Shown here: positions 1 to 60,777 of the stretch, piece by piece
How the letters are laid out: the number at the start of each line of letters is the position of its first letter
How positions within the stretch are numbered: position 1 is the stretch's first letter
DNA from: Desulfobacterales bacterium
Lineage (GTDB): Bacteria > Desulfobacterota > Desulfobacteria > Desulfobacterales > JAHDSC01
NCBI GenBank assembly: GCA_016931455.1
Contig: JAFGES010000005.1
Span: 1-60,777 of the forward strand
Direction of reading: 5' to 3'
Length of the DNA: 60,777 nucleotides
The notes under the pieces: generated by a model
Told to the model about the DNA's origin: nothing
Database searches by the model: none
Seen by the model: only the letters and a program-made list of their open reading frames with translations
Position numbers and translations under genes: made by a program

Positions 1-90
1 TCTTAATTTATTCAATAGGATATCCACTATTTCCGACTAATTCCTATAAAAAAATTCCCACTAACTTGGGACTTTTGAAATTGGCTCAAA

Positions 91-122
91 TAACTAATAA
101 CTAATAACAAATAACTAATAAC
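91..122. repeat. Short tandem heptamer repeat
   Basis: About four and a half copies of the heptamer TAACTAA (one copy reads TAACAAA) follow each other directly. They lie just beyond the 3' end of the minus-strand csaA-like gene. Nothing else is recognisable in the first 138 bases. The repeat puts stop codons in several frames; its role, if any, is unknown. Confidence 0.7.
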
Positions 123-138
123 GCATTTGAATAACCAA

Positions 139-477
139 TCAAAATAGCTTCGCGCCGAGAGGTACAGACTTATCGGGAACGCACAAAGCGACCTGTCCGT
201 TTTCATTGGGGAAGCCGGTAACTAGACATTCGGACATCAACGGTCCGATTTGCTTTTTAGGAAAATTTACAACCGCGACAACAAGTTTACCAACCAATTC
301 ATCGGCCTGATAAAGTTCCGTGATTTGAACACTTGATTTTTTTATCCCAATTTCATCGCCGAAATCGACATGCAATATGTATGCAGGCTTTCTTGCTTGG
401 GCAAATACTTCAGCCTGTATTACCTTGCCGACCCTAAGTTCCACTTTTTCAAAATCTTTCCATTCGATTAGTTCCAC
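139..477 (-). CDS. csaA: CsaA-like tRNA-binding domain protein
   Basis: A 112-residue protein made of one OB-fold tRNA-binding domain, the size of free-standing CsaA proteins. The family signature is clear: an N-terminal VELRVGKV strand, a GIKKSSVQI segment and a VVNFPKKQIGPLMSE core followed by a VTGF strand. CsaA binds the tRNA elbow and has been described as an export-related chaperone in Bacillus; which role matters here cannot be told. The start is a GTG at 475-477 preceded by an AAGGA ribosome site about ten bases upstream. The gene stands alone on the minus strand at the window edge, so its downstream neighbour is not visible. Confidence 0.85.
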   Translation of the reverse strand: MELIEWKDFEKVELRVGKVIQAEVFAQARKPAYILHVDFGDEIGIKKSSVQITELYQADELVGKLVVAVVNFPKKQIGPLMSECLVTGFPNENGQVALCVPDKSVPLGAKLF

Positions 478-733
478 TTCAACTTTTTCCTTTTGCTATG
501 AATATTTAATTCATTCTTTTTTTCATGAATACATTTTCAAAAAGTCAGAAAACGAGAGCCTTTTAGCCTTGACGGGGAAATTTGAAGAAAAAAGCATGAT
601 ATGATTTTCCCCTTAACAAAACAGGCTCGTTTAAACAAGTAGTTTGTTATAATTGATTTTCGACAGCTTTTGATATGGAAGTTAAAATATTTGATTTTAG
701 CGATCAATAGGGGATTTTTTTTAACGATATGAG

Positions 734-762
734 TTGCATAATATTTCATTGATATGTATATT
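734..762 (+). promoter_or_regulatory. Sigma-70-type promoter of the vapBC operon
   Basis: TTGCAT at 734-739 and TATATT at 757-762 are separated by 17 bases, and vapB starts 32 bases further on. The TATA-rich stretch around the -10 box is partly self-complementary, as expected of VapBC autoregulation sites. The rest of the 478-793 spacer is AT-rich and shows no gene. Confidence 0.5.
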
Positions 763-793
763 TTATATAGAAAATACACATTGGAGAAAAATT

Positions 794-988
794 ATGCGAA
801 CCAATATTGTTATTGATGACGACCTCATGGCCGAAGCCATGGAACTAACCCAATTGAAAACCAAAAAGGCGATAGTTGAAACGGGGTTACGCCTATTAAT
901 CCGGATCAAGAAACAGGAGCGCATCAAAAGCTTACGCGGTAAATTAAAATGGAATGGTGACCTTGAGAAAATGAGACTGGATCAATGA
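794..988 (+). CDS. vapB: VapB-type antitoxin
   Basis: A 64-residue antitoxin of the VapB/DUF2191 type. The N-terminus MRTNIVIDDDLMAEAM is the typical ribbon-helix-helix opening (TNIVIDD strand followed by a helix), and the remaining half is basic and helical, the part that wraps the toxin. The chosen ATG at 794 follows a GGAGAAAA ribosome site; an upstream in-frame start at 734 would fall on the promoter and lacks family similarity. The stop overlaps the start of vapC by four bases, the usual coupling of antitoxin and toxin. It should bind and silence VapC and repress its own promoter. Confidence 0.85.
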   Translation: MRTNIVIDDDLMAEAMELTQLKTKKAIVETGLRLLIRIKKQERIKSLRGKLKWNGDLEKMRLDQ

Positions 989-1383
989 TATTGGTCGACT
1001 CATCCGTATGGATCGATTATTTCAATGGACAGCGAACGTGGCAGACGAATCTGTTGGATAATCTGCTATCAGAGGTTCCCGTCATTATCGGCGATTTAAT
1101 TCTAACCGAAATATTGCAAGGGTTTCGATCGGATAATGACTATGAATCAGCGAAATCCTATCTGAGTGCTCTTCCTTTTCACCGAATTGGAGGCTACCAA
1201 GTCGCTGTGCATAGCGCTCAAAATTACAGAATACTAAGAAAAAATGGGGTAACGGTTCGTAAAACGATCGATGTTGTAATCGGAACCTATTGTATTATGG
1301 AAGGATTACCATTATTACATGATGATCGCGACTTTGATCCTATGGTTTCCCATCTTTCATTAAAGGTTCTATCCCCCGAATAA
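985..1383 (+). CDS. vapC: VapC ribonuclease toxin (PIN domain)
   Basis: A 132-residue single PIN-domain protein. The four acidic residues that coordinate the metal are all present: Asp5 in LVDSSVWID, Glu42 in TEILQG, Asp96 in TIDVVIGTYC and Asp114 in the HDDRDFD segment. VapC toxins are Mg-dependent site-specific endoribonucleases acting on tRNA or rRNA; the target here cannot be predicted. It is translationally coupled to vapB through an ATGA overlap, so the pair is a complete and apparently intact type II toxin-antitoxin module. Confidence 0.9.
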   Translation: MILVDSSVWIDYFNGQRTWQTNLLDNLLSEVPVIIGDLILTEILQGFRSDNDYESAKSYLSALPFHRIGGYQVAVHSAQNYRILRKNGVTVRKTIDVVIGTYCIMEGLPLLHDDRDFDPMVSHLSLKVLSPE

Positions 1384-1445
1384 ACAGTAAAATCCTAAGG
1401 CGCCGGTTATTATAACACGAAAAAAAAAGCGATTCCGTTGTCATT

Positions 1446-1613
1446 ATGTTCCTTGAAGACTTCACAGCACTCGAGGAAACAGCCTATCTCTTGCGCCCCC
1501 CGGAAAACACCAGACGTTTAATCGAATCCATCGTCCAACTTGAAGAAGGAAAGAGACATTTTCTGCGTTTCATTGGGTCACGTTTATACGCTCGAAAAAT
1601 ACGGACACATTAA
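1446..1613 (+). pseudogene. Truncated YefM/Phd-type antitoxin remnant
   Basis: The 55-codon frame beginning at ATG 1446 reads MFLEDFTALEETAYLLRPPE and continues with a NTRRLIESIVQLEEG segment. This matches the C-terminal half of YefM antitoxins, which typically read SLEDYxALEETxYLLRSPxN followed by a RLLESI helix. The N-terminal DNA-binding half is missing and the frame then runs into unrelated sequence. No YoeB-type toxin follows. It is a relic of a second toxin-antitoxin pair next to the intact vapBC. Confidence 0.7.
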
Positions 1614-1785
1614 AAACATCGACATATCATGCACCGGTCGCGGAGGACCGCAAACAAAGCGTTACAGCCTACAGTCGGTTAAAAATTTCATTGAAAAACG
1701 GAAAGTTGATCCGGAAAGCAATGAAATTCATGATGAGGTAGACCGTGGAGATCAACAGTCGGCTAAAACGGTCTCTATGGAATGA
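1540..1785 (+). CDS. Small hypothetical protein, excisionase-like fragment
   Basis: An 81-codon frame with a TTG start, overlapping the YefM relic in another frame. Residues roughly 13-56 (VYTLEKYGHIKNIDIS, then GRGG and KRYSLQSVKNFIEKRK) resemble the second half of a MerR/excisionase-type HTH_17 domain, in which an arginine-rich wing is followed by a helix ending the domain. The first helix is absent, so this is more likely a fragment than a working regulator. The tail has no recognisable character. The 1786-1998 spacer beyond it holds no gene. Confidence 0.3.
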   Translation: MKKERDIFCVSLGHVYTLEKYGHIKNIDISCTGRGGPQTKRYSLQSVKNFIEKRKVDPESNEIHDEVDRGDQQSAKTVSME

Positions 1786-1998
1786 TATGAGAATAGGAAT
1801 TTGGGTATATCGACAATTTTTATTGTCAAATCAAAAATCCGGTGGTAGTTTATAAGTAAATTATATGATAATTTATATGTAACACTCACGCCTCCACGAC
1901 ACAGCAGTAGTGTTGAGGTTTGCCATCTCTTCTCATATTTCAAAAAAGGCATTCCCACTTCATGGGATAATTAATTGACTGTTTTCATAAATTTTTCT

Positions 1999-2655
1999 AT
2001 GAAAGAAAAAAAGAAAATTGTCATTGCGGAAGACCACACCATTCTTAGGGAAGGATTACGCGCCCTTTTGTCTCTCGAAGATGATTTCGAAGTTATCGGT
2101 GAAGCAGAAGATGGTATTAACGCCATTCGCTGCGTTGATAAATATCGCCCGGATCTTATTCTATTAGATCTCTCCATGCCCAGAATGAACGGGATACCGG
2201 CTATCAAAGCAATAAAGAATCGGTTTCCGGAAACCAAGATTCTCACCCTAACCGTTCACAAATCTGAAGAATATATTATCGAGGCCTTTGAGTCAGGTGC
2301 AAACGGCTATTGTCTGAAGGATACCACACATAGAGAGTTGCTGACGGCTATAAAAAATGTCCTATCGGGCAAACTCTATTTGAGCCCTGAGATTTCACAA
2401 AAAGTTCTAGAAGGATATATAGAAGGTAAAAAGGACATAACACCCAAATCATCTTGGAGCAAACTCACCCAACGGGAAAAGGAAATTTTGAAACTGATTG
2501 GCGAGGGATATAAAAATAGAGAAATCGCAGAATATCTTTTCATCAGCATAAAAACGATCGAAAAACATCGCTCTAATTTAATGAAAAAATTAGGCCTGCA
2601 TAATGCGTCGGCTCTTACTTCCTATGCCATTGAAAAAGGCCTGGTAACGAAATAA
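1999..2655 (+). CDS. NarL/FixJ-family response regulator (orphan)
   Basis: A 218-residue two-domain response regulator. The receiver domain covers about residues 1-118 with the acidic pocket at EDH, phosphoacceptor Asp57 in LILLDLSMPRMNG, and the Thr/Lys switch positions in LTLTVH and YCLKD. A LuxR-type helix-turn-helix follows at about 155-202 (LTQREKEIL through the EKHRSNLMKKL recognition helix). It should activate or repress transcription when phosphorylated by a sensor kinase, but no kinase gene is nearby. ATG 1999 gives the family-typical N-terminus; a TTG at 1975 with a weak GGGA ribosome site would add eight residues. Confidence 0.9.
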   Translation: MKEKKKIVIAEDHTILREGLRALLSLEDDFEVIGEAEDGINAIRCVDKYRPDLILLDLSMPRMNGIPAIKAIKNRFPETKILTLTVHKSEEYIIEAFESGANGYCLKDTTHRELLTAIKNVLSGKLYLSPEISQKVLEGYIEGKKDITPKSSWSKLTQREKEILKLIGEGYKNREIAEYLFISIKTIEKHRSNLMKKLGLHNASALTSYAIEKGLVTK

Positions 2656-2668
2656 TCGTAAAATCGAT

Positions 2669-3460
2669 CTATTTGATTGCGATTACAAGTCCGATCGGAC
2701 AATGATCCGAACCTAATATATCATTGTCAATAAATGCGTCTCGAACACAGCCGTTTTGAATAAGATCGTCGGTAACAAAAAAGTAATCAATCCGCCAACC
2801 GACATTGCGGGATCTGGCATCGAATCGATAAGACCACCACGAGTATTTAACCGTATCAGGATGAAAATGTCTAAAGGTGTCGATATAGCCGTTTTCAATA
2901 ATACGGTCAATCCAATCGCGTTCAATTCTCAAAAAACCGGAGTTTTTTTCATTTGTTTTTGGATTTTTTAGATCAATCTCATTGTGGGCGGTGTTGAAAT
3001 CGCCGCTTATAATTAGGCTTCTGCCTTCTTTTTTATATTCATCCGCATATTCAAAAAAACTTTCGTAAAAATCAAGTTTATACTGGAGCCTTTCCTCACT
3101 CATCTTGCCATTCGGAAAATAAAGGTTAAATAGAATAAAATCTCCGAAATCCATCTCAATCATACGGCCTTCGTTATCATAATTAGATATGCCGAACCCA
3201 TATTTTACGTTTTGCGGTTTAATTTTCGTATAGCTCGCAACCCCGCTGTAACCTTTTTTTACCTTAGAAAAAGACCAGTAGGAATCATAGCGATCAAAAT
3301 TTTTTATTTCATCCGTAAGCTGAGATTCTTGTAGTTTGGTTTCCTGAATTGCGAATATATCCGCATCTAACTTTATAAAAGATTCAGCAAAATCCTTCTT
3401 CATTGCAGCTCTCAAGCCGTTTACATTCCATGAAATAATTTTTATCTCCTTTTTATGCAT
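2669..3460 (-). CDS. xthA: Exodeoxyribonuclease III / AP endonuclease
   Basis: A 263-residue ExoIII-family enzyme that cleaves DNA at abasic sites and removes 3'-blocking groups. All family motifs are present: WNVNGLRA at the N-terminus, the metal-binding Glu in QETK, YSGVA, SGDFNTAH with the catalytic Asp/Asn, the DNA-binding WWSYRF followed by DARSRNVGWRIDYFF, and C-terminal GSDHCPI. The start at 3458-3460 gives the expected length; a longer frame runs back into nth. It lies directly downstream of nth on the same strand with a 16-base gap, so glycosylase/lyase and AP endonuclease of base-excision repair are made together. Confidence 0.93.
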   Translation of the reverse strand: MHKKEIKIISWNVNGLRAAMKKDFAESFIKLDADIFAIQETKLQESQLTDEIKNFDRYDSYWSFSKVKKGYSGVASYTKIKPQNVKYGFGISNYDNEGRMIEMDFGDFILFNLYFPNGKMSEERLQYKLDFYESFFEYADEYKKEGRSLIISGDFNTAHNEIDLKNPKTNEKNSGFLRIERDWIDRIIENGYIDTFRHFHPDTVKYSWWSYRFDARSRNVGWRIDYFFVTDDLIQNGCVRDAFIDNDILGSDHCPIGLVIAIK

Positions 3461-3476
3461 ATTGGCTCCATTTGAT

Positions 3477-4133
3477 TTATCTTGATTTTTGAACCCCAAT
3501 TTTCGGGCACATAAAGGAAACCGGGCATCTACTACACAATGGAGATACCGGTCGGCAAATGAGCTGCCCGAATGCAACCAGAAATTCATTATATTTAATC
3601 CAGTATTGTTGAGGGAGTTTGCTTCTGAGTGCAAATTCGGTTTGATCAGCGGTCTTGGTATTTACATACCCTACCCTATTGCTGATTCTGTGTACATGCG
3701 TATCCACGCAGATCGCATCCTTTTTATATGCTTCAATCAGGACTAGATTAGCGGTCTTTCTTCCAATGCCTGGGATTTTCAATAGTTCCTCAATGCTACA
3801 CGGTACTTCACCGCTGTATTTTTCAAGGATAATTCTGCTGATTTCCCTGAGTCTTTTCGCTTTAGTTGGATAGAATCCCACCGGATAGATCAACTCCTTT
3901 AGCTTTTCTTCATTAAGTTCCAAAATTTCTTGGGGTGTTCCGGCAACCTTGAAAAGCCTCTTAGCTGCAACTGAAGTTATTTCATCCTTGGTTCTTAATG
4001 AGAGAATTGTTGAAACAAGGATTTGAAAGGGCGTTGCCCCTCTGTTTGCAATAAAGGTAACAATCGGTGCATTCCATCTTTTATAATTCTTTTTCAAAAT
4101 GGAAATAAAAAGATGAATATCGAATGGTTTCAA
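3477..4133 (-). CDS. nth: Endonuclease III (Nth), [4Fe-4S] DNA glycosylase
   Basis: A 218-residue HhH-GPD superfamily enzyme that excises oxidised pyrimidines and nicks the abasic site. The helix-hairpin-helix [11 protein letters not shown] carries catalytic Lys126 and is followed by VDTHVHRI with catalytic Asp144. The iron-sulfur cluster loop is complete: Cys193, Cys200, Cys203 and Cys209 with C-X6-C-X2-C-X5-C spacing. The start appears to be a TTG at 4131-4133 with a G-rich ribosome site about ten bases upstream. It is the first gene of an nth-xthA repair operon. Confidence 0.93.
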
Positions 4134-4189
4134 TTTTATGCCCCACCCATTGGGTCATCTTTTTTGGTTTTTTTCCCTGCTCTCAAAAT

Positions 4190-4230
4190 ACAAAATCCCC
4201 TTTTCGTTAAAGAAGAAAAAGGGATTTTGT
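4190..4230. repeat. Inverted repeat upstream of nth
   Basis: ACAAAATCCC plus a T-rich tail on the left and an A-rich stretch plus GGGATTTTGT on the right form a 15-base-class stem with a short loop. T-rich sequence on the right resembles an intrinsic terminator, but no plus-strand gene ends here. It could be the remnant of a lost gene's terminator or a regulatory hairpin in the nth promoter region. Confidence 0.5.
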
Positions 4231-4885
4231 TTAGCATAGGATGATTCGTCATTTAAATAAAATTATTAAACTAATTTCTTGCCTTTTAGGAAAATTAAAA
4301 GGCTATTGTGAAAACTTCCCATAATGCCGTTATTTTGTAGCCGGTGTTAGTTAATTTTCAACTAATTTTTTCTATGCCTTTTTTAAGTAAATGTTTATAA
4401 AACAATTACAATTGCCGTTGTCATTTGTCATGATGTAAAAATTAAAAATGATATAAAAAAAATTACTCAATTCATTAATGATTGCCAAAGGGCAAATGAT
4501 CCGCCCCGTTTAAGGGTGAGATTAAAAATGACCGGCACAAAAGATGCACGTGCACCTGAGAAGCTTTTAAATTACCACCGCACACCCCCTTTTTTATATT
4601 TTAAACCATAAGTTACGGTTTTTCTTTTGGTGTTGAAGTTGGGTGGTATTTAAAGGCAATATTAAAGAGTATTTTAAAGAGCAAATCGTTCCAAATATTG
4701 GAAGCTTTTTGCATATAAGTTAATACAACAAGCGTGCCATTTTTATTCTAGCGATAAATAATTAAATAATCAAATACTTATAAAATACTATAACAAACTG
4801 GCCGACTCAATTATACCTAAAATTGTCAAATAGGTGACAAAAACCAGATACAAAAGTAAAAATTATCATAGTTTCGGCCGTATAA
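4231..4885. other. Long AT-rich intergenic region without a recognisable gene
   Basis: No open frame in this stretch resembles a protein. The only structure seen is the nested inverted repeat at 4566-4654, listed separately. The remainder is low-complexity AT-rich DNA with frequent stops in all frames. Confidence 0.6.
4566..4654. repeat. Nested inverted repeats, possible structured RNA or operator
   Basis: An outer pair, TTTAAATTACCACC at 4566-4579 and GGTGGTATTTAAA at 4642-4654, is complementary apart from one extra T. Between them lies a smaller pair, AAACC at 4603-4607 and GGTTT at 4617-4621, with a further TAA/TTA match inside it. Together they could fold as a branched stem in either strand. 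No known RNA family was recognised. Confidence 0.4.
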
Positions 4886-5194
4886 CTATTGGAAAAAAAC
4901 ATCATTTTCGGGCAAATCCGTTTCTTCCGGAAAATCGGTAAACGGATAAGGGTTTCTATTTTCATTCAATGTAACATATCGCATGACTCGGTAACCATAA
5001 ACTGAAACCTTATTTGTAAAACGCCTCAAACGATCACTGTAAGATTTTGCAATAAACAAATATAGATATTGAAAAAGAACGGAGACTTGAATAATCAATT
5101 TAATTATTTCAAGCACAATCAGAAAAAAGACCGTATAAAGAAGACGAAAGGCAACCATCTTGCGGGATATTTCGATAACTTGTCGGGGTTGCAT
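4886..5194 (-). CDS. DUF4389 family membrane protein
   Basis: A 102-residue protein matching the DUF4389 pattern. A hydrophobic stretch (RLLYTVFFLIVLEIIKL through VSVLFQYLYLF) forms one or two membrane segments, followed by the conserved SDRLRRFTNK and VYGYRVMRYVTLNENRNPYPF regions and an acidic tail. The function of the family is unknown; members are often found in proteobacteria as single small membrane genes. ATG at 5192-5194 was chosen because an AAAGGA ribosome site lies eight bases upstream and the longer frame adds only a lysine-rich head. The gene has no co-directional partner close by. Confidence 0.75.
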   Translation of the reverse strand: MQPRQVIEISRKMVAFRLLYTVFFLIVLEIIKLIIQVSVLFQYLYLFIAKSYSDRLRRFTNKVSVYGYRVMRYVTLNENRNPYPFTDFPEETDLPENDVFFQ

Positions 5195-5441
5195 ATATTT
5201 TCCTTTCTTTTTGTTGGTTTTTTGCAGCACCTATTTGATTACGGGTATTAAAATTACGATAAAGCAATGTAAATATCAAGGTGGAAGAGCTATCCTTCAG
5301 CACAAAGTGATATATAATTGAGGATATAGCAAAATGGATGGGCAGGAAAGGAAAGATTAAAACGATCGGTGAGAACCTGACTATACCGATTCGATCTGAA
5401 AGATGGATAGAACATCTGTTTTTGATTGATAATCAACGCAA

Positions 5442-5648
5442 CTACATCATGTAGGTCTTGTAATTCGAACCCTCAGTGTCATTCCAATCTTCAGAATAAG
5501 CCTGCTCAACATAGCCATTTTCATAAATACGCTGCTCCGCCCCGCATTTAATACATCGCGAAAGGGTATATTTAGCGCCGTCGGCATGCTCCACAAAGCT
5601 GGTAATGCGCCATTTATGACCATAGAGATAACAATCGGCTATTTTCAT
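5442..5648 (-). CDS. Small cysteine-containing hypothetical protein
   Basis: A 68-residue protein with a strong GGAGGAG ribosome site, which supports it as a real gene. The first third has the pattern Cys6, His11 and the middle has CIKCG, so the four ligands could form a small zinc ribbon; the opening CYLYGHKW is reminiscent of short prophage-type DUF1660 proteins. The C-terminus is acidic and polar. No function is assigned. Confidence 0.55.
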   Translation of the reverse strand: MKIADCYLYGHKWRITSFVEHADGAKYTLSRCIKCGAEQRIYENGYVEQAYSEDWNDTEGSNYKTYMM

Positions 5649-6077
5649 ATTTTTTCTCTCCTCCGTTTATTAATATTTACTATGAAATTTTCACTTGAAC
5701 TTTTTGAATTGCCTTATCAATTTTAACTTTTAATGAGTTCATTTTCATATGATTCGTGAAAAAAAATGTTGGAAGATGTCAACCCGTTGTACGATCATTT
5801 TTAAATCGCATTTTATAAATTGTAGATGCATAGTTCATACCAAAATTATATTTTAAATATTAAGATTAATTTCAAGTTGTTATAATATGTTAAAAAAATC
5901 TGCATCCCATTTTCTTTGAAATGGATTCCATATTATGGAAAATTTTTCATAATATGAATTGCAAGCACTTAACAAAGTCTGCCTTTCTTTTCTTAGAAGA
6001 AAATGTTAGTTTTTAAAGCAAATTTTTGTAGCAGATTTCAAAAAATTTTTCATGTAAAAACATTCGGATCTGATGCG
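5649..6077. other. AT-rich spacer with an imperfect palindrome
   Basis: This stretch lies between divergent genes, the small minus-strand gene and plus-strand murJ, so it should hold both promoters. An imperfect inverted repeat with ATATTATG and CATAATAT arms sits at about 5928-5958. No coding frame is supported, apart from a possible N-terminal extension of murJ from ATG 6003. Confidence 0.5.
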
Positions 6078-7643
6078 ATGTCTGAAAATGCCCGTATCAC
6101 AAAGGCTGTAAGTGTTGTTGGTGCAGCAACTTTTGCAAGCCGCATATTAGGCTATATAAGGGATATGGTTCTGGCTTGGTTCTTTGGGGCAAATCTGATA
6201 TCCGATGCTTTTTTTGTGGCTTTCAGGATCCCGAATCTACTCCGAAGACTATTTGCGGAGGGTTCCCTCAGCATTGCTCTGGTTCCTGTTTTTACTGAAT
6301 ACCTTATCAAGGATGGTGAGCATGAAGCCTTGAAATTTGCAAAATCCGCGCTCAGGTTTTTGTCTATCCTCCTCTTTATCACCGCTGTTTGCGGAATCAT
6401 TTTTTCGCCGTTGATTGTACGTATCATCGCACCCGGATTTAGCGGCTCTCCTTTCAAGATCTCACTTACGATCACACTGACCCGTATCATGTTCCCTTAC
6501 ATCTTTTTTATCGGGTTGGTTGGACTTTGTATGGGAATTTTGAATGCTCTCGGTCATTTTGCCGCCCCGGCACTGGCACCTATGGTTTTGAATATCGCAA
6601 TCATCGTTTCGGTTTTTTTCATCGCGCCACATATGGTGAATCCGGTAATCGGCCTTGCCATTAGTGTATTAGCCGGTGGTTTTCTGCAACTTCTCCTACA
6701 GATACCGTTTTTGATAAAAAAGGGGGTTTACTTTCGGCAAAAAGCCGAGATTTATCATCCGGGATTGAAAAAAGTGGGGAAACTCGTAGCTCCTGCCATA
6801 TTTGGTACCGCCGCATATCAAATCAATATACTAGTCGGAACCATGCTATCATCCTTGCTGCCTGAAGGAAGCGTTTCATATCTTTATTATGCGGACCGTC
6901 TCGTCCAATTTCCCCTCGGCATTTTTGCCGTCTCCACCGCAACCGCAGTTTTGCCGAGCCTGTCCCGCCTAATAGCGGATAGGAAATTCAATGCATTTAA
7001 AGATACTTTCATTTATGCGATGAGGCTCGTTTTATTTATCACAATTCCAGCGATGATCGGCTTGATTATTTTAAGAGAACCGATCATTGGGCTTTTATTT
7101 AAGCGAGGCGCTTTTGATGCAGAAACCGTCCGCTTGACAGCTCAGGCGCTTTTTTATTATAGTATTGGACTTTGGGCATTCGCATCAGAACGGATTTTAG
7201 TTTTCACCTTTTATGCACTCCAAGATACACGAACACCTGTGAAATGTGCAGCGATATCCATTTTCACAAATCTTGCCGTTGGAATCACGCTGATTACACC
7301 TCTGGGCCATGGAGGGCTTGCCCTGGCTACGTCCCTGGCCTCAATGCTAAACGTCGGGCTTCTTGCCCGAGCTTTAATAAAAAGGTTCGGTTCTTTGAAC
7401 CGGCGAAATTTCACGCAATCTACTTGCAAAATTATATTATGTTCTGCAATAATGGGGTTGATTGTTTGGACGGTTTCACTTTTAATTATTCCAGCAGGAA
7501 AGGAAACTATCGGCCTTTTTTTCGGTTTAATCGGAAGTATTATCATCGGTGTCGTATCTTATATATTTTTCTCCTTTTTAAGCGCTAGCCCGGAGCTTGA
7601 AACGGTTTTAACCATTGCAAGGAAAGGTATTATTAAAAAGTGA
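6078..7643 (+). CDS. murJ: Lipid II flippase MurJ
   Basis: A 521-residue polytopic membrane protein of the MurJ/MviN family (MOP superfamily), with about 14 hydrophobic segments. It flips undecaprenyl-linked lipid II across the cytoplasmic membrane for peptidoglycan synthesis. The N-terminal block ASRILGYIRDMVLAWFFGA, the FRIPNLLRRLFAEGS segment and YYADRLVQFPLGIF are diagnostic. ATG 6078 gives the usual MSENARITKA start; ATG 6003 would add 25 residues not typical for the family. The stop overlaps the GTG start of ftsB, coupling an envelope flippase to a divisome gene. Confidence 0.93.
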   Translation: MSENARITKAVSVVGAATFASRILGYIRDMVLAWFFGANLISDAFFVAFRIPNLLRRLFAEGSLSIALVPVFTEYLIKDGEHEALKFAKSALRFLSILLFITAVCGIIFSPLIVRIIAPGFSGSPFKISLTITLTRIMFPYIFFIGLVGLCMGILNALGHFAAPALAPMVLNIAIIVSVFFIAPHMVNPVIGLAISVLAGGFLQLLLQIPFLIKKGVYFRQKAEIYHPGLKKVGKLVAPAIFGTAAYQINILVGTMLSSLLPEGSVSYLYYADRLVQFPLGIFAVSTATAVLPSLSRLIADRKFNAFKDTFIYAMRLVLFITIPAMIGLIILREPIIGLLFKRGAFDAETVRLTAQALFYYSIGLWAFASERILVFTFYALQDTRTPVKCAAISIFTNLAVGITLITPLGHGGLALATSLASMLNVGLLARALIKRFGSLNRRNFTQSTCKIILCSAIMGLIVWTVSLLIIPAGKETIGLFFGLIGSIIIGVVSYIFFSFLSASPELETVLTIARKGIIKK

Positions 7644-7921
7644 GTCCAAAGGAAAAGATTTTATTATCAATTTCATTACTTCTGCTGCTTTCTCTTCTTT
7701 TGCCTATCCTATTCGGCGATAACGGCTTTGTTGATCTGAATCGATTGAAAAAGGAAAAAAGACATTGGATAGAAAAAAATAATCGGCTGACCCACCGGAA
7801 TCTTTCGCTGTATCGTGAAATCGATCGATTGAAAAATGATCCCAAACTGATTGAAAATGTAGCCAGACAAGAATTAGGTATGATCGGTGAAAATGAAGTA
7901 ATATTTAAACTCAAAAAGTAA
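7640..7921 (+). CDS. ftsB: FtsB/DivIC-like septum formation protein
   Basis: A 93-residue bitopic protein. Residues 7-25 form one hydrophobic transmembrane helix, residues about 33-68 a charged coiled coil, and the end carries the family-typical block VARQELGMIGENEVIFKL. FtsB bridges FtsL and FtsQ in the divisome. The GTG start overlaps the murJ stop codon, showing translational coupling. Confidence 0.85.
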   Translation: MSPKEKILLSISLLLLLSLLLPILFGDNGFVDLNRLKKEKRHWIEKNNRLTHRNLSLYREIDRLKNDPKLIENVARQELGMIGENEVIFKLKK

Positions 7922-8031
7922 GAGGCTCGGAAAATAATAAAACAAGTTATATTGCGTCGTACCAAAAATCAACTAAGATGGCGGAACCTATTTTTCCGCA
8001 ACCCTAACCCTAATAAAAGGAAATTAAAATA

Positions 8032-8328
8032 ATGGATTTTACAAATTTCTATACCGCTACCTTGGCAAAAGTTTATGCAAAACAGGGTTACTTGGAAAAA
8101 GCGGCCCAAATTTATAAATCCTTGCTGGAACGGGAACCGAAGCGCCCGGATTTGATCGAAGCACTTTCTGAGATTGAAAAAGAAAATTTGAAAAAAAGCA
8201 AAATGAATGCAAAAAATCTCGTCCCGATATTCAGTAAATGGATTGAACTTATCCTCAGATATAACAAACTGCAAAATCTCAAAAAACTTAAAAACCGAAT
8301 GGAAGCATTTAAGAGAAATTCACAATGA
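8032..8328 (+). CDS. Short TPR-motif protein
   Basis: A 98-residue protein with one clear tetratricopeptide-like helix pair at residues 4-38 (TATLAKVYAKQGYLEKAAQIYKSLL) followed by a highly basic helical half. A good AAAGGAA ribosome site precedes the ATG. Similar small TPR proteins lie between ftsB and coaBC in related deltaproteobacteria, as far as I recall, but no function is known. TPR proteins usually mediate protein-protein contacts. Confidence 0.6.
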   Translation: MDFTNFYTATLAKVYAKQGYLEKAAQIYKSLLEREPKRPDLIEALSEIEKENLKKSKMNAKNLVPIFSKWIELILRYNKLQNLKKLKNRMEAFKRNSQ

Positions 8329-8447
8329 ATATCAGCCAATTACAATTTAGCGGCAAGTAATGAATTTGGACGAAAACGGGAATTAAATAAATTGTACGCA
8401 ATTAAGCTCAGTAACCATTATTCATTTTAAAAGGACGAGGTAAAAAC

Positions 8448-8936
8448 ATGAAATCGGTTGGGCAAAAACAAATGATTTTAAAATCTATTGGGATCATTAT
8501 GGTTTCTTTTCTTCTAATAAGCGGATGCAGCGGTTTGAAACAAAAAAAAGATGCATCGACATCATCGTTTTTTAGTAAGCAAAAAGAAAAAAAACCGGTT
8601 GCGTTATACTATGATTTTCAAGATGTCCTAGTCCCCGGAGAATTGAAAATAGATAAAAAAGGATCGTTTGTATATCGTACATCGGGTTTTTCAGCCGGGG
8701 TTCTTGTACTAACGGGTAGAGTAGAAATAGGCTCTTTGATTGCTTTTTTTGAAAATAACATGACGAAAGATAATTGGAGACCCCTGAGCTCATTTAAATT
8801 TCCGCGCGCAATGATGTTGTTTGAGAAGGAAAATCGATATTGTGTCATCAGTATTTCCGATGGAGGATTTAACACCCATTGTAATATATGGGTTGCTCCT
8901 TTAATGAACCCGGTTGAATCCGGTTTGCTGAAATAA
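8448..8936 (+). CDS. Predicted lipoprotein of unknown function
   Basis: A 162-residue protein with a lipoprotein signal: a basic N-terminus, a hydrophobic core and a lipobox LISGC placing the lipidated Cys at residue 27. The mature part begins with a lysine/serine-rich linker and continues with a small alpha/beta domain (VPGELKIDKKGSFVYRTSG, then a segment around NNMTKDNWRPLSSFKFP and a strand MLFEKENRYCVISI). AAGGACGAGG provides the ribosome site. It probably sits in the outer or inner membrane facing the periplasm. Its position before coaBC gives no clear functional hint. Confidence 0.7.
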   Translation: MKSVGQKQMILKSIGIIMVSFLLISGCSGLKQKKDASTSSFFSKQKEKKPVALYYDFQDVLVPGELKIDKKGSFVYRTSGFSAGVLVLTGRVEIGSLIAFFENNMTKDNWRPLSSFKFPRAMMLFEKENRYCVISISDGGFNTHCNIWVAPLMNPVESGLLK

Positions 8937-9058
8937 TTTTGCAATCCAATTTTCGTTCAAAGATGCAACGCCCTAAAGAAAATAAGAATAATTTTCTTAA
9001 TTCTTTCTAAGAGTTGCGGGTTTTCGTTGGAGCCTCAAAACGGAGCGCTTTTTAATTT

Positions 9059-10267
9059 ATGAAATCCGATATAAGGAATAAGAATATCGTACTAGGGGTA
9101 TGTGGGGGTATTGCCGCTTATAAAAGCGTAGAAATTTTACGACTGCTTAAAAAACATGATGCCCGGGTAAAGGTTATCATGACCGCAAACGCCCGTTGGT
9201 TCGTCGGACCGCTAACCTTTGAAGCATTATCGGAGCAGCCGGTTTATACCGATTTGTTTGAAAAAAGCAGTGGTGATGCATCCATCCGTCATATTGATTG
9301 GGCCCGGGAAGCCGATGCCGTGGTGGTCGCTCCGGCAACAGCTAATATCATCGGCAAGTTCGCTAATGGTATCGCCGATGATGCATTGAGTACTTTCCTG
9401 CTTGCAGTGACATCTCCGGTGATGTTCTGCCCTTCAATGAATACAAACATGTATCTCAGCAAATCCGTTCAAAAAAATCTCAAAACACTTAAAGCGGACG
9501 GTTTTATTATTATGGAACCCGGAGCGGGGGAACTGGCTTGCGGTACTTCCGGTCCCGGGCGTCTTCCGGAACCGGAAGATATCGTGGATAGAATCATCGC
9601 ATTGCTTTCGGTCAAGGACCTTAAAGGAAAGCGCATTCTCGTTACGGCCGGACCCACACGGGAACCGATCGATCCGGTTCGTTTTATCAGCAACCCTTCG
9701 ACCGGCAAAATGGGATACGCCGTTGCCAAGGCTGCAGAATACCGAGGCGCCGAGGTAATGCTGATTGCAGGTCCAACCCACCTGCCTGATCCTATCAATG
9801 TGAAAGTGGTCCATGTCGTAACAGCTGTCGAGATGGCTCAGGCGGTTTTTACGAACTCGAAACACTCCGATATCATAATAAAAACTGCAGCAGTCTCCGA
9901 TTATAGACCGAAAGAGCAGGCCAAAACTAAAATTAAAAAAGAAAAAGACGAAATCGCTTTGTTTCTGGAAAAAAACCTGGACATTCTCAAAGAACTCGGT
10001 AAAAGAAAGAAAAACGAGATACTTGTCGGTTTTGCTGCGGAAACGCAAGACCTTAAAAATTACGCGCAAAAAAAACTCACTGAAAAAAATCTAGATATAA
10101 TTGTGGGAAATCTTGTCGGTCAACCCATAGGCGGTTTTGGGACCGATACGAACGAGGTAACGTTTTTTTACAAAGACGGAACATTTGAATCGCTTGCTGA
10201 AATGAGAAAAGATGCCGTCGCCCATATTCTACTGGACCGTATTTTAGAGCGGATAACCGTTTCTTGA
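9059..10267 (+). CDS. coaBC: Bifunctional phosphopantothenoylcysteine decarboxylase/synthetase CoaBC
   Basis: A 402-residue two-domain enzyme of coenzyme A synthesis. The N-terminal CoaC flavoprotein domain (about 1-185) has GVCGGIAAYKS, IRHIDWARE with the catalytic His, PSMNTNMY and the lid Cys in ELACGTSGPGR. The C-terminal CoaB domain starts at RILVTAGPTREPID and carries STGKMGYAVA, AAVSDYRP and GGFGTDTNEV. CoaB joins 4'-phosphopantothenate with Cys using CTP, and CoaC decarboxylates the product to phosphopantetheine. Its stop overlaps or abuts the next gene, a uracil-DNA glycosylase, so the two are probably cotranscribed. Confidence 0.95.
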   Translation: MKSDIRNKNIVLGVCGGIAAYKSVEILRLLKKHDARVKVIMTANARWFVGPLTFEALSEQPVYTDLFEKSSGDASIRHIDWAREADAVVVAPATANIIGKFANGIADDALSTFLLAVTSPVMFCPSMNTNMYLSKSVQKNLKTLKADGFIIMEPGAGELACGTSGPGRLPEPEDIVDRIIALLSVKDLKGKRILVTAGPTREPIDPVRFISNPSTGKMGYAVAKAAEYRGAEVMLIAGPTHLPDPINVKVVHVVTAVEMAQAVFTNSKHSDIIIKTAAVSDYRPKEQAKTKIKKEKDEIALFLEKNLDILKELGKRKKNEILVGFAAETQDLKNYAQKKLTEKNLDIIVGNLVGQPIGGFGTDTNEVTFFYKDGTFESLAEMRKDAVAHILLDRILERITVS

Positions 10268-10269
10268 CG

Positions 10270-10992
10270 ATGTACCGAAAAAGTATAAATCCAAAAGAAA
10301 TAAAAAAAGAAAATCTTGGAACGATCCTCCAAGAAGCAATTCATTACCTTCGGTTTTTGTCGAGATCCGGCTGCCGAGGGTTTGACTGTTCACCCAAAGC
10401 TGTTAACACTTTAAGGAATTGGGGACATATGGGAACTTCTTTTCCCGACACCTTTGAAGCCATCCGGATTGATCTTGACGACTGCCACCGTTGCAGACTT
10501 TCCGATGGCCGTAAGAATATCGTATTCGGTGAAGGTGATCCCCATGCAAGGTTGGTATTTGTGGGAGAAGCTCCCGGATTTGAAGAAGATCAAACGGGTC
10601 ATCCTTTTGTAGGTGCTGCCGGCCAGCTTTTGACCCGAATCATTCAAGCCATTCAATTGACCCGGCAACAGGTCTACATCTGTAATATATTAAAATGCCG
10701 TCCACCGGGAAACAGAAATCCCATGCCTGATGAAATCGCCACCTGCTTGCCTTTTCTAAAACGTCAAATCGCAATCATAAAGCCGGATTTTATCTGTGCA
10801 CTCGGAACCTTCGCCGCTCAAACACTTCTTGAAACCAATAAGCCGATTACAAAACTCAGAGGCCGTTTTCATAGTTACCAGGGGATAAAAGTCTTACCCA
10901 CCTATCATCCGGCATTCCTTCTTCGTCATGAGGAAAAAAAGCGTGAAGTATGGGAAGATATGCAGAAATTAATGCAAGAGATGCACGGGTAG
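10270..10992 (+). CDS. Family 4 uracil-DNA glycosylase (Fe-S)
   Basis: A 240-residue family 4 UDG that removes uracil from deaminated DNA. Motifs: GEAPGFEED (water-activating loop), HPFVGAAGQLL, the NILKCRPPGNRNP strand and the C-terminal YHPAFLLR with the DNA-inserting His. The four cysteines of the [4Fe-4S] cluster are seen as CHRC near the start of the domain, Cys in NILKC and Cys in the IATC segment. The first 70 residues are a basic extension often seen in this type. The start could equally be a TTG at 10264 overlapping coaBC. Confidence 0.9.
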   Translation: MYRKSINPKEIKKENLGTILQEAIHYLRFLSRSGCRGFDCSPKAVNTLRNWGHMGTSFPDTFEAIRIDLDDCHRCRLSDGRKNIVFGEGDPHARLVFVGEAPGFEEDQTGHPFVGAAGQLLTRIIQAIQLTRQQVYICNILKCRPPGNRNPMPDEIATCLPFLKRQIAIIKPDFICALGTFAAQTLLETNKPITKLRGRFHSYQGIKVLPTYHPAFLLRHEEKKREVWEDMQKLMQEMHG

Positions 10993-11062
10993 TAAGGGCC
11001 GTCCAGATTATAATGATTTCCGCGAACCGAGACAATTAAATTTTTGCCATGAGGTATTTTAA

Positions 11063-12376
11063 GTGAAGCTTCCTTCAGGACATTATTTCAAACTTTCTTT
11101 TCTTTTCTTTTCTTTTATTTTATTTTTTTGTGTCCAAAATGTCTCGGCAGATAAAAATGATATTTATATTGCCGAAGTTTCCGGCAGCATCAACCCGGGT
11201 GTGGCCGACTATTTAAAAAAATCGATCAAAAATGCATCTCAAGATGATATTGCCTGCATAATTATAAAGCTGGATACACCCGGAGGTCTTTCCGAGTCTA
11301 TGCGCGAAATTGTGATGGCTATGTTTGACAGCAAAGTGCCTGTTGTGATTTATGTATCTCCTAGTGGGGCGAGGGCGGCATCGGCAGGTGTAATGATTAC
11401 GATCGCGGCCGATATTGCAGCAATGGCGCCGGGAACCAATATCGGTGCGGCACATCCCGTAGGGCTTGGCGGAAAAGAGATCAGCGGTACAATGGCTGAC
11501 AAAGTCATCAATGATATGGTGGCTTATGTTAAAAGCATCGCTAAAAAGAGAGAAAGAAATGAAGCCTGGGTTGAAAAAGCGGTTCGTGAAAGTGTTGCGC
11601 TGACTGAAACGGAAGCTTTAAAAGAGAAAGTAATTGATATCGTGGCCATCGATATCAATGATCTGATCAAACAGATCAATGGGCTTAAAGTTAAAGGTAA
11701 AGGCGTCATTCAACTCGATCATCCTAAAATAACAATCCTGAAAGAAAATTTACGGACAAAAATCCTAAAAACTATTAGCGACCCCAATATTGCCTATATT
11801 TTGATGATGATCGGTCTAGCCGGGCTTTATTTCGAGCTTTCTCATCCGGGTGCGATTTTTCCCGGGGTCATCGGGGGAATTTCTATTATTTTGGCTTTCT
11901 TTTCTTTTCAAACGCTACCGGTTAATTATGCCGGTATTCTTCTGATCATCCTTGCCGTCGTTTTCTTTATTTTAGAAATGAAGATTACCAGTTACGGTCT
12001 CTTAAGTATTGCGGGAATTACCTCTCTTCTTTTGGGATCTCTGATGTTATTTGAGAGTGATACCCCCGAGCTCAAACTCTCCTGGAAAGTACTTCTACCG
12101 ACATTGGTAATGGTATCCGGATTTTTCGTCGGGGTTGCCGGTCTTGTTTTTAGATCCCAGGTGTCCAAACCGAGAACAGGAGCTAAAGGCTTAGTGGGAG
12201 AAATCGGCTTAGTTAAAAAAGCGATTATACCGCCGACTGAAGGCAAAGTATTTGTCCACGGAGAGTTATGGAATGCGACATCCAGCATTGCGCTGGCGCA
12301 AGGTGCTAAAGTGAGAATCATAAAAGTCAAAAACTTGATTTTAGAAGTAGAACCGATTCATCGAAAAGGAGAATAA
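11063..12376 (+). CDS. Long-form NfeD family membrane serine protease
   Basis: A 437-residue protein with an N-terminal signal segment (residues 8-30), a ClpP/crotonase-fold protease domain to about 215, four or so membrane helices at about 235-355, and a C-terminal NfeD OB-fold ([13 protein letters not shown] to the end). The nucleophile is the Ser in the [10 protein letters not shown] loop, with the conserved KLDTPGGL segment preceding it. Long NfeD proteases act as partners of SPFH proteins and, in Pyrococcus, cut the C-terminus of stomatin. The next gene, one base downstream, is exactly such a slipin. A GTG start follows a GAGG ribosome site. Confidence 0.9.
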
Positions 12377-12377
12377 C

Positions 12378-13136
12378 ATGTTTTCACTCATAGCCGCAAT
12401 TATACTTATTGTTTTTTTTCTGTCCGCAGCCCTGCGAATCTTAAATGAGTATGAACGTGGGGTTATATTTCGATTGGGACGCGTTATCAAAGCAAAAGGA
12501 CCGGGACTTATTATACTGATTCCCATAATCGATAAAATGGTAAAAGTCAGCTTGCGCCTAGTCGCCATGGATGTGGATCCTCAAGATGTCATTACGAGAG
12601 ATAACGTCTCTGTGAAAGTCAATGCCGTTATCTATTTTAGAGTCATTGACCCAACGAAGGCAATCATTGAAGTCGAACAATATAATTATGCAATGTCTCA
12701 ACTGGCTCAAACCACTTTGCGAAGTGTCTGCGGTCAGGCCGAATTGGATGAGCTTTTATCTGAAAGAGATAAAATCAACTCTCAGCTTCAGGAGATACTC
12801 GATATGCATACGGATCCATGGGGCATAAAAGTTGCCAACGTGGAACTGAAGCATATTGATCTACCGCAGGAAATGCAGCGAGCGATGGCCAAGCAGGCGG
12901 AAGCCGAAAGGGAACGCCGGGCAAAGGTGATCAATGCGGAAGGTGAATTTCAGGCCGCAGCTAAGCTGGCCGAAGCATCAGAAATTATTGAAGCTCGTCC
13001 CATGGCGCTTCAGCTTCGATACCTTCAAACGATGCGTGAAATGTCTGCTGAAAAAAATACGACCACAATCTTTCCGTTTCCGATTGACCTATTTAGGCCG
13101 CTTTTAAACCTTATTGAGCGCACAAAAAAAGAATAA
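12378..13136 (+). CDS. Slipin/stomatin-like SPFH protein
   Basis: A 252-residue SPFH-domain protein. One N-terminal membrane helix (residues 2-20) precedes [13 protein letters not shown], the standard slipin opening, then [35 protein letters not shown] and a coiled-coil with [22 protein letters not shown]. Slipins oligomerise into membrane microdomains. The one-base spacing to the NfeD protease gene indicates a two-gene unit; the protease probably processes or regulates this scaffold. A terminator hairpin follows at 13304. Confidence 0.92.
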
Positions 13137-13303
13137 AGAAGATAGACGACAAAAAATAATAGGTATGACACACCATTATCTATTGACATAATAAAAAAAA
13201 ATGGTTTAAGAATCAGATTTTTATAATGGAGCGTAAGATAGTTGAAAATATGATATTTTTTTAACCGATAAAAAATGATCTTAAGCACTCAAAATTTATA
13301 TTT

Positions 13304-13334
13304 AGGCGGGGGCATTATAGCCTCCGCTTATACT
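13304..13334 (+). terminator. Probable intrinsic terminator of the nfeD-slipin operon
   Basis: GCGGGGGC at 13306-13313 and GCCTCCGC at 13320-13327 pair with one mismatch across an ATTATA loop. A T-rich run follows shortly after. The hairpin lies about 170 bases after the slipin stop and about 40 bases before the next gene. Confidence 0.55.
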
Positions 13335-13369
13335 TTTTAATAATGTGATATAAAGGAGATATATTGAAT

Positions 13370-13696
13370 ATGGTGACCAAGAAAAAGAAAACCAAAGAAA
13401 AACCCCTGGAGAAAATGACCGCCAAGGAACTCAGAGATCTGGCTATGGAAATTCCCGAGGTTACAGGTGTTCATGGAATGAACAAGGTGGAATTGATTGG
13501 TGCTATTAAGAAAGCCAGAGGGATTGAAGAAATTTCCGGCAAACTGACCGATTCATCAATCCGAGAAATAAAGCAAAAGATTAAAGAAATAAAATCAAAG
13601 CGAGAAACAGTCATTAAAGAAAACGATCCCAAAATGGCGGCAATTTACAGACGCCGTATTACTCGGCTAAAGAAAAAAACCCGCAGGGCCGCATAG
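13370..13696 (+). CDS. Small basic protein with Rho N-terminal/SAP-like domain
   Basis: A 108-residue, highly lysine/arginine-rich protein. Residues about 15-50 (MTAKELRDLAMEI, then VHGMNKVELIGAIKKARG) match the SAP-like Rho N-terminal fold used for nucleic-acid binding. The remainder is a basic helical tail ending in an RRRITRLKKKTRR patch. A nucleic-acid-binding role is inferred. The AAGGAGAT site fits either ATG 13370 or a TTG at 13364. Confidence 0.65.
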   Translation: MVTKKKKTKEKPLEKMTAKELRDLAMEIPEVTGVHGMNKVELIGAIKKARGIEEISGKLTDSSIREIKQKIKEIKSKRETVIKENDPKMAAIYRRRITRLKKKTRRAA

Positions 13697-13721
13697 ATAT
13701 TTATGAGAACGGGGAAATGAT

Positions 13722-14291
13722 ATGATTGATCCGGCATTGATTGCATTTGACATTGATGGCGTTTTTGCAGACACGATGAGATTATTTCTCCAAATAGCCG
13801 GCGATGAATATCATATTAACGGTATCAAATACGAAGATTTTACCAGTTATATTTTGGAGGAATGTATTGATCTTGATGCAAAGGTCACCACTGCAATCAT
13901 ATCAAAAATAATGGACGGCAATTACACAGCGCCTTTGGAACCTATATTGGGAGCTCCGGAAGTCCTAACAAAATTAGGTAAGGCCCACAGTCCGGTTCTT
14001 TTTGTAACGGCTCGTCCTTATTTAGGCCCCATCCAAGATTGGATCCTAAATACCTTACCGCTGGATAAGAACTCGATAGAGATTATCCCAACCGGAGACT
14101 TTGGAGCCAAAGCAGAGGTTCTTTTAAACAAAAATATCCGTTATTTTGTAGAAGACAGGCTCGAAACTTGCTTTCAGCTTAATAATGCCGGTATTATACC
14201 TATTCTTTTCAAACAACCATGGAATAGGCAGCCTCATCCATTTAAGGAAGTCGGTAGCTGGAACGAACTGGAATCTCTAATAAAATTTTGA
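13722..14291 (+). CDS. HAD-superfamily phosphatase, NT5C-like
   Basis: A 189-residue HAD hydrolase. Motif I is IAFDIDGVFADT with nucleophile Asp10 and acid Asp12, motif II the Thr in FVTARPY, and a later Lys/Asp pair (GAKAEVLLNK, FVEDRLETC) supplies motifs III and IV. The arrangement resembles the 5'(3')-deoxyribonucleotidase-like group, whose small helical cap lies between motifs I and II. The physiological substrate cannot be named. It sits 15 bases upstream of xerC. Confidence 0.75.
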   Translation: MIDPALIAFDIDGVFADTMRLFLQIAGDEYHINGIKYEDFTSYILEECIDLDAKVTTAIISKIMDGNYTAPLEPILGAPEVLTKLGKAHSPVLFVTARPYLGPIQDWILNTLPLDKNSIEIIPTGDFGAKAEVLLNKNIRYFVEDRLETCFQLNNAGIIPILFKQPWNRQPHPFKEVGSWNELESLIKF

Positions 14292-14306
14292 TCAAACTCA
14301 ATTCAA

Positions 14307-15215
14307 ATGATTTCGTCTTGTTTAAAAAAACTGATAATATCTTTTGTCGAATCCCTGAAGGTTGAAAAGGGGTATTCGTCAAATACCTGTCGCGCATACT
14401 TACATGACCTGGAAGAGTTTGCCGGCTACGTTTATCAAAATAGCACCGCCACCTTAAAGGCGAATGAAATCGATGCCCTAACGATTCGGCAGTATTTGGG
14501 ATTTTTATACAAAAAGAATAAAAAAAACTCCATTGCACGCAAACTTTCCGCTTTGCGTTCTTTTTTCAGGCACCTTGTCAAGAAAGGTATGATTCCGGAT
14601 AATCCAACGGAGTATATTTTACGGCCTAAACAGGAAAAAACCATTCCGGTGTATCTTCCGATCGATGACATCTTTCGATTGCTTGATTCTATCGAAACCG
14701 CTACATTGCCGGGCCTAAGAAATCGGGCTATTTTGGAAACGCTTTACTCAACGGGCATACGGGTTTCGGAATTATCCGGAATAAATACTTACGATATCGA
14801 TGTCAAGGAAAGCACCGTTCGTGTTCTTGGAAAGGGCAATAAGCAACGAATTGTTCCAATCGGCAAGAAGGCTGTGGATACAATCAAAACCTATCGGAAA
14901 GAACTGGAAAGGCAAACCGGTATCGGCCTTAATAAAAACGGCCCATTGTTTTTAAACCGCAATAAAGGCCGTCTGACCACACGATCGATTGCCCGTATCC
15001 TTAAAAAAGCAATCCGCGCATGCGGTCTCCCTATAGTTGTTTCACCGCATGGTCTTAGGCACACGTTTGCAACGCACATGCTTGACGCCGGGGCGGATTT
15101 ACGGGTTGTCCAGGAGCTACTAGGCCATAAAAGCCTTTCGACGACCCAAAAATATACTCATGTAAGTATCAACCGATTAATGGAGACATATGACAAGGCA
15201 CATCCGAGAAGATAA
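14307..15215 (+). CDS. xerC: Tyrosine recombinase XerC
   Basis: A 302-residue tyrosine recombinase with the N-terminal core-binding SAM-like domain (residues 5-95) and the catalytic domain after it. All catalytic residues are visible: Arg152 in GIRVSELSG, Lys176 in LGKGNKQR, His248 and Arg251 in [13 protein letters not shown], His274 in LLGHKSL and nucleophile Tyr283 in TQKYTHV. The length and its place directly before hslVU point to XerC, the chromosome-dimer resolvase, and not to a phage integrase. Confidence 0.9.
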
Positions 15216-15222
15216 TAAAACA

Positions 15223-15753
15223 ATGAAATACCATGGGACAACAATTCTGGCCGTTCGTCATAAAGGCGCGGTTGTAGTAGCCGGTGACGGTCAGGTCACT
15301 TTAAACGACACGATTATCAAACATCACGCCAAAAAAGTTAGAAGAATATACAATGATAAGATCATCGTCGGTTTTGCAGGCACTAGCGCCGATGCCTTAA
15401 ATCTTTCCGAGAGGCTAGAAACAAAACTTGAACGCTACAACGGCAATCTGACCCGTAGTGCCGTTGAACTGGCTCGAGACTGGCGAACCGATAAGTACTT
15501 GAGACGCCTTGAAGCAATCATGATCGCCGTTGACGAAACCAATATGTTCCTCATATCCGGCAATGGGGATGTCATTGAACCCGATGAAGGTGTCATCGCT
15601 ATTGGATCCGGAGGGGTGGGCGCCCAAGCGGCAGCCAGAGCTTTGATTAAACATTCGGATTTAGATGCAAAGCGCATCGTGGAAGAGGCAATGAAAATTG
15701 CCGGCAGCATATGTGTTTACACCAATGATAAGTTAACGATAGAAGTGCTTTAG
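15223..15753 (+). CDS. hslV: HslV (ClpQ) peptidase subunit of the HslVU protease
   Basis: A 176-residue proteasome-beta-like threonine peptidase. The catalytic Thr lies in the opening [15 protein letters not shown] and becomes N-terminal after removal of a short propeptide. [45 protein letters not shown] and IAIGSGG are all typical. It forms a double-hexamer chamber fed by HslU. The chosen ATG is eight bases after the xerC stop; an upstream frame start inside xerC is not family-like. Confidence 0.95.
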
Positions 15754-15867
15754 GGCCGAAAAAAATAAATTCCTCCATTAAATCTATAAAACTAGGATAA
15801 GACAAAAACATCGAGTATCCTATCACCGGCATTAATGGATTAACCCAAATGAGTGACAAAGAATAAT

Positions 15868-17244
15868 ATGAGCGACCTGAAACCATCAGAAACTGTTAGA
15901 GAACTTGACAAATATATCATCGGTCAGCACCGTGCAAAGCGTTCGGTTGCGATTGCACTAAGGAACCGGTGGCGAAGAAAGCATGTTGAAGAAGATCTGC
16001 GTGATGAAATAGCGCCTAAAAATATTATCCTTATCGGCCCCACCGGGGTCGGAAAAACCGAGATCGCTAGACGCCTTTCCAGGCTAACGGATTCTCCGTT
16101 TATTAAAGTTGAAGCTTCCAAATTTACTGAGGTTGGATATGTGGGTCGGGATGTCGAATCCATGATAAGGGATATTCTGGAACTTACGGTAAACAGGGTT
16201 AAAAGCCAGGAGCAGGAGGCGGTCAAAGAAAAAGCGGCACGGATCGCCGAAGAAAGGATACTGGATCTGCTGCTTCCAAAATCAACAACGCAACATGCAA
16301 CCGCCGGCGAGCGAGATGAAAAAGAGAGTCCACTTGAATTAGTAAAATATCATGAGGAAGCGGCTTGCTCCACCAGAGAAAAACTTCGAAAAATGTTTCG
16401 AAATGGAAAACTCGATAATCGATATGTCGACCTTGACGTGGCTGAACGATCAATGCCGGTAGTAGAAATTTTTTCCAATGTCGGCATGGAAGAAATGGGT
16501 ATTAATTTTAAAGATATGTTCGGCAGTTTAATGCCGAAAAGTACAAAAAAACGAAAAGTTAAGGTATCGGAAGCACTTAAGATTATTACCCAGGAAGAAG
16601 CTCAGAGTCTTGTCGATATGGATAAAGTAGTTAAAATAGCCATCGAAAAAGTCGAGCAGTCGGGCATTGTGTTTCTGGATGAAATCGACAAGATTGCCGG
16701 CAAAAATGAAGGTCATGGACCCGATATTTCACGGGAAGGTGTCCAACGGGACCTGCTTCCCATTGTCGAAGGATCAACAGTAAGCACTAAGTATGGGCCG
16801 GTGAAAACAGATCACATTCTCTTTATCGCCTCCGGTGCTTTTCATACCAGTAAGCCCTCGGACTTGATACCGGAAATCCAGGGCCGGTTCCCTATCCGAG
16901 TGGAACTAGATTCACTGGGACAATCGGATTTTGTCAGGATATTAACCGAACCGAAGAATGCTTTGCTTCTGCAGTATTTAGCCCTTTTAAAGACAGAGGG
17001 CATCGATGTAGTGTTCGAAGACGAGGCTGTTACAGAGGTAGCCAAAATTGCTGAAGAAGTTAATAACTTAACGGAAAACATCGGTGCCAGGAGGCTTCAC
17101 ACGATTATGGAATGTCTGCTTGAAGATATTCTTTTTGATGCACCTGACATGGATGACAAAAAAGTAGTCATTAATAGAAAATATGTAAATGACAAATTAA
17201 AGGATATTAAAGAAGACGAAGACCTAAGTAGATATATTCTTTAA
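15868..17244 (+). CDS. hslU: HslU (ClpY) AAA+ unfoldase
   Basis: A 458-residue AAA+ ATPase that unfolds substrates for HslV. Walker A is GPTGVGKTE, the pore loop EVGYVGRDV (Gly-Tyr-Val-Gly) follows, the charged I-domain covers about 110-240, Walker B is VFLDEIDK, and sensor residues follow in [11 protein letters not shown] and the IGARRLHT segment. The C-terminus DEDLSRYIL is the conserved tail that docks into HslV. A GTG at 15853 in frame is an alternative start. The gap from hslV is about 110 bases. Confidence 0.95.
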
Positions 17245-17275
17245 AAATATTATTTTTTTAATCGAAAAGCAAGTA

Positions 17276-18169
17276 ATGGAAACGAATAGTATCATGAATT
17301 CGAATGTAGCCGATATACTGATTGAAGCCCTGCCGTATATTCGTCGTTTCTACGGCATGACGATCGTAATTAAATACGGAGGGCATGCCATGGTTGATGA
17401 ACAGTTAAAAGATGCTTTTGCCCGTGATATCACTCTAATGAAATTTATCGGACTAAATCCGGTTGTTGTGCACGGGGGGGGGCCGCAGATCAATTCAGTC
17501 CTTGATCGGATGGGTATAAGCCCCAAATTTGTGAGAGGAATGCGTTTGACCGATGAACCGACAATGGATGTCGTAGAGATGGTCCTCGGCGGTAAGGTCA
17601 ATAAGGCGATCGTCACTCAGATTAATCAACAAGGGGGTAAAGCCGTCGGTTTAAGCGGCAAAGACGGTGGCCTGATTCTTTCCAGAAAACTCCATATCGT
17701 ATACCAAGAGGACAGTAATAAGCCGCCTGAGATCATCGATCCGGGTTTGGTGGGGGAAGTGACCAAAATCAATCCGGATATCATCAATACACTGACCGCC
17801 AAGGGGTTTATCCCGATTATTGCACCGGTCGGCATCGGAAGCTCCGGAGAAACATACAATATTAATGCAGACCTTGTCGCCAGTAAAATCGCAATAGCAC
17901 TTTCAGCCGGGCGTCTGATTTTTTTGACGGATGTGGATGGTGTTCTTGATGCTACCGGGAGTCTTATTTCTTCAATCAATGCCGAAAATATCAAAAAAAT
18001 GGTGGCGGAAAAAGCAATTTCAGGCGGGATGATTCCAAAGATTGAATGTGCGGTGGATGCGGTCAAAAACGGTGTTGAAAAAGTTCACATTATTAACGGT
18101 AAAAAACGTCATGTGCTATTATTAGAGTTATTTACCGACAGTGGTATTGGAACGGAAGTTACAGTATGA
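17276..18169 (+). CDS. argB: Acetylglutamate kinase
   Basis: A 297-residue amino-acid kinase catalysing the second step of arginine synthesis, ATP-dependent phosphorylation of N-acetylglutamate. Motifs: VIKYGGHAM near residue 32, [10 protein letters not shown] with the substrate-binding loop, [22 protein letters not shown] and the C-terminal [14 protein letters not shown]. The N-terminal helix before the kinase core is of the length found in arginine-sensitive hexameric forms, so feedback inhibition is possible. It is the first gene of argBDFGH and overlaps argD by four bases. Confidence 0.95.
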
Positions 18170-19344
18170 AAAATGATATCATAAATAAAGCAGATAAGGT
18201 AATTGCAGCAACATACAAAAGGTTTCCCATTGTCATAACCAGGGGACGGGGATGCACGCTCTGGGATATAGAAGGCCGAGAATATACCGATTTTGTTGCC
18301 GGAATTGCCGTATGCAGTCTGGGACATGCTCATCCAAGAATCTCAAAGGCCATTTCCACACAAGCCGATATCCTGCTGCATGTATCCAATCTCTATTATA
18401 CGGTTCCTCAGACAAAGCTTGCTTCATGGCTGGTGGAAAACAGTTTTGCCGATCGGGTTTTTTTCTGTAACAGTGGCGCCGAAGCCAATGAGGCTGCGAT
18501 CAAATTAGCCCGACGGTATTTCAACGAAAAAGGAGAAAAGGATCGCCACAAAATCATCGCTATGGAAAAATCTTTCCATGGGCGTACCATGGCAACATTA
18601 TCGGCTACCGGTCAAGACAAAATTAAACAAGGATACGAGCCGATTCTGAGCGGTTTTGATTTTGTTCCATTTAATGATATCGAAGCATTGCAAAATAAAA
18701 TCGACCCGTTAACCTGTGCTGTTTTGATCGAGCCGATTCAGGGTGAAGGCGGTGTGCGCTGCCCCGATCGCGACTACCTTAGAAGCATCAGACAGATTTG
18801 CGATGATACCGGCACACTTCTTATTTGTGATGAAATACAGACCGGTATCGGGCGGACAGGTAAGCTTTTTGCCTATGAACATTTCGGATTTGAACCGGAT
18901 ATTATGACTCTGGCCAAAGCTCTTGCCAACGGTTTACCCATTGGTGCCATGCTGGCCAGAGAGCATGTCGTTGCCGCATTTGGACCGGGATCACATGCAT
19001 CAACATTCGGCGGCACTCCGCTTGTAACGTCTGCATCACTTGAAGTTCTTAAAATACTTACCGAAGAGAAAGTCCTTGATAACTGTAAAAAAATGGGAAC
19101 TTATTTTAAAGAACGACTTTTATGGCTTAAAAAGAAACATTCATCCGTTCAAAATGTGCGTGGAATTGGTTTAATTCTGGGAATGGAGCTAAAATTTGAG
19201 GGCGATCCTATTGTAAAAAAATGCATGGAAAAAGGATTTCTCATCAACTGCATTCAGGGCAATATCTTACGTTTTGTTCCTCCCCTTATCATCGGAAAAG
19301 ACGAAATAGACCGTCTCGTGAGATGCCTAGATGAATTTTTATAA
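18166..19344 (+). CDS. argD: Acetylornithine aminotransferase
   Basis: A 392-residue fold-type I PLP aminotransferase. It converts N-acetylglutamate semialdehyde to N-acetylornithine. The PLP-contact residues are visible as [41 protein letters not shown] and the Schiff-base Lys in [19 protein letters not shown] overlap with argB shows translational coupling. Proteins of this family often also serve the lysine pathway (succinyldiaminopimelate aminotransferase), relevant because lysA and dapF follow in the same block. Confidence 0.94.
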
Positions 19345-19369
19345 TTAAGCGATTAGCTGTGAGGTTACA

Positions 19370-20290
19370 TTGAAGAAAGATATATTGACACTTTTAGATC
19401 TCAGCAAACAAGACGTTGACGACTTACTATGTCGGGCACTTGAATTAAAGCAGCGACATAAGAAGGGGATATTAGATACACCGCTTAAAGGTAAAAGCCT
19501 TGGACTTATCTTTGATAAGCCGTCGACTCGAACTCGTATTTCTTTTGAAGCGGCAATGGTTCAGCTGGGCGGCACACCTATTTACATCAATGCTAGAGAA
19601 ACCCAAATGGCACGCAATGAACCGGTTCGGGATACAGCGCGGGTACTTTCGCGCTACTTGGACGCTTTGGCTATCAGAACCTATTCTCAGGATTTATTAA
19701 AAGAATTTGCGGAATTTACCGCCATTCCGGTTATCAATGCTTTAACGGATCTATATCACCCCTGCCAAGTATTAAGTGACCTTTTAACGGTTATCGAATA
19801 TAAAGGCGGTTATGAGGCCCTGCAAATAACCTGGATCGGAGACGGCAACAATGTGTCGCATTCCTGGATAAATTCAGCCGCCGTTCTGGGTTTTAAATTG
19901 GTTCTAGCCTGCCCGAAAGAATACTTTCCCAACTCGGCTGTTATGGAAAAGGCACTTGCAAAAAGATCCGACACCATTACCGTTACGACGGATCCGGTTG
20001 AAGCCGTGAAAAATGCTGATGTAATCTATACGGATGTATGGGCCAGCATGGGGCAAGAAAATGAGCGCAACACAAGGAAACATGTTTTTGAGCCTTTTCA
20101 GGTCAACGAAAAGCTTTTAAAAAATGCACCGGAAAATGTTATTGTAATGCACTGCCTCCCGGCTCATAGAGGAGAAGAAATCAGTGAAGAAACTTTGGAA
20201 GGACCTTCTTCGGTTGTTTGGGATCAATCTGAAAATAAACTTCATATGCAAAAAGCAATACTGGAAGCATTAATGACCCAGAATAAATAA
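19370..20290 (+). CDS. argF: Ornithine carbamoyltransferase
   Basis: A 306-residue transcarbamylase making citrulline from ornithine and carbamoyl phosphate. The carbamoyl-phosphate loop STRTR is at residues 52-56, HPCQ lies in DLYHPCQVLSDLL, the ornithine loop in WASMGQE, and the catalytic Cys in HCLPAHRGEE. The start is a TTG behind a GAGG site. It sits between argD and argG in the same orientation. Confidence 0.95.
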   Translation: MKKDILTLLDLSKQDVDDLLCRALELKQRHKKGILDTPLKGKSLGLIFDKPSTRTRISFEAAMVQLGGTPIYINARETQMARNEPVRDTARVLSRYLDALAIRTYSQDLLKEFAEFTAIPVINALTDLYHPCQVLSDLLTVIEYKGGYEALQITWIGDGNNVSHSWINSAAVLGFKLVLACPKEYFPNSAVMEKALAKRSDTITVTTDPVEAVKNADVIYTDVWASMGQENERNTRKHVFEPFQVNEKLLKNAPENVIVMHCLPAHRGEEISEETLEGPSSVVWDQSENKLHMQKAILEALMTQNK

Positions 20291-20302
20291 CTAAGGAGAC
20301 AG

Positions 20303-21508
20303 ATGGTGTCTGATAAAATAAAAAAGGTGATTTTAGCATATTCCGGAGGGTTGGATACATCGGTAATCTTAAAATGGCTTATTGAAACATACAAATGTGA
20401 AGTCATTGCATTTGCAGCCGACATCGGTCAGGAAGAAGAGCTGAATAATTTAGAGGAAAAAGGATTAAAAACCGGAGCCACGAAAGTTTATATCGATGAT
20501 CTTAGAGAAGCATTTGTAAAAGATTATGTTTTCCCCGCTTTTCGTGCCAATGCCATCTATGAGGGACAATATCTTTTGGGAACCTCTCTTGCCCGACCGC
20601 TGATCGCCAAACGTCAGATGGAAATCGCAAAAATAGAAGGTGCGGATGCCGTCAGCCATGGAGCGACCGGAAAAGGCAATGATCAAGTGAGATTTGAACT
20701 CGGCTATCTGGCACTCAATCCGCATATAAAGATTATCGCACCATGGCGCGAATGGGATTTAAATTCACGTACGGACCTGATGCAATTTGCCGAAAAACAC
20801 GGGATTGACGTCCCGACAACAATCAAAAAGCCTTACAGCAGCGATCGAAACCTCTTACATATCAGTTATGAAGGGGGAGTACTGGAAGATCCTTGGCACG
20901 AGCCGGATGAAGATATGTTTATTCTGACGGTTTCTCCGAAAGATGCTCCGGATCAAGCCGAAGTTGTTGAAATAACTTTTAAGCAAGGAAATCCTGTTGC
21001 TATCAATGATCAAGCGCTTTCGCCTGCCGATCTTTTAAAACAGCTCAACATCCTGGGTTCACGGCATGGTATCGGCAGAATCGATATGGTCGAAAATCGG
21101 TTCGTGGGCATGAAATCCCGCGGCGTGTATGAAACACCGGGAGGCACCATTTTAAGGGCTGCACACATGGCCATGGAGTCGATTACAATGGATCGTGAAG
21201 TCATGCATCTTAGGGATTCTCTTACACCGAAATATTCCGAACTGGTATACAACGGCTTCTGGTTTTCACCGGAGATGAGCCTTTTACAGAATATGATCGA
21301 TGAAACCCAAAAGAATGTTTCCGGAATCGTCCGCCTTGAACTGTATAAGGGAAACTGTCGTATTTTAGGACGAAAATCCGATGAGTCACTTTATAGCGAG
21401 GATTTTGCCACTTTTGAAAACGACAACGTTTATAGCCAAAAAGATGCTGAAGGATTCATCCGCCTAAATGCACTCCGCCTGCGCATTCAAAATTTGATAA
21501 AAAAATAA
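20303..21508 (+). CDS. argG: Argininosuccinate synthase
   Basis: A 401-residue enzyme of the N-type ATP pyrophosphatase family that condenses citrulline and aspartate using ATP. The PP-loop is [12 protein letters not shown] at the N-terminus; [15 protein letters not shown] and [18 protein letters not shown] are further family blocks. A strong AAGGAGAC ribosome site precedes the ATG, and the gene follows argF by 12 bases. Confidence 0.96.
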
Positions 21509-21524
21509 AAAAAGAGGTTACCTT

Positions 21525-22955
21525 ATGTCCGTAAAGCCCTGGGATGGCAGATTTTCTGAAAAAACCGATAGGAGTGTAGAGGCTTTTACTTCCTCAATTG
21601 ATATCGATAAGCGACTTTACTGCTATGATATTGACGGAAGTGTAGCTCACTGTAAGATGCTTGCAAAGGCCGCTATTATTTCGCAAGAGGATGCACTGTC
21701 ACTGATCCAGGGCCTGGGAAAAATCAAAAGAGAAATAGAGCGCGGCGGATTTCGATTTGATGACAGCCTGGAAGACATTCATATGCACGTTGAAGCAAGA
21801 CTTGTTCAAGAAGTCGGTCGCGTTGCCCAAAAGCTTCACACCGCCAGAAGCCGAAATGATCAGGTTGCGTTGGACGTGCGTATGTATCTGCGACATGAAA
21901 CCGTAGCATTAATTAAAAACCTGATCCAACTTAGAAAAGTCATTTTAGGTTTGGCACGAATCCACTTAGATGTTGTTATGCCCGGATACACTCATCTGCA
22001 AAGAGCCCAGCCGGTGCTTTTATCCCATCACCTGATGGCCTATTATGAAATGTTTTCAAGAGATGCGGACCGGTTTAATGATGGATTGAAACGGATAAAT
22101 GTGATGCCTTTAGGCAGCGCAGCTCTGGCAGGAACCACTTATCCGATTGATCGGGATTATACGGCCAAGTTGCTGAATTTTCCGAAAGTATCGGCCAACA
22201 GTATCGATTCGGTATCAGATAGAGATTTTATTATTGAATTTTTATCATCGGCAAGTATTTGCATGGTACACCTAAGCCGTATGTCTGAGGAGTTTATTCT
22301 CTGGTCGTCATCCGAATTCGGATTTATTGAACTTCCGGATGCATTTGCTACCGGCAGCAGCATTATGCCTCAAAAAAAGAATCCTGACGTTTCCGAACTG
22401 GTACGTGGAAAAACCGGGCGTGTTTTTGGGGATTTAATGACTCTTCTAACACTGATGAAAGCACTGCCATTGGCCTATAACCGCGATATGCAGGAAGACA
22501 AGGTATCATTATTTAATACTTCCGATATCTTAAAGCAATGCATCGATATTTACATTAAAATGCTACCGAACTTGAATATCAGAAAAGACACGATGTATGC
22601 GGCGGCATCTAAGGGCTTTTTAAATGCCACGGATATGGCGGATTATCTGACAATGAAAGGAATCGCTTTTAGGGAAGCTCATAGCTGTGTCGGAAAGGCT
22701 GTAAGCTATGCGCTTAGAAACAATAAAGAACTGCATGAATTGACTTTAAATGAACTAAAATCTTTTTCTTCCCTCATTACGGAAGATATTTACGATATAT
22801 TAACCCCGCAGCAGATGATAAATCGTAGAAAATCCTTTGGTGGTACGGCCACGGAAAATGTAATCGCTGCTGTCGAAGCTGCTGAAAAGCAACTGGATAA
22901 AGAGACGGAAACCTTTTTGAGTGTAAAAGCCGCTTTAAAAAATCAAGTATGCTGA
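21525..22955 (+). CDS. argH: Argininosuccinate lyase
   Basis: A 476-residue fumarase/aspartase-superfamily enzyme that splits argininosuccinate into arginine and fumarate. KPWDGRFSEKTD opens the protein, HMHVEARL and TARSRNDQVALDVR form the active site, TYPIDRDY is conserved and the catalytic Ser is in the signature GSSIMPQKKNPD. It completes the argBDFGH set. Its 3' end overlaps the start of the following lipoprotein gene by seven bases. Confidence 0.96.
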   Translation: MSVKPWDGRFSEKTDRSVEAFTSSIDIDKRLYCYDIDGSVAHCKMLAKAAIISQEDALSLIQGLGKIKREIERGGFRFDDSLEDIHMHVEARLVQEVGRVAQKLHTARSRNDQVALDVRMYLRHETVALIKNLIQLRKVILGLARIHLDVVMPGYTHLQRAQPVLLSHHLMAYYEMFSRDADRFNDGLKRINVMPLGSAALAGTTYPIDRDYTAKLLNFPKVSANSIDSVSDRDFIIEFLSSASICMVHLSRMSEEFILWSSSEFGFIELPDAFATGSSIMPQKKNPDVSELVRGKTGRVFGDLMTLLTLMKALPLAYNRDMQEDKVSLFNTSDILKQCIDIYIKMLPNLNIRKDTMYAAASKGFLNATDMADYLTMKGIAFREAHSCVGKAVSYALRNNKELHELTLNELKSFSSLITEDIYDILTPQQMINRRKSFGGTATENVIAAVEAAEKQLDKETETFLSVKAALKNQVC

Positions 22956-23410
22956 TAATAGACAAAATTACGCGGTTTTTTTTCTTTTTATTTCTCTTTG
23001 CAGCGATCTTCCTTTTGATCGGATGCGGCAAGAAAGCTCCACCTATCGCCGGCAATCAGTCAAAGCTGCCGGCAGTAAATGACTTGAAGTCCGGCATTGA
23101 TGGGGATATCCTCCGATTGACATGGAGCGTTCCAAGTTTAAAAGGAAAACTATCATCAAAACTATCGGGTTATACTATTTACAGATCAAAAACCGCACTT
23201 TCAGCACCGGATTGTAAACATTGTCCAATCCTATTTAAACGTGTTGCCGACATTCCCATCCAATTAAGTCATTCGGATAAAGTAGAAACAGATCAGATGA
23301 TATACACCGAAACTCTTGAAAAAGGTTATAAAAACATCTATAAGATAATCCTTTATACCAATAGCGGGGTTGCAAGCAGCGACTCCAACTATGTCGATGT
23401 TGTTTATTAA
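22949..23410 (+). CDS. LptM-like lipoprotein with fibronectin III-like domain
   Basis: A 153-residue predicted lipoprotein. The signal peptide ends in LLIGC with Cys26 followed by GKKAPPIAG, which resembles the short LptM/YifL-type lipoproteins that commonly lie between argH and lysA/dapF. Unlike those, it carries a C-terminal beta-sandwich resembling fibronectin type III (LRLTWSVPS, LSGYTIYRSKT, and a final strand around NIYKIILYTNSG). An envelope role is inferred only from the signal and the gene position. Confidence 0.7.
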   Translation: MLIIDKITRFFFFLFLFAAIFLLIGCGKKAPPIAGNQSKLPAVNDLKSGIDGDILRLTWSVPSLKGKLSSKLSGYTIYRSKTALSAPDCKHCPILFKRVADIPIQLSHSDKVETDQMIYTETLEKGYKNIYKIILYTNSGVASSDSNYVDVVY

Positions 23411-23436
23411 CGGATTATTTTTTCAGCAGGTAATTT

Positions 23437-24690
23437 ATGCATCATTTCAAATACCGCAATAATGAGTTGTACTGTGAAGATGTTCCCGTGCAACGGATTG
23501 CCGAAAACGTCGGCACTCCTTTTTACCTATACAGTCACGCGACTTTAAAGCGCCATTTTCTGATTTTTAATCAAGCATTTCAAGGTTTAAATCGACTGGT
23601 CTGTTATTCCGCAAAGGCAAACACCAATCTGGCAGTCTTAAAACTTTTCGCAAACCTGGGCAGCGGTCTCGATATTGTTTCCGGTGGAGAACTTTACAGA
23701 GGCCTAAAAGCCGGTTTTTCAGCGGACAAAATCGTATATTCCGGAGTTGGAAAACGTATCGATGAAATCGACTATGCTCTCGATAAAGGCATCTTGATGT
23801 TTAACATCGAGTCACTTGAAGAGCTTGAACTGATCGATAAACGTGCAGGTATGTTAAAAAAGAAAGCACCGATTGCCATTCGTGTCAACCCGGATGTCGA
23901 CCCGAAAACGCACCCTTATATTTCAACCGGATTGAAAAAGAACAAATTCGGTATAGATATCGAAAGCTCGATTCAGGGTTATAAAATTGCAAGCAAGCTT
24001 AAAAACATTCAGGTAATCGGCATCGATTGCCATATTGGATCGCAGATTACGGAATCAAAACCGTTTGAGGATGCGCTTGAGAGTATAAAAAAGCTTATCA
24101 CTGACATTATAAATTTAGGAATTAAAATCAAATACATAGACATGGGCGGCGGCCTCGGCATTACTTATGACGCCGAATCCCCACTTCATCCGAGTGAATA
24201 TGCTCGGGCAATCGTTAAGTCTCTTGAAGGAATGCCGATTGAGCTTATTCTCGAACCCGGTCGAGTTCTTGTTGGAAATGCCGGAATTCTTGTAACCAAA
24301 GTCCTGTATCGAAAAGCAAGCCGAGAAAAACAGTTTATTATCGTGGATGCCGGCATGAACGATTTGTTGCGACCGTCAATCTATAAAGCCTTTCATGCGA
24401 TTGAACCGGTTTTGAAATCCGAAGAAAAAACGATTGTGGCCGACGTTGTGGGACCGATTTGTGAAAGCGGTGATTTTCTCGCTTTAGACCGCAAAATATC
24501 CAATGCCAAAGCCGATGATCTACTTGCGGTAATGAGCGCCGGTGCTTATGGTTTCACCATGTCATCCAATTATTGTTCTCGGCTCAAAGTCCCGGAAGTA
24601 ATGGTTAAGGATGACCGGTTTGAAGTTATCAAGGCTCGCCAGACTTATGAAGATCTTATTGCCGGTGAATGTATACCTGCATTTGTCTAA
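23437..24690 (+). CDS. lysA: Diaminopimelate decarboxylase
   Basis: A 417-residue fold-type III PLP enzyme that makes lysine from meso-diaminopimelate. Schiff-base Lys60 lies in VCYSAKANTN; KNKFGID, HIGSQI, MGGGLGITYD, EPGRVLVGNAG and the catalytic Cys in PICESGDF are present. It stands 26 bases after the lipoprotein gene and upstream of dapF, forming a DAP/lysine segment attached to the arginine block. Confidence 0.95.
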   Translation: MHHFKYRNNELYCEDVPVQRIAENVGTPFYLYSHATLKRHFLIFNQAFQGLNRLVCYSAKANTNLAVLKLFANLGSGLDIVSGGELYRGLKAGFSADKIVYSGVGKRIDEIDYALDKGILMFNIESLEELELIDKRAGMLKKKAPIAIRVNPDVDPKTHPYISTGLKKNKFGIDIESSIQGYKIASKLKNIQVIGIDCHIGSQITESKPFEDALESIKKLITDIINLGIKIKYIDMGGGLGITYDAESPLHPSEYARAIVKSLEGMPIELILEPGRVLVGNAGILVTKVLYRKASREKQFIIVDAGMNDLLRPSIYKAFHAIEPVLKSEEKTIVADVVGPICESGDFLALDRKISNAKADDLLAVMSAGAYGFTMSSNYCSRLKVPEVMVKDDRFEVIKARQTYEDLIAGECIPAFV

Positions 24691-24784
24691 TCTTTGGAAA
24701 ATCGGATTATCGGTGGATGAATGAACCGGTTAGATGTCATGTTTTTAGCTTTTAGATGGATTAAATATTATGGTTTTTTAAATT

Positions 24785-25612
24785 ATGGACCTGATTAATT
24801 TTTTTAAACTCAGTGGTAGTGGTAATGATTTTATTATTATTGATAATCGCGAAAAGATTGTTGATGAAACGGATTTGCCTAATTTTATTGCAAAAATTTG
24901 CCGCAGAAAAATGTCCGTGGGTGCGGATGGCTTGATTTTGGTGGAAAACTCCGACAAAGTGGATTTTAAATGGCGTTTTTATAATTCCGACGGCAGCAAA
25001 GCAGAGATGTGCGGCAACGGTGCTAGGTGTGTAGCCCGGTTTGCATATCTCAACCAAATCGTCGGATCGAAAATGTCTTTTGAGACTGAAGCTGGAATTA
25101 TTGCCGCCCAAGTTACAAATGACCGAGTAAAAATAAATATGCCGGAACCTGCAGATCTCAAGCTCGATTATCCGATTAAACTGAAAGGCGGCCCATTGAC
25201 TATCAGCAGTATCAACACCGGTGTTCCCCACGTAATTTTTTTGGTGGATGACATCGAGGCTGCTGATGTGGTCAAAGTGGGTCGTGAAATCCGATATCAT
25301 GAATTGTTTGCACCGGCAGGAACAAATGTCAATTTCATCTATGCTCAAAATGACGGCCGTTTGGCAAATCGAACCTACGAACGGGGCGTTGAAGATGAAA
25401 CTTTGGCATGCGGAACAGGAGCTGTTGCCGCCGCAATTGTCATGGCTGCTAAGTTCCAAAAAAAATCACCTTTAAATATTTTAACAAGAAGCGGGGGATA
25501 CTTAACGGTTCATTATAAAGAAAAACAAGGTGAATTTTACGATATCTACCTTGAAGGTGATGCACGCATCATCTACAAAGGTCAACTTTGCAACGATGCG
25601 ATGTTAAGTTGA
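24785..25612 (+). CDS. dapF: Diaminopimelate epimerase
   Basis: A 275-residue cofactor-independent racemase that converts LL- to meso-diaminopimelate for lysine and peptidoglycan. Both catalytic cysteines are present: Cys76 in EMCGNGARC and Cys209 in ETLACGTGAVA. The FFKLSGSGNDFIIID start is typical. It follows lysA after a 94-base spacer without other features. Confidence 0.95.
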   Translation: MDLINFFKLSGSGNDFIIIDNREKIVDETDLPNFIAKICRRKMSVGADGLILVENSDKVDFKWRFYNSDGSKAEMCGNGARCVARFAYLNQIVGSKMSFETEAGIIAAQVTNDRVKINMPEPADLKLDYPIKLKGGPLTISSINTGVPHVIFLVDDIEAADVVKVGREIRYHELFAPAGTNVNFIYAQNDGRLANRTYERGVEDETLACGTGAVAAAIVMAAKFQKKSPLNILTRSGGYLTVHYKEKQGEFYDIYLEGDARIIYKGQLCNDAMLS

Positions 25613-25643
25613 TCAATCGATGATTGGATAAATCGGTAAACTG

Positions 25644-26150
25644 ATGGAAATCCATACAGCCTACATATCTGTGGGTTCCAATATTGGGAAAAAACTTTCA
25701 AACTGTCAAAATGCTGTCTGTGCTCTTGTAACATCCGGTAAAAATAAAATAAAGGGTATTTCTCGCTATTACATCACTGAACCTGTCGATTATGAGAATC
25801 AGGATTGGTTTGTCAATTTAGTGATTAAAATCGAAACCATTCTCGATCCCTTCCAGCTTTTGGATGAACTCAAATCAATAGAGCGCAATGCCGGCCGAGT
25901 ATTTAATACAAGAAGATTTAGTCCTCGAATCCTCGATTTGGATATTTTGATATTTGCGGACTGCGTGATTGATTCGCGCAAACTGGTCATCCCGCATCCC
26001 AGAATGCATAAAAGACGCTTTGTATTAAAACCTTTTTGTGATATAGACTCTCGAAAAGTTCATCCGATTTTAAAAAAGGAATTTCAGTATTTGCTGGACA
26101 ACCTTGACGATCATGAACAAAAGGTATTTGAGCACCCATGCGTTTATTAA
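25644..26150 (+). CDS. folK: Folate pyrophosphokinase (HPPK)
   Basis: A 168-residue 6-hydroxymethyl-7,8-dihydropterin pyrophosphokinase. The opening AYISVGSNIGKKLSNC, the FNTRRFSPRILDLDILIF loop with the two metal-binding Asp residues, and IPHPRMHKRRFVLKPFCDI are diagnostic. It overlaps the next small gene by 13 bases. Confidence 0.93.
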   Translation: MEIHTAYISVGSNIGKKLSNCQNAVCALVTSGKNKIKGISRYYITEPVDYENQDWFVNLVIKIETILDPFQLLDELKSIERNAGRVFNTRRFSPRILDLDILIFADCVIDSRKLVIPHPRMHKRRFVLKPFCDIDSRKVHPILKKEFQYLLDNLDDHEQKVFEHPCVY

Positions 26151-26398
26151 TTCTTCTGATTTTATTATATTTGGCTTACCGGTCACTTAAATCATGGATG
26201 TTTAAAAATATATCATCAGAAAATACGATCGATGGGAAAAAAATGGGTGAGATTGACGATATAATGATCAAAGATCCTTATTGTGAAATATATTTCCCTC
26301 GTAGAAACGGGATACACTGCAACATTGATGGAAAAGATTTGTATTTTTGCAGCAAAGAATGTAGGGACAAGTTTATTGAGTCCAAGAAAAAAAAATAA
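26138..26398 (+). CDS. Small membrane-anchored TRASH/YHS-like metal-binding protein
   Basis: An 86-residue protein. Residues 1-16 form one membrane helix (LLILLILLYLAY), then a short linker leads to a compact domain PYCEIYFPRRNGIH, DLYFCSKECRDKFIES. The Cys in DPYC together with C-X3-C in FCSKEC is the pattern of a TRASH/YHS treble-clef domain that binds a metal ion. Such genes commonly sit near folK and fsa in deltaproteobacteria, as far as I recall. It overlaps folK and is probably translated from the same message. Confidence 0.7.
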   Translation: MRLLILLILLYLAYRSLKSWMFKNISSENTIDGKKMGEIDDIMIKDPYCEIYFPRRNGIHCNIDGKDLYFCSKECRDKFIESKKKK

Positions 26399-26460
26399 TC
26401 AATAGTACTTGCGGATTCGTATGTTTAAAGCCGCCGGCACTAACCGGGAGGTCTTAGTAG

Positions 26461-27108
26461 ATGAAATTTTTTATTGACACGGCAAATATAGACGAAATAC
26501 AAGAAGCTTATAATATGGGTATGGTTGACGGGGTCACAACCAATCCCAGTCTGATTGCAAGAGAAGGTCGTGATTTTGAAGAAATTATAAAAGAAATCTG
26601 TAAAATCGTCGATGGGCCCATCAGTGCCGAAGTGATCAGCCTCGAAACCGAAGGCATGGTCAAAGAGGCCCGGCATCTGGCAAGGATTCATGATAATATT
26701 GTTGTCAAGATTCCAATGACCGTTGAAGGGCTCAAAGCCACCCGCACACTGTCAAGCGAAGGAATCAAGACCAATGTGACCTTAATATTTTCACCACTTC
26801 AGGCACTGATGGCCGCAAAAGCCGGTGCTAGCTACGCAAGCCCTTTTGTGGGTCGCCTGGATGATATATCCCATGAAGGTCTTCTTTTGATTGAGCAAAT
26901 GGTTGATATCTACAATAATTACGCTTTTGAAACTGAAATCATCGTTGCCAGTATTCGTCATCCGCTTCATGTTCTTCAATCAGCCCTAATGGGTGCCGAC
27001 ATTGCTACCATTCCCTTTAATGTTCTCAGCAAGATGGCAGCTCATCCACTCACCGATAAAGGTATCAAAGCATTTCTTGACGACTGGAACAAAACAAAAA
27101 TGAAATAA
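26461..27108 (+). CDS. fsa: Transaldolase/fructose-6-phosphate aldolase family protein
   Basis: A 215-residue class I aldolase of the short FSA/TalC type. Schiff-base Lys83 is in [53 protein letters not shown] and ASIRHPLHV are family blocks. Short members act as fructose-6-phosphate aldolases or as genuine transaldolases; the sequence alone does not decide. GGGAGG upstream supports the start. Confidence 0.9.
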
Positions 27109-27126
27109 ATCTGAGAAGATGGCGAT

Positions 27127-27696
27127 ATGATGCTTCCAGCCCAAAAAATAAAAGATTATTTAAGCGATCCCAATAAGTTGACACTTTTTCGTGTTGCAAC
27201 GATACCGGTGATTGTGATTTTGTTGCTGTTTCCGAACCGAATATGTACGTTTTGCGCAGCTATTTTATTCAGTGCTGCCGCAATTACCGATTACTTGGAT
27301 GGCTTCTACGCTAGACGCCGAGGACTTGTAACGACCTTTGGGAAAATTATGGATCCACTGGCCGACAAACTTCTGGTTTCTTCAACCTTTATCATGCTGG
27401 CTTCGTACGGTTGGGTACCGGCCTGGATTGTTTGTATTATTATAGGTCGAGATCTTGCAGTAACCGGGCTGCGAAACGTTATTGCAGAAAAAGGATTGGA
27501 TGTCTCAGCCTCCATGCTGGGAAAATATAAAACCGGATTTCAGATAGCAACGATCATTCCTTTGTTGATTCATTTTTCCTACTTTGGAATCGATTTTCAT
27601 GTCATCGGATCCGTATTGTTAATCGGTGCAATGATCTTTACGGTTTGGTCAGGAGCAGATTATTTCATCAGGTTTAAAAGTCTGTTGCAAATCTAA
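27127..27696 (+). CDS. pgsA: CDP-diacylglycerol--glycerol-3-phosphate 3-phosphatidyltransferase
   Basis: A 189-residue CDP-alcohol phosphatidyltransferase that makes phosphatidylglycerol phosphate. The full motif D-G-X2-A-R-X8-G-X3-D-X3-D is present at Asp58, Gly59, Ala62, Arg63, Gly72, Asp76 and Asp80. Five or six hydrophobic segments agree with an integral inner-membrane enzyme. It is the last protein gene of the long plus-strand block, just before two tRNA genes. Confidence 0.92.
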   Translation: MMLPAQKIKDYLSDPNKLTLFRVATIPVIVILLLFPNRICTFCAAILFSAAAITDYLDGFYARRRGLVTTFGKIMDPLADKLLVSSTFIMLASYGWVPAWIVCIIIGRDLAVTGLRNVIAEKGLDVSASMLGKYKTGFQIATIIPLLIHFSYFGIDFHVIGSVLLIGAMIFTVWSGADYFIRFKSLLQI

Positions 27697-27703
27697 ATTT
27701 CTC

Positions 27704-27732
27704 TTGACAAAAGCGAAATAAATCGCTAAAAA
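27704..27732 (+). promoter_or_regulatory. Promoter of the tRNA pair
   Basis: A consensus TTGACA at 27704-27709 is followed after 17 bases by TAAAAA at 27727-27732, placing the start point a few bases before tRNA-Gly. No other gene intervenes. Confidence 0.65.
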
Positions 27733-27745
27733 TTTTTTTTACTGA

Positions 27746-27820
27746 GCGGGAATAACTCAGTGGTAGAGTGCGACCTTGCCAAGGTCGAAGTCGCGGGTTC
27801 AAATCCCGTTTCCCGCTCCA
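27746..27820 (+). tRNA. tRNA-Gly (anticodon GCC)
   Basis: A complete cloverleaf of 75 bases including an encoded CCA end. The acceptor stem GCGGGAA pairs with TTCCCGC, the T arm contains GGTTCAAATCC, and the anticodon GCC lies at 27778-27780 in the loop TTGCCAA. It forms a pair with the Cys tRNA nine bases downstream. Confidence 0.97.
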
Positions 27821-27829
27821 TTTTTACCG

Positions 27830-27904
27830 GGCGGCATAGCCAAGTGGTAAGGCAGTGGTCTGCAAAACCATTATACACCAGTTCGAATCTGGTTGCCGCC
27901 TCCA
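27830..27904 (+). tRNA. tRNA-Cys (anticodon GCA)
   Basis: A 75-base cloverleaf with encoded CCA. The acceptor stem GGCGGCA pairs with TGCCGCC, the T arm holds GTTCGAATC, and the anticodon GCA is at 27862-27864. It is cotranscribed with tRNA-Gly and followed by a strong terminator. Confidence 0.96.
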
Positions 27905-27912
27905 AAAACGAA

Positions 27913-27948
27913 AAAAAGGGTTTAGTCATAAACGGCTAAACCCTTTTT
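27913..27948. terminator. Strong bidirectional intrinsic terminator
   Basis: AAAAAGGGTTTAG at 27913-27925 and CTAAACCCTTTTT at 27936-27948 are perfectly complementary over 13 bases with a ten-base loop, with A and T runs on the two flanks. It can end the tRNA transcript from the left and the RiPP operon transcript from the right. Confidence 0.9.
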
Positions 27949-27978
27949 AACTATCCAAAAGCGTATCCGCCGTTTTTT

Positions 27979-29121
27979 TTATCTTCTCCATATTCTTTGT
28001 CTTTTTTCTTGAACATATCTGTACCATATCCAAAAAAAAGAATAGATGTAGTGTCCTATAACTTTAAGATTTCTTGGGAAAGGAGGCAAGTTTTTGAAGA
28101 TTCGTTTCGTACCATATCGCTTATTTTTGAACATAAATATTAAAAGCAAAGGATGCAACGTCCAATCAAAATTTATAAACTGTTCCAAGATATTTTTATT
28201 ATTGAAAAATATCTTCGTGAATATTTTGCTGATAGGGTCAATATCGAGAGTAGACATAAGGTTGAAATTGGAAAGCCTATATGTAATATAAGACATCCAA
28301 TAGAGGGGAATATCAAGCTGAGAATCTCTGATACGGCTTATCATTTTGCCCCAGGAAGGGTTGTGATACTTGATCAAATAAAGGAAATCAGCAAGACTTA
28401 AAAGCTCATTGAAACCGTTTAGTGATGAGTGCCAGATAAGATAAATAAGAGCATCTTCCGGATGAAGCACATCGGCCTTTGTCCCAAAAAAATCAATCTC
28501 AACAGCTCGTTGCCGAAAGTCGTCCATATTTAGATTAACAGGAATATCGGGTGCTATCAAATGCCAATGCAACTCCACATGGAAGCAATTATCTTTTACC
28601 CTCTTTTGAAACGGGAGGTGGAAGTGAGATTCCCTGTATAGATGTTCCCCCATGGATCTATTATAAAACTGATAGCCCATCTGCTTTAAGACTAGTCCGG
28701 CTTCCTTAACTTCGTTTTTTTTTAAGAGTAGGTCTATGTCCCGTAGTGGACGAACTGCCGGGTTTTTATGATAAATCGTCTCAATAAAGGCATGGCCTTT
28801 TAGGACAATACAAGAAATTCCCCTCTCATTAAACACGCATAGGATCTTTTTAAGCTCTTCACCCATCATTATATTAGCCCTCGAAGTATAAACTAAGGAC
28901 ATTTCAAGGGCTCGAATGACCGGCTTCGGCACAAAGTTAAGTAGATCTAGTTGCTTCAAATTAGAGTATACCAATGGAGCAATTCGGTGGGCATAAGTCT
29001 TTTCTTGAAAATCCTTCCAATCGATTTCATCTGATAATAGCGCTTGGATTTCCAGTTTTTCAGTATCAGGATGAATAAGATTAAGGAAAAGTTTTTCCGT
29101 AACGCTGGAGACGTTCTTCAT
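27979..29121 (-). CDS. Nucleotidyltransferase family protein (NTP_transf_5 type) of the RiPP operon
   Basis: A 380-residue protein of the uncharacterised nucleotidyltransferase family (PF14907 type). The catalytic core is seen as CIVLKGHAF (Lys108, Gly109) followed by RPLRDIDLLL with the metal-binding Asp128 and Asp130; a helical C-terminal half ends in an aromatic, basic segment. Members recur in RiPP clusters beside HPr-kinase-like proteins, where one studied lasso-type system modifies an already phosphorylated C-terminal Ser. Here it is the last gene of the operon, two bases after the permease gene. A role in tailoring the peptide is inferred; the exact reaction cannot be told. Confidence 0.8.
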   Translation of the reverse strand: MKNVSSVTEKLFLNLIHPDTEKLEIQALLSDEIDWKDFQEKTYAHRIAPLVYSNLKQLDLLNFVPKPVIRALEMSLVYTSRANIMMGEELKKILCVFNERGISCIVLKGHAFIETIYHKNPAVRPLRDIDLLLKKNEVKEAGLVLKQMGYQFYNRSMGEHLYRESHFHLPFQKRVKDNCFHVELHWHLIAPDIPVNLNMDDFRQRAVEIDFFGTKADVLHPEDALIYLIWHSSLNGFNELLSLADFLYLIKYHNPSWGKMISRIRDSQLDIPLYWMSYITYRLSNFNLMSTLDIDPISKIFTKIFFNNKNILEQFINFDWTLHPLLLIFMFKNKRYGTKRIFKNLPPFPRNLKVIGHYIYSFFWIWYRYVQEKRQRIWRR

Positions 29122-29123
29122 AG

Positions 29124-29939
29124 CTAATATTGGATTAAACTGCCTTCCCTTTTTGCTGTCTTTACAGCGTATTTAAAGGCCGCAATACTAATAGGCATGA
29201 GAATAACGATAAACACAATGAGTAACCTTATCTGGGGCCATACGGTTTCGAACGTACACCCCTTCAAAAGCAAGAGCCGCATGGCTTCTAGGGCATGCGT
29301 AATGGGCAATAATACAGCACATTTTTGCAGGAAAGGGGGCAACACGAAGATAGGGAAATAGATGCCGCCGATAATGGTTGATGCACTACCAAATATCCAA
29401 TAGATAGGGTCTCCACGTTTGAAAACCATGATAAAACTGGCGGAAAGAATGCCTATCGCACAAAAAGCCATAATAGTTAAAAGCAGGACAAAACCGGCCG
29501 GAAGATAATTGCTCATTAATTTAGCATTAAAGAAAAAGGCACCTATGAGAAGATAAAGGACTACTCTTACCGTTGCATAAAAAAATCCCCACAAAGAAGA
29601 TCCGAATACAATAAGGGGTAGAGGTGTTGGGGTTACGAGGAGGGCTTCCAAAGTGCCTTTGAGTTGGGCATCCCGAATCGTGGAGGAAAAGCTGGTTAAT
29701 CCCAAGCTGTAATAGCTTGTGAAGGCAAGCCCTATCAGAACAAAAGAAAAGAAGTCACCTCCATACCGTTCCAGCTCTTTCGAGATTACCTGACCGAATA
29801 CCTTACTTAAAAAGAAGAAGATAGCGATAGAAAAAAATATGGATCCAATTTGCATAAAAAAAGAGAGCTTGTAACTTACGGCTTCAAGGAAGTCCTTCTT
29901 GACAAAGGAAATAACTTTTCTCAAGTTTTGTATTATCAA
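29124..29939 (-). CDS. ABC-2 type permease of the RiPP operon
   Basis: A 271-residue membrane protein with six hydrophobic segments in the ABC-2 permease arrangement. The segment SFVLIGLAFTSYYSLGLTSFSSTIRDAQLKGTLEALLVTP carries the family-typical cytoplasmic loop in which EALLVTP follows a conserved Gly-Thr. Together with the ATPase encoded just upstream (four-base overlap) it should form the exporter of the mature peptide or an immunity pump. Confidence 0.88.
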   Translation of the reverse strand: MIIQNLRKVISFVKKDFLEAVSYKLSFFMQIGSIFFSIAIFFFLSKVFGQVISKELERYGGDFFSFVLIGLAFTSYYSLGLTSFSSTIRDAQLKGTLEALLVTPTPLPLIVFGSSLWGFFYATVRVVLYLLIGAFFFNAKLMSNYLPAGFVLLLTIMAFCAIGILSASFIMVFKRGDPIYWIFGSASTIIGGIYFPIFVLPPFLQKCAVLLPITHALEAMRLLLLKGCTFETVWPQIRLLIVFIVILMPISIAAFKYAVKTAKREGSLIQY

Positions 29940-30919
29940 TTTACGACCTGCTCAAATACCTCATTTAATGACAGTTCCTTAGGTGTACAAGCAAATATAC
30001 TCACTCTTTCACTAACAAGTCGGTTGAGAACGGAAGAAATAAACTCTTCGCCGCTCAATGTCACTTCCAGAGTCATAAGCTCATTTATGTATGAAATAAT
30101 ATTAGCCTCACAGACTCCATTCATCTTCAGAAGTTGCTTAAAAACATAATCGCTTTCAACCTTTAGTTTCAAGTGAAATTTTTTTTTCCCTTCCAATTTT
30201 TCCTTTATTTCACCTAATTTGCCTATTGTAACGATTTTTCCTTGAGAAAGAATAGCGAGCTTGTCACAAAGGTACTCGGCTTCTGAGAGGTCATGAGTGG
30301 CTAAAAGAATCGTTTTTTTCTGCTCACCTGACAGCTCTTGTTTTACAAACTTTTGGAGGCGTAGTCTGCTGAGAGGATCTAAACTTCTCGTGGGTTCATC
30401 CATCAGCAGTATCTGTGGATTATAGAGTAAGCTTCGGGCAATAGAAAGCCTTTGCTTAAAACCGGTTGAATAATTCATAAACGGTTTATCCACCTCTTTT
30501 TTTAGAGCAAGAAGATCTACAAGATAGTTGATCCTTTCTTTTGCTTGGTTATTTGAAAGATTGTAGAGCGCTGCAAAGAAAGAAAGGTTTTGCCTTCCGG
30601 TAAGCCGCCAATAAAAACTCCTTTCTTCACTTGTGGTATAGCCGATAAACTTTTTTATTTCTTTCGGGTGGCGATAGAGATCAAACCCATTTATTAAAGC
30701 GGTTCCGGAGTCAGGAAGGATGAGGGTGCTTAAAATCTTCGCCAAGGTGGTCTTACCCGCTCCATTGGGGCCGAGGATGCCGAAAATTTCGCCTTTTTTC
30801 ACCTCAAGTGAAATGCCTTTTAAGGCTTCTACAGATGGCTTCCGCCAAGACAGAATGTTTTTGTATCCCGTTTTTTTAAACTGTTTTTTGAGTTTCACAG
30901 CTTCAATAGCGAAAGACAT
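29936..30919 (-). CDS. ABC transporter ATP-binding protein of the RiPP operon
   Basis: A 327-residue ATPase of the drug/peptide export type. Walker A GPNGAGKTT is at residues 50-58, the signature is YSTGFKQRLSIARSL (a variant of LSGGQ), Walker B is ILLMDEPTRSLD and the switch His lies in LLATHDLSEAE. An extra 90-residue C-terminal domain follows, as in many ABC-2 exporters. The start is 92 bases after the peptidase gene and its stop overlaps the permease start. Confidence 0.92.
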   Translation of the reverse strand: MSFAIEAVKLKKQFKKTGYKNILSWRKPSVEALKGISLEVKKGEIFGILGPNGAGKTTLAKILSTLILPDSGTALINGFDLYRHPKEIKKFIGYTTSEERSFYWRLTGRQNLSFFAALYNLSNNQAKERINYLVDLLALKKEVDKPFMNYSTGFKQRLSIARSLLYNPQILLMDEPTRSLDPLSRLRLQKFVKQELSGEQKKTILLATHDLSEAEYLCDKLAILSQGKIVTIGKLGEIKEKLEGKKKFHLKLKVESDYVFKQLLKMNGVCEANIISYINELMTLEVTLSGEEFISSVLNRLVSERVSIFACTPKELSLNEVFEQVVN

Positions 30920-31011
30920 AAGGAAATATACAATCCAATCTAAGGTAAAACAATATTATATGCCATCAATCTGCTTCAAAAATCCATTTACGATTTATAC
31001 CCATGGGACAT

Positions 31012-31572
31012 TCATATTGTCAGTCTAATCAATTTACTGTTTATTTTTAATATCCAATATTGATATTTCGGCATTTTGTGTGCCAATATATAGAAAACAG
31101 ATATAATGATATTAATAAAAAAGCTCTTCTTTTTCTTTAGGTTGATAATATAGTTTGGAGTTTCAATAATCTCAACACGACCCAGAATACACTTTTTATG
31201 GATAAGGGTTGGTATGGAAAATTTGTCTCCCCCTTGAAGTAAATATTCTTTTCTTTTTTTAAGAACTCTATGTACGATAAATTTCGCCTTGGACCTGAAA
31301 ACTATTAAGTCAAATAGCCTTACTTGCTCAAAATGACAACTTTTGACAAGTATGCGGGCACCGGCAGGGATCATGGGAGACATGCTACCTGATTTTGTGT
31401 TAAGCCAAGCCTTGCCGTTTTCTCTTAAATAGTTCTCCCAAAGCCGCTGGGTTCCCTGTTTGGTTAACATGTTAACAAAATCTGTACTCAAATCTTCCTG
31501 TAAAGTAACCCCAAAAGTTGAATTATCACCCCGCAAGGCACGTCTCTTTGATATTGCCGAAATCTCCTGCAA
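31012..31572 (-). CDS. S26 signal-peptidase-like protein of the RiPP operon
   Basis: A 186-residue protein (from a TTG start; a later in-frame ATG would give about 152). The peptidase S26 box is NTKSGSMSPMIPAG with candidate nucleophile Ser63, and FIVHRVLKK supplies His101. A Ser-His arrangement is typical of the SipW/ER-type S26B subfamily, as opposed to the Ser-Lys dyad of standard bacterial LepB. QGGDKF is a degenerate box E that lacks the usual Asp. A hydrophobic segment lies at about 131-146. Gene position next to the precursor suggests that it removes the leader peptide, perhaps during export. No general lepB context is present. Confidence 0.75.
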   Translation of the reverse strand: MQEISAISKRRALRGDNSTFGVTLQEDLSTDFVNMLTKQGTQRLWENYLRENGKAWLNTKSGSMSPMIPAGARILVKSCHFEQVRLFDLIVFRSKAKFIVHRVLKKRKEYLLQGGDKFSIPTLIHKKCILGRVEIIETPNYIINLKKKKSFFINIIISVFYILAHKMPKYQYWILKINSKLIRLTI

Positions 31573-31573
31573 G

Positions 31574-31600
31574 CGCTCGGTGCTTCGGCGGTACCTAGCG
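31574..31600 (-). promoter_or_regulatory. Imperfect hairpin between precursor gene and downstream genes
   Basis: CGCT-C-GGT and ACC-T-AGCG pair with one mismatch around a loop that itself holds GC-TTCG-GC. It lies in the 82-base gap between the precursor stop and the peptidase start. Such hairpins often protect or partly terminate the message so that the precursor is made in excess over the enzymes downstream; that role is inferred. Confidence 0.35.
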
Positions 31601-31654
31601 GGGCTTAGTAGTTTACCTCACCAGCGAAATCTTTATCCTACCATAATGCTTGGA

Positions 31655-31795
31655 TTATGAGCACGGGGGACATAATCCGAAGAACGGCTGTAATTGTGGA
31701 ACTGGGCTGGTTTGATATTCCCCGTAAACACCAAGCTCAATTTCCTCTGTCCTAATCGCCGGTTTTTCATAAATCTCTCTCTTGTTTTCTTCCAT
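31655..31795 (-). CDS. Candidate RiPP precursor peptide (46 residues)
   Basis: A very short gene with an ATG at 31793-31795 and an AAAGGAGAT ribosome site eight bases upstream, lying in the otherwise empty gap between the radical SAM and peptidase genes. The N-terminal half is charged and contains KPAIRTEEIELGVYG (residues 11-25), a leader of the form KPxIxxEEIxLGxYG as seen in peptides recognised by PqqD-type domains. The C-terminal half is uncharged after residue 26, proline-rich (P31, P33, P37, P43, P44) and ends PFFGLCPPCS. Cys42 and Cys45 are its only cysteines and Ser46 is the last residue. It starts five bases after the radical SAM stop, so the two are translationally close. Similarity to a database peptide could not be tested. 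Confidence 0.85.
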   Translation of the reverse strand: MEENKREIYEKPAIRTEEIELGVYGEYQTSPVPQLQPFFGLCPPCS

Positions 31796-31800
31796 TGCTA

Positions 31801-32880
31801 TTATCTCCTTTCCTTTTTAGTTATATAGCCTTTGTGATTTGATTCCCGACAAGCAGGAGAAATCAAAAGGTTTTCATGGCAATAGGCCCTCCATCCAGCT
31901 TGTTCGCATGCGATAGGTGATGGTGCCAGCAAATTTCCGGTCTCTATATAGGCAGTACCCGGACATCTTGTACAAAATCGAGCCAATTGGCACTGAGCGC
32001 ACTCCTTCAGGTCGGATGCTTTGATGGTTCTTACGGCATGTAGGTTACTGTTTTCAGCGTGCCAGATGTCTCTGAACCTCTTTTGCTTAAGGTTTCCCAA
32101 GTTTATGGGCATGAGAATGCAAGGTTGGACATCTCCATAGGGTGAGATAGAGGCAACCGCCTTTCCTGCTTTGCAGGGCCCCACATGCTCATTCATATGT
32201 TCCATTAAACAATTCATCGGCTCATCCGGATAAAGGAAGTTAATCCTATCCTCCCATGAGATCTGATATTTCTGCGGATCATTGTTTCCATCTATTTTAG
32301 GTATGATATCAGCCCCCGTATTGGGATGGACCCCCAATTTCCGCGCTAGATTTTTAATTTCTTGATATTCCGTTATATTTTTCTTCATAAGGGTAGTCTT
32401 TATAATTACCGTTATACCTTTTTCTGCAAGTTTCTCTATAGTACTTACGGCCCTTTCAAATGATCCCAGGGTCCTTGTGATAAAGTCATGTGTTTCGGGT
32501 CGGGCTCCTAAGAGACTGATTTCCACGCCTAACGGCTTTAGTTCTATCAGCTTATCGATTTCTTTATCTGAGATCAGCGTCCCATTTGTCAGCAAAAAAA
32601 GGAAAAACCCCTTTTCCCTCGCATACCGGGCAATATCAAAAAAATCCCTTCTTACAAAAATCTCCCCGCCCGTGAAAGTAAGATATAATGTGCCCAATTC
32701 AACTAATTGGTCTAAGATGCCTTTAATTTCTTTGAAGGTAAGCTCTCTTTGTTTTGTATTCACAATGTAACAATGTCTGCAAGAGAGGTTGCACCGGTAG
32801 GTTAGCTCAAACAGGACAAATAAGGGAATACATTTCTCAACACACTTATTTTCCAAAATTTTTTTGATACTAATGGTCAT
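31801..32880 (-). CDS. Radical SAM/SPASM peptide-modifying enzyme
   Basis: A 359-residue radical SAM enzyme. The SAM cluster motif is CNLSCRHC with Cys30, Cys34 and Cys37, followed by the GGE motif FTGGEIF. The C-terminal third is a SPASM/twitch region with CKAGKAVASISPYGDVQPC and the pair CAQCQLARFCTRCPG plus a final Cys near CEQAGW, enough ligands for two auxiliary clusters. SPASM enzymes in this setting cross-link or epimerise ribosomal peptides (sactionine or ranthionine thioethers, C-C links). The PqqD gene directly upstream and the precursor directly downstream mark it as the tailoring enzyme of this operon. Confidence 0.9.
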   Translation of the reverse strand: MTISIKKILENKCVEKCIPLFVLFELTYRCNLSCRHCYIVNTKQRELTFKEIKGILDQLVELGTLYLTFTGGEIFVRRDFFDIARYAREKGFFLFLLTNGTLISDKEIDKLIELKPLGVEISLLGARPETHDFITRTLGSFERAVSTIEKLAEKGITVIIKTTLMKKNITEYQEIKNLARKLGVHPNTGADIIPKIDGNNDPQKYQISWEDRINFLYPDEPMNCLMEHMNEHVGPCKAGKAVASISPYGDVQPCILMPINLGNLKQKRFRDIWHAENSNLHAVRTIKASDLKECAQCQLARFCTRCPGTAYIETGNLLAPSPIACEQAGWRAYCHENLLISPACRESNHKGYITKKERR

Positions 32881-32885
32881 ATTTG

Positions 32886-33170
32886 CTAACTTTTTTCTGT
32901 AATGCGGAGCAGTTTCATATCGAATAATTTATTGATGAACTCCAAGCAATCAGCTTCAGCGGTTTCTTCATCCGTATCGAATTTTTTAAGAATTTTTGCG
33001 ATAATGCCCTTGATGGGTATTCTGCCGTCAGCGCACTCCCATATAAGTGTACCCACCTTGTTGATCATGTGAACCTTTTTTCCGTCTTCGGTCATTAAAA
33101 AGGTTTCACTATCAATGAGTCGAGAGACCACGCCGCTTGATCCAACTATACATTTTGATAGAATTTCCAT
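32886..33170 (-). CDS. PqqD-family peptide chaperone (RiPP recognition element)
   Basis: A 94-residue protein with the PqqD winged-helix pattern: an N-terminal beta hairpin (a strand with TFLMTEDGKKVHMINKVG), the conserved LIWECADG turn, then helices with EEIxxxI-like spacing and a final leucine-rich segment LFDMKLLRI. PqqD domains bind the leader of the precursor and hand the core to the radical SAM enzyme. It is spaced two bases from the kinase gene and five bases from the radical SAM gene. Confidence 0.88.
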   Translation of the reverse strand: MEILSKCIVGSSGVVSRLIDSETFLMTEDGKKVHMINKVGTLIWECADGRIPIKGIIAKILKKFDTDEETAEADCLEFINKLFDMKLLRITEKS

Positions 33171-33172
33171 GT

Positions 33173-34036
33173 TTACCTCTTAACATTTAGTTCAATAAAT
33201 TTCCAGATACCTTCATCCGGCACAAAAGAGAGCTCATAGCATGGCACTTCCGATACTAACTGTGCACAAAAGTCAGTCATCTTGAAGAGGTGTTCGGCAC
33301 TGTACTCAGTGTGCAAGGGTAGTGGAACAACAACCTCTCTCAATACAAAACGAACGAATTCTGCGGGTTTTAAAGGTCTTAAAAAATTACTCCGGCCGTG
33401 CCGGATGCAAAAAATTGCTTTCAGGGGCACGGATCCATTTACTTTTGTCTTGAATTCACCATTAAAGGGTGTACTGCGAACTTGATACGGATATCGCACA
33501 TTCCTTTTCCCGATAATTACCATCTCATCATTTAAGACGTTATAGTTATCAGCCAACAGACCGATAGTGGATTTTCCGCTTCCGGATGGACCTGTGAAGA
33601 CATATCCCTGGTCGCCGACATCCACGGCACAGGCGTGTAAGAGATAATTGTTGGGCTTTTCATTGGGATATCTTTCTTCAAGCAGGGTATAATAGAGGTG
33701 GTAAAAAAATTGTTCGAAAATCCTGGCATTTTTTAACAGACCATATTTTACTTCGACTTTCGCCCGTTTATTTATCAGATCCAGAGAACCACGGAGTAAT
33801 CCCGAATGGAAATCAAAATGGTTGCCGTCGACTCTCCTATCTATCATCAGTGAGCAGGGAAGCTCAATCCACTGTTGGTGCGGGACAACTGTTAAGTTAA
33901 TGAAAATGTCGGGCTCCTCTTCAGATAAAAATCCTTGGTAATATTCTTTGACGGAAGTAGCCCAATTCGCCTCCTTGAATCTTAGTTCACAGCAGAATTG
34001 GCCGATCTGTAATCTGAATTCCTTCGGATTCTGCAA
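33173..34036 (-). CDS. HPr kinase-like protein, first gene of the RiPP operon
   Basis: A 287-residue protein whose second half matches the HPr kinase/phosphorylase fold. YLLHACAVDVGDQGYVFTG leads into Walker A GPSGSGKST (149-157), and NVLNDEMVII holds the candidate catalytic Asp170. The first half is a family-specific N-terminal domain, different from HprK of the phosphotransferase system, and no PTS genes are nearby. In lasso peptide clusters the homologous ThcoK-type kinase phosphorylates the side chain of the precursor's C-terminal Ser; the precursor here also ends in Ser. The start is a TTG behind GGAGGG. It opens the operon after a 100-base leader. Confidence 0.82.
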   Translation of the reverse strand: MQNPKEFRLQIGQFCCELRFKEANWATSVKEYYQGFLSEEEPDIFINLTVVPHQQWIELPCSLMIDRRVDGNHFDFHSGLLRGSLDLINKRAKVEVKYGLLKNARIFEQFFYHLYYTLLEERYPNEKPNNYLLHACAVDVGDQGYVFTGPSGSGKSTIGLLADNYNVLNDEMVIIGKRNVRYPYQVRSTPFNGEFKTKVNGSVPLKAIFCIRHGRSNFLRPLKPAEFVRFVLREVVVPLPLHTEYSAEHLFKMTDFCAQLVSEVPCYELSFVPDEGIWKFIELNVKR

Positions 34037-34135
34037 AGCTTCCCTCCAATGTATCTGATGGACATTTCAAATCACTCAAGCTTAGGGAAATTTCTGTTTC
34101 TCAATAAAGATCTCTATCTTTTAAGTTTATTAAAT

Positions 34136-34151
34136 AGCAAGATTAATACCA
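34136..34151 (-). promoter_or_regulatory. Candidate sigma-54 promoter of the RiPP operon
   Basis: Read on the minus strand the site is TGGTATTAATCTTGCT: GG and GC are separated by exactly ten bases and TTGC plus a following T match the -12 element, while the -24 element keeps TGG but has T in place of C at two positions. It lies about 100 bases before the first gene. Sigma-54 promoters are frequent in deltaproteobacteria; no activator gene is adjacent. Confidence 0.4.
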
Positions 34152-34162
34152 CGTTAAAGCAC

Positions 34163-34188
34163 TTTAATTAAATATATATTTAATTAAA
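34163..34188. promoter_or_regulatory. Perfect 26-bp AT palindrome upstream of the RiPP operon
   Basis: TTTAATTAAATAT and its exact complement ATATTTAATTAAA join without spacer. The site lies just upstream of the sigma-54-like element and could bind a dimeric regulator or an AT-loving architectural protein. As RNA it would be a weak A/U hairpin. The remaining spacer to 34464 shows no supported gene. Confidence 0.5.
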
Positions 34189-34464
34189 TATTAGTCAGTT
34201 GCAAACTCAAAAGAAAAAACCATAGAGCAATATGAAAGAATTTACCCAAAATATATGTAAACTTTTTCATATCTTTTCAGATTCAACTCCATGGGATGAT
34301 ACATGATAAAATCCCTTTTCATATTCTATTCGTCATGTTCTGCCCATATTCTCAAAACTATAATAAAATTCAAGGAGTGACACTAATTCTCCCTTTTAAA
34401 AACAAAAAGAAGCAAATTTACATCGCTGTACCCATTTACCCGGTCATGGAGGGGCTCTGTCTGC

Positions 34465-35802
34465 CTATAGGCTCAGCCTGCCCTGTTTCCATAGCGTTAC
34501 CGCGCTGTAGGTCCTGGCCCAGAAGTTGGCTTTTTCTACGGCCGGATATTTGAAAAAATCCTGAGTCCAGTGAAACGAGGGATTCTGATACAAATCGCGC
34601 AGAATATCGGCAATATGCCGGGGGTTCCACTCGGCTCGAATTAAAAAATCATAAATCAGGCCGATCATGTTTTTCGGTTGCAGTGCTTTTGGATTGGGAT
34701 GATAGAGGATATCCCTGGACCAGTCCGGAACCTTTGTCTCCCGCTTGGCATGTTCCAGGGCTTTGCCTGCGGGCATGTCTTCCTGCCCGTCAAAATCCTG
34801 ATGGAACCGGTACAGATCAGAGGCTTTGTATTCATGAATCAGGTCAATCAGGGCGTCATTGGAACAGGGAATGTGGCCGGAAAATTTTCGGGCGTGCTCC
34901 GAGGCGTTTTCCAGATTCCACATGGTGTTAAGAATCTTTTCCATATCGGTTTCTTCAATTGCGTGTGAGCCGTCAAAGCAAGTTCCGATCACATCTACCA
35001 GGGGGCCGTGGCCCTCGATGCCGTATTTTTCCAGGTTCTTTTTGTGAAGACTGAAGGGGCTTCGGATCGAACGCATGAACGGGGAACCCTCGTTCCATGA
35101 GTTGTCAAAATTGATGCTGCAATCCAGGGCATCTGAAATAAAGACGGGAAACATTCCCCGGGATTCGTTGTCCTTGAATGCCTCCATGGTAACCAGGGAA
35201 ATGTATTCGGCCAGTTTTCCCAGCCCGCTGAACGCACGGGCCGCGTGGTGTGAAACGCCGTTGCGGCGGCGGATATCGTGCGGATCCCGGTAATCACAGG
35301 CCCGGATCAGGTCCTGTTCAAGGTAGCCGATTTGAATCAGCTGGTCGGTTGCGCGCTGCCCCAGGAGGTTGTGAAACAGGATATGGCCTCCGGAGGGGGT
35401 ATAATCCAGCAGATAGGGAAGGCCCCGGGAACGAAAAAAATTTTCGAGAAAACGGATAACAGGGATCAGATGGGAAAAGAGAGCTTTCTGGCTTTCCGGA
35501 CTGGTATACAGCAGGTGGTTCTCGTCCTTTAGAAACAGTTCAAAATCTATCGGCATCAATACGCTTTGAGACTGTTTGCCGATGATGGGGAGATGCACCT
35601 GGAGGCCGCGGTCGACCGTCAGTGCCTCAAGACGCTCTACGGGCTCGGCCGTGGCCGGAAAGGCCGGATCTGCTCCGGTGGCGGTCAGTTCATTGCCGGT
35701 GGCGATCACATAATCACTGAACCGAAAACAGTGTTTCAGCCTGCCGGCAACGCTTTGATAATAATCATGAACGTTCATGGACCGGATTTGCCTTTCTGAC
35801 AT
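34465..35802 (-). CDS. Archaeo-eukaryotic primase-like protein (tentative)
   Basis: A 445-residue protein without a clear full-length relative that I recognise. Three stretches fit the primase-polymerase (AEP) pattern: an acidic strand LMPIDFELFLKDE (Asp86, Glu88), DYTPSGGHILFHNL (Ser137, His140; compare the S-G-x-H motif), and IRSPFSLHKKN (246-256), which strongly resembles the RxPxSLHxK motif of PriS-type primases. The C-terminal 170 residues are helical with no recognised domain. It is a single gene, by eye richer in G+C than the RiPP operon beside it, suggesting acquisition. A DNA-repair or element-borne polymerase is possible; a function is not assigned. Confidence 0.5.
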   Translation of the reverse strand: MSERQIRSMNVHDYYQSVAGRLKHCFRFSDYVIATGNELTATGADPAFPATAEPVERLEALTVDRGLQVHLPIIGKQSQSVLMPIDFELFLKDENHLLYTSPESQKALFSHLIPVIRFLENFFRSRGLPYLLDYTPSGGHILFHNLLGQRATDQLIQIGYLEQDLIRACDYRDPHDIRRRNGVSHHAARAFSGLGKLAEYISLVTMEAFKDNESRGMFPVFISDALDCSINFDNSWNEGSPFMRSIRSPFSLHKKNLEKYGIEGHGPLVDVIGTCFDGSHAIEETDMEKILNTMWNLENASEHARKFSGHIPCSNDALIDLIHEYKASDLYRFHQDFDGQEDMPAGKALEHAKRETKVPDWSRDILYHPNPKALQPKNMIGLIYDFLIRAEWNPRHIADILRDLYQNPSFHWTQDFFKYPAVEKANFWARTYSAVTLWKQGRLSL

Positions 35803-36022
35803 GGCTGTTTTACGAGACCAGCTCTTTCCGAGATTCCGCCGCCGGAATCCATCGTTTTATGATCTCCACTGATTAAAATTGTAAGAGCACCTTGTGATGC
35901 AGGAACTACACTACCTAATACCGGAGCTTCTAAATAAACATCTCCTGCTTTCTTGCAAAGTTCATGAAAAAATAAAGAAAGGGGGTGAATAAGTGCTTAC
36001 GACTAAGCCCGGGTAACTTAAC

Positions 36023-37147
36023 TTATTCAGGTGCTATAAGTCCGTAATGCCCCATCATTCGTTTAATTCTCACCTTAGTCGGTTCCGGTGGGAAAGTCAC
36101 AAACCGCCATATGAAGTCTTTACCAGTAGTGGCTAAGTCTTTGAATCTTGCAATTTCACCTTCGTTTTCAAACAAATAACCACCCAGTATTTCCTCACTT
36201 CCTTTTTTCGTTGGGTCAAAATAAACGAGTATGTGCTTGTTAAAATCATGCTTCTCATATTGGGTTAATATGCCTTTTATTTTCCCTCTCGCCGGATGCT
36301 GGTACAGGTGGTTGATATCACCGGCAGGATACAAGGTTGAGTAGAAACCAATGCTGTATGTGGTGACCTTATTGAGTGTCATGGTTAGGGCGACTTCTAA
36401 TAGTGCGTGGTGACGAGCGCTAACCAGTGTCGCCAGTGCAAGGAGTTGGTAAATTGGATCGTAGGGGATTTTACAACGCCTTGCAAAACGCTCAACGAAA
36501 AACAGAGAGTCGGCCGTGGTGCCTGAAATATCTGCACCCACAGGCAAGCCGAATGCATTGTCTATCTTCCGGACGGTCGACCAGCTCAATATCGAGCTCT
36601 TAGGCTCTACCCCCTTCCCTGCCTGCTTAAAGTCAATACCGTGCACATGGGCCTCTTCCTGCCAAAGTTTATGCCATTCCGGGATTTGCACTTGTTTTTT
36701 GCCGCGTACACGATAACGATCTGGGTCCCAGATCATATCTTTGCCTTGAAAATCCGTCATAGGAGCCGGGCGGTATGTCTTTTTGAGCGTGTCTATCTGC
36801 GCGCCGCTACCCCCAGTCTTTCCTAATTGCTCAACTACCATACCGTAAAGACGAATAATATCAGAACATTCTGCAGCTTTTAGGGATTGGTATTGATTGC
36901 CGATATGTGCTAAAGTACCCTTTGTTTGCCAAATGTTGAGCATCTTTTCTTCTTTGCAGGCATCAAGGATCACCATTTCCTTCATGTTATTCATATCGTC
37001 TAATGCCCTTTTGGCCATTTTCCTCAAAGGTACGATAAGAGTATCTTCTTTATCGAACGTAGCCACAAGTTCGATTGCGAGCATCTGCTCCAATTGGAAT
37101 CTTTGATTTTTCAGTGTTTGAATATCAATTCGCCTTAATTCTCTCAT
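36023..37147 (-). CDS. Hypothetical protein, 374 residues
   Basis: I do not recognise the family. The first 90 residues are helical and charged. The centre contains SWSTVRKIDNAFGLPVGADISGTTADSLFF followed by a small-residue-rich helical region (LLALATLVSARHHALLEVALTM). The C-terminal third reads as alternating strands and helices (TYSIGFYSTLYP, HILVYFDP, DFIWRFVTFPPEP). No signal peptide or membrane anchor is evident. It is isolated, bordered by 220 and 310 bases of noncoding DNA. Confidence 0.6.
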   Translation of the reverse strand: MRELRRIDIQTLKNQRFQLEQMLAIELVATFDKEDTLIVPLRKMAKRALDDMNNMKEMVILDACKEEKMLNIWQTKGTLAHIGNQYQSLKAAECSDIIRLYGMVVEQLGKTGGSGAQIDTLKKTYRPAPMTDFQGKDMIWDPDRYRVRGKKQVQIPEWHKLWQEEAHVHGIDFKQAGKGVEPKSSILSWSTVRKIDNAFGLPVGADISGTTADSLFFVERFARRCKIPYDPIYQLLALATLVSARHHALLEVALTMTLNKVTTYSIGFYSTLYPAGDINHLYQHPARGKIKGILTQYEKHDFNKHILVYFDPTKKGSEEILGGYLFENEGEIARFKDLATTGKDFIWRFVTFPPEPTKVRIKRMMGHYGLIAPE

Positions 37148-37381
37148 AACTTCCTCTCAGTAAAACAGTGCATTATATCAAAAATCTCATTCAAAAATGG
37201 GTAAAAAAAACTAAATAACAAGCCGTTAGGTACCAAATTCATACCTCCCTGCATATCTACTAGTTTTTACTTGAACTTGTAGTTTTATTTCCCCCACCAT
37301 AGTTAGGTCTGACTATAATATATGCAATTATCATACCATTTATATTTTTAGTCTGAAAAATAAAATCTTTCTTAAAAAAAC

Positions 37382-37410
37382 TTGACGGACACCATTTTGC
37401 GCTTTAAAAG
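37382..37410 (+). promoter_or_regulatory. Promoter of the tetR-acrAB-oprM operon
   Basis: TTGACG at 37382-37387 and TAAAAG at 37405-37410 are spaced by 17 bases. The -10 end touches the TetR operator palindrome. Upstream to 37148 the sequence is AT-rich without a gene. Confidence 0.5.
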
Positions 37411-37427
37411 GAATGAATGTTCATTCC
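37410..37427. promoter_or_regulatory. Operator palindrome for the TetR regulator
   Basis: GGAATGAA and TTCATTCC are perfect complements around a TG centre, the GAATG-N-CATTC type commonly bound by AcrR/TetR regulators of efflux operons. It overlaps the expected transcription start and lies 31 bases before the tetR start codon, so it should allow autorepression and repression of the pump genes. Confidence 0.7.
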
Positions 37428-37458
37428 GGTTTAATTCCGATTAAAGAGGCAGTTTACC

Positions 37459-38034
37459 ATGAAAAAACAGATAAAGCGGGAAGATATTATCTGCGCGGCA
37501 ATGGATCTGATCGCCGACCAGGGGTTTCACGGAGCACCCATGTCCATGATTGCCCAAAAAGCTGAAGTTGGCGTTGGCACCATATACCGTTATTTTGAGA
37601 ACCGGGATATGCTGATCGAGGCGATTTACAAGGAAAAAGAAAAAAGATTGCTGGCCTTTCTACTGGAAAATTATTCTTACGGCCAGCCGGTGCGGAAGTG
37701 CTTTTTTGATATCGGAACCAGGCTGGTGGACTATTTTATCCGGAATCCCATGGATTTTAAATATTCCGAGCAGTTTCACAATTCCCCCTATGGTGAAGCC
37801 CATCGTAGAAACCGGATTTTCGCATCCACCGGACAGCCGAATATTTTCATGGAATTGTATGAAAGAGGCGTGGCTCAGCAGGTGATCAAAACCCTGCCCC
37901 CGGTGATTTTTTTTAACCTGGCGTTTGCGCCGATTATTTGGTCGGTGCGGGATCACATTCTGGGTATGGTGCAACTGGATGACTCCCTTGCGCGGCTCAT
38001 TGTCGCGTCATGCTGGGACAGTGTAAAAATGTAA
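37459..38034 (+). CDS. TetR/AcrR-family repressor
   Basis: A 191-residue regulator. The N-terminal TetR helix-turn-helix is seen as IICAAMDLIADQGFHGAPMSMIAQKAEVGVGTIYRYF, with the recognition helix in VGVGTIYRYFENRD. The C-terminal ligand domain has the pattern of efflux regulators. It lies upstream of and in the same direction as the RND pump genes, with a palindromic operator in its own promoter, so it is the likely local repressor. Confidence 0.92.
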   Translation: MKKQIKREDIICAAMDLIADQGFHGAPMSMIAQKAEVGVGTIYRYFENRDMLIEAIYKEKEKRLLAFLLENYSYGQPVRKCFFDIGTRLVDYFIRNPMDFKYSEQFHNSPYGEAHRRNRIFASTGQPNIFMELYERGVAQQVIKTLPPVIFFNLAFAPIIWSVRDHILGMVQLDDSLARLIVASCWDSVKM

Positions 38035-38110
38035 TCAAATGAACCGGCATTCCTTTATGGAATGCTGTTATTATGGACATTACCGGGACAACTTGATAGA
38101 AAGGTGCCGC

Positions 38111-38452
38111 ATGAAGAAAAATTTAACAATTCGAATGATTCTCTTTATCATCTCCATCTGGGCAGCGCTTGCATTGACGGGGTGTGATGAGATTGGCAAA
38201 CTGATCAGTCCGGCAACGGGACCGAGACAAGGGTCTGAAGAAGCGGAGCAAGCGCCGGCAGTGTCGGTGGTGACGGTCAACACGCAGAAGGTTACGCTGA
38301 CCACCGAATTGCCGGGCCGAACCGCGCCCTTTCGCATTGCGGAAATCAGGCCTCAGATCAGCGGCCTGATACTAAAACGTCTGTTCACCGAAGGTTCCAA
38401 TGTCACGGCCGGACAGGTGCTTTATCTGATCGATCCGGCTCCCTTTCAGGCG
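38111..38452 (+). pseudogene. acrA-like periplasmic adaptor, 5' part (split by intron)
   Basis: This encodes the first 114 residues of an RND efflux adaptor: a lipoprotein signal with lipobox LALTGC, then SVVTVNTQKVTLTTELPGRTAPFRIAEIRPQISGLILKRLF and the barrel-sandwich start VTAGQVLYLIDPAPFQA. The frame then enters the group II intron and stops at 38461. The 3' part resumes at 44048 in the same phase: joining codon 38450-38452 to codon 44048-44050 gives PAPFQA-TLDNALAAL, which is the usual family sequence at this point. The interrupted gene therefore measures 411 residues. ATG 38111 was chosen by the signal peptide. Confidence 0.88.
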
Positions 38453-38523
38453 ATCGAGTAGGAGGAGCCCTTTCGGGCTCCGTCCTCTCACAGAACCGTG
38501 CGTACGGGTCCGTACACGGCTCC
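38453..38523 (-). ncRNA. Group II intron domains V and VI
   Basis: Domain V reads GAGCCGTGTACGG on one side and CCGTACGCACGGTTC on the other, with the catalytic-triad-type stem. Domain VI pairs GGAGCCC with GGGCTCC around a GAAA tetraloop and has an unpaired A seven bases from the 3' end that would be the branch point. Both are on the minus strand. Confidence 0.85.
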
Positions 38524-39384
38524 TCATGTCATCCTGATCCATTGCTTGAGCGAAAACCAATGGGGGTTGGCCATACTCTGATCTGATCTTATATACTGTC
38601 CCATTTGATTTATAAACCACGGCACCGAATATGCCTTGGCCATAGCGAATTTTCCTGAAATCGCCCAGCGGCCATCGTTGTTATAAACGGTATTAGCCGC
38701 ATACGAACGACTCAGTCCACGCTTTATCAGCTTGCTGAATAAATGACGTCTTCTCTTTTGTTGCCCAATGATCCGTGACCTCAGTCTCCTTCGCACATGG
38801 GCTTCCAATTTTAACAGCTGGCCGGGGTATTGGGTCATAAGGTAATACTGTGACCATCCCATATACCATGTATTGATCTTTCTTAGGGTTTCTTCCAGCG
38901 TTATATGCGTCCCCCGCGGTGTCAATTCCTTCACTTTTGCCATTGCCCGGCTCATCGATACCACCGATATGGCAATCGTTCCTGCAATGATGGTAATACC
39001 CAAAAATTTAACATACTTGGATAAAGCCACCTTGCTCTTTTCTTGGTTCACCACGAGTTTTAACTTCGTGCTGATAAACTTACTGATGCTGTTCATTACT
39101 CGTTGGGCTGCCTTCGGGCTGCTTACGAATATGTTACAGTCATCGGCAAAACGGCAAAATTCAAGTCCCCTTTTCTCCAGTTCCTTGTCAAGCTCGTCAA
39201 GCACCACGTTACTCAGTAGCGGACTTAACGGCCCACCTTGGACGGTTCCTTCATCTGTGGGACTGTAGAGGCCATCTTTCATCACCCCGCTTCGCAGCGT
39301 CATTCCGATAATACGCAAGATGCGTTTATCGTTGATATGCTGTGATAGCCGGAAGATTAGGCGGTCGTGGTGAATTCGATCAAA
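38524..39384 (-). pseudogene. Group II intron reverse transcriptase/maturase, C-terminal part
   Basis: This carries the end of the reverse transcriptase palm and the maturase domain. From the junction the frame reads FDRIHHDRLIFRLSQHIN, then GTVQGGPLSPLLSNVVLDELD, the active-site motif FCRFADDCNIF, and a thumb/X domain (GWSQYYLMTQYPGQL, RRLRSRIIGQQKRR). No HNH endonuclease domain follows. The N-terminal part lies 3.5 kb away at 42917-43380; the two were one gene before the serine-recombinase element inserted. Confidence 0.9.
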
Positions 39385-39386
39385 GG

Positions 39387-39911
39387 AAAATACGACACAC
39401 TACCCACCTCGATGGTTATCCCCAAAAAGTAAAAATTACTCGAAATCATCACCCATTATACGGAAGGAGTTTAGGAATTATTGGCTGGCACCACAAAGAT
39501 GAGATTTTATATTTGACGCTGATCTTACCAGATGGTAGCCGGTCTTTCATTCCCGCCTCTTGGACAAACATTAATGAAATTTGTCCTCAAAAATTCACAC
39601 AAACAGATGGTCGTATTCAAAGCGATCTCATTGCAACTGCATCAAATCTACTAAACCTTAGAAAGAAAATAGATGCGATTTTTGATAAACTCCCTTTTTT
39701 AGAAATAAACAGAAAAAATATTTCAAGAAAGGAAAATCATGCTGGCAAAGCAACTGAGCCTTTGGCCGACCCAAGAAGAAGCGTCTGTCGTACCAATAAT
39801 TTGGGAAAACCTCGAAAAACAACAACAAGATCGAATCATAACCTCTCTTGCAAAGCTGATCAACAAAATTGTTTGCCCACAACAGTCACCCCAATCAAGA
39901 GAGGTCAATAA
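39387..39911 (+). CDS. DUF5372-like protein of the serine-recombinase element
   Basis: The frame encodes VKITRNHHPLYGRSLGII, LYLTLILPDGSRSFIPASWTNI, which matches the DUF5372 pattern (thI-HPlyG, a beta-rich core, a PxxWT motif). Such small proteins accompany this group of recombinases. No ATG is present at the 5' end; the frame stays open from the element boundary, so the true start (possibly non-standard near 39430) is undecided. The last 50 codons overlap the next gene and look non-native, so the functional product may be about 110 residues. Confidence 0.5.
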   Translation, partial: KIRHTTHLDGYPQKVKITRNHHPLYGRSLGIIGWHHKDEILYLTLILPDGSRSFIPASWTNINEICPQKFTQTDGRIQSDLIATASNLLNLRKKIDAIFDKLPFLEINRKNISRKENHAGKATEPLADPRRSVCRTNNLGKPRKTTTRSNHNLSCKADQQNCLPTTVTPIKRGQ

Positions 39912-39921
39912 TGAGCGATAA
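39739..39921 (+). CDS. Small conserved partner of the serine recombinase
   Basis: A 60-residue protein beginning MLAKQLSLWPTQEEASVVPI and continuing with a helix containing LEKQQQDRIITSLAKLINKIV. Short proteins of the form WxxLPxxxRxxxxxxLAxLI are regularly encoded immediately before recombinases of this kind. An AAGGAAAATC site precedes the ATG and its end overlaps the recombinase start by 11 bases, so it should be co-translated. Its role in the recombination reaction is unknown. Confidence 0.6.
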   Translation: MLAKQLSLWPTQEEASVVPIIWENLEKQQQDRIITSLAKLINKIVCPQQSPQSREVNNER

Positions 39922-42112
39922 TCAAAAAATTAAATCTTCCCATTTTCAACGAGAAGCCTATGTATATATTCGGCAATCAACTGCAGCTCAAGTTGAATAC
40001 AATCGGGAATCTACCGATAGGCAATATAAGTTAAAGGATCGGGCTGTAAGTTTAGGGTGGCCTAAAAATAAAGTTAAAATTATTGATGAAGACCTGGCGC
40101 AATCAGGAACTGACAGTTCAAAGCGTAACGGTTTTACAAAAATGGCATCCGATGTTGCCCTCGGAAAGGTGGGTTTGATTCTTTCCATTGAAGTATCAAG
40201 GGTCGCCCGCAATAACTCCGACTGGTATCGCCTGCTTGATTTGTGCAGTGTCACCGATACTCTGATCGGCGATGCCGATGGACTATATCATCCAGGTCTT
40301 TTTAATGATCGGCTTTTATTGGGTATGAAGGGAACAATGGCCGAAGCTGAGTTACATGTAATCCGCGCCAGACTCGAAGGTGGTATTCGGAACAAGGCTG
40401 CCAGGGGAGAGTTACGCCGCGGATTGCCTGTAGGTTATATTTGGGGACAGCAGGACGGTGAAGTCCTAAAACATCCGGATCAAGCTGTAACAGGTGCCAT
40501 AAATACTGTTTTTGAAAAATTTATCCAGTTAGGGTCAGCTCGGCAGGTCTGGCTCTGGTTTCAATCCAAAAAACTCCTTTTCCCCCTACAATCCAGCACA
40601 TTATCTGAAATTAAATGGATTGCAGCTTCTTATCACGCCATCCACTCAGTTTTAACCAATCCGACCTATGCAGGCGCTTACTCTTATGGTAAAACACGAC
40701 AAGAATGTTTTTTGGATGAAAATGGGCAAGTAAAAAAACGAGTTAAACGCCTGCCTCAATCCAAATGGGCCGTATTTATCCATGACCACCATGAAGGCTT
40801 TATAAATTGGGAGACCTACGAGATGATTCAAGATCGAATTTCAAAAAATACTCGACCAGTTTCCCACAAGGACTCCGGAGCTATCCGGGAAGGAGCAGCG
40901 CTGCTGCAAGGCATAGCTACCTGTGGCCGATGTGGGCGGCGCCTCAGAGTTTACTATCAAGGTAAAAATTCTACACCGGGTTACTACTGCGCAGCCAGTA
41001 ATATTGTTAAGGGTAGAGCGGAATATTGCATGCGCATTGGAGGTCGAAAAATTGACGAAGCAGTATCTGAAGCTTTTCTTGATGCAATCACACCAGCGGC
41101 AATTGAGGCCGCTGTGCTTGCTGAAAACAATATTGAAGCTGAACATGACGCGGGTCTTAAACAGTGGCGTCTTCAGATTGAACGGCTTCAATATGAGGCT
41201 GATCGGGCAGAACGTCGCTTTCGTTCTGTAGAACCTGAAAATCGGCTTGTGGCTCGAACCCTTGAAAACCAGTGGGAATCGTGCCTCAATAAACTCCAGG
41301 AAGCAAAAAATGAATTTAATCGTCGCAAGAGCCAACGTCCAGGATGTTTAAATTCTGAGCAGCGCGCTCACATTGGAACTTTAAGCAAAGATATTAAGCT
41401 GGTTTGGCAAGCACCGACAACCACTGCACGCGACAAAAAAGAACTGCTCCAAACTCTGTTGCAAGAAGTAAATATAAAAGTGGATCGCACCTCCAAAAAA
41501 GTCCATTTAATAATTCGTTGGCAAACAGAGGCCGTATCCGAAATTAACATTGATTTACTCAACCGTTCTGTCCCTGCTATCCGTACAAAACAAGAAACCA
41601 TTGATCTTGTAGGTAGACTCGCTGTTCATTATTCAGATGCTGTAATTGCCGGAATTCTGAATCGTCAGGGGAGACGAACGGCACGTGGGCATCGTTTTAC
41701 TGCCAATAGAGTTGGAAACTTACGGCGTCATTGGAAAATTCCAAAATTTGATGGTTCCTCAATTCAATCAGACTGTGGGGAATTGGTAACTATCAAAAAA
41801 GCTGCTGACATTCTTGGTATCGCACAATCTACGGTTCATCGTTGGCTTGCTGATGGATTTATCGCAGGTGAACAGATTACACCTGGAGCACCATGGCAAA
41901 TCAGAATGACAGATGAAATTCGATCACGTTTTAAAGAAAAAGCTCCTAGTGGTTATGTGACAATGAAAGAAGCAAAGAGCATTCTAGGCGTCTCGCGTCA
42001 AACGGTGATGCAATATATAAAGACGGGAAAGTTATCAGCCGTTCATGTATCTCGCGGTAAACAAAAAGGATTGTATATTAAAGTACAAAATAACCAACTT
42101 GAACTTTTTTAA
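39911..42112 (+). CDS. Large serine recombinase (integrase/transposase)
   Basis: A 733-residue site-specific recombinase. The N-terminal resolvase domain (about 10-160) has the catalytic Ser in AYVYIRQSTAAQ and Arg residues in SIEVSRVARN and an EAELHVIRARLEGG helix. A recombinase domain follows (about 175-290, with RGLPVGYIW), then a zinc ribbon CGRCGRRLRVYYQG with paired cysteines further on, a long coiled coil, and two C-terminal MerR/excisionase-like helix-turn-helix repeats (VTIKKAADILGIAQSTVHRWL and VTMKEAKSILGVSRQTVMQYI). ATG 39911 has an AGAGG site; it appears intact and should move the element. Confidence 0.92.
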   Translation: MSDNQKIKSSHFQREAYVYIRQSTAAQVEYNRESTDRQYKLKDRAVSLGWPKNKVKIIDEDLAQSGTDSSKRNGFTKMASDVALGKVGLILSIEVSRVARNNSDWYRLLDLCSVTDTLIGDADGLYHPGLFNDRLLLGMKGTMAEAELHVIRARLEGGIRNKAARGELRRGLPVGYIWGQQDGEVLKHPDQAVTGAINTVFEKFIQLGSARQVWLWFQSKKLLFPLQSSTLSEIKWIAASYHAIHSVLTNPTYAGAYSYGKTRQECFLDENGQVKKRVKRLPQSKWAVFIHDHHEGFINWETYEMIQDRISKNTRPVSHKDSGAIREGAALLQGIATCGRCGRRLRVYYQGKNSTPGYYCAASNIVKGRAEYCMRIGGRKIDEAVSEAFLDAITPAAIEAAVLAENNIEAEHDAGLKQWRLQIERLQYEADRAERRFRSVEPENRLVARTLENQWESCLNKLQEAKNEFNRRKSQRPGCLNSEQRAHIGTLSKDIKLVWQAPTTTARDKKELLQTLLQEVNIKVDRTSKKVHLIIRWQTEAVSEINIDLLNRSVPAIRTKQETIDLVGRLAVHYSDAVIAGILNRQGRRTARGHRFTANRVGNLRRHWKIPKFDGSSIQSDCGELVTIKKAADILGIAQSTVHRWLADGFIAGEQITPGAPWQIRMTDEIRSRFKEKAPSGYVTMKEAKSILGVSRQTVMQYIKTGKLSAVHVSRGKQKGLYIKVQNNQLELF

Positions 42113-42282
42113 ACCTTCAATGAAACACAAGTACCTGCCCTTGTTAGTAAATGTTAGTTTGTTCTATCGAATTGGGGGTTGGTCATAACTTCGTACACAA
42201 AGCACATAATTTCTCAACGGAAAAAAAGAGGTTTAAAAATACACAAAAAATGTTCATTAGTAAAGAAACTCAACTGTGATGT

Positions 42283-42561
42283 ATTAAAATCAAAGAAAGG
42301 ATAAAAACAATAAACGAAACAACAGAAAGAGAAAAAATTTTAAATCGGACATTACCCGGCAGAATTGCTGCTAAAAAAATGGGGAAACTTGGAGGGCGGC
42401 CCAAAAAATTGGATATAAAGAAAGTAGAATTACTTAAAAAATTATATAATGATCCAAATAACAAGGTTGAAGATATTTGCAAACAATTAAAAATATCGAA
42501 ACCTAGTTTTTATAGTTACCTGCATGGCAAACATAAAATGGATGAAAATAATTTAAAATAG
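42283..42561 (+). pseudogene. C-terminal fragment of a small serine resolvase
   Basis: The frame reads RTLPGRIAAKKMGKLGGRPK, then LLKKLYNDPNNKVEDICKQL and ISKPSFYSYL, which is the hinge helix plus HTH_7 DNA-binding domain of Tn3/Hin-type resolvases. The catalytic domain is missing; an in-frame stop lies at 42277 and no start precedes the similarity. An ATG at 42379 could still produce a 60-residue DNA-binding peptide. The spacer 42562-42916 behind it shows no gene. Confidence 0.55.
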
Positions 42562-42916
42562 AAATGAAAGTTGATGTGTATACTAAAAATCGAAACTATA
42601 AACGATATTAAGTATATAAAAAAACAATATATTATAAACTGAAAAAGTTTTTTTATCTTTGGAAGATCCGTTTTATTGGAAAAATATGGATTACCCGGCA
42701 AGGCCCCATAAACGTGCAAAAATGGTAACGTAAATCATAATGTAGGAAGTTATGACTAAGCCCTAGAATTGTTTTGCAACGTGTAAAGTTAGAATATTCA
42801 GCTATGCATCATGACAACGGTTTCATAAAAATAGATATACATATCAAGATATTGGACAAATAATACAGATTTTATTTAACTATTCATGAAAGGGAGGGCA
42901 ATATGGCGAGGGATCC

Positions 42917-43380
42917 AAAAATTTCGAAAGATCAATATCAACCACATACTCCTTCCCGCTTTTTACAATCTTCTGTGCAGCTTCAACCGCTTGTCGCTGG
43001 TTGCGTTTCGGTCGAAATCCGTAGCTGTTGTCGGAAAATAACGGGTCGAAAATCGGCTCTAAAATCAGCTTCAGAGCTGCTTGCACCACTCTGTCTCGAA
43101 CACAAGGTATTCCTAATAGTCGGACTCCTGCATTCTTTCCCGGTTTAGGTATTTCCACCCGAAGAACTGGAGATGGTTTATATTGCCATTTCTTTAGATC
43201 TTCGCTGAGTTGCCTCAAATTGTTGTCAAGGTCTGCCTCATAGTCCTTTATGGTGACACCATCAATACCGGGAGCCCCCTTGTTCTTCTTTACCGCCCTG
43301 AAACCTTCATATAGAAACTCAATAGAATAAAGCTTCTCAAAAAGGCTTCTTCGGTCAACGAATAGTTCCAATTGTTCCAT
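42917..43380 (-). pseudogene. Group II intron reverse transcriptase, N-terminal part
   Basis: The first 154 codons of the intron-encoded protein: RRSLFEKLYSIEFLYEGFRA, KGAPGIDGVTIKDYE, the PKPGKNAGVRLLGIPCVRDRVVQ motif (RT0-RT2 blocks), DNSYGFRPKRNQRQAV and VVDIDLSKF where it is cut. Beyond 42917 the frame continues into the inserted element for a dozen foreign codons and stops at 42880. ATG 43378-43380 is preceded by AAGAAG. Confidence 0.9.
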
Positions 43381-44047
43381 TTCACTTCTTTTGCATCATC
43401 ATTTCATCGATCCGCGCTACCATCGTACGGCATCGGTTATACGTCCTTTGCCCGATGATTGTTCCTATGGCTGATCTCATAATGACAGTTTATAATGGTC
43501 AATGTAACACGGTTAACATGTTCCGCCCTTCGCCTCCATCCAATGAGCACTCATCGAATACTTACGCATTGTTTTATCCTCTGATCCGGTCACCCGGATC
43601 GTCATCGGCAACACGTTTTACGACTACTACGGCTTCATCTGCAGACCCTCTGCCCATAACGGTCACATCTTTGTTCCGCTTAGGTAACATTGTCGCAGTT
43701 ACAATGTTCCGGCACAGACGGCCCTTCACCGGGTAAGATCGATAGCTGTTTCATTGCCCACCTACCTCCTCTACCCACAGGGATACGGAAAGGATATAGG
43801 GCTTTAGTAGTCAGTGGTACCACGCCCTCCCTGTAAGCCTACCAGAGGTTCACACCAAGTTTAGGTGGCAATTTCGGCTACGGCTTCCTTCAGATTCCTC
43901 ATTGGCGAACTCCCCGCTGTTAATCCCTTTTCCTGAGCAGCCGGAAGAAAGTTTCTTCGGACACCCTTGCCTTCGCCTACTTGTTACCTCCTTTCAGGGT
44001 CCAAGACTGGAATCCCACCAGTTAGTTATCGACCATGCCGGTCGCAC
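43381..44047 (-). ncRNA. Group II intron 5' RNA region (domains I-III)
   Basis: This 667-base stretch lies between the intron start GTGCGACC and the reverse transcriptase start. It holds no supported protein gene on either strand and includes the typical early segment CTAACTGGTGGGATTCCAG followed by CTTGGACCCTGAAAGG. Its size agrees with the scaffold domains I-III. Confidence 0.7.
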
Positions 44048-44941
44048 ACCCTTGACAATGCCCTGGCCGCCCTTGGTCGGTCCGAAGCCAACCTGACGGC
44101 CAGTCGATTGAGGGCTGAACGGTATAAGGAGTTGGTTGCAGACAAGGCGGTGAGTCAGCAGGACTATGATGATGCAGTGGCCGTTTTGACACAGGTCGAG
44201 GCGGATATCGCGTATTGGAAAGCAATGGTTAAATCGGCCCGCATCAATCTGGAATATACCCGAATCACCGCTCCTATTTCCGGGCGCATCGGTCGGTCTA
44301 CCGTGACAGATGGCGCCATTGTCACGGCGTACCAGTCCATGGCCCTGGCAACCATCCAGCAGCTGAACCCCATTTATGTGGATGTGCCCCAGTCCACCAC
44401 TGAATTGCTGCGTTTGAAGGACAGCGGTCTCAATCATGAGGGATCGGACCGGAACAAGGTTACGCTGATACTCGAAGACGGCACCGCGTATCCTCAGGAA
44501 GGGATACTGCAATTCAGTGACGTAACGGTGGACCCGACCACCGGCTCCGTGATTCTGCGGGTTGTTTTTCCCAATCCGGAAGATATTCTCCTGCCGAACA
44601 TGTTCGTCCGGGCGATTATTAAGGAAGGCGTCAACGAACAAGCTATACTGATTTCGCAACAAGGTGTGTCCCGTGACTCCAAGGGGAATCCCTTTGCGCT
44701 GATCGTGGATGCGGAAAGCAAGGTCGGCTTTCGTCCACTCGCCCTTGACCGGGCCATTGGCGATAAATGGCTGGTTTCATCAGGACTTGCTGTCGGAGAT
44801 CAGGTGATCGTCGAGGGGCTACTCATGCTTCGTCCTGGAATGGTGGTGAAGGCAGCTCCTTTTGATCCGCCGCAAGCAGGAGATGCACCGGCGTCCGGCC
44901 CCGGCGTGCCGCTTCAAAAACAGAGTGAAGGAGGGGCGTAA
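44048..44941 (+). pseudogene. acrA-like periplasmic adaptor, 3' part
   Basis: The remaining 297 residues of the adaptor: the alpha-hairpin (RAERYKELVADKAVSQQDYDDA), the lipoyl-domain return ARINLEYTRITAPISGRIGRS and the beta-barrel and membrane-proximal domains with TDGAIVTAYQ and PNPEDILLPNMFVRAII. It continues the 38111-38452 part without loss of residues. On its own it lacks a signal peptide, so a working adaptor is unlikely. The stop codon overlaps the acrB ATG (TAATG). Confidence 0.88.
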
Positions 44942-47900
44942 TGTTATCAAAATTTTTTCTCGACCGCCCGGTTTTTGCCTGGGTTATCGCCATTATTATG
45001 ATGACCGCCGGGGCGCTGGCCATTTACAATCTTCCCGTCGCACAGTATCCGCCAATCGCGCCTCCGGCGATCGCCATTGACTCCTTTTTCCCTGGGGCAT
45101 CGGGTGAGACGGTGGAAAATACCGTGACCCAGATTATCGAGCAAAAAATGACCGGGCTGGATGACATGCTCTACCTCGCAGGCACCAGCTCTTCATCCGG
45201 GGCATCTCGGGTCGAGCTGACCTTTGCCCCGGGAACTGATCCGGATGTCGCCTGGTCCAAGGTGCAGAATAAGCTTCAGCTCGCCATGGCCAGCCTGCCT
45301 GATGTGGTGCAGCGTTCCGGAGTCAAGGTCAGCAAATCCACCCGAAACTATCTGATGCTCGTCGGCCTGATCTCCGAAGACGGCAGCATGGACGGCAATG
45401 ACCTTCGGGATTATGCCCAGTCCAATTTGGAAAAGATCCTGTCCCGGGTGCCGGGTGTGGGTGAAGTCGAGAATTTCGGTTCTCAGTATGCCATGCGGGT
45501 ATGGGTCAATCCCGACAAGCTGACCAGTTACAGCCTGACCATGGAAGATGTCTTACTGGCGCTCAGGGCCTACAACGTCGAGGTTTCCGCCGGCCAATTA
45601 GGCGGCGCGCCGGCCATGGAGGGCCAGCGCCTGAATGCCGCTATCATCGTTCAACATCTGCTCCAGACCCCGGAGGAGTTCGGTGCCATCCCCATCCGCA
45701 TCAATCCGGATGGCTCGGTGGTCCGGATCAAGGATATCGGCTGCACGAAACTGGGGACTGAACGTGAAGATGTCATGGCCACCTATAACGGCAAACCCGC
45801 CGCAGCCATGGCAATCCGGCAGGCTGCCGGTGCCAATGCGCTGGACACGGCCGATGCTGTTAAGTCAAAACTCAAAGAGATGAGTCGGTATTTCCCGCCC
45901 GGCATGAAGGTGATTTACCCTTACGACACCACCCCTTTCACCAAGGTGGCGATTGACGAGGTGGTCAAGACCCTGTGCGAGGCGGTCCTGTTGGTTTTTG
46001 TCGTCATGTATCTCTTCATGGGGACCTTCCGGGCCACCTTAATCCCGACCATTGCCGTACCGGTGGTGCTGCTCGGGACCTTCGGGGTGCTCGGGGCGTT
46101 TGGTTTTTCCATCAACATGCTGACCATGTTTGCCATGGTGCTGGCCATCGGTCTTCTGGTGGATGACGCCATCGTGGTAGTGGAAAACGTGGAGCGAATC
46201 ATGGCCGAGGAGGCGCTTTCGCCCAGGGAAGCAACGGCAAAGTCCATGGACCAAATCACCAGCGCCCTGATCGGCATCGGCCTGGTGTTGTCGGCGGTTT
46301 TCGGTCCCATGGCCTTCTTCCCCGGCTCTACCGGGATTATCTATCGCCAGTTTTCGGTGACGGTTATTTCATCCATGCTCCTTTCAGTGGTGGTGGCCTT
46401 GATCCTGACCCCCGTGCTGTGCGCCACCTTCCTTAAACCCGTGCCCAAGGGGCACGAGCCATCGGATGGCGCGGTCTGGTTTTTACGCCCCTTTTTCCGC
46501 CGGTTCGATCGAAGTTTTTTCCGTGCCCGGGATCTGTATATTAGACTGGTCGGCCAAGTGCTGGCCAAAAAACTGCGTTACCTGTTCCTCTTCGTGTTGA
46601 TTGTGGGGGCCATGGGCTATCTTTTCCAGCGCATGCCCACATCTTATATTCCGGATGAAGACCAGGGCATACTAATGGTCCAGGCCATGCTCCCATCGGG
46701 TTCGAGCCTGGAGCAGACCGAGGCGGTTATAAATAAAGTGAGGGATTATTTCCTTGAGAATGAAAAAGAAGGGGTTGAATCTCTCATTACCGTCGCCGGT
46801 GTGAGTTTTGGCGGTCAGGGACAAAACATGGCCTTTGGATTTGTCAAACTCAGGGACTGGAATTTGCGCCAGCGGCCGGACCTGAAGGTCAAGGCCATTG
46901 CCGGCCGGGCCATGGGAGCCTTTTCCCGGATAAAAGAGGCCATGGTCTTTGCTTTCCCTCCTCCGCCAGTCACCGAATTGGGGATGGCCACTGGATTTGA
47001 TCTTCAGTTGCAGGATCGTGGCGGCATAGGCCACGATAAATTGATGGCGGCCCGCACCCAGCTTCTCGGCATGGCAGCCCAGGATCCACGCCTATCCAGG
47101 GTCCGTCCCAACGGCATGAACGATGTGCCCGAATATCATATCGATGTGGACTGGTATAAGGCTGGCGCCCAGGGTGTTTCCATTAGTTCCATCCACAACA
47201 CCATTTCTGCGGCCTTTGGCAGCGCCTATGTCAATGATTTTATTCAGGCCGGCCGGGTCAAAAAGGTCTATGCCCAGGCGGATGCCCCCTATCGCATGCT
47301 GCCCCAGGATCTCAAAAAACTCTATGTGCGTAACAGCGTCGGCAAGATGGTTCCTTTTTCTTCCTTTGCCACCGGCCGCTGGGCCATGGGTTCGCCCAAG
47401 TTAGAGCGCTACAATGCCTTTCCGTCGATCAATATCTGGGGCGAACCGGCCCCGGGAAGGAGTTCCGGCGAGGCCATGGCTGCAATGGAAGAGATCATTG
47501 CCAGGTTGCCGCAGGGGATCGGTTATGACTGGACCGGGCTTTCCTACCAGGAGCGGATGGCCGGCTCTCAAGCACCCTTGCTCTATGCTTTCTCTATCTT
47601 CGTCATTTTCCTCTGTCTGGCGGCCTTGTATGAGAGCTGGCCCATTCCCATCGCGATTCTGCTGACCCTGCCTCTCGGGGTCATCGGCGGAGTCATCGCC
47701 TCCAGCATCCGGGACATGCCCAATGACGTCTATTTCCAGATAGGTCTTTTGATCACCCTGGGCCTGACCACCAAGAATGCCATCCTGATCGTTCAGTTCG
47801 CCAAGGCCCGGGTCGACGAAGGGGAAGATTTGATCGCGGCGACGCTGGAAGCCTCGAAATTGAGGCTGCGGCCGATCATCATGACCTCGCTGGCCTTCGG

Positions 47901-48123
47901 TTTCGGTGTTTTTCCGCTGGCCATTGCCGGCGGGGCCGGTTCAGGGGCGCAAAGAGCCATCGGCACCGGTGTACTCGGCGGGGTGGTGACCTCGACCTTT
48001 CTGGTAATCGTCTTCGCACCGCTCTTTTATGTAATGATCTATAAGGTATTAGGAAAACATCGAAAGCGCTTAACGATCCACCCTGTTGAGGAAAGTATGG
48101 CGGGAGGACACGCACATGAATAG
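44941..48123 (+). CDS. RND efflux pump inner-membrane subunit (AcrB/MexB type)
   Basis: A 1060-residue hydrophobe/amphiphile efflux (HAE1) transporter with twelve membrane helices and two large periplasmic loops. MLSKFFLDRPVFAWVIAIIMM is the standard first helix, GLLVDDAIVVVENVERIM in TM4 carries the two proton-relay Asp residues, and the second half repeats the fold (LLITLGLTTKNAILIVQFAK). The frame is intact. It would need an AcrA adaptor, whose gene upstream is split, so the operon is probably crippled unless another adaptor substitutes. Confidence 0.96.
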   Translation: MLSKFFLDRPVFAWVIAIIMMTAGALAIYNLPVAQYPPIAPPAIAIDSFFPGASGETVENTVTQIIEQKMTGLDDMLYLAGTSSSSGASRVELTFAPGTDPDVAWSKVQNKLQLAMASLPDVVQRSGVKVSKSTRNYLMLVGLISEDGSMDGNDLRDYAQSNLEKILSRVPGVGEVENFGSQYAMRVWVNPDKLTSYSLTMEDVLLALRAYNVEVSAGQLGGAPAMEGQRLNAAIIVQHLLQTPEEFGAIPIRINPDGSVVRIKDIGCTKLGTEREDVMATYNGKPAAAMAIRQAAGANALDTADAVKSKLKEMSRYFPPGMKVIYPYDTTPFTKVAIDEVVKTLCEAVLLVFVVMYLFMGTFRATLIPTIAVPVVLLGTFGVLGAFGFSINMLTMFAMVLAIGLLVDDAIVVVENVERIMAEEALSPREATAKSMDQITSALIGIGLVLSAVFGPMAFFPGSTGIIYRQFSVTVISSMLLSVVVALILTPVLCATFLKPVPKGHEPSDGAVWFLRPFFRRFDRSFFRARDLYIRLVGQVLAKKLRYLFLFVLIVGAMGYLFQRMPTSYIPDEDQGILMVQAMLPSGSSLEQTEAVINKVRDYFLENEKEGVESLITVAGVSFGGQGQNMAFGFVKLRDWNLRQRPDLKVKAIAGRAMGAFSRIKEAMVFAFPPPPVTELGMATGFDLQLQDRGGIGHDKLMAARTQLLGMAAQDPRLSRVRPNGMNDVPEYHIDVDWYKAGAQGVSISSIHNTISAAFGSAYVNDFIQAGRVKKVYAQADAPYRMLPQDLKKLYVRNSVGKMVPFSSFATGRWAMGSPKLERYNAFPSINIWGEPAPGRSSGEAMAAMEEIIARLPQGIGYDWTGLSYQERMAGSQAPLLYAFSIFVIFLCLAALYESWPIPIAILLTLPLGVIGGVIASSIRDMPNDVYFQIGLLITLGLTTKNAILIVQFAKARVDEGEDLIAATLEASKLRLRPIIMTSLAFGFGVFPLAIAGGAGSGAQRAIGTGVLGGVVTSTFLVIVFAPLFYVMIYKVLGKHRKRLTIHPVEESMAGGHAHE

Positions 48124-49525
48124 ACGATTAATATTTTTGCTGGCCGGATTTGTCCTCATTCTCGACGGCTGTTCCCTGGCCCCCAAATACACCCAACCAG
48201 TGGCACCAATCCCGGATGAGTGGCCACACGGCGCGGCCTACGAAGACACACAGGCCAACCCTGAAGCAACCGCAGTCCAGGATCTCTCCCGTCAGGTGTT
48301 TTTCGCCGACAAACAGTTACAGGAGGTTATTGAAATGGCCCTGGACAACAACCGGGATTTGCGGCTTGCCGCCTTGAATGTGGAAAGGGCGCGTGCCCTT
48401 TACGGCATTCAACGGTCGGAGCTGTTCCCGGCGGTCAATGCGGTGGGAGCGGGTAGTAAAGAGCGCCGTTCATCCGATCTCATCAGCCCCGGAGAGTCGA
48501 GAACCGTTGAACAATACCGTCTTGGTCTGGGTGTCGCTGCCTGGGAGATCGATTTTTTCGGCCGTATCCGCAGTCTTAAAGACCAGGCGTTGGAAGTATA
48601 TTTGGCCACGGATGAGGCCCGCCGCAGCGCGCAAATCGCGCTGGTATCCGAGGTTGCCTGTGTGTACCTGACCCTTGGCGCTGACCGGGAAAATCTCAAA
48701 CTGACCTGGTCCACGCTGGCGACCCAGCAGGCAGCCTATGATTTAATAAGGCGACGATATGAAGTCGGTGTCGCCACTGAACTGGACGTTCGCCGGGCGC
48801 AAATTCCGGTGGACTCGGCTCAGGCGGATGTGGCGCGATTCACCCGAATAGTGGCGCAAGACCAAAACGCCTTGAATCTCCTGACCGGTTCCACAGTGCC
48901 TGAAGAGCTCCTGCCTACGGACCTGGCGAGCGTTGATCCGCCCAAAGAAATTTTTTCCGGCCTGTCATCTGCGGCGCTTTTGAACCGTCCGGACATTATT
49001 GCGGCGGAACATCGGCTGAAGGGGGCGTATGCGTTTATTGGTACAGCCCGGGCCGCCTTTTTTCCGCGCATTTCCTTGACCACCTCGATCGGGACGGCCA
49101 GCAACGAGCTGTCCGGACTTTTCGGCTCCGAATCCGGCACGTGGAGCTTTGCTCCGGAGATCGCCATGCCGATTTTCGATGCCCGAACTTGGGCCGCATA
49201 CAGGGTCAGCAAGTCGCAACGGGAAATCGCCCTGGTTCAGTATGAAAAGGCGATTCAGACCGCCTTCCGGGAAGTGGCCGATGCGTTGGCCGTCCGGGGC
49301 ACGGTGGACCAGCAGGTATCTGCCCAGCAGTCTCTGACAAATGCCGTTGCGGAAACATATCGCCTTGCAAATAAACGTTATGCCAAGGGGATTGACAGCT
49401 ACCTGAGCGTCCTGGATGCGCAACGATCCCTTTATGCTGCGCAGCAGGGGCTTATCTCTCTCCGCCTGGTCAAACTCGTCAACCAGGTGCGGCTTTACGC
49501 GGTATTGGGCGGCGGGGGTGAATAG
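48116..49525 (+). CDS. Outer-membrane efflux lipoprotein (OprM/NodT type)
   Basis: A 469-residue outer-membrane factor. The signal ends in lipobox LILDGC with CSLAPKYTQP directly after, as in OprM/CusC-type proteins. Two OEP repeats follow, with NNRDLRLAALNVERARALYGIQRSELFPAV in the first and RPDIIAAEHRLKGAYAFIGTARAAFFPRISL in the second. It forms the TolC-like exit duct of the pump. The start chosen at 48116 overlaps the acrB end by eight bases; the longer frame adds ten residues before the signal. Confidence 0.94.
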   Translation: MNRRLIFLLAGFVLILDGCSLAPKYTQPVAPIPDEWPHGAAYEDTQANPEATAVQDLSRQVFFADKQLQEVIEMALDNNRDLRLAALNVERARALYGIQRSELFPAVNAVGAGSKERRSSDLISPGESRTVEQYRLGLGVAAWEIDFFGRIRSLKDQALEVYLATDEARRSAQIALVSEVACVYLTLGADRENLKLTWSTLATQQAAYDLIRRRYEVGVATELDVRRAQIPVDSAQADVARFTRIVAQDQNALNLLTGSTVPEELLPTDLASVDPPKEIFSGLSSAALLNRPDIIAAEHRLKGAYAFIGTARAAFFPRISLTTSIGTASNELSGLFGSESGTWSFAPEIAMPIFDARTWAAYRVSKSQREIALVQYEKAIQTAFREVADALAVRGTVDQQVSAQQSLTNAVAETYRLANKRYAKGIDSYLSVLDAQRSLYAAQQGLISLRLVKLVNQVRLYAVLGGGGE

Positions 49526-49555
49526 TTACCCGCAGGATGTTTTATTGGAAGATTT

Positions 49556-49808
49556 TTAAAATTCTATTGGTATTGAAGAATCTTCCGAATTGTCATTTTC
49601 CTGAATTAAGAAATCAATGATTTTCCTTTTATTCGTATTCGGCTCGAATAAATCACGAAGAGCATATAAGGCCTCATAGCCGTCCGGGATTGTAGCGTAA
49701 TAAAAATCCTCGGCCAGTTCAGCAAAGGTTTCAGAGTTCATTTCTTTTATACACGCAAGTGTATAATAATTGATAAGAATAAAGATCGTCTTTTGGTTTT
49801 TTTCTCAT
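49556..49808 (-). pseudogene. Internally deleted copy of the 57122-57784 gene
   Basis: The 3' part encodes DFYYATIPDGYEALYALRDL and a segment ending EDSSIPIEF, nearly identical to the C-terminus of the gene at 57122. The 5' end, read from 49808, starts MRKKPKDDL like that gene's MRKKQKDDI but jumps after nine codons into the 3' region out of frame and stops. About 410 bases are missing between the two matching parts. Similarity extends from about 49545 to 49830, including flanking noncoding bases, so a segment was duplicated and then deleted internally. Confidence 0.8.
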
Positions 49809-49845
49809 AGTGCACAAATATTTTATTAAAAATTTGTCATTTCAT

Positions 49846-50769
49846 TCAGGGTTTAGCGAAATGGAGCCACCACGTGTATGTAAATGCCGACAACAACGTA
49901 TTCAGGGACACGGCTGCTACCGCGAAATCGGTATCCCCGTTCATTTCCTTTGCCATGACACAGGCAATTGTAGCCGTAGGAGAGGCCAGCAGTATCAGTC
50001 CAGGCAAAAGAATATCTTGACTGACATCAAATATTCGAAAAAGAAACATCCCCAATCCGGGCAGAATAATTAATTTAAAAATAGAAGATGCGCACAGGAG
50101 TAACGGTCGTGACCTGACGACCTTAAAAGAGAGCGACGCACCGATAATTAACAGTGCCAGAGGCAGGGCGAATGAACTGATAATTTCAAGTATTCGATTG
50201 ATGACGGAAGGAATTTTCAGACCGGTCAGAGAAAAAACGATTCCGATCATTGCGGAAACAATCACTGGATTGCTCATGATTTTTTTAGCCAGAAACCAGA
50301 TGCTTCGTTTATCTTTTCTCGTATCTCCGGAATATAATTGAAGAGCGACGACTGAAAGAAAATTCTGAAAAATCATCAGAAAACCGGCTATCAGGCTGGC
50401 CTTAACTAATCCTTCCCGACCGAGATAATAAAATGAAACTGCAAAGCCAATATATCCGAGATTTCCATGTAAAGAACTCTGAATAAAGGTGCCGCGAGTG
50501 AATCGAACTTTCATAAAATTGCTGGCCAACCATACCAGAACCGCTGTTACACATACGCTTATCAGAGTTATGGCCAGAACCGTAATATTGATGTTTGATT
50601 TCAACGGGGTTCTATAAATTGCCTTAAAAATCATTGCAGGTATTGCCAGATTGTATACCAGTCGATTTGCCGGATCTAGGAAAGTATCCGGCATCCAGTT
50701 CCTTTTCCGTGCGGCCCATCCTAAAGCAATTACGAAAAATATCGGAATAATTGTATTCACAATATTCAC
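49846..50769 (-). CDS. AEC family transporter (auxin efflux carrier-like)
   Basis: A 307-residue membrane protein with about ten hydrophobic helices in two inverted halves. The typical elements are IIPIFFVIALGWAARKRNW, the RLVYNLAIPAMIFKAIYR discontinuous helix and GNLGYIGFAVSFYYLG, and in the second half LALLIIGASLSF and SPTATIACVMAKEMNGD. Bacterial members export or import small carboxylates such as malate or malonate; the substrate here is unknown. It stands alone between mobile debris. Confidence 0.88.
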   Translation of the reverse strand: MNIVNTIIPIFFVIALGWAARKRNWMPDTFLDPANRLVYNLAIPAMIFKAIYRTPLKSNINITVLAITLISVCVTAVLVWLASNFMKVRFTRGTFIQSSLHGNLGYIGFAVSFYYLGREGLVKASLIAGFLMIFQNFLSVVALQLYSGDTRKDKRSIWFLAKKIMSNPVIVSAMIGIVFSLTGLKIPSVINRILEIISSFALPLALLIIGASLSFKVVRSRPLLLCASSIFKLIILPGLGMFLFRIFDVSQDILLPGLILLASPTATIACVMAKEMNGDTDFAVAAVSLNTLLSAFTYTWWLHFAKP

Positions 50770-50927
50770 AATCGCGCTGGTCTCCTTTCTTTACGCCTAT
50801 AATTTCTAAATTGTTATTTCGGTCTTAACGGCAAAGATGCATTCGCCCTGCCATAGTTATAAAAACGATAGAGAAATTGGAACATGTCACCTTATTCCCG
50901 CAAGATTATCTATTTCTGTCTAACTTG

Positions 50928-51125
50928 ATGAAATTTTACAATCAGCAACACAAATATTACTGCGGCATTGATTTGCACGCAAGGAAAATGTATGCGTGTA
51001 TCCTTGATCACAGCGGAAAAACAATAGTGCATCAAAATATCAATACGGAACCGGAATTGTTTTTCGAAATGATCTTCCCGTATGTAAACGATGTCGTGGA
51101 TCAATTCTTGTGTTGCGTGGCATGA
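50928..51125 (+). pseudogene. IS110-family transposase fragment
   Basis: The 65-codon remnant MKFYNQQHKYYCGIDLHARKM matches the start of IS110 transposases, with the first catalytic Asp in CGIDLHARKMYACILD. The frame runs to FPYVNDVV and is then lost where the family normally continues with an acidic Glu-Cys segment. The central and C-terminal parts are absent. The 51126-51307 spacer holds no other gene. Confidence 0.75.
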
Positions 51126-51307
51126 TGCACTTATGGCCACAAATTGCGTGATAATAGAAACTCATAATTCTATCTGCGTCCCCAATGGCCCACTAATGTT
51201 CTAAAAAATAAAGATTTCCTTTCAACTCGAAAGATGATAGAGAGTGCCCACTATTTTGAACCACGGGAACCATTCCTGTGGTTTTTCATTTAATGAAAAG
51301 GAAAAAA

Positions 51308-52933
51308 ATGATTTGTGCAACCAATGTCACCCTCTCATACGGCAAGAGGGTTTTGTTCAAAGATGTCAATATAAAGTTTGCACCGGGTAACTGTTACGGA
51401 CTCATCGGCGCCAACGGCGCAGGAAAGTCCACCTTTCTGAAAATCCTTGCCGGCGATATCGAACCGGACGCGGGGACCGTCTCAGTGGCACCCAGAGAGC
51501 GAATTGCGGTTTTAAGGCAGGATCACTTTGTCTTTGACGAGGAGACGGTTTTAAACACCGTGATCATGGGCCATGAAGAGATGCATAAAAACATGAAAGA
51601 GAGAGAGGCGCTTTATACCAAGCCCGATTTTTCCGAAGAGGACGGAATAAGGTCAGGTGAGCTTGAGATCGCATTCGCGGAGATGGACGGCTATGAGGCA
51701 GAGTCCGAAGCGGCGGTTCTCTTAAATAGTCTGGGAATTTCCGAAGAGATGCACACGAAACAGATGAAGAAACTCGAAGGCGGGGAAAAGGTGCGCGTGC
51801 TCCTTGCCCAGGCCCTGTTCGGTAACCCGGACGTCCTTCTCCTGGATGAACCCACCAACAACCTGGACATCAAGTCCATCGCCTGGCTCGAGGAATTTCT
51901 CTACAGGTTCCAGAACACGGTTATTTTGGTATCCCACGATCGTCATTTTATGAACCAGGTGTGCACCCATATTGCAGACATCGATTTCGGCAAGATCTCG
52001 ATATACGTAGGAAACTACGAATTCTGGTACCAAGCCAGCCAGCTGAACCTGCAACAGAAACGAGCGGAGAACAAGAAGACCACTGAACGGGCCAATGAAC
52101 TGAAGTCTTTTATCCAGCGCTTCAGTTCCAACGCCTCAAAATCGAAGCAGGCCACCTCCCGAAAGAAACTCTTGGAGAAACTCACCATGGAAGACATGCC
52201 GGTATCTTCAAGAAAATACCCCTTTATTAGCTTCAAGCCGGAACGACCCTGTGGCAATGTGATCCTGGAAGTGGACGGCGTCTCCAAAACAATCGATGGT
52301 GAAAAGGTACTGGACAACGTGAGCTTTGTTGTGAACGGCCGAGATAAGATTGCCTTTGTGGGCGGAAACAGCTTGGCCAAGACCACCCTCTTTCAGATAC
52401 TGGCTGGGGAGATGGAACCGGACAGCGGTAGGCTCTCCTGGGGCGTCACCATCAGTTTCTCTTATTTTCCCAAGGAACACAGCGCCTATTTCAACGGCGA
52501 CAAGACCCTTGTCGAGTGGCTCCTGCAGTTCGCGCCCCCCAAAGAGGGCGAGAGCTTTGCCCGGACCTTCCTAGGACGCATGCTCTTTTCCGGAGATGAG
52601 GCCATTAAAAAGATCGATGTGCTCTCCGGTGGGGAAAAGGTTCGCTGCATGCTCTCAAGGATGATGCTTTCCGAATCCAATGTCCTGATGCTGGATGAAC
52701 CTACCAACCATCTCGACCTGGAATCGATCACATCCTTAAATGACAGCTTGCTCAAATTCCAGGAGGTGATTCTTTTCACCTCCCATGACCACGAGTTCGT
52801 GAATACCGTGGCAAATCGGATAATCGAGATCACCCCCGGCGGCGTCATCGATCGGCTCATGACTTTTGACGAGTATATTGAAAGCACGGAAGTTGCAAAA
52901 ACCCGGGAAACCTTGATCCGGAAAGCCGCCTAA
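51308..52933 (+). CDS. ABC-F family ATPase (YbiT-like)
   Basis: A 541-residue protein with two ABC domains and no membrane part, hence a ribosome-associated ABC-F factor. The first Walker A is GANGAGKST, signature LEGGEKVRVLLAQ, Walker B VLLLDEPTNNLD; the linker at about 245-315 is basic with a SRKKLLEKL segment. The second Walker A is degenerate (VGGNSLAKTTLF, Ala in place of the Gly before Lys), while its signature LSGGEKVRCM and Walker B VLMLDEPTNHLD are normal. ATG 51308 is preceded by AAAGGA; it is G+C richer than its surroundings by eye. Confidence 0.9.
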   Translation: MICATNVTLSYGKRVLFKDVNIKFAPGNCYGLIGANGAGKSTFLKILAGDIEPDAGTVSVAPRERIAVLRQDHFVFDEETVLNTVIMGHEEMHKNMKEREALYTKPDFSEEDGIRSGELEIAFAEMDGYEAESEAAVLLNSLGISEEMHTKQMKKLEGGEKVRVLLAQALFGNPDVLLLDEPTNNLDIKSIAWLEEFLYRFQNTVILVSHDRHFMNQVCTHIADIDFGKISIYVGNYEFWYQASQLNLQQKRAENKKTTERANELKSFIQRFSSNASKSKQATSRKKLLEKLTMEDMPVSSRKYPFISFKPERPCGNVILEVDGVSKTIDGEKVLDNVSFVVNGRDKIAFVGGNSLAKTTLFQILAGEMEPDSGRLSWGVTISFSYFPKEHSAYFNGDKTLVEWLLQFAPPKEGESFARTFLGRMLFSGDEAIKKIDVLSGGEKVRCMLSRMMLSESNVLMLDEPTNHLDLESITSLNDSLLKFQEVILFTSHDHEFVNTVANRIIEITPGGVIDRLMTFDEYIESTEVAKTRETLIRKAA

Positions 52934-52967
52934 GTAAACGATTTCAAAGCATACAGCGTTACGAATT

Positions 52968-53007
52968 AAAAAAGCACCTCATTTGTTTAATCATGAGGTG
53001 CTTTTTT
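52968..53007 (+). terminator. Intrinsic terminator of the ABC-F gene
   Basis: GCACCTCAT at 52974-52982 and ATGAGGTGC at 52993-53001 pair perfectly around a ten-base loop, preceded by six A and followed by six T. It lies 35 bases after the ABC-F stop codon. Confidence 0.9.
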
Positions 53008-53380
53008 CGTCCACATCCATTTTTTCACCCGGAGCGGATTTGCTAAGATCTCATGCGATCAGCCGTTGGAAGTCCTCCAGTACAGTCAACACAGACAACC
53101 CCGATTCCTACCCCGACCGATGAGGATAATAATCAGTGCGCTGTGTTAATAAATACCGTATTTTTTGAGTCCTCGAAAAAAATTAATTTCGCCGCCCCTT
53201 TGCCTGCGCTATCAAGCTCTCTTCTGCTGAAATTTGTATTGCTTTTTTTTTGAAAATCCTTATTATCCCGCGCCGCTGGATTATATTTCACATATTGATA
53301 CGTAACGATTACGGTAGGTAAGTAGGCTTTTCCGAGCCGGTCCTTGGACAAAGTCGGAAACTGCAGGATGGCATTTAAAC

Positions 53381-53882
53381 TTGAATATAAATGATATACT
53401 GTCTCTTTCTTACGAAATTTCCAGAATATATCGCAGCATCGACCGTAAAACAAACCGACTTCAGCAAGTCGCCGCCCTGCGCTGCCCTGATGGATGTGGG
53501 GCCTGCTGCGAAACTCAGCAGATAGAAGCGACCGTTCTGGAGGCGATTCCGATCGCCGAAGCCATTTTTGAACAGGGAGAAGAAATTTCGGTTCCTTTGT
53601 CGTCTCTTCGGTTTCGCGAGCAGAAGAAACAAGTTGGGCGAGCTTGAATTCAGCCCTTGCAAACGCATGACGGTTGCTTCTCCGGACGGCGTTCAACGCG
53701 CTCGAATAGGGGTTTCCGCAGGGTTGCGGGTGCCGGTTTACCAGGAATCCTTCATGCGAATCGCCGTATTAAATCCGACCATCGGTTTTCGAAGACGCCC
53801 TATAAATCTGGCTATCAAGGAGGCACTGGAATATCTTTATCGGCGACAGCCGAGAGGTTTTGAGACGGCAAAAGCCGTTTAA
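53381..53882 (+). pseudogene. Frameshifted YkgJ-type cysteine cluster protein
   Basis: The 5' frame (from 53381) encodes an N-terminal helix and CPDGCGACCET, the CxxxCxxCC iron or zinc cluster motif of YkgJ proteins, followed by EAIPIAEAIFEQGEE. The 3' frame (from about 53586, another phase) continues as FLCRLFGFASRRN, SPCKRM and VPVYQESFMRIAVLNP, which is the second half of the same family. Between the two parts about 20 residues, including the expected second cysteine pair, are missing. One gene has thus suffered deletion and frameshift. Confidence 0.72.
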
Positions 53883-54205
53883 TAGGGGTCTTTTCCGTAA
53901 AAGTACTTTTCAAGTGCCAACTTATTCTCTCCCTTTTAGTAGTGCTTAAACAAATTTGATATTATAAATGCAATAGTGCTGCCGGATACAATTATATTTC
54001 ATGTTCTGATCTTTTAGGCAACTTTCCAAGATATGTCCAACGACAATGGGTTATTTTACTCTTGACATAAGGGGATCTTATTGATGTTAATTTAAAGTAT
54101 ATAAAGATTCTCTCTAAAGTCCTGGTATTCCGACAGGACTAGGAAGATAAAGTATACCACATCCTGAAAACGAGATTGCAATAAGCAAGATAGGTGTAAA
54201 AAAAC
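53883..54205. promoter_or_regulatory. Promoter and leader region of the helicase gene
   Basis: TTGACA at 54062-54067 and TGTTAA at 54085-54090 with 17 bases between form a plausible promoter. An inverted repeat AGTCCTG/CAGGACT follows at 54118-54140 in the leader. A 12-base palindrome AAAAGTACTTTT sits at 53899-53910. No gene is seen in this spacer. Confidence 0.4.
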
Positions 54206-56698
54206 ATGTCTTTCACAACCTTTTCAAACCATGAACTTCAACTGGCCGAAGACTTTGTTCAACACACCGGCTGCAACATCTTTCTGACTGGTAAGGCCGG
54301 CACGGGCAAAACCACCTTTCTGCATTATCTGAAAAAAAAGACGGCAAAAAGAATGATTGTCACCGCCCCTACCGGCGTAGCCGCCATCAATGCCGGCGGC
54401 GTCACACTCCATTCTTTTTTTCAGTTGCCCTTTGGACCGTTTTTACCGGGCAGCGAGTCATATGAGCGTAATAGGCAACACCTGTTCCGGTTCAGCAAGG
54501 AAAAAAAACGGATTATTCAGGGCCTTGATTTGCTGGTGATTGACGAAATCAGCATGGTACGAGCGGATTTGCTCGATGCAGTCAATAAGGTGCTGCGCCG
54601 TCATCGCCGCAATGACCGACCCTTTGGCGGAGTGCAGTTGCTGATGATCGGGGATCTGCATCAGCTCTCTCCTGTGGCAAAGGAAGAGGAATGGCAGATG
54701 TTACGGCAATTTTATGAATCGGTCTATTTTTTCAGCAGCCATGCCCTTAAAGCGACCCAACTGCTTACCATTGAATTAAAACATATTTATCGTCAGTCAG
54801 ATCCCCGTTTTATCGAGCTTCTTAACCAGGTGCGTGACAACAGGCTCGATGCCTCCGCCACTGCAGAACTGAACCGGCGTTATATTCAGGATTTCACACC
54901 AACGGACGGCCAGGGCTATATCACTCTAACCACCCACAACAGCAACGCCGATTCCATAAATCAATCCAGGCTTCGAGCCCTAACTGAAAAAGCATATTCT
55001 TTCAAAGCGGAAATTTCCGGAGATTTTCCCGAACACGCCTATCCGACCCAGGCTGTGCTTAAACTTAAAAAGGGCGCACAGGTGATGTTCCTTCGCAATG
55101 ACGCCTCTTCTGAAAAGCGCTATTTCAACGGGAAGATCGGCAAAATAAAAAAGATTTCCCAACAGACCCTAAGCGTCGTAGGCCCGGACGATTCAGAGGA
55201 GATTGTCGTTGAACCGACAGAATGGGAAAACATCAAATATACTTTGCACCCGGAAACCGGGGACATTCAAGAGGAAATCATCGGCAGATTCAGGCAATAC
55301 CCCCTGAAACCGGCCTGGGCCATCACCATCCATAAAAGTCAGGGGTTGACATTTGACAGGGCTGTCATTGATGCGAAATCCGTCTTCGCCCATGGTCAGG
55401 TCTACGTCGCCTTAAGCCGCTGTAAGACCCTTGAAGGAATGGTGCTGACATCAGCCATTCCTTCAAAGGGAATCGAAACGGACGAATCCGTCCTGAGCTT
55501 TGTGGAAAAGGCAAGGCAGAATCCGCCCTCCGAAACCCTTCTTAAAGCTGCTAAAATAAACTATCAGCAAGAACTGCTGCTGGATTGTTTTGATTTTCAA
55601 GTCATTAACAATCGTCTTCACTATCTTACCCGTCTTTTGCTGGGAAATGCCGGGCTGATTCAGATATCAGGCATAGCCGATATCAGCCGGTTGGAAAAAA
55701 CAGCCCGGGAAAATATCTTTGTAGTCAGTGAAAAATTTAAGCATCAATTGCGCACCATCTTTTCGGACGGCAGCCTGCCTGAATCCAATACCTATGTTCT
55801 GGAACGAATCCGCAAAGCCTCGGCATGGTTCCAGGATAAGTTCACCTTGATTTTCAATGATCTCTTCCAAAAACTTAACGTTGAAACAGACAATAAAGAG
55901 TTGGATAAAAAAATCGGCAATGCTCAAGATAACCTTAAAAAAGAAATCGCCGTGAAATTAGCGGGCATTAAATGTTGTGAAAAAGGATTTTCAACGTCGC
56001 ATTACCTGCGCGCCGTATCAGATGCCGAGGTTAAATTTACACCTGAAAGAACAAAAAAACACCGGGTCCCAGCCTACGCAGAATCAGACATCAACCATCC
56101 GGAGCTATTTAAGGAGCTTAAAGAGTGGCGCTCCCGCACAGCAAGGAAGGAAAGTATTGCCCATTTTCAGGTCTTACATCAACGGGTATTAATCCAGGTT
56201 GTTGTATGCCTGCCCGACAACACGGCTGATCTTAAAAAGATCAAAGGCATCGGCAAGAAAACCATCGAAAAATACGGCGAAGAACTTGCGGCAATGGTCT
56301 CGGCCTATCGTAAAAGACACGGGATAGACGAGGTTATATTGCCGGCTCCCAAAGAAGCGCCGGAAAAAAATGAATCTGCCTTCGGAAAGACAGCGCCTTC
56401 GGATACAAAACAGATCAGTTTCGATATGTTCAAAAAGGGACTAACGATTCCCCGGATTGCTGAAGAAAGAGGTCTGGTAGAATCCACCATCCAGGGGCAT
56501 TTGTGTTTTTTTGTGGAAAACGGTGAATTGGATATAGGCAAGCTGCTTTCACCTGAAAGACAAAGCGCCATTGAAAATAAACTGGCTGCAGCCTCCGATA
56601 ATTCCCTCAAGGCAGTAAAAAACGAGCTGGGAGACGAATACTCCTATGGCGAAATCAAACTGATGCTGGCACACCAAAGATACCTGGCATCAAAATAA
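54206..56698 (+). CDS. Pif1-like helicase with HRDC and RecQ-type C-terminal HTH domains
   Basis: An 830-residue superfamily 1B helicase. Walker A is FLTGKAGTGKTTFL, followed by VTAPTGVAAINAGGVTLHSFF, Walker B VIDEISMVRADLLDAV and the C-terminal motifs GAQVMFLRND and AITIHKSQGLTFDRAVID. After about residue 640 an HRDC domain is seen (FQVLHQRVLIQ, LKKIKGIGKKTIEKYGEEL), and the last 100 residues form an HTH_40-type domain (SFDMFKKGLTIPRIAEERGL, STIQGHLCFFVENGEL) as in long RecQ proteins. Such fusions unwind forked or G-rich DNA. The gene is solitary. Confidence 0.9.
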   Translation: MSFTTFSNHELQLAEDFVQHTGCNIFLTGKAGTGKTTFLHYLKKKTAKRMIVTAPTGVAAINAGGVTLHSFFQLPFGPFLPGSESYERNRQHLFRFSKEKKRIIQGLDLLVIDEISMVRADLLDAVNKVLRRHRRNDRPFGGVQLLMIGDLHQLSPVAKEEEWQMLRQFYESVYFFSSHALKATQLLTIELKHIYRQSDPRFIELLNQVRDNRLDASATAELNRRYIQDFTPTDGQGYITLTTHNSNADSINQSRLRALTEKAYSFKAEISGDFPEHAYPTQAVLKLKKGAQVMFLRNDASSEKRYFNGKIGKIKKISQQTLSVVGPDDSEEIVVEPTEWENIKYTLHPETGDIQEEIIGRFRQYPLKPAWAITIHKSQGLTFDRAVIDAKSVFAHGQVYVALSRCKTLEGMVLTSAIPSKGIETDESVLSFVEKARQNPPSETLLKAAKINYQQELLLDCFDFQVINNRLHYLTRLLLGNAGLIQISGIADISRLEKTARENIFVVSEKFKHQLRTIFSDGSLPESNTYVLERIRKASAWFQDKFTLIFNDLFQKLNVETDNKELDKKIGNAQDNLKKEIAVKLAGIKCCEKGFSTSHYLRAVSDAEVKFTPERTKKHRVPAYAESDINHPELFKELKEWRSRTARKESIAHFQVLHQRVLIQVVVCLPDNTADLKKIKGIGKKTIEKYGEELAAMVSAYRKRHGIDEVILPAPKEAPEKNESAFGKTAPSDTKQISFDMFKKGLTIPRIAEERGLVESTIQGHLCFFVENGELDIGKLLSPERQSAIENKLAAASDNSLKAVKNELGDEYSYGEIKLMLAHQRYLASK

Positions 56699-56750
56699 AG
56701 AAATGGGATGGGTGTTTCCCATTTGCTGTTACCACCCACCAGCATTGATA

Positions 56751-57014
56751 TTACAACTCACCTTTATATGTCGAAGACCAACCTAATAAAGCTCTAAGTT
56801 TTTGACCTGGATTGAATTTAAACGCACATGAATCACCCCGACGATCTAAATAAAACCCACCAAATCCTGTAATTGAGACGCCACTACCATCTCGAAAAGT
56901 TTCATACAGGGTATTTGTCACTGCATCAAGCCATTCGCCGGCCCTTTTTTCATCACACTGCATTTTTGATGAAAGCTTGTGTACAAACTCTTTTTTCGAT
57001 AAAGAATTACTCAT
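56751..57014 (-). CDS. HU-family DNA-binding protein
   Basis: An 87-residue protein with the HU/IHF fold: SKKEFVHKLSSKM helix, a second helix GEWLDAVTNTLYETFRDG, then VSITGFGGFYLDRRG leading into a beta arm and the end FNPGQKLRALLGW. The DNA-binding arm is atypical (DSCAFKFNPG where AR-N-GETI is usual), so the DNA contact may differ from standard HU. It should act as a nucleoid protein or as an accessory factor. Confidence 0.85.
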   Translation of the reverse strand: MSNSLSKKEFVHKLSSKMQCDEKRAGEWLDAVTNTLYETFRDGSGVSITGFGGFYLDRRGDSCAFKFNPGQKLRALLGWSSTYKGEL

Positions 57015-57121
57015 TTCTCATATTCATCAAGTTGCCTAACGCAGGCAGATTGCCAGATTGTATCTTCAAGGAAATCAGTGATACAAAAAATAATTCGGAA
57101 CACTGCCGTGTTGGAAAATTT

Positions 57122-57784
57122 TTAAAATTTTATTGGTATTGAAGAATCTTCCGCATTATCATTTTTTTGAATTAAGAAATCAATAATTTTCCTTTTAGTC
57201 GTATTCGGTTCGAATAAATCACGAAGAGCGTATAAAGCTTCATAGCCATCCGGAATTGTGGCGTAATAAAAATCCTGTGCCAGTTCAGAAAAGGTTTCAG
57301 GGTTGTTTTCTTTTATACACGCACGCGTATAATACTTGATAAGAATGCTGAGAATATTTTCAAATTCATGGAAATAGACAAGATCAGCCAGCAGGTCAAT
57401 CCGTGCAGGATAATGATCAAGACCATACAAAATAAGAGACTTCAGATTTTGATTCGCCATCTTGAAGTATTTTCTTATCAAAGGAAGGTTTGGCTCCTTA
57501 GCGTCTTTGACCTTGAAAAATGTCGTTAAAATTCTTTCAGAAAATTCCTGATCACCTTCAAAATATTCAACCAGATCCCTTTGATCCCGGTTTTCCGGTT
57601 GAGCATTTTTTTCCTCAACCTCCTCGGGGTCATCGTCATTATAGTATTGAAAGCCGATTTTTTCCAATTCTGAGATGTAGTTATCGGGTTTTGTTCGAAA
57701 TATTTCATCCACTTGATCGCGGATAATTTCATCCTTCAATCTTTGATAATCATTTAAAATATCGTCTTTTTGTTTTTTTCTCAT
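57122..57784 (-). CDS. Conserved hypothetical protein, 220 residues, duplicated nearby
   Basis: A helical, acidic protein with no recognised domain. It opens MRKKQKDDILNDYQRL, has a charged central region (EEVEEKNAQPENRDQRD), and ends with DFYYATIPDGYEALYALRDL and a polar tail. The central helices (LILYGLDHYPARIDLLADLVYF, ILSILIKYYTRACI) look like repeat-type helices but no motif is assigned. A shortened, broken copy is found at 49556-49808. ATG 57784 was preferred to a start three codons upstream because the copy shares it. Confidence 0.6.
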   Translation of the reverse strand: MRKKQKDDILNDYQRLKDEIIRDQVDEIFRTKPDNYISELEKIGFQYYNDDDPEEVEEKNAQPENRDQRDLVEYFEGDQEFSERILTTFFKVKDAKEPNLPLIRKYFKMANQNLKSLILYGLDHYPARIDLLADLVYFHEFENILSILIKYYTRACIKENNPETFSELAQDFYYATIPDGYEALYALRDLFEPNTTKRKIIDFLIQKNDNAEDSSIPIKF

Positions 57785-57900
57785 AACACACAAATATTTT
57801 AATAAACAATAATATGGTCTACTTGGGTACTTCCATCCTCGTCGGCAAAGTTACATTTTTGATAAGATGATATTTTTCTTTATCCATAAACAACTCCGCA

Positions 57901-58368
57901 CTAATTCCGGGCTGTAACTACCGGCATCGCCTTCGGTGTAATCGCCGGTTTCCAGCGGGGATTGATGGTTTTGAACCATTGCACCATCGAATGTAGGGGC
58001 GAACCTGTGTGTTCGCCCTTGTTGGAATCATTGCCACTATTAGGGCAGACACACAGGTCTGCCCCTACAGATGCGGGATCAACATGTGTAAGGGTGTTAT
58101 CAATTATTTCGATAATTCCATGAAAATGATTTGGCATCACAATTTGTTCATGCAATCTAATGTTCTGATATTTGTGTTTCAATTCATTCCACCATTTATT
58201 TGCCATCTTACCCGCATCACTTAAAACCATTGCTCCATTTTCAATTTTCCCGAACAAACATAATCGGTCTTGTGTGCAAATGGTAATAAAATACAATCCT
58301 GCATGTGAATAGTCATATCCTTTTAATCGTATAGATCGACGGTGGTGTATGTCCGGATTGTATTTCAT
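57901..58368 (-). pseudogene. REP-associated tyrosine transposase, C-terminally degraded
   Basis: A 155-codon Y1/HUH transposase of the RAYT type. The opening DIHHRRSIRLKGYDYSHAGLYFITICTQ and the metal-binding HUH motif in VMPNHFHGII are intact. After residue 90 the frame crosses two REP palindromes and continues SMVQWFKTINPRW, then loses similarity, so the C-terminal part that carries the catalytic Tyr is missing. The protein is probably inactive in catalysis. Confidence 0.7.
57993..58068. repeat. Pair of inverted REP palindromes (REPIN-like) inside the transposase gene
   Basis: The first palindrome starts GTAGGGGCGAACC at 57993 and folds with GTTCGCCC; the second ends in GTCTGCCCCTAC at 58068 and folds with AGGGCAGAC. 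They are in opposite orientation, as in a REPIN, the form mobilised by RAYT enzymes. Both keep the reading frame open. Confidence 0.75.
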
Positions 58369-58393
58369 GATATTTCCTCATCCATCATCAAAT

Positions 58394-58406
58394 GTAGGGG
58401 CGAACC
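58394..58406. repeat. Single REP half-element upstream of the transposase
   Basis: GTAGGGGCGAACC repeats exactly the first 13 bases of the element at 57993, with a similar preceding ATCxAAT context. It lies 26 bases before the transposase start codon, and the complementary half is missing. Confidence 0.65.
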
Positions 58407-58782
58407 AGCATTTCCTTACCAAAGCGGTGTTGCTTAATCAAGGAATTTACTCTAAGGGTACAACTGTTTTACAGCTATCCTACCTAAAAAATAACATTAT
58501 CCCAGTGAAACAATCTCCAAAATAGATAAGCTATTCCTGAGACGTTATATATTCTTTCAAATCAAACCCATCAGCTCTAAATTTTAGCAATAATTGCGGG
58601 CAATTTATTCAACTTACAGTCCCAAGGGGGGGATTAATTATAAAGATAATTGCTGTTTTAAATTCTTTTTGATTGATAAATATTAATAAGGAGTATATAG
58701 ATATAAAAATAGGTCTGTAAGCTGGTTAAAATCTGTCACTAATTTTAGGGACTTCGGCTTGCAGCGGTTTACAAATGTGATG
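58407..58782. other. Noncoding spacer and leader before the helicase gene
   Basis: AT-rich sequence without a supported coding frame. A GGGGGGG run lies at about 58626. The stretch from about 58695 to 58782 probably belongs to the helicase 5' leader; it may fold, but no known RNA class was recognised. Confidence 0.45.
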
Positions 58783-58812
58783 CCGTCCGGATCTACCTGG
58801 ACGGTTTTTTTA
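58783..58812 (+). terminator. Intrinsic-terminator-like hairpin in the leader of the DEAD-box gene
   Basis: CCGTCC at 58783-58788 pairs with GGACGG at 58799-58804, with an inner GG/CC match and an eight-base T run directly after. It lies 68 bases before the helicase start codon, in the direction of transcription, so it may be an attenuator; it could instead end an upstream small transcript. Confidence 0.65.
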
Positions 58813-58879
58813 TGGATAACAAAGCAGGAAGCGATCTTTGAATCCGTTTCCTGCTTATTTTTTTGAGAGAAAAACTTCA

Positions 58880-60556
58880 ATGAGTTTCAAAACATTAGGG
58901 CTTAGGGCGGAATTGGTTAAAGCGGTGGAGGCTCTGGGATTTCAGACGCCGATGCCGATTCAGGAAAAGGCGATACCCGTGCTTCTTTCCGGTGAAAAGG
59001 ACTTTGTAGGACTGGCACAGACGGGAACCGGTAAAACCGGTGCATATGGCTTGCCGCTGATTCAGCAAATCGATTTGACGCTGTCCAGGCCGCAGGGAAT
59101 CGTGATCTGTCCGACTCGGGAGCTATGTCTTCAGATTACGGATGATCTTAAAAATTTTTCTAAATATTTAAAAGGCATTCATATTCTCGCAGTATATGGT
59201 GGGGCAAGTATATCCGACCAGATCCGGCAGATCAAAAACAGGCCGCAGATTATTGTCGCCACACCCGGCCGGCTTCTTGATCTAATCAACCGTAAGGTAG
59301 TGAACCTGTCTGAGATTTTATATGCGATTTTAGATGAAGCCGATGAAATGCTGAATATGGGTTTTCAGGAAGATATCGACCTTATTCTTGAGAAAATGCC
59401 GAAACATAAAAAGGTCTGGCTGTTTTCCGCAACCATGCCGAAGGGAGTTGCGGCCATTGCTCGAAATTACCTCAACAATCCGGTGGAAGTTACTGTGGGC
59501 AGCCTAAATTGTAGCCCTAAGAACATTGTGCATAATTGCTATGTACTTCACGAAAAGCACCGATATCAGGGTTTGAAAAGAATCATAGACTTTACGCCCG
59601 AAATTTTCGGGCTGGTTTTCTGCAGAACCCGGAAAGAAACCCAGACCATAGCTGAAGCACTGATGCAGGATGGCTATCAGGCCGAAGCCATTCATGGTGA
59701 TTTGTCTCAGGCCCAACGCGATTACGTCATGCAAAGGTTCAGACAGAAGACGATTCAGATTCTTGTGGCCACGGATGTTGCCGCCAGGGGACTGGATGTG
59801 GATGATATCACCCATGTGATCCATTACAACCTTCCGGATGAGACCGAAGCCTATACCCATCGCAGTGGCCGGACGGCACGTGCCGGAAAGTCCGGCGTTT
59901 CCATCGCGTTGATCAACACGAAGCAAATGCGTCGAATTCGTGAGCTCGAAAAAAGGGGCAAAATTCAGTTTGAGTTTTGCAAAATACCGGATGGACGAGC
60001 CATTTGTGAAAAACAACTGTTCGGTTTAGTGGATAAAATCGTTCATACGGATGTGAACCGAAAAGAGATCGCAGACTATCTTCCCGCTGTTTACGATGCC
60101 TTGGATAATTTTGACAAGGATGAGTTGATCAAACGTTTTGTTTCAGCAGAGTTTAATCGATTCATCGAGTATTACCGCCATACCGATGACATCAATGTTA
60201 ATATCGGCTCTAAAAAAGCTGCCGTTTCTAAAACTGTAAAAACTGCAAAAAGAAAAGACCGCCTCAAAGAAAAAAAGACGCAACGTTTTCTTATTAACGT
60301 CGGTCGGTTGGATAAAATCAACGAAGGGGCAATTGTTCGGTTTGTCTGCGACAATTCCGGTATCCGGTCAAGCATGATCGGCGAAATCGACTTGGATAGC
60401 GAATTCTCATTTTTTGAAGTGGAAAAAAGTGTCGCCGGAAGAGTCCGAGATTCTTTCAACAACGCAAGACTTGACGGCAGACCGGTCCAAATTCGAAGAG
60501 TGCTCGAGAAGAAAAATCAACGGAAAAGAAAACGTTCGGCACCATCGGCTCAGTGA
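58880..60556 (+). CDS. DEAD-box RNA helicase with DbpA-type RNA-binding domain
   Basis: A 558-residue helicase of the DeaD/CsdA type. Motifs in order: Q motif around FQTPMPIQEKAIP, Walker A AQTGTGKTGA, PTRELC, DEADEML, SAT, FCRTRKE, ATDVAARGLDV and HRSGRTARAGK. After a basic linker (about 455-480) a DbpA RNA-binding domain follows (FLINVGRLDKINEGAIVRFV to the end), so RNA or ribosome-assembly substrates are expected. ATG 58880 has a GAGAG site; an upstream start would lie at the attenuator. The last 220 bases of the window hold no gene. Confidence 0.94.
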   Translation: MSFKTLGLRAELVKAVEALGFQTPMPIQEKAIPVLLSGEKDFVGLAQTGTGKTGAYGLPLIQQIDLTLSRPQGIVICPTRELCLQITDDLKNFSKYLKGIHILAVYGGASISDQIRQIKNRPQIIVATPGRLLDLINRKVVNLSEILYAILDEADEMLNMGFQEDIDLILEKMPKHKKVWLFSATMPKGVAAIARNYLNNPVEVTVGSLNCSPKNIVHNCYVLHEKHRYQGLKRIIDFTPEIFGLVFCRTRKETQTIAEALMQDGYQAEAIHGDLSQAQRDYVMQRFRQKTIQILVATDVAARGLDVDDITHVIHYNLPDETEAYTHRSGRTARAGKSGVSIALINTKQMRRIRELEKRGKIQFEFCKIPDGRAICEKQLFGLVDKIVHTDVNRKEIADYLPAVYDALDNFDKDELIKRFVSAEFNRFIEYYRHTDDINVNIGSKKAAVSKTVKTAKRKDRLKEKKTQRFLINVGRLDKINEGAIVRFVCDNSGIRSSMIGEIDLDSEFSFFEVEKSVAGRVRDSFNNARLDGRPVQIRRVLEKKNQRKRKRSAPSAQ

Positions 60557-60777
60557 CAAAATCCTTGAAAAGTGTAAACCTTGGTTTGGCTGACAGCTCG
60601 GCCGTTAAATTCATCATTAAAATTCTCCCCTCCCCTTTGTAGGAATGAAAATTTTTATTATCCGAAAAATTTCATAAAAGTTTTCTGATTACTAAAGTTT
60701 CGCAGATGTTATCCGCATCTGCCGTATAATGGTATCTTCAATGATATCGATAAAATGGAATAAAATATCAGGTTCAA

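Follow-up and report, generated by a model that had tools for sequence, protein, structure and literature searches.

A minus-strand operon in which radical SAM peptide modification is probably joined to phosphate tailoring of the lasso and LPP type

Linear Polyphosphorylated Peptides (LPP), described in May 2026 from the lpp cluster of Paenibacillus alginolyticus, depend on a core comprising an SpI-like peptidase, a discrete RiPP recognition element (RRE), an HprK kinase, an NTP transferase and an exporter; YxxP recognition, RRE-dependent cleavage by the SpI-like peptidase and polyphosphorylation of the precursor by the kinase were demonstrated, and the class was called restricted to Bacillota (PMC13381572). 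Radical SAM is not mentioned in the main text of that paper. Among lasso peptides, the C-terminal Ser of paeninodin is phosphorylated and pseudomycoidin acquires a hexose (PMC8498205, PMC9266682). In some daptide subgroups, genes for radical SAM enzymes and/or nucleotidyltransferases serve in secondary tailoring (PMC10036551).

The window, i.e., the whole stretch of 60,777 nucleotides that was analyzed, contains seven protein genes on the minus strand (27979-34036). As the initial annotation had described, they are co-directional and tightly spaced (2-92 bases apart or overlapping by 4 bases, except around the precursor gene), they look like a RiPP operon, and they join a radical SAM/PqqD pair to a kinase and a nucleotidyltransferase. 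An eighth gene, lying between the radical SAM and S26 genes and encoding the precursor peptide, had been overlooked. The features are as follows:

27979..29121, minus strand: NTP_transf_5 nucleotidyltransferase, presumed to carry out further phosphate tailoring (PF14907, 158.5 bits)
29124..29939, minus strand: ABC-2 type exporter permease (ABC2_membrane, 47.3 bits)
29936..30919, minus strand: DrrA-like ABC exporter ATPase (ABC_tran, 101.5 bits)
31012..31572, minus strand: S26-like (SEC11/SipW-type) peptidase, presumed leader peptidase (family profile; start at TTG 31572 or ATG 31470)
31655..31795, minus strand: gene for the 46-aa precursor peptide, MEENKREIYEKPAIRTEEIELGVYGEYQTSPVPQLQPFFGLCPPCS (leader model; AGGAG upstream of ATG)
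31801..32880, minus strand: radical SAM/SPASM enzyme, presumed primary peptide modifier (Pfam Radical_SAM 91 bits, SPASM 40.5)
32886..33170, minus strand: PqqD-type RRE (Pfam PqqD 50.7 bits)
33173..34036, minus strand: HprK-like kinase, which presumably phosphorylates Ser as a tailoring step (family profile, residue conservation; TTG start behind GGAGGG)

The Radical_SAM, SPASM, PqqD, ABC_tran, ABC2_membrane and NTP_transf_5 families were all matched over their Pfam cut-offs, confirming the identities first given to these proteins, and the nucleotidyltransferase was the sole match to its family in the genome. The ABC ATPase scored 259 bits with the drrA model (cut-off 312). Taken singly, the proteins initially called HPr-kinase-like and S26-like fell below their Pfam cut-offs (Hpr_kinase_C, 14.1 bits vs 33.3; Peptidase_S26, 19.7 vs 22.9; S24, 20.6 vs 23.3), and the best NCBIfam match of the former was HprK_rel_A at 27.5 bits (cut-off 200). 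Both assignments are, however, supported by family profiles. That of the kinase matched the HPr kinase chains 1jb1 (6.7e-4) and 1ko7 (1.1e-3), with several generic P-loop chains ranking higher, and its His and P-loop Lys were invariant and its Asp near-invariant in alignments of 31 and 78 sequences (His134, GPSGSGKST and Asp170 in the window). That of the peptidase matched SEC11C at 1.9e-13, with Ser63, His101 and Asp116 invariant in 23/23 sequences.

In the radical SAM protein, three radical SAM Cys and seven C-terminal Cys were invariant in all 15 aligned relatives. Its profile lay nearest by sequence to SkfB (5.6e-33) among solved structures, with PqqE at 9e-22, and none of the best 25 of 78 NCBIfam models reached its cut-off. 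The single match in a contig scan of named genomes, in Blautia, was 22% identical and not useful. For the PqqD protein, the best solved matches were the lasso PqqD chaperone 9x90 (1.3e-7) and TbiB1 (1.4e-3). The chain 9x8z, annotated as ‘PqqD family protein’ and presumably LppB, was more distant from the window RRE (0.068) than 9x90.

The precursor gene stands behind an AGGAG Shine-Dalgarno sequence. Its leader carries the YxxP motif as YEKPAI (Tyr9-Pro12), and its core ends in FFGLCPPCS, with Cys42, Cys45, Ser46 and also Ser30 as candidate residues for modification. The precursors of relatives were found by a leader-only model built on 35 seeds chosen by eye, three of them added later; LPP-like precursors from clusters lacking radical SAM and that of locus L087 were excluded as seeds, and one of the seeds, from a second row for L080, proved to be a spurious ORF. 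Upon leave-one-out, 30/35 seeds were recovered at E<0.01. With its own sequence left out of training, the window precursor continued to rank first among the small ORFs of its locus (E 0.0091, the next being 99); without seeds from the window's own clade it reached only E 0.064, and the precursors of L091, L093 and L094 were not recovered. The cores varied strongly between relatives. An early-core Cys was present in 53/54 loci with radical SAM nearby, L072 and L092 among them; the window lacks it and has a Ser at that place, and Ser30 may therefore be the kinase target.

When compared with LPP (PMC13381572), the window shares a SpI/S26-like Ser-His-Asp leader peptidase (by profile and conserved residues), a discrete RRE with a YxxPx[hydrophobic] leader, an HprK-like kinase (by family profile and residues only) with an NTP transferase, and an ABC exporter in the absence of a lasso cyclase. 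These five functions form the LPP core, such that the initial statement, which placed kinase plus nucleotidyltransferase mainly in lasso clusters, is out of date. Unlike LPP, the window encodes a radical SAM/SPASM enzyme, its precursor core contains Cys, and it departs from the LPP definition of phosphorylation as the sole primary modification of a linear peptide. Its exporter consists of a DrrA-like ATPase and an ABC-2 permease rather than an MsbA-like protein, and its phospho-acceptor is predicted to be C-terminal instead of core Ser3. The LPP leader reads YxxPxVLxHQxIxFETxxS, whereas that of the window, YEKPAIRTEEIELGVYGEYQTS, is without the HQxIxFET part; the FET element is present in L092 and L093 of the window's radical SAM clade. 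The host also probably belongs to a phylum other than the Bacillota, to which LPP is said to be restricted; if so, the LPP-like gene set extends beyond that phylum.

Paeninodin and pseudomycoidin pathways (PMC8498205, PMC9266682) have in common with the window a PqqD-type B1/RRE with a [Y/W]xxP leader and, in the paeninodin type, an HprK-like kinase together with a conserved C-terminal Ser in the precursors (Ser46 in the window). The nucleotidyltransferase of the lasso pathway has been linked to a hexose on the phosphate, and the window likewise encodes a nucleotidyltransferase. In place of the Asn-synthetase-like C and transglutaminase-like B2 enzymes, however, the window has a radical SAM enzyme and an S26-like peptidase. 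A Pfam search of the operon found no lasso B2 or C genes, bearing out the initial claim of their absence, and identity as a lasso cluster was rejected on this basis. Genome-wide, Asn_synthase gave four weak matches of 23-27 bits (cut-off 21), compared with 128.6 for the true lasso C in L059. The initial interpretation was, overall, partly supported, i.e., for the gene set and the missing lasso genes, but not for the overlooked precursor or the statement on kinase and nucleotidyltransferase.

Joint conservation of the gene neighbourhood had been named beforehand as a test. Among 108 loci chosen by radical SAM or HprK matches, 56 had a related radical SAM gene no more than 4 kb from a gene for an HprK-like kinase, and these stretches contained PqqD (53), S26 (51), NTP_transf_5 (17) and a precursor (52, or 53 with the lasso precursor of L059). 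PqqD, S26, radical SAM and a YxxP/WxxP precursor occurred within 6 kb of HprK in 46/56 loci, whereas all seven families plus precursor were found only in four (the window, L072, L099 and L101); the test thus does not refute the initial interpretation for the core, but the full set of seven is rare. In L090, the closest relative, the order HprK-PqqD-radical SAM-precursor-S26 is kept and the radical SAM protein is 45% identical. Related radical SAM genes (E<=1e-70) were present in 56/389 sampled genomes, not all with an adjoining kinase, and in L059 such a radical SAM cassette has as its neighbour a lasso cluster that includes an HprK-like kinase. No description of this large operon family was found in the literature searched.

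A C-terminal Ser was observed in 49/54 precursor loci with radical SAM nearby, against a background of 8% (99/1294 longer ORFs and 229/2934 small ORFs). The raw count was 50/56, from which L059 was dropped because the match was the precursor of the neighbouring lasso cluster, and L055, whose radical SAM match is 5-6 kb away, was moved to the group without radical SAM; L087 (E 0.07), which ends in Tyr, was kept. L090 ends in Gly and L117 in Asp. A core Cys was present in 54/54 of these loci vs 2/8 LPP-like clusters without radical SAM. In the latter, with HprK and no radical SAM nearby, 7/8 precursors end in a residue other than Ser, and HprK alone is not predictive of a C-terminal Ser. Five of five loci with radical SAM and no HprK in the stretch also had a C-terminal Ser; four were cut by contig ends, and L094 had no HprK in 12.5 kb. 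HprK position 194 was acidic in 52/55 Ser loci vs 3/12 others (Fisher 9.8e-7, post hoc), but was rejected as a ‘serine-choosing’ residue: columns 113 and 147 separate the groups equally well, so the pattern is probably a clade signal.

The operon is best read as a pathway related to LPP and to the paeninodin type but equipped with a radical SAM enzyme, and it probably makes an exported RiPP joining radical SAM chemistry to lasso/LPP-type phosphate tailoring. For the window itself, we infer the following chemistry, sequence of steps and product. The PqqD protein would bind the 46-residue precursor at its YEKPAI leader, and the radical SAM/SPASM enzyme would modify the core, most likely by one or two crosslinks from Cys42/Cys45, a thioether being more likely than a C-C bond. 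The HprK-like kinase would phosphorylate a serine, most likely Ser46 (alternatively Ser30) and perhaps repeatedly, and NTP_transf_5 would add a hexose or nucleotide to the phosphate. The S26-like Ser/His/Asp peptidase would cut off the leader, by analogy near residues 24-29, and the ABC-2 pair would export the product. Counting against this reading, LppN was without activity in the LPP work (PMC13381572), and NTP_transf_5 is present in only 17/56 loci. More tentatively, and with rather less than even confidence, the relatives may represent a new RiPP class, common in one bacterial class, that is crosslinked at Cys by radical SAM and capped at the C-terminal Ser with a (poly)phosphate bearing a sugar or nucleotide; the early-core Ser acceptor of LPP would have been replaced by a Cys used by radical SAM, and the acceptor moved to the C-terminus. 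Behind this acceptor shift are the core patterns VLxxS without radical SAM and VLxxC...S with it.

The operon might instead encode a plain radical SAM RiPP of the sactipeptide/ranthipeptide kind, with kinase and nucleotidyltransferase acting elsewhere (regulation, immunity or cell-surface sugar) and the C-terminal Ser kept for recognition by the radical SAM enzyme or peptidase. We consider this unlikely. Maturases such as SkfB and AlbA share with the window Radical SAM and SPASM domains, conserved Cys and a core Cys; unlike those systems, the window has kinase and nucleotidyltransferase genes and a separate PqqD RRE, and its enzyme stayed below the cut-offs of the 25 best NCBIfam models. The C-terminal Ser does track the radical SAM/Cys-type precursor better than HprK (49/54 vs 1/8 LPP-like clusters without radical SAM), but kinases of the same type act on the precursor in LPP and paeninodin (PMC13381572, PMC9266682). 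In five Ser-ending PqqD-HprK cassettes without an adjoining radical SAM gene (L075, L077, L079, L080 and L084), HprK still adjoins the precursor where radical SAM and S26 have split off. Four of these five genomes (G030, G087, G266 and G383) nevertheless carry a radical SAM-S26-ABC cluster elsewhere, so L075, L079, L080 and L084 were discarded as a control lacking radical SAM; this slightly weakens the preferred reading and slightly strengthens the plain radical SAM alternative.

Two further alternatives appear far less probable. The SynChlorMet cassette (NCBIfam TIGR04248-04251) has two radical SAM enzymes, a PqqD protein and the HprK-like ScmC, and the window shares its PqqD, HprK-like and SPASM proteins. 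Two-radical-SAM clusters related to the window also exist (L026, L027, L032, L049 and L058), but the window has a single radical SAM enzyme, from a different deep clade. Moreover, the ScmC (18.1 bits, cut-off 125), ScmD (29.1, cut-off 100), ScmE (113.4, cut-off 400) and ScmF (87.7, cut-off 400) models all matched far below their curated cut-offs, as did ScmE and ScmF at L027 (82.6 and 77.9; cut-off 400), and membership was rejected; that the operon is a member or degenerate remnant of this family is very improbable. The name was not found in use in the literature searched. It would be equally surprising if the peptide were trimmed to a small redox molecule in a cofactor-type pathway like those of PQQ and mycofactocin. 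The radical SAM protein does match the mycofactocin (125.6 bits, cut-off 265) and PqqE (99.1, cut-off 381) models and the PqqE structure, but the 25 best NCBIfam models were all under cut-off, the operon includes a pair of exporter genes and a gene resembling a leader peptidase, and the cores are highly variable. Daptides differ in their primary chemistry, and neither HprK nor kinase occurs as a word in the main text of PMC10036551.

The preferred reading links radical SAM peptide modification to lasso/LPP phosphate tailoring on one leader/RRE module, two subjects treated apart in the literature searched. It also provides precursors by the dozen whose Ser and Cys pattern is clear and can be put to the test; these are possible substrates for probing the role of NTP_transf_5 in RiPPs, and the clusters with and without the radical SAM gene constitute a natural experiment on the residue used by each enzyme.

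For the gap between the precursor and S26 genes, a riboswitch or attenuator was considered and rejected, the single Rfam match scoring 15.9 bits vs a gathering score of 55; the fold of the gap had a z-score of -1.75, with 12/200 shuffles equally stable. GC content was 0.37-0.44 in the operon and 0.36-0.44 in the left flank, a resemblance that disfavours a recent island. Finally, the window also encodes an AcrB-type pump with an outer-membrane channel, which points to a diderm host.

The seven protein genes that the initial annotation had ascribed to a radical SAM RiPP operon at 27979-34036 are all real and lie in the order stated, and they are accompanied by an unreported precursor gene of 46 codons between the radical SAM and S26 genes:

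33173-34036, minus strand, HPr-kinase-like (HprK-like) protein
32886-33170, minus strand, PqqD protein
31801-32880, minus strand, radical SAM/SPASM protein
31655-31795, minus strand, precursor
31012-31572, minus strand, S26-like protein
29936-30919, minus strand, ABC ATPase
29124-29939, minus strand, ABC-2 permease
27979-29121, minus strand, NTP_transf_5 protein

The precursor gene starts 5 bases past the radical SAM stop and is preceded by AGGAG. Its product, MEENKREIYEKPAIRTEEIELGVYGEYQTSPVPQLQPFFGLCPPCS, carries the leader motif [Y/W]xxPx[hydrophobic], of the type bound by lasso-type RiPP recognition elements (RREs), as well as two cysteines and a C-terminal serine, and matched no Pfam or NCBIfam model at E 0.1. 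The window precursor is unusual: both cysteines lie at the extreme end (CPPCS) and Ser30 sits where other precursors have their first cysteine, so that Ser30 has to be taken seriously beside Ser46 as a candidate phosphate acceptor. Two tRNA genes (27746-27901) immediately past the 3' end of the operon are a possible integration site. Upstream, the minus-strand genes at 34465-35802 and 36023-37147 had no Pfam match at E 0.01, the former having a GC content of about 0.52, above that of the operon.

For none of the NCBIfam models listed did the window's gene set attain the curated cut-off. The three radical-SAM cysteines of the radical SAM protein are kept in 15/15 aligned relatives, as are seven cysteines in its C-terminal part, and its family profile matched the solved structures of SkfB (5.6e-33) and PqqE (9e-22). 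The best relatives of the PqqD protein among solved structures were lasso RREs; it matched 9x8z (presumably LppB) weakly, this being the sole direct comparison with proteins of the Linear Polyphosphorylated Peptide (LPP) pathway. The S26-like protein by itself scores under the Pfam cut-off, and a 23-member profile, in which Ser63, His101 and Asp116 are invariant, found SEC11C, a subunit of signal peptidase, at 1.9e-13. Judged from sequence, the putative HprK-like protein is the least secure of the enzyme assignments. Its single-protein Pfam and NCBIfam scores are low, and a 31-member profile reached HPr kinases at 7e-4 to 1e-3, ranked below some generic P-loop proteins; nearly every one of 78 aligned proteins nonetheless keeps the P-loop together with the histidine that precedes it and the aspartate that follows.

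For comparison, 107 stretches (L012-L118) were gathered around strong radical SAM or HprK matches in genomes drawn from the window's own order, class and phylum, and annotated with profiles made from window and early-locus proteins (n=108 with the window). Precursors were sought with a leader model comprising the 22 residues from the YxxP tyrosine onward, C-terminus excluded, which was scanned against 2807 small ORFs near cluster genes, with more added later; for the last-residue counts, each locus contributed its top hit with E<=0.1. A related radical SAM gene lay <4 kb from an HprK-like gene in 56/108 loci, and these 56 contained PqqD (53), S26-like (51) and NTP_transf_5 (17) genes, the ABC ATPase of the profile used (15), the ABC-2 permease (5) and a precursor at E<0.01 (52), counts that are conditional because loci were selected by radical SAM or HprK hits and many end at contig edges. 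At this threshold, no precursor was found in L087, L102 or L103, and L059 yielded a lasso precursor only. The co-occurrence of all seven families, for which a neighbourhood comparison had been proposed, thus held for a core: PqqD, S26, radical SAM and precursor genes each lay <6 kb from HprK in 46 of the 56 loci, whereas the complete set with precursor was limited to four, i.e., the window and L072, L099 and L101, from three other genomes of two other families. In L072, NTP_transf_5 (153.6) and ABC2_membrane (44.2) scored above the Pfam cut-off and the S24/S26 protein slightly under it. NTP_transf_5, found in a minority of clusters, is best seen as an optional part.

The window's radical SAM protein belongs to a deep clade of 19 members (support 100/100) that includes L090/L089 (44-45% identity), L092/L093, L091/L094, L102/L103 and L117, together with further members lacking HprK. 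The gene order in L090, HprK-PqqD-radical SAM-precursor-S26, is identical to the window's. Such radical SAM proteins occurred at E<=1e-70 in 56/389 genomes of the class sample. L091 and L094 hold a radical SAM gene and precursor with no kinase seen adjacent, and the same genomes carry L102 and L103, HprK-PqqD-radical SAM cassettes with no detected precursor, a layout in which action in trans is possible.

The last precursor residue was serine in 50/56 loci having both radical SAM and HprK genes (49/54 without L059 and with L055 moved; 43/49 after removal of near-duplicates at similarity 0.7), as against 99/1294 longer ORFs and 229/2934 other small ORFs (binomial 2e-41, a test that counts related sequences as independent). 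The exceptions ended in Ile (L012), Thr (L032), Tyr (L087), Gly (L090) and Asp (L117). The core contained cysteine in 54/54 of these loci. The window precursor, when held out of training, was recovered at E 0.0091, top of its locus, and with its whole clade held out at E 0.064; under the latter regime the L091, L093 and L094 precursors, earlier located by motif, were unrecovered at E<10. Position 194 of the HprK-like protein (window numbering) is acidic in 52/55 terminal-Ser loci vs 3/12 others, which could be specificity or merely clade signal.

In its simplest form, the kinase argument would have HprK alone set the terminal serine. Eight clusters combine HprK with a WxxP precursor and have no radical SAM gene near (L051, L055, L060, L064, L066, L081, L082, L083); a larger kind of ABC exporter ATPase, whole or partial, is present in 8/8, S26-like in 7/8 and NTP_transf_5 in 5/8. 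Their precursors follow the pattern E[T/N]-x-[L/V]-...-S, vs EE-x-VL-xx-C at radical SAM loci; 14-24 residues past the motif Tyr/Trp they have serine in 8/8 and cysteine in 1/8 (L082), whereas radical SAM loci have cysteine in 53/54, the window being the sole exception. Only 1/8 ends in serine, and HprK alone therefore does not set the terminal residue; terminal serine instead accompanies the Cys-type precursor, which counts against the simplest kinase argument. Some of these genomes have a radical SAM cluster elsewhere (L031 in the genome of L060, G042; L044 in that of L051, G316).

Five further PqqD-precursor-HprK cassettes lack an adjacent radical SAM gene (L075, L077, L079, L080, L084; NTP_transf_5 seen in 4/5), and their precursors retain both cysteine and terminal serine. 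Four of the five genomes have a separate radical SAM-S26-ABC cluster without PqqD, HprK or precursor (L111 in G383, L018 in G087, L115 in G266, L020 in G030), that of G030 lying about 10 kb from its cassette on the same contig. These cassettes are therefore unusable as a control lacking radical SAM, and cassette and separate cluster are likeliest a single pathway in two pieces. The precursors of L075, L079, L080 and L084 carry AVLGFCK...GS, with NTP_transf_5 in three of these four, and some of the separate sets adjoin asparagine synthetase-like genes.

According to the main text of PMC13381572, in which the term radical SAM has no occurrence, LPP clusters are found in Bacillota and often adjoin paeninodin-type lasso clusters; the RRE binds YxxP, the SipW-like peptidase LppS requires Ser, His and Asp and cuts only with the RRE present, the HprK-like kinase places several phosphates on core Ser3, the NTP transferase had no observed activity, and the exporter is MsbA-like. 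Passages of two reviews (PMC8498205, PMC9266682) give the paeninodin kinase target as the C-terminal Ser, "extremely conserved" where clusters have such a kinase, and PsmN as adding one or two hexoses onto that phosphate, a host enzyme not being excluded. The window operon differs from LPP in exporter type, lacks the full LPP leader motif and has another primary enzyme where LPP has none, and for these reasons we do not class it as LPP. Searches of the open PMC library turned up no description of HprK-type tailoring joined to a radical SAM RiPP. We conclude that the operon consists of ordinary parts in a combination not encountered in the papers searched, a radical-SAM branch of lasso/LPP-type phosphopeptide pathways, and that its mode of action would resemble that of LPP with a radical-SAM step added. 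By analogy with published LPP results, a likeness of parts and not of membership, PqqD would likely bind the leader, the S26-like protein would likely take it off and the HprK-like protein would likely phosphorylate the precursor. The SPASM architecture and core cysteines suggest that the radical SAM enzyme modifies the core, a thioether being the best guess, and export of the product presumably falls to the ABC-2 pair.

A lasso cluster and a radical SAM/HprK cassette stand side by side in L059, an adjacency of the kind reported for LPP and lasso clusters in the text of PMC13381572. Its lasso cluster matched Asn_synthase (128.6 bits), Transglut_core3 (79.8) and PqqD (60.8), with an Hpr_kinase_C-like protein at 24.0 bits (cut-off 33.3). 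This cluster (3060-6766 of L059) looks complete with its HprK-like kinase, the cassette beside it comprises radical SAM, HprK, PqqD and S26 genes, and a lasso-like precursor nearby has the core GGAWDAKTEGSWWFFSWGPQPS.

Elsewhere, the window encodes an AcrB-type pump (1222.6 bits) and an outer-membrane efflux protein (171.9 bits), which points to a diderm host and hence to one probably outside Bacillota. Rfam identified minus-strand group II intron pieces (domain V, 38453-38524; D1-D4, 43738-43909), and a reverse transcriptase is in two parts (42880-43380 and 38524-39318), one on either side of a serine recombinase gene that lies on the plus strand (39869-42112; Resolvase and Recombinase). The intron region (38453-43909) precedes a gene for an HlyD-type fusion protein (43967-44941); judged by eye, and with no Pfam match there, the beginning of that gene seemingly lies at 38039-38461.
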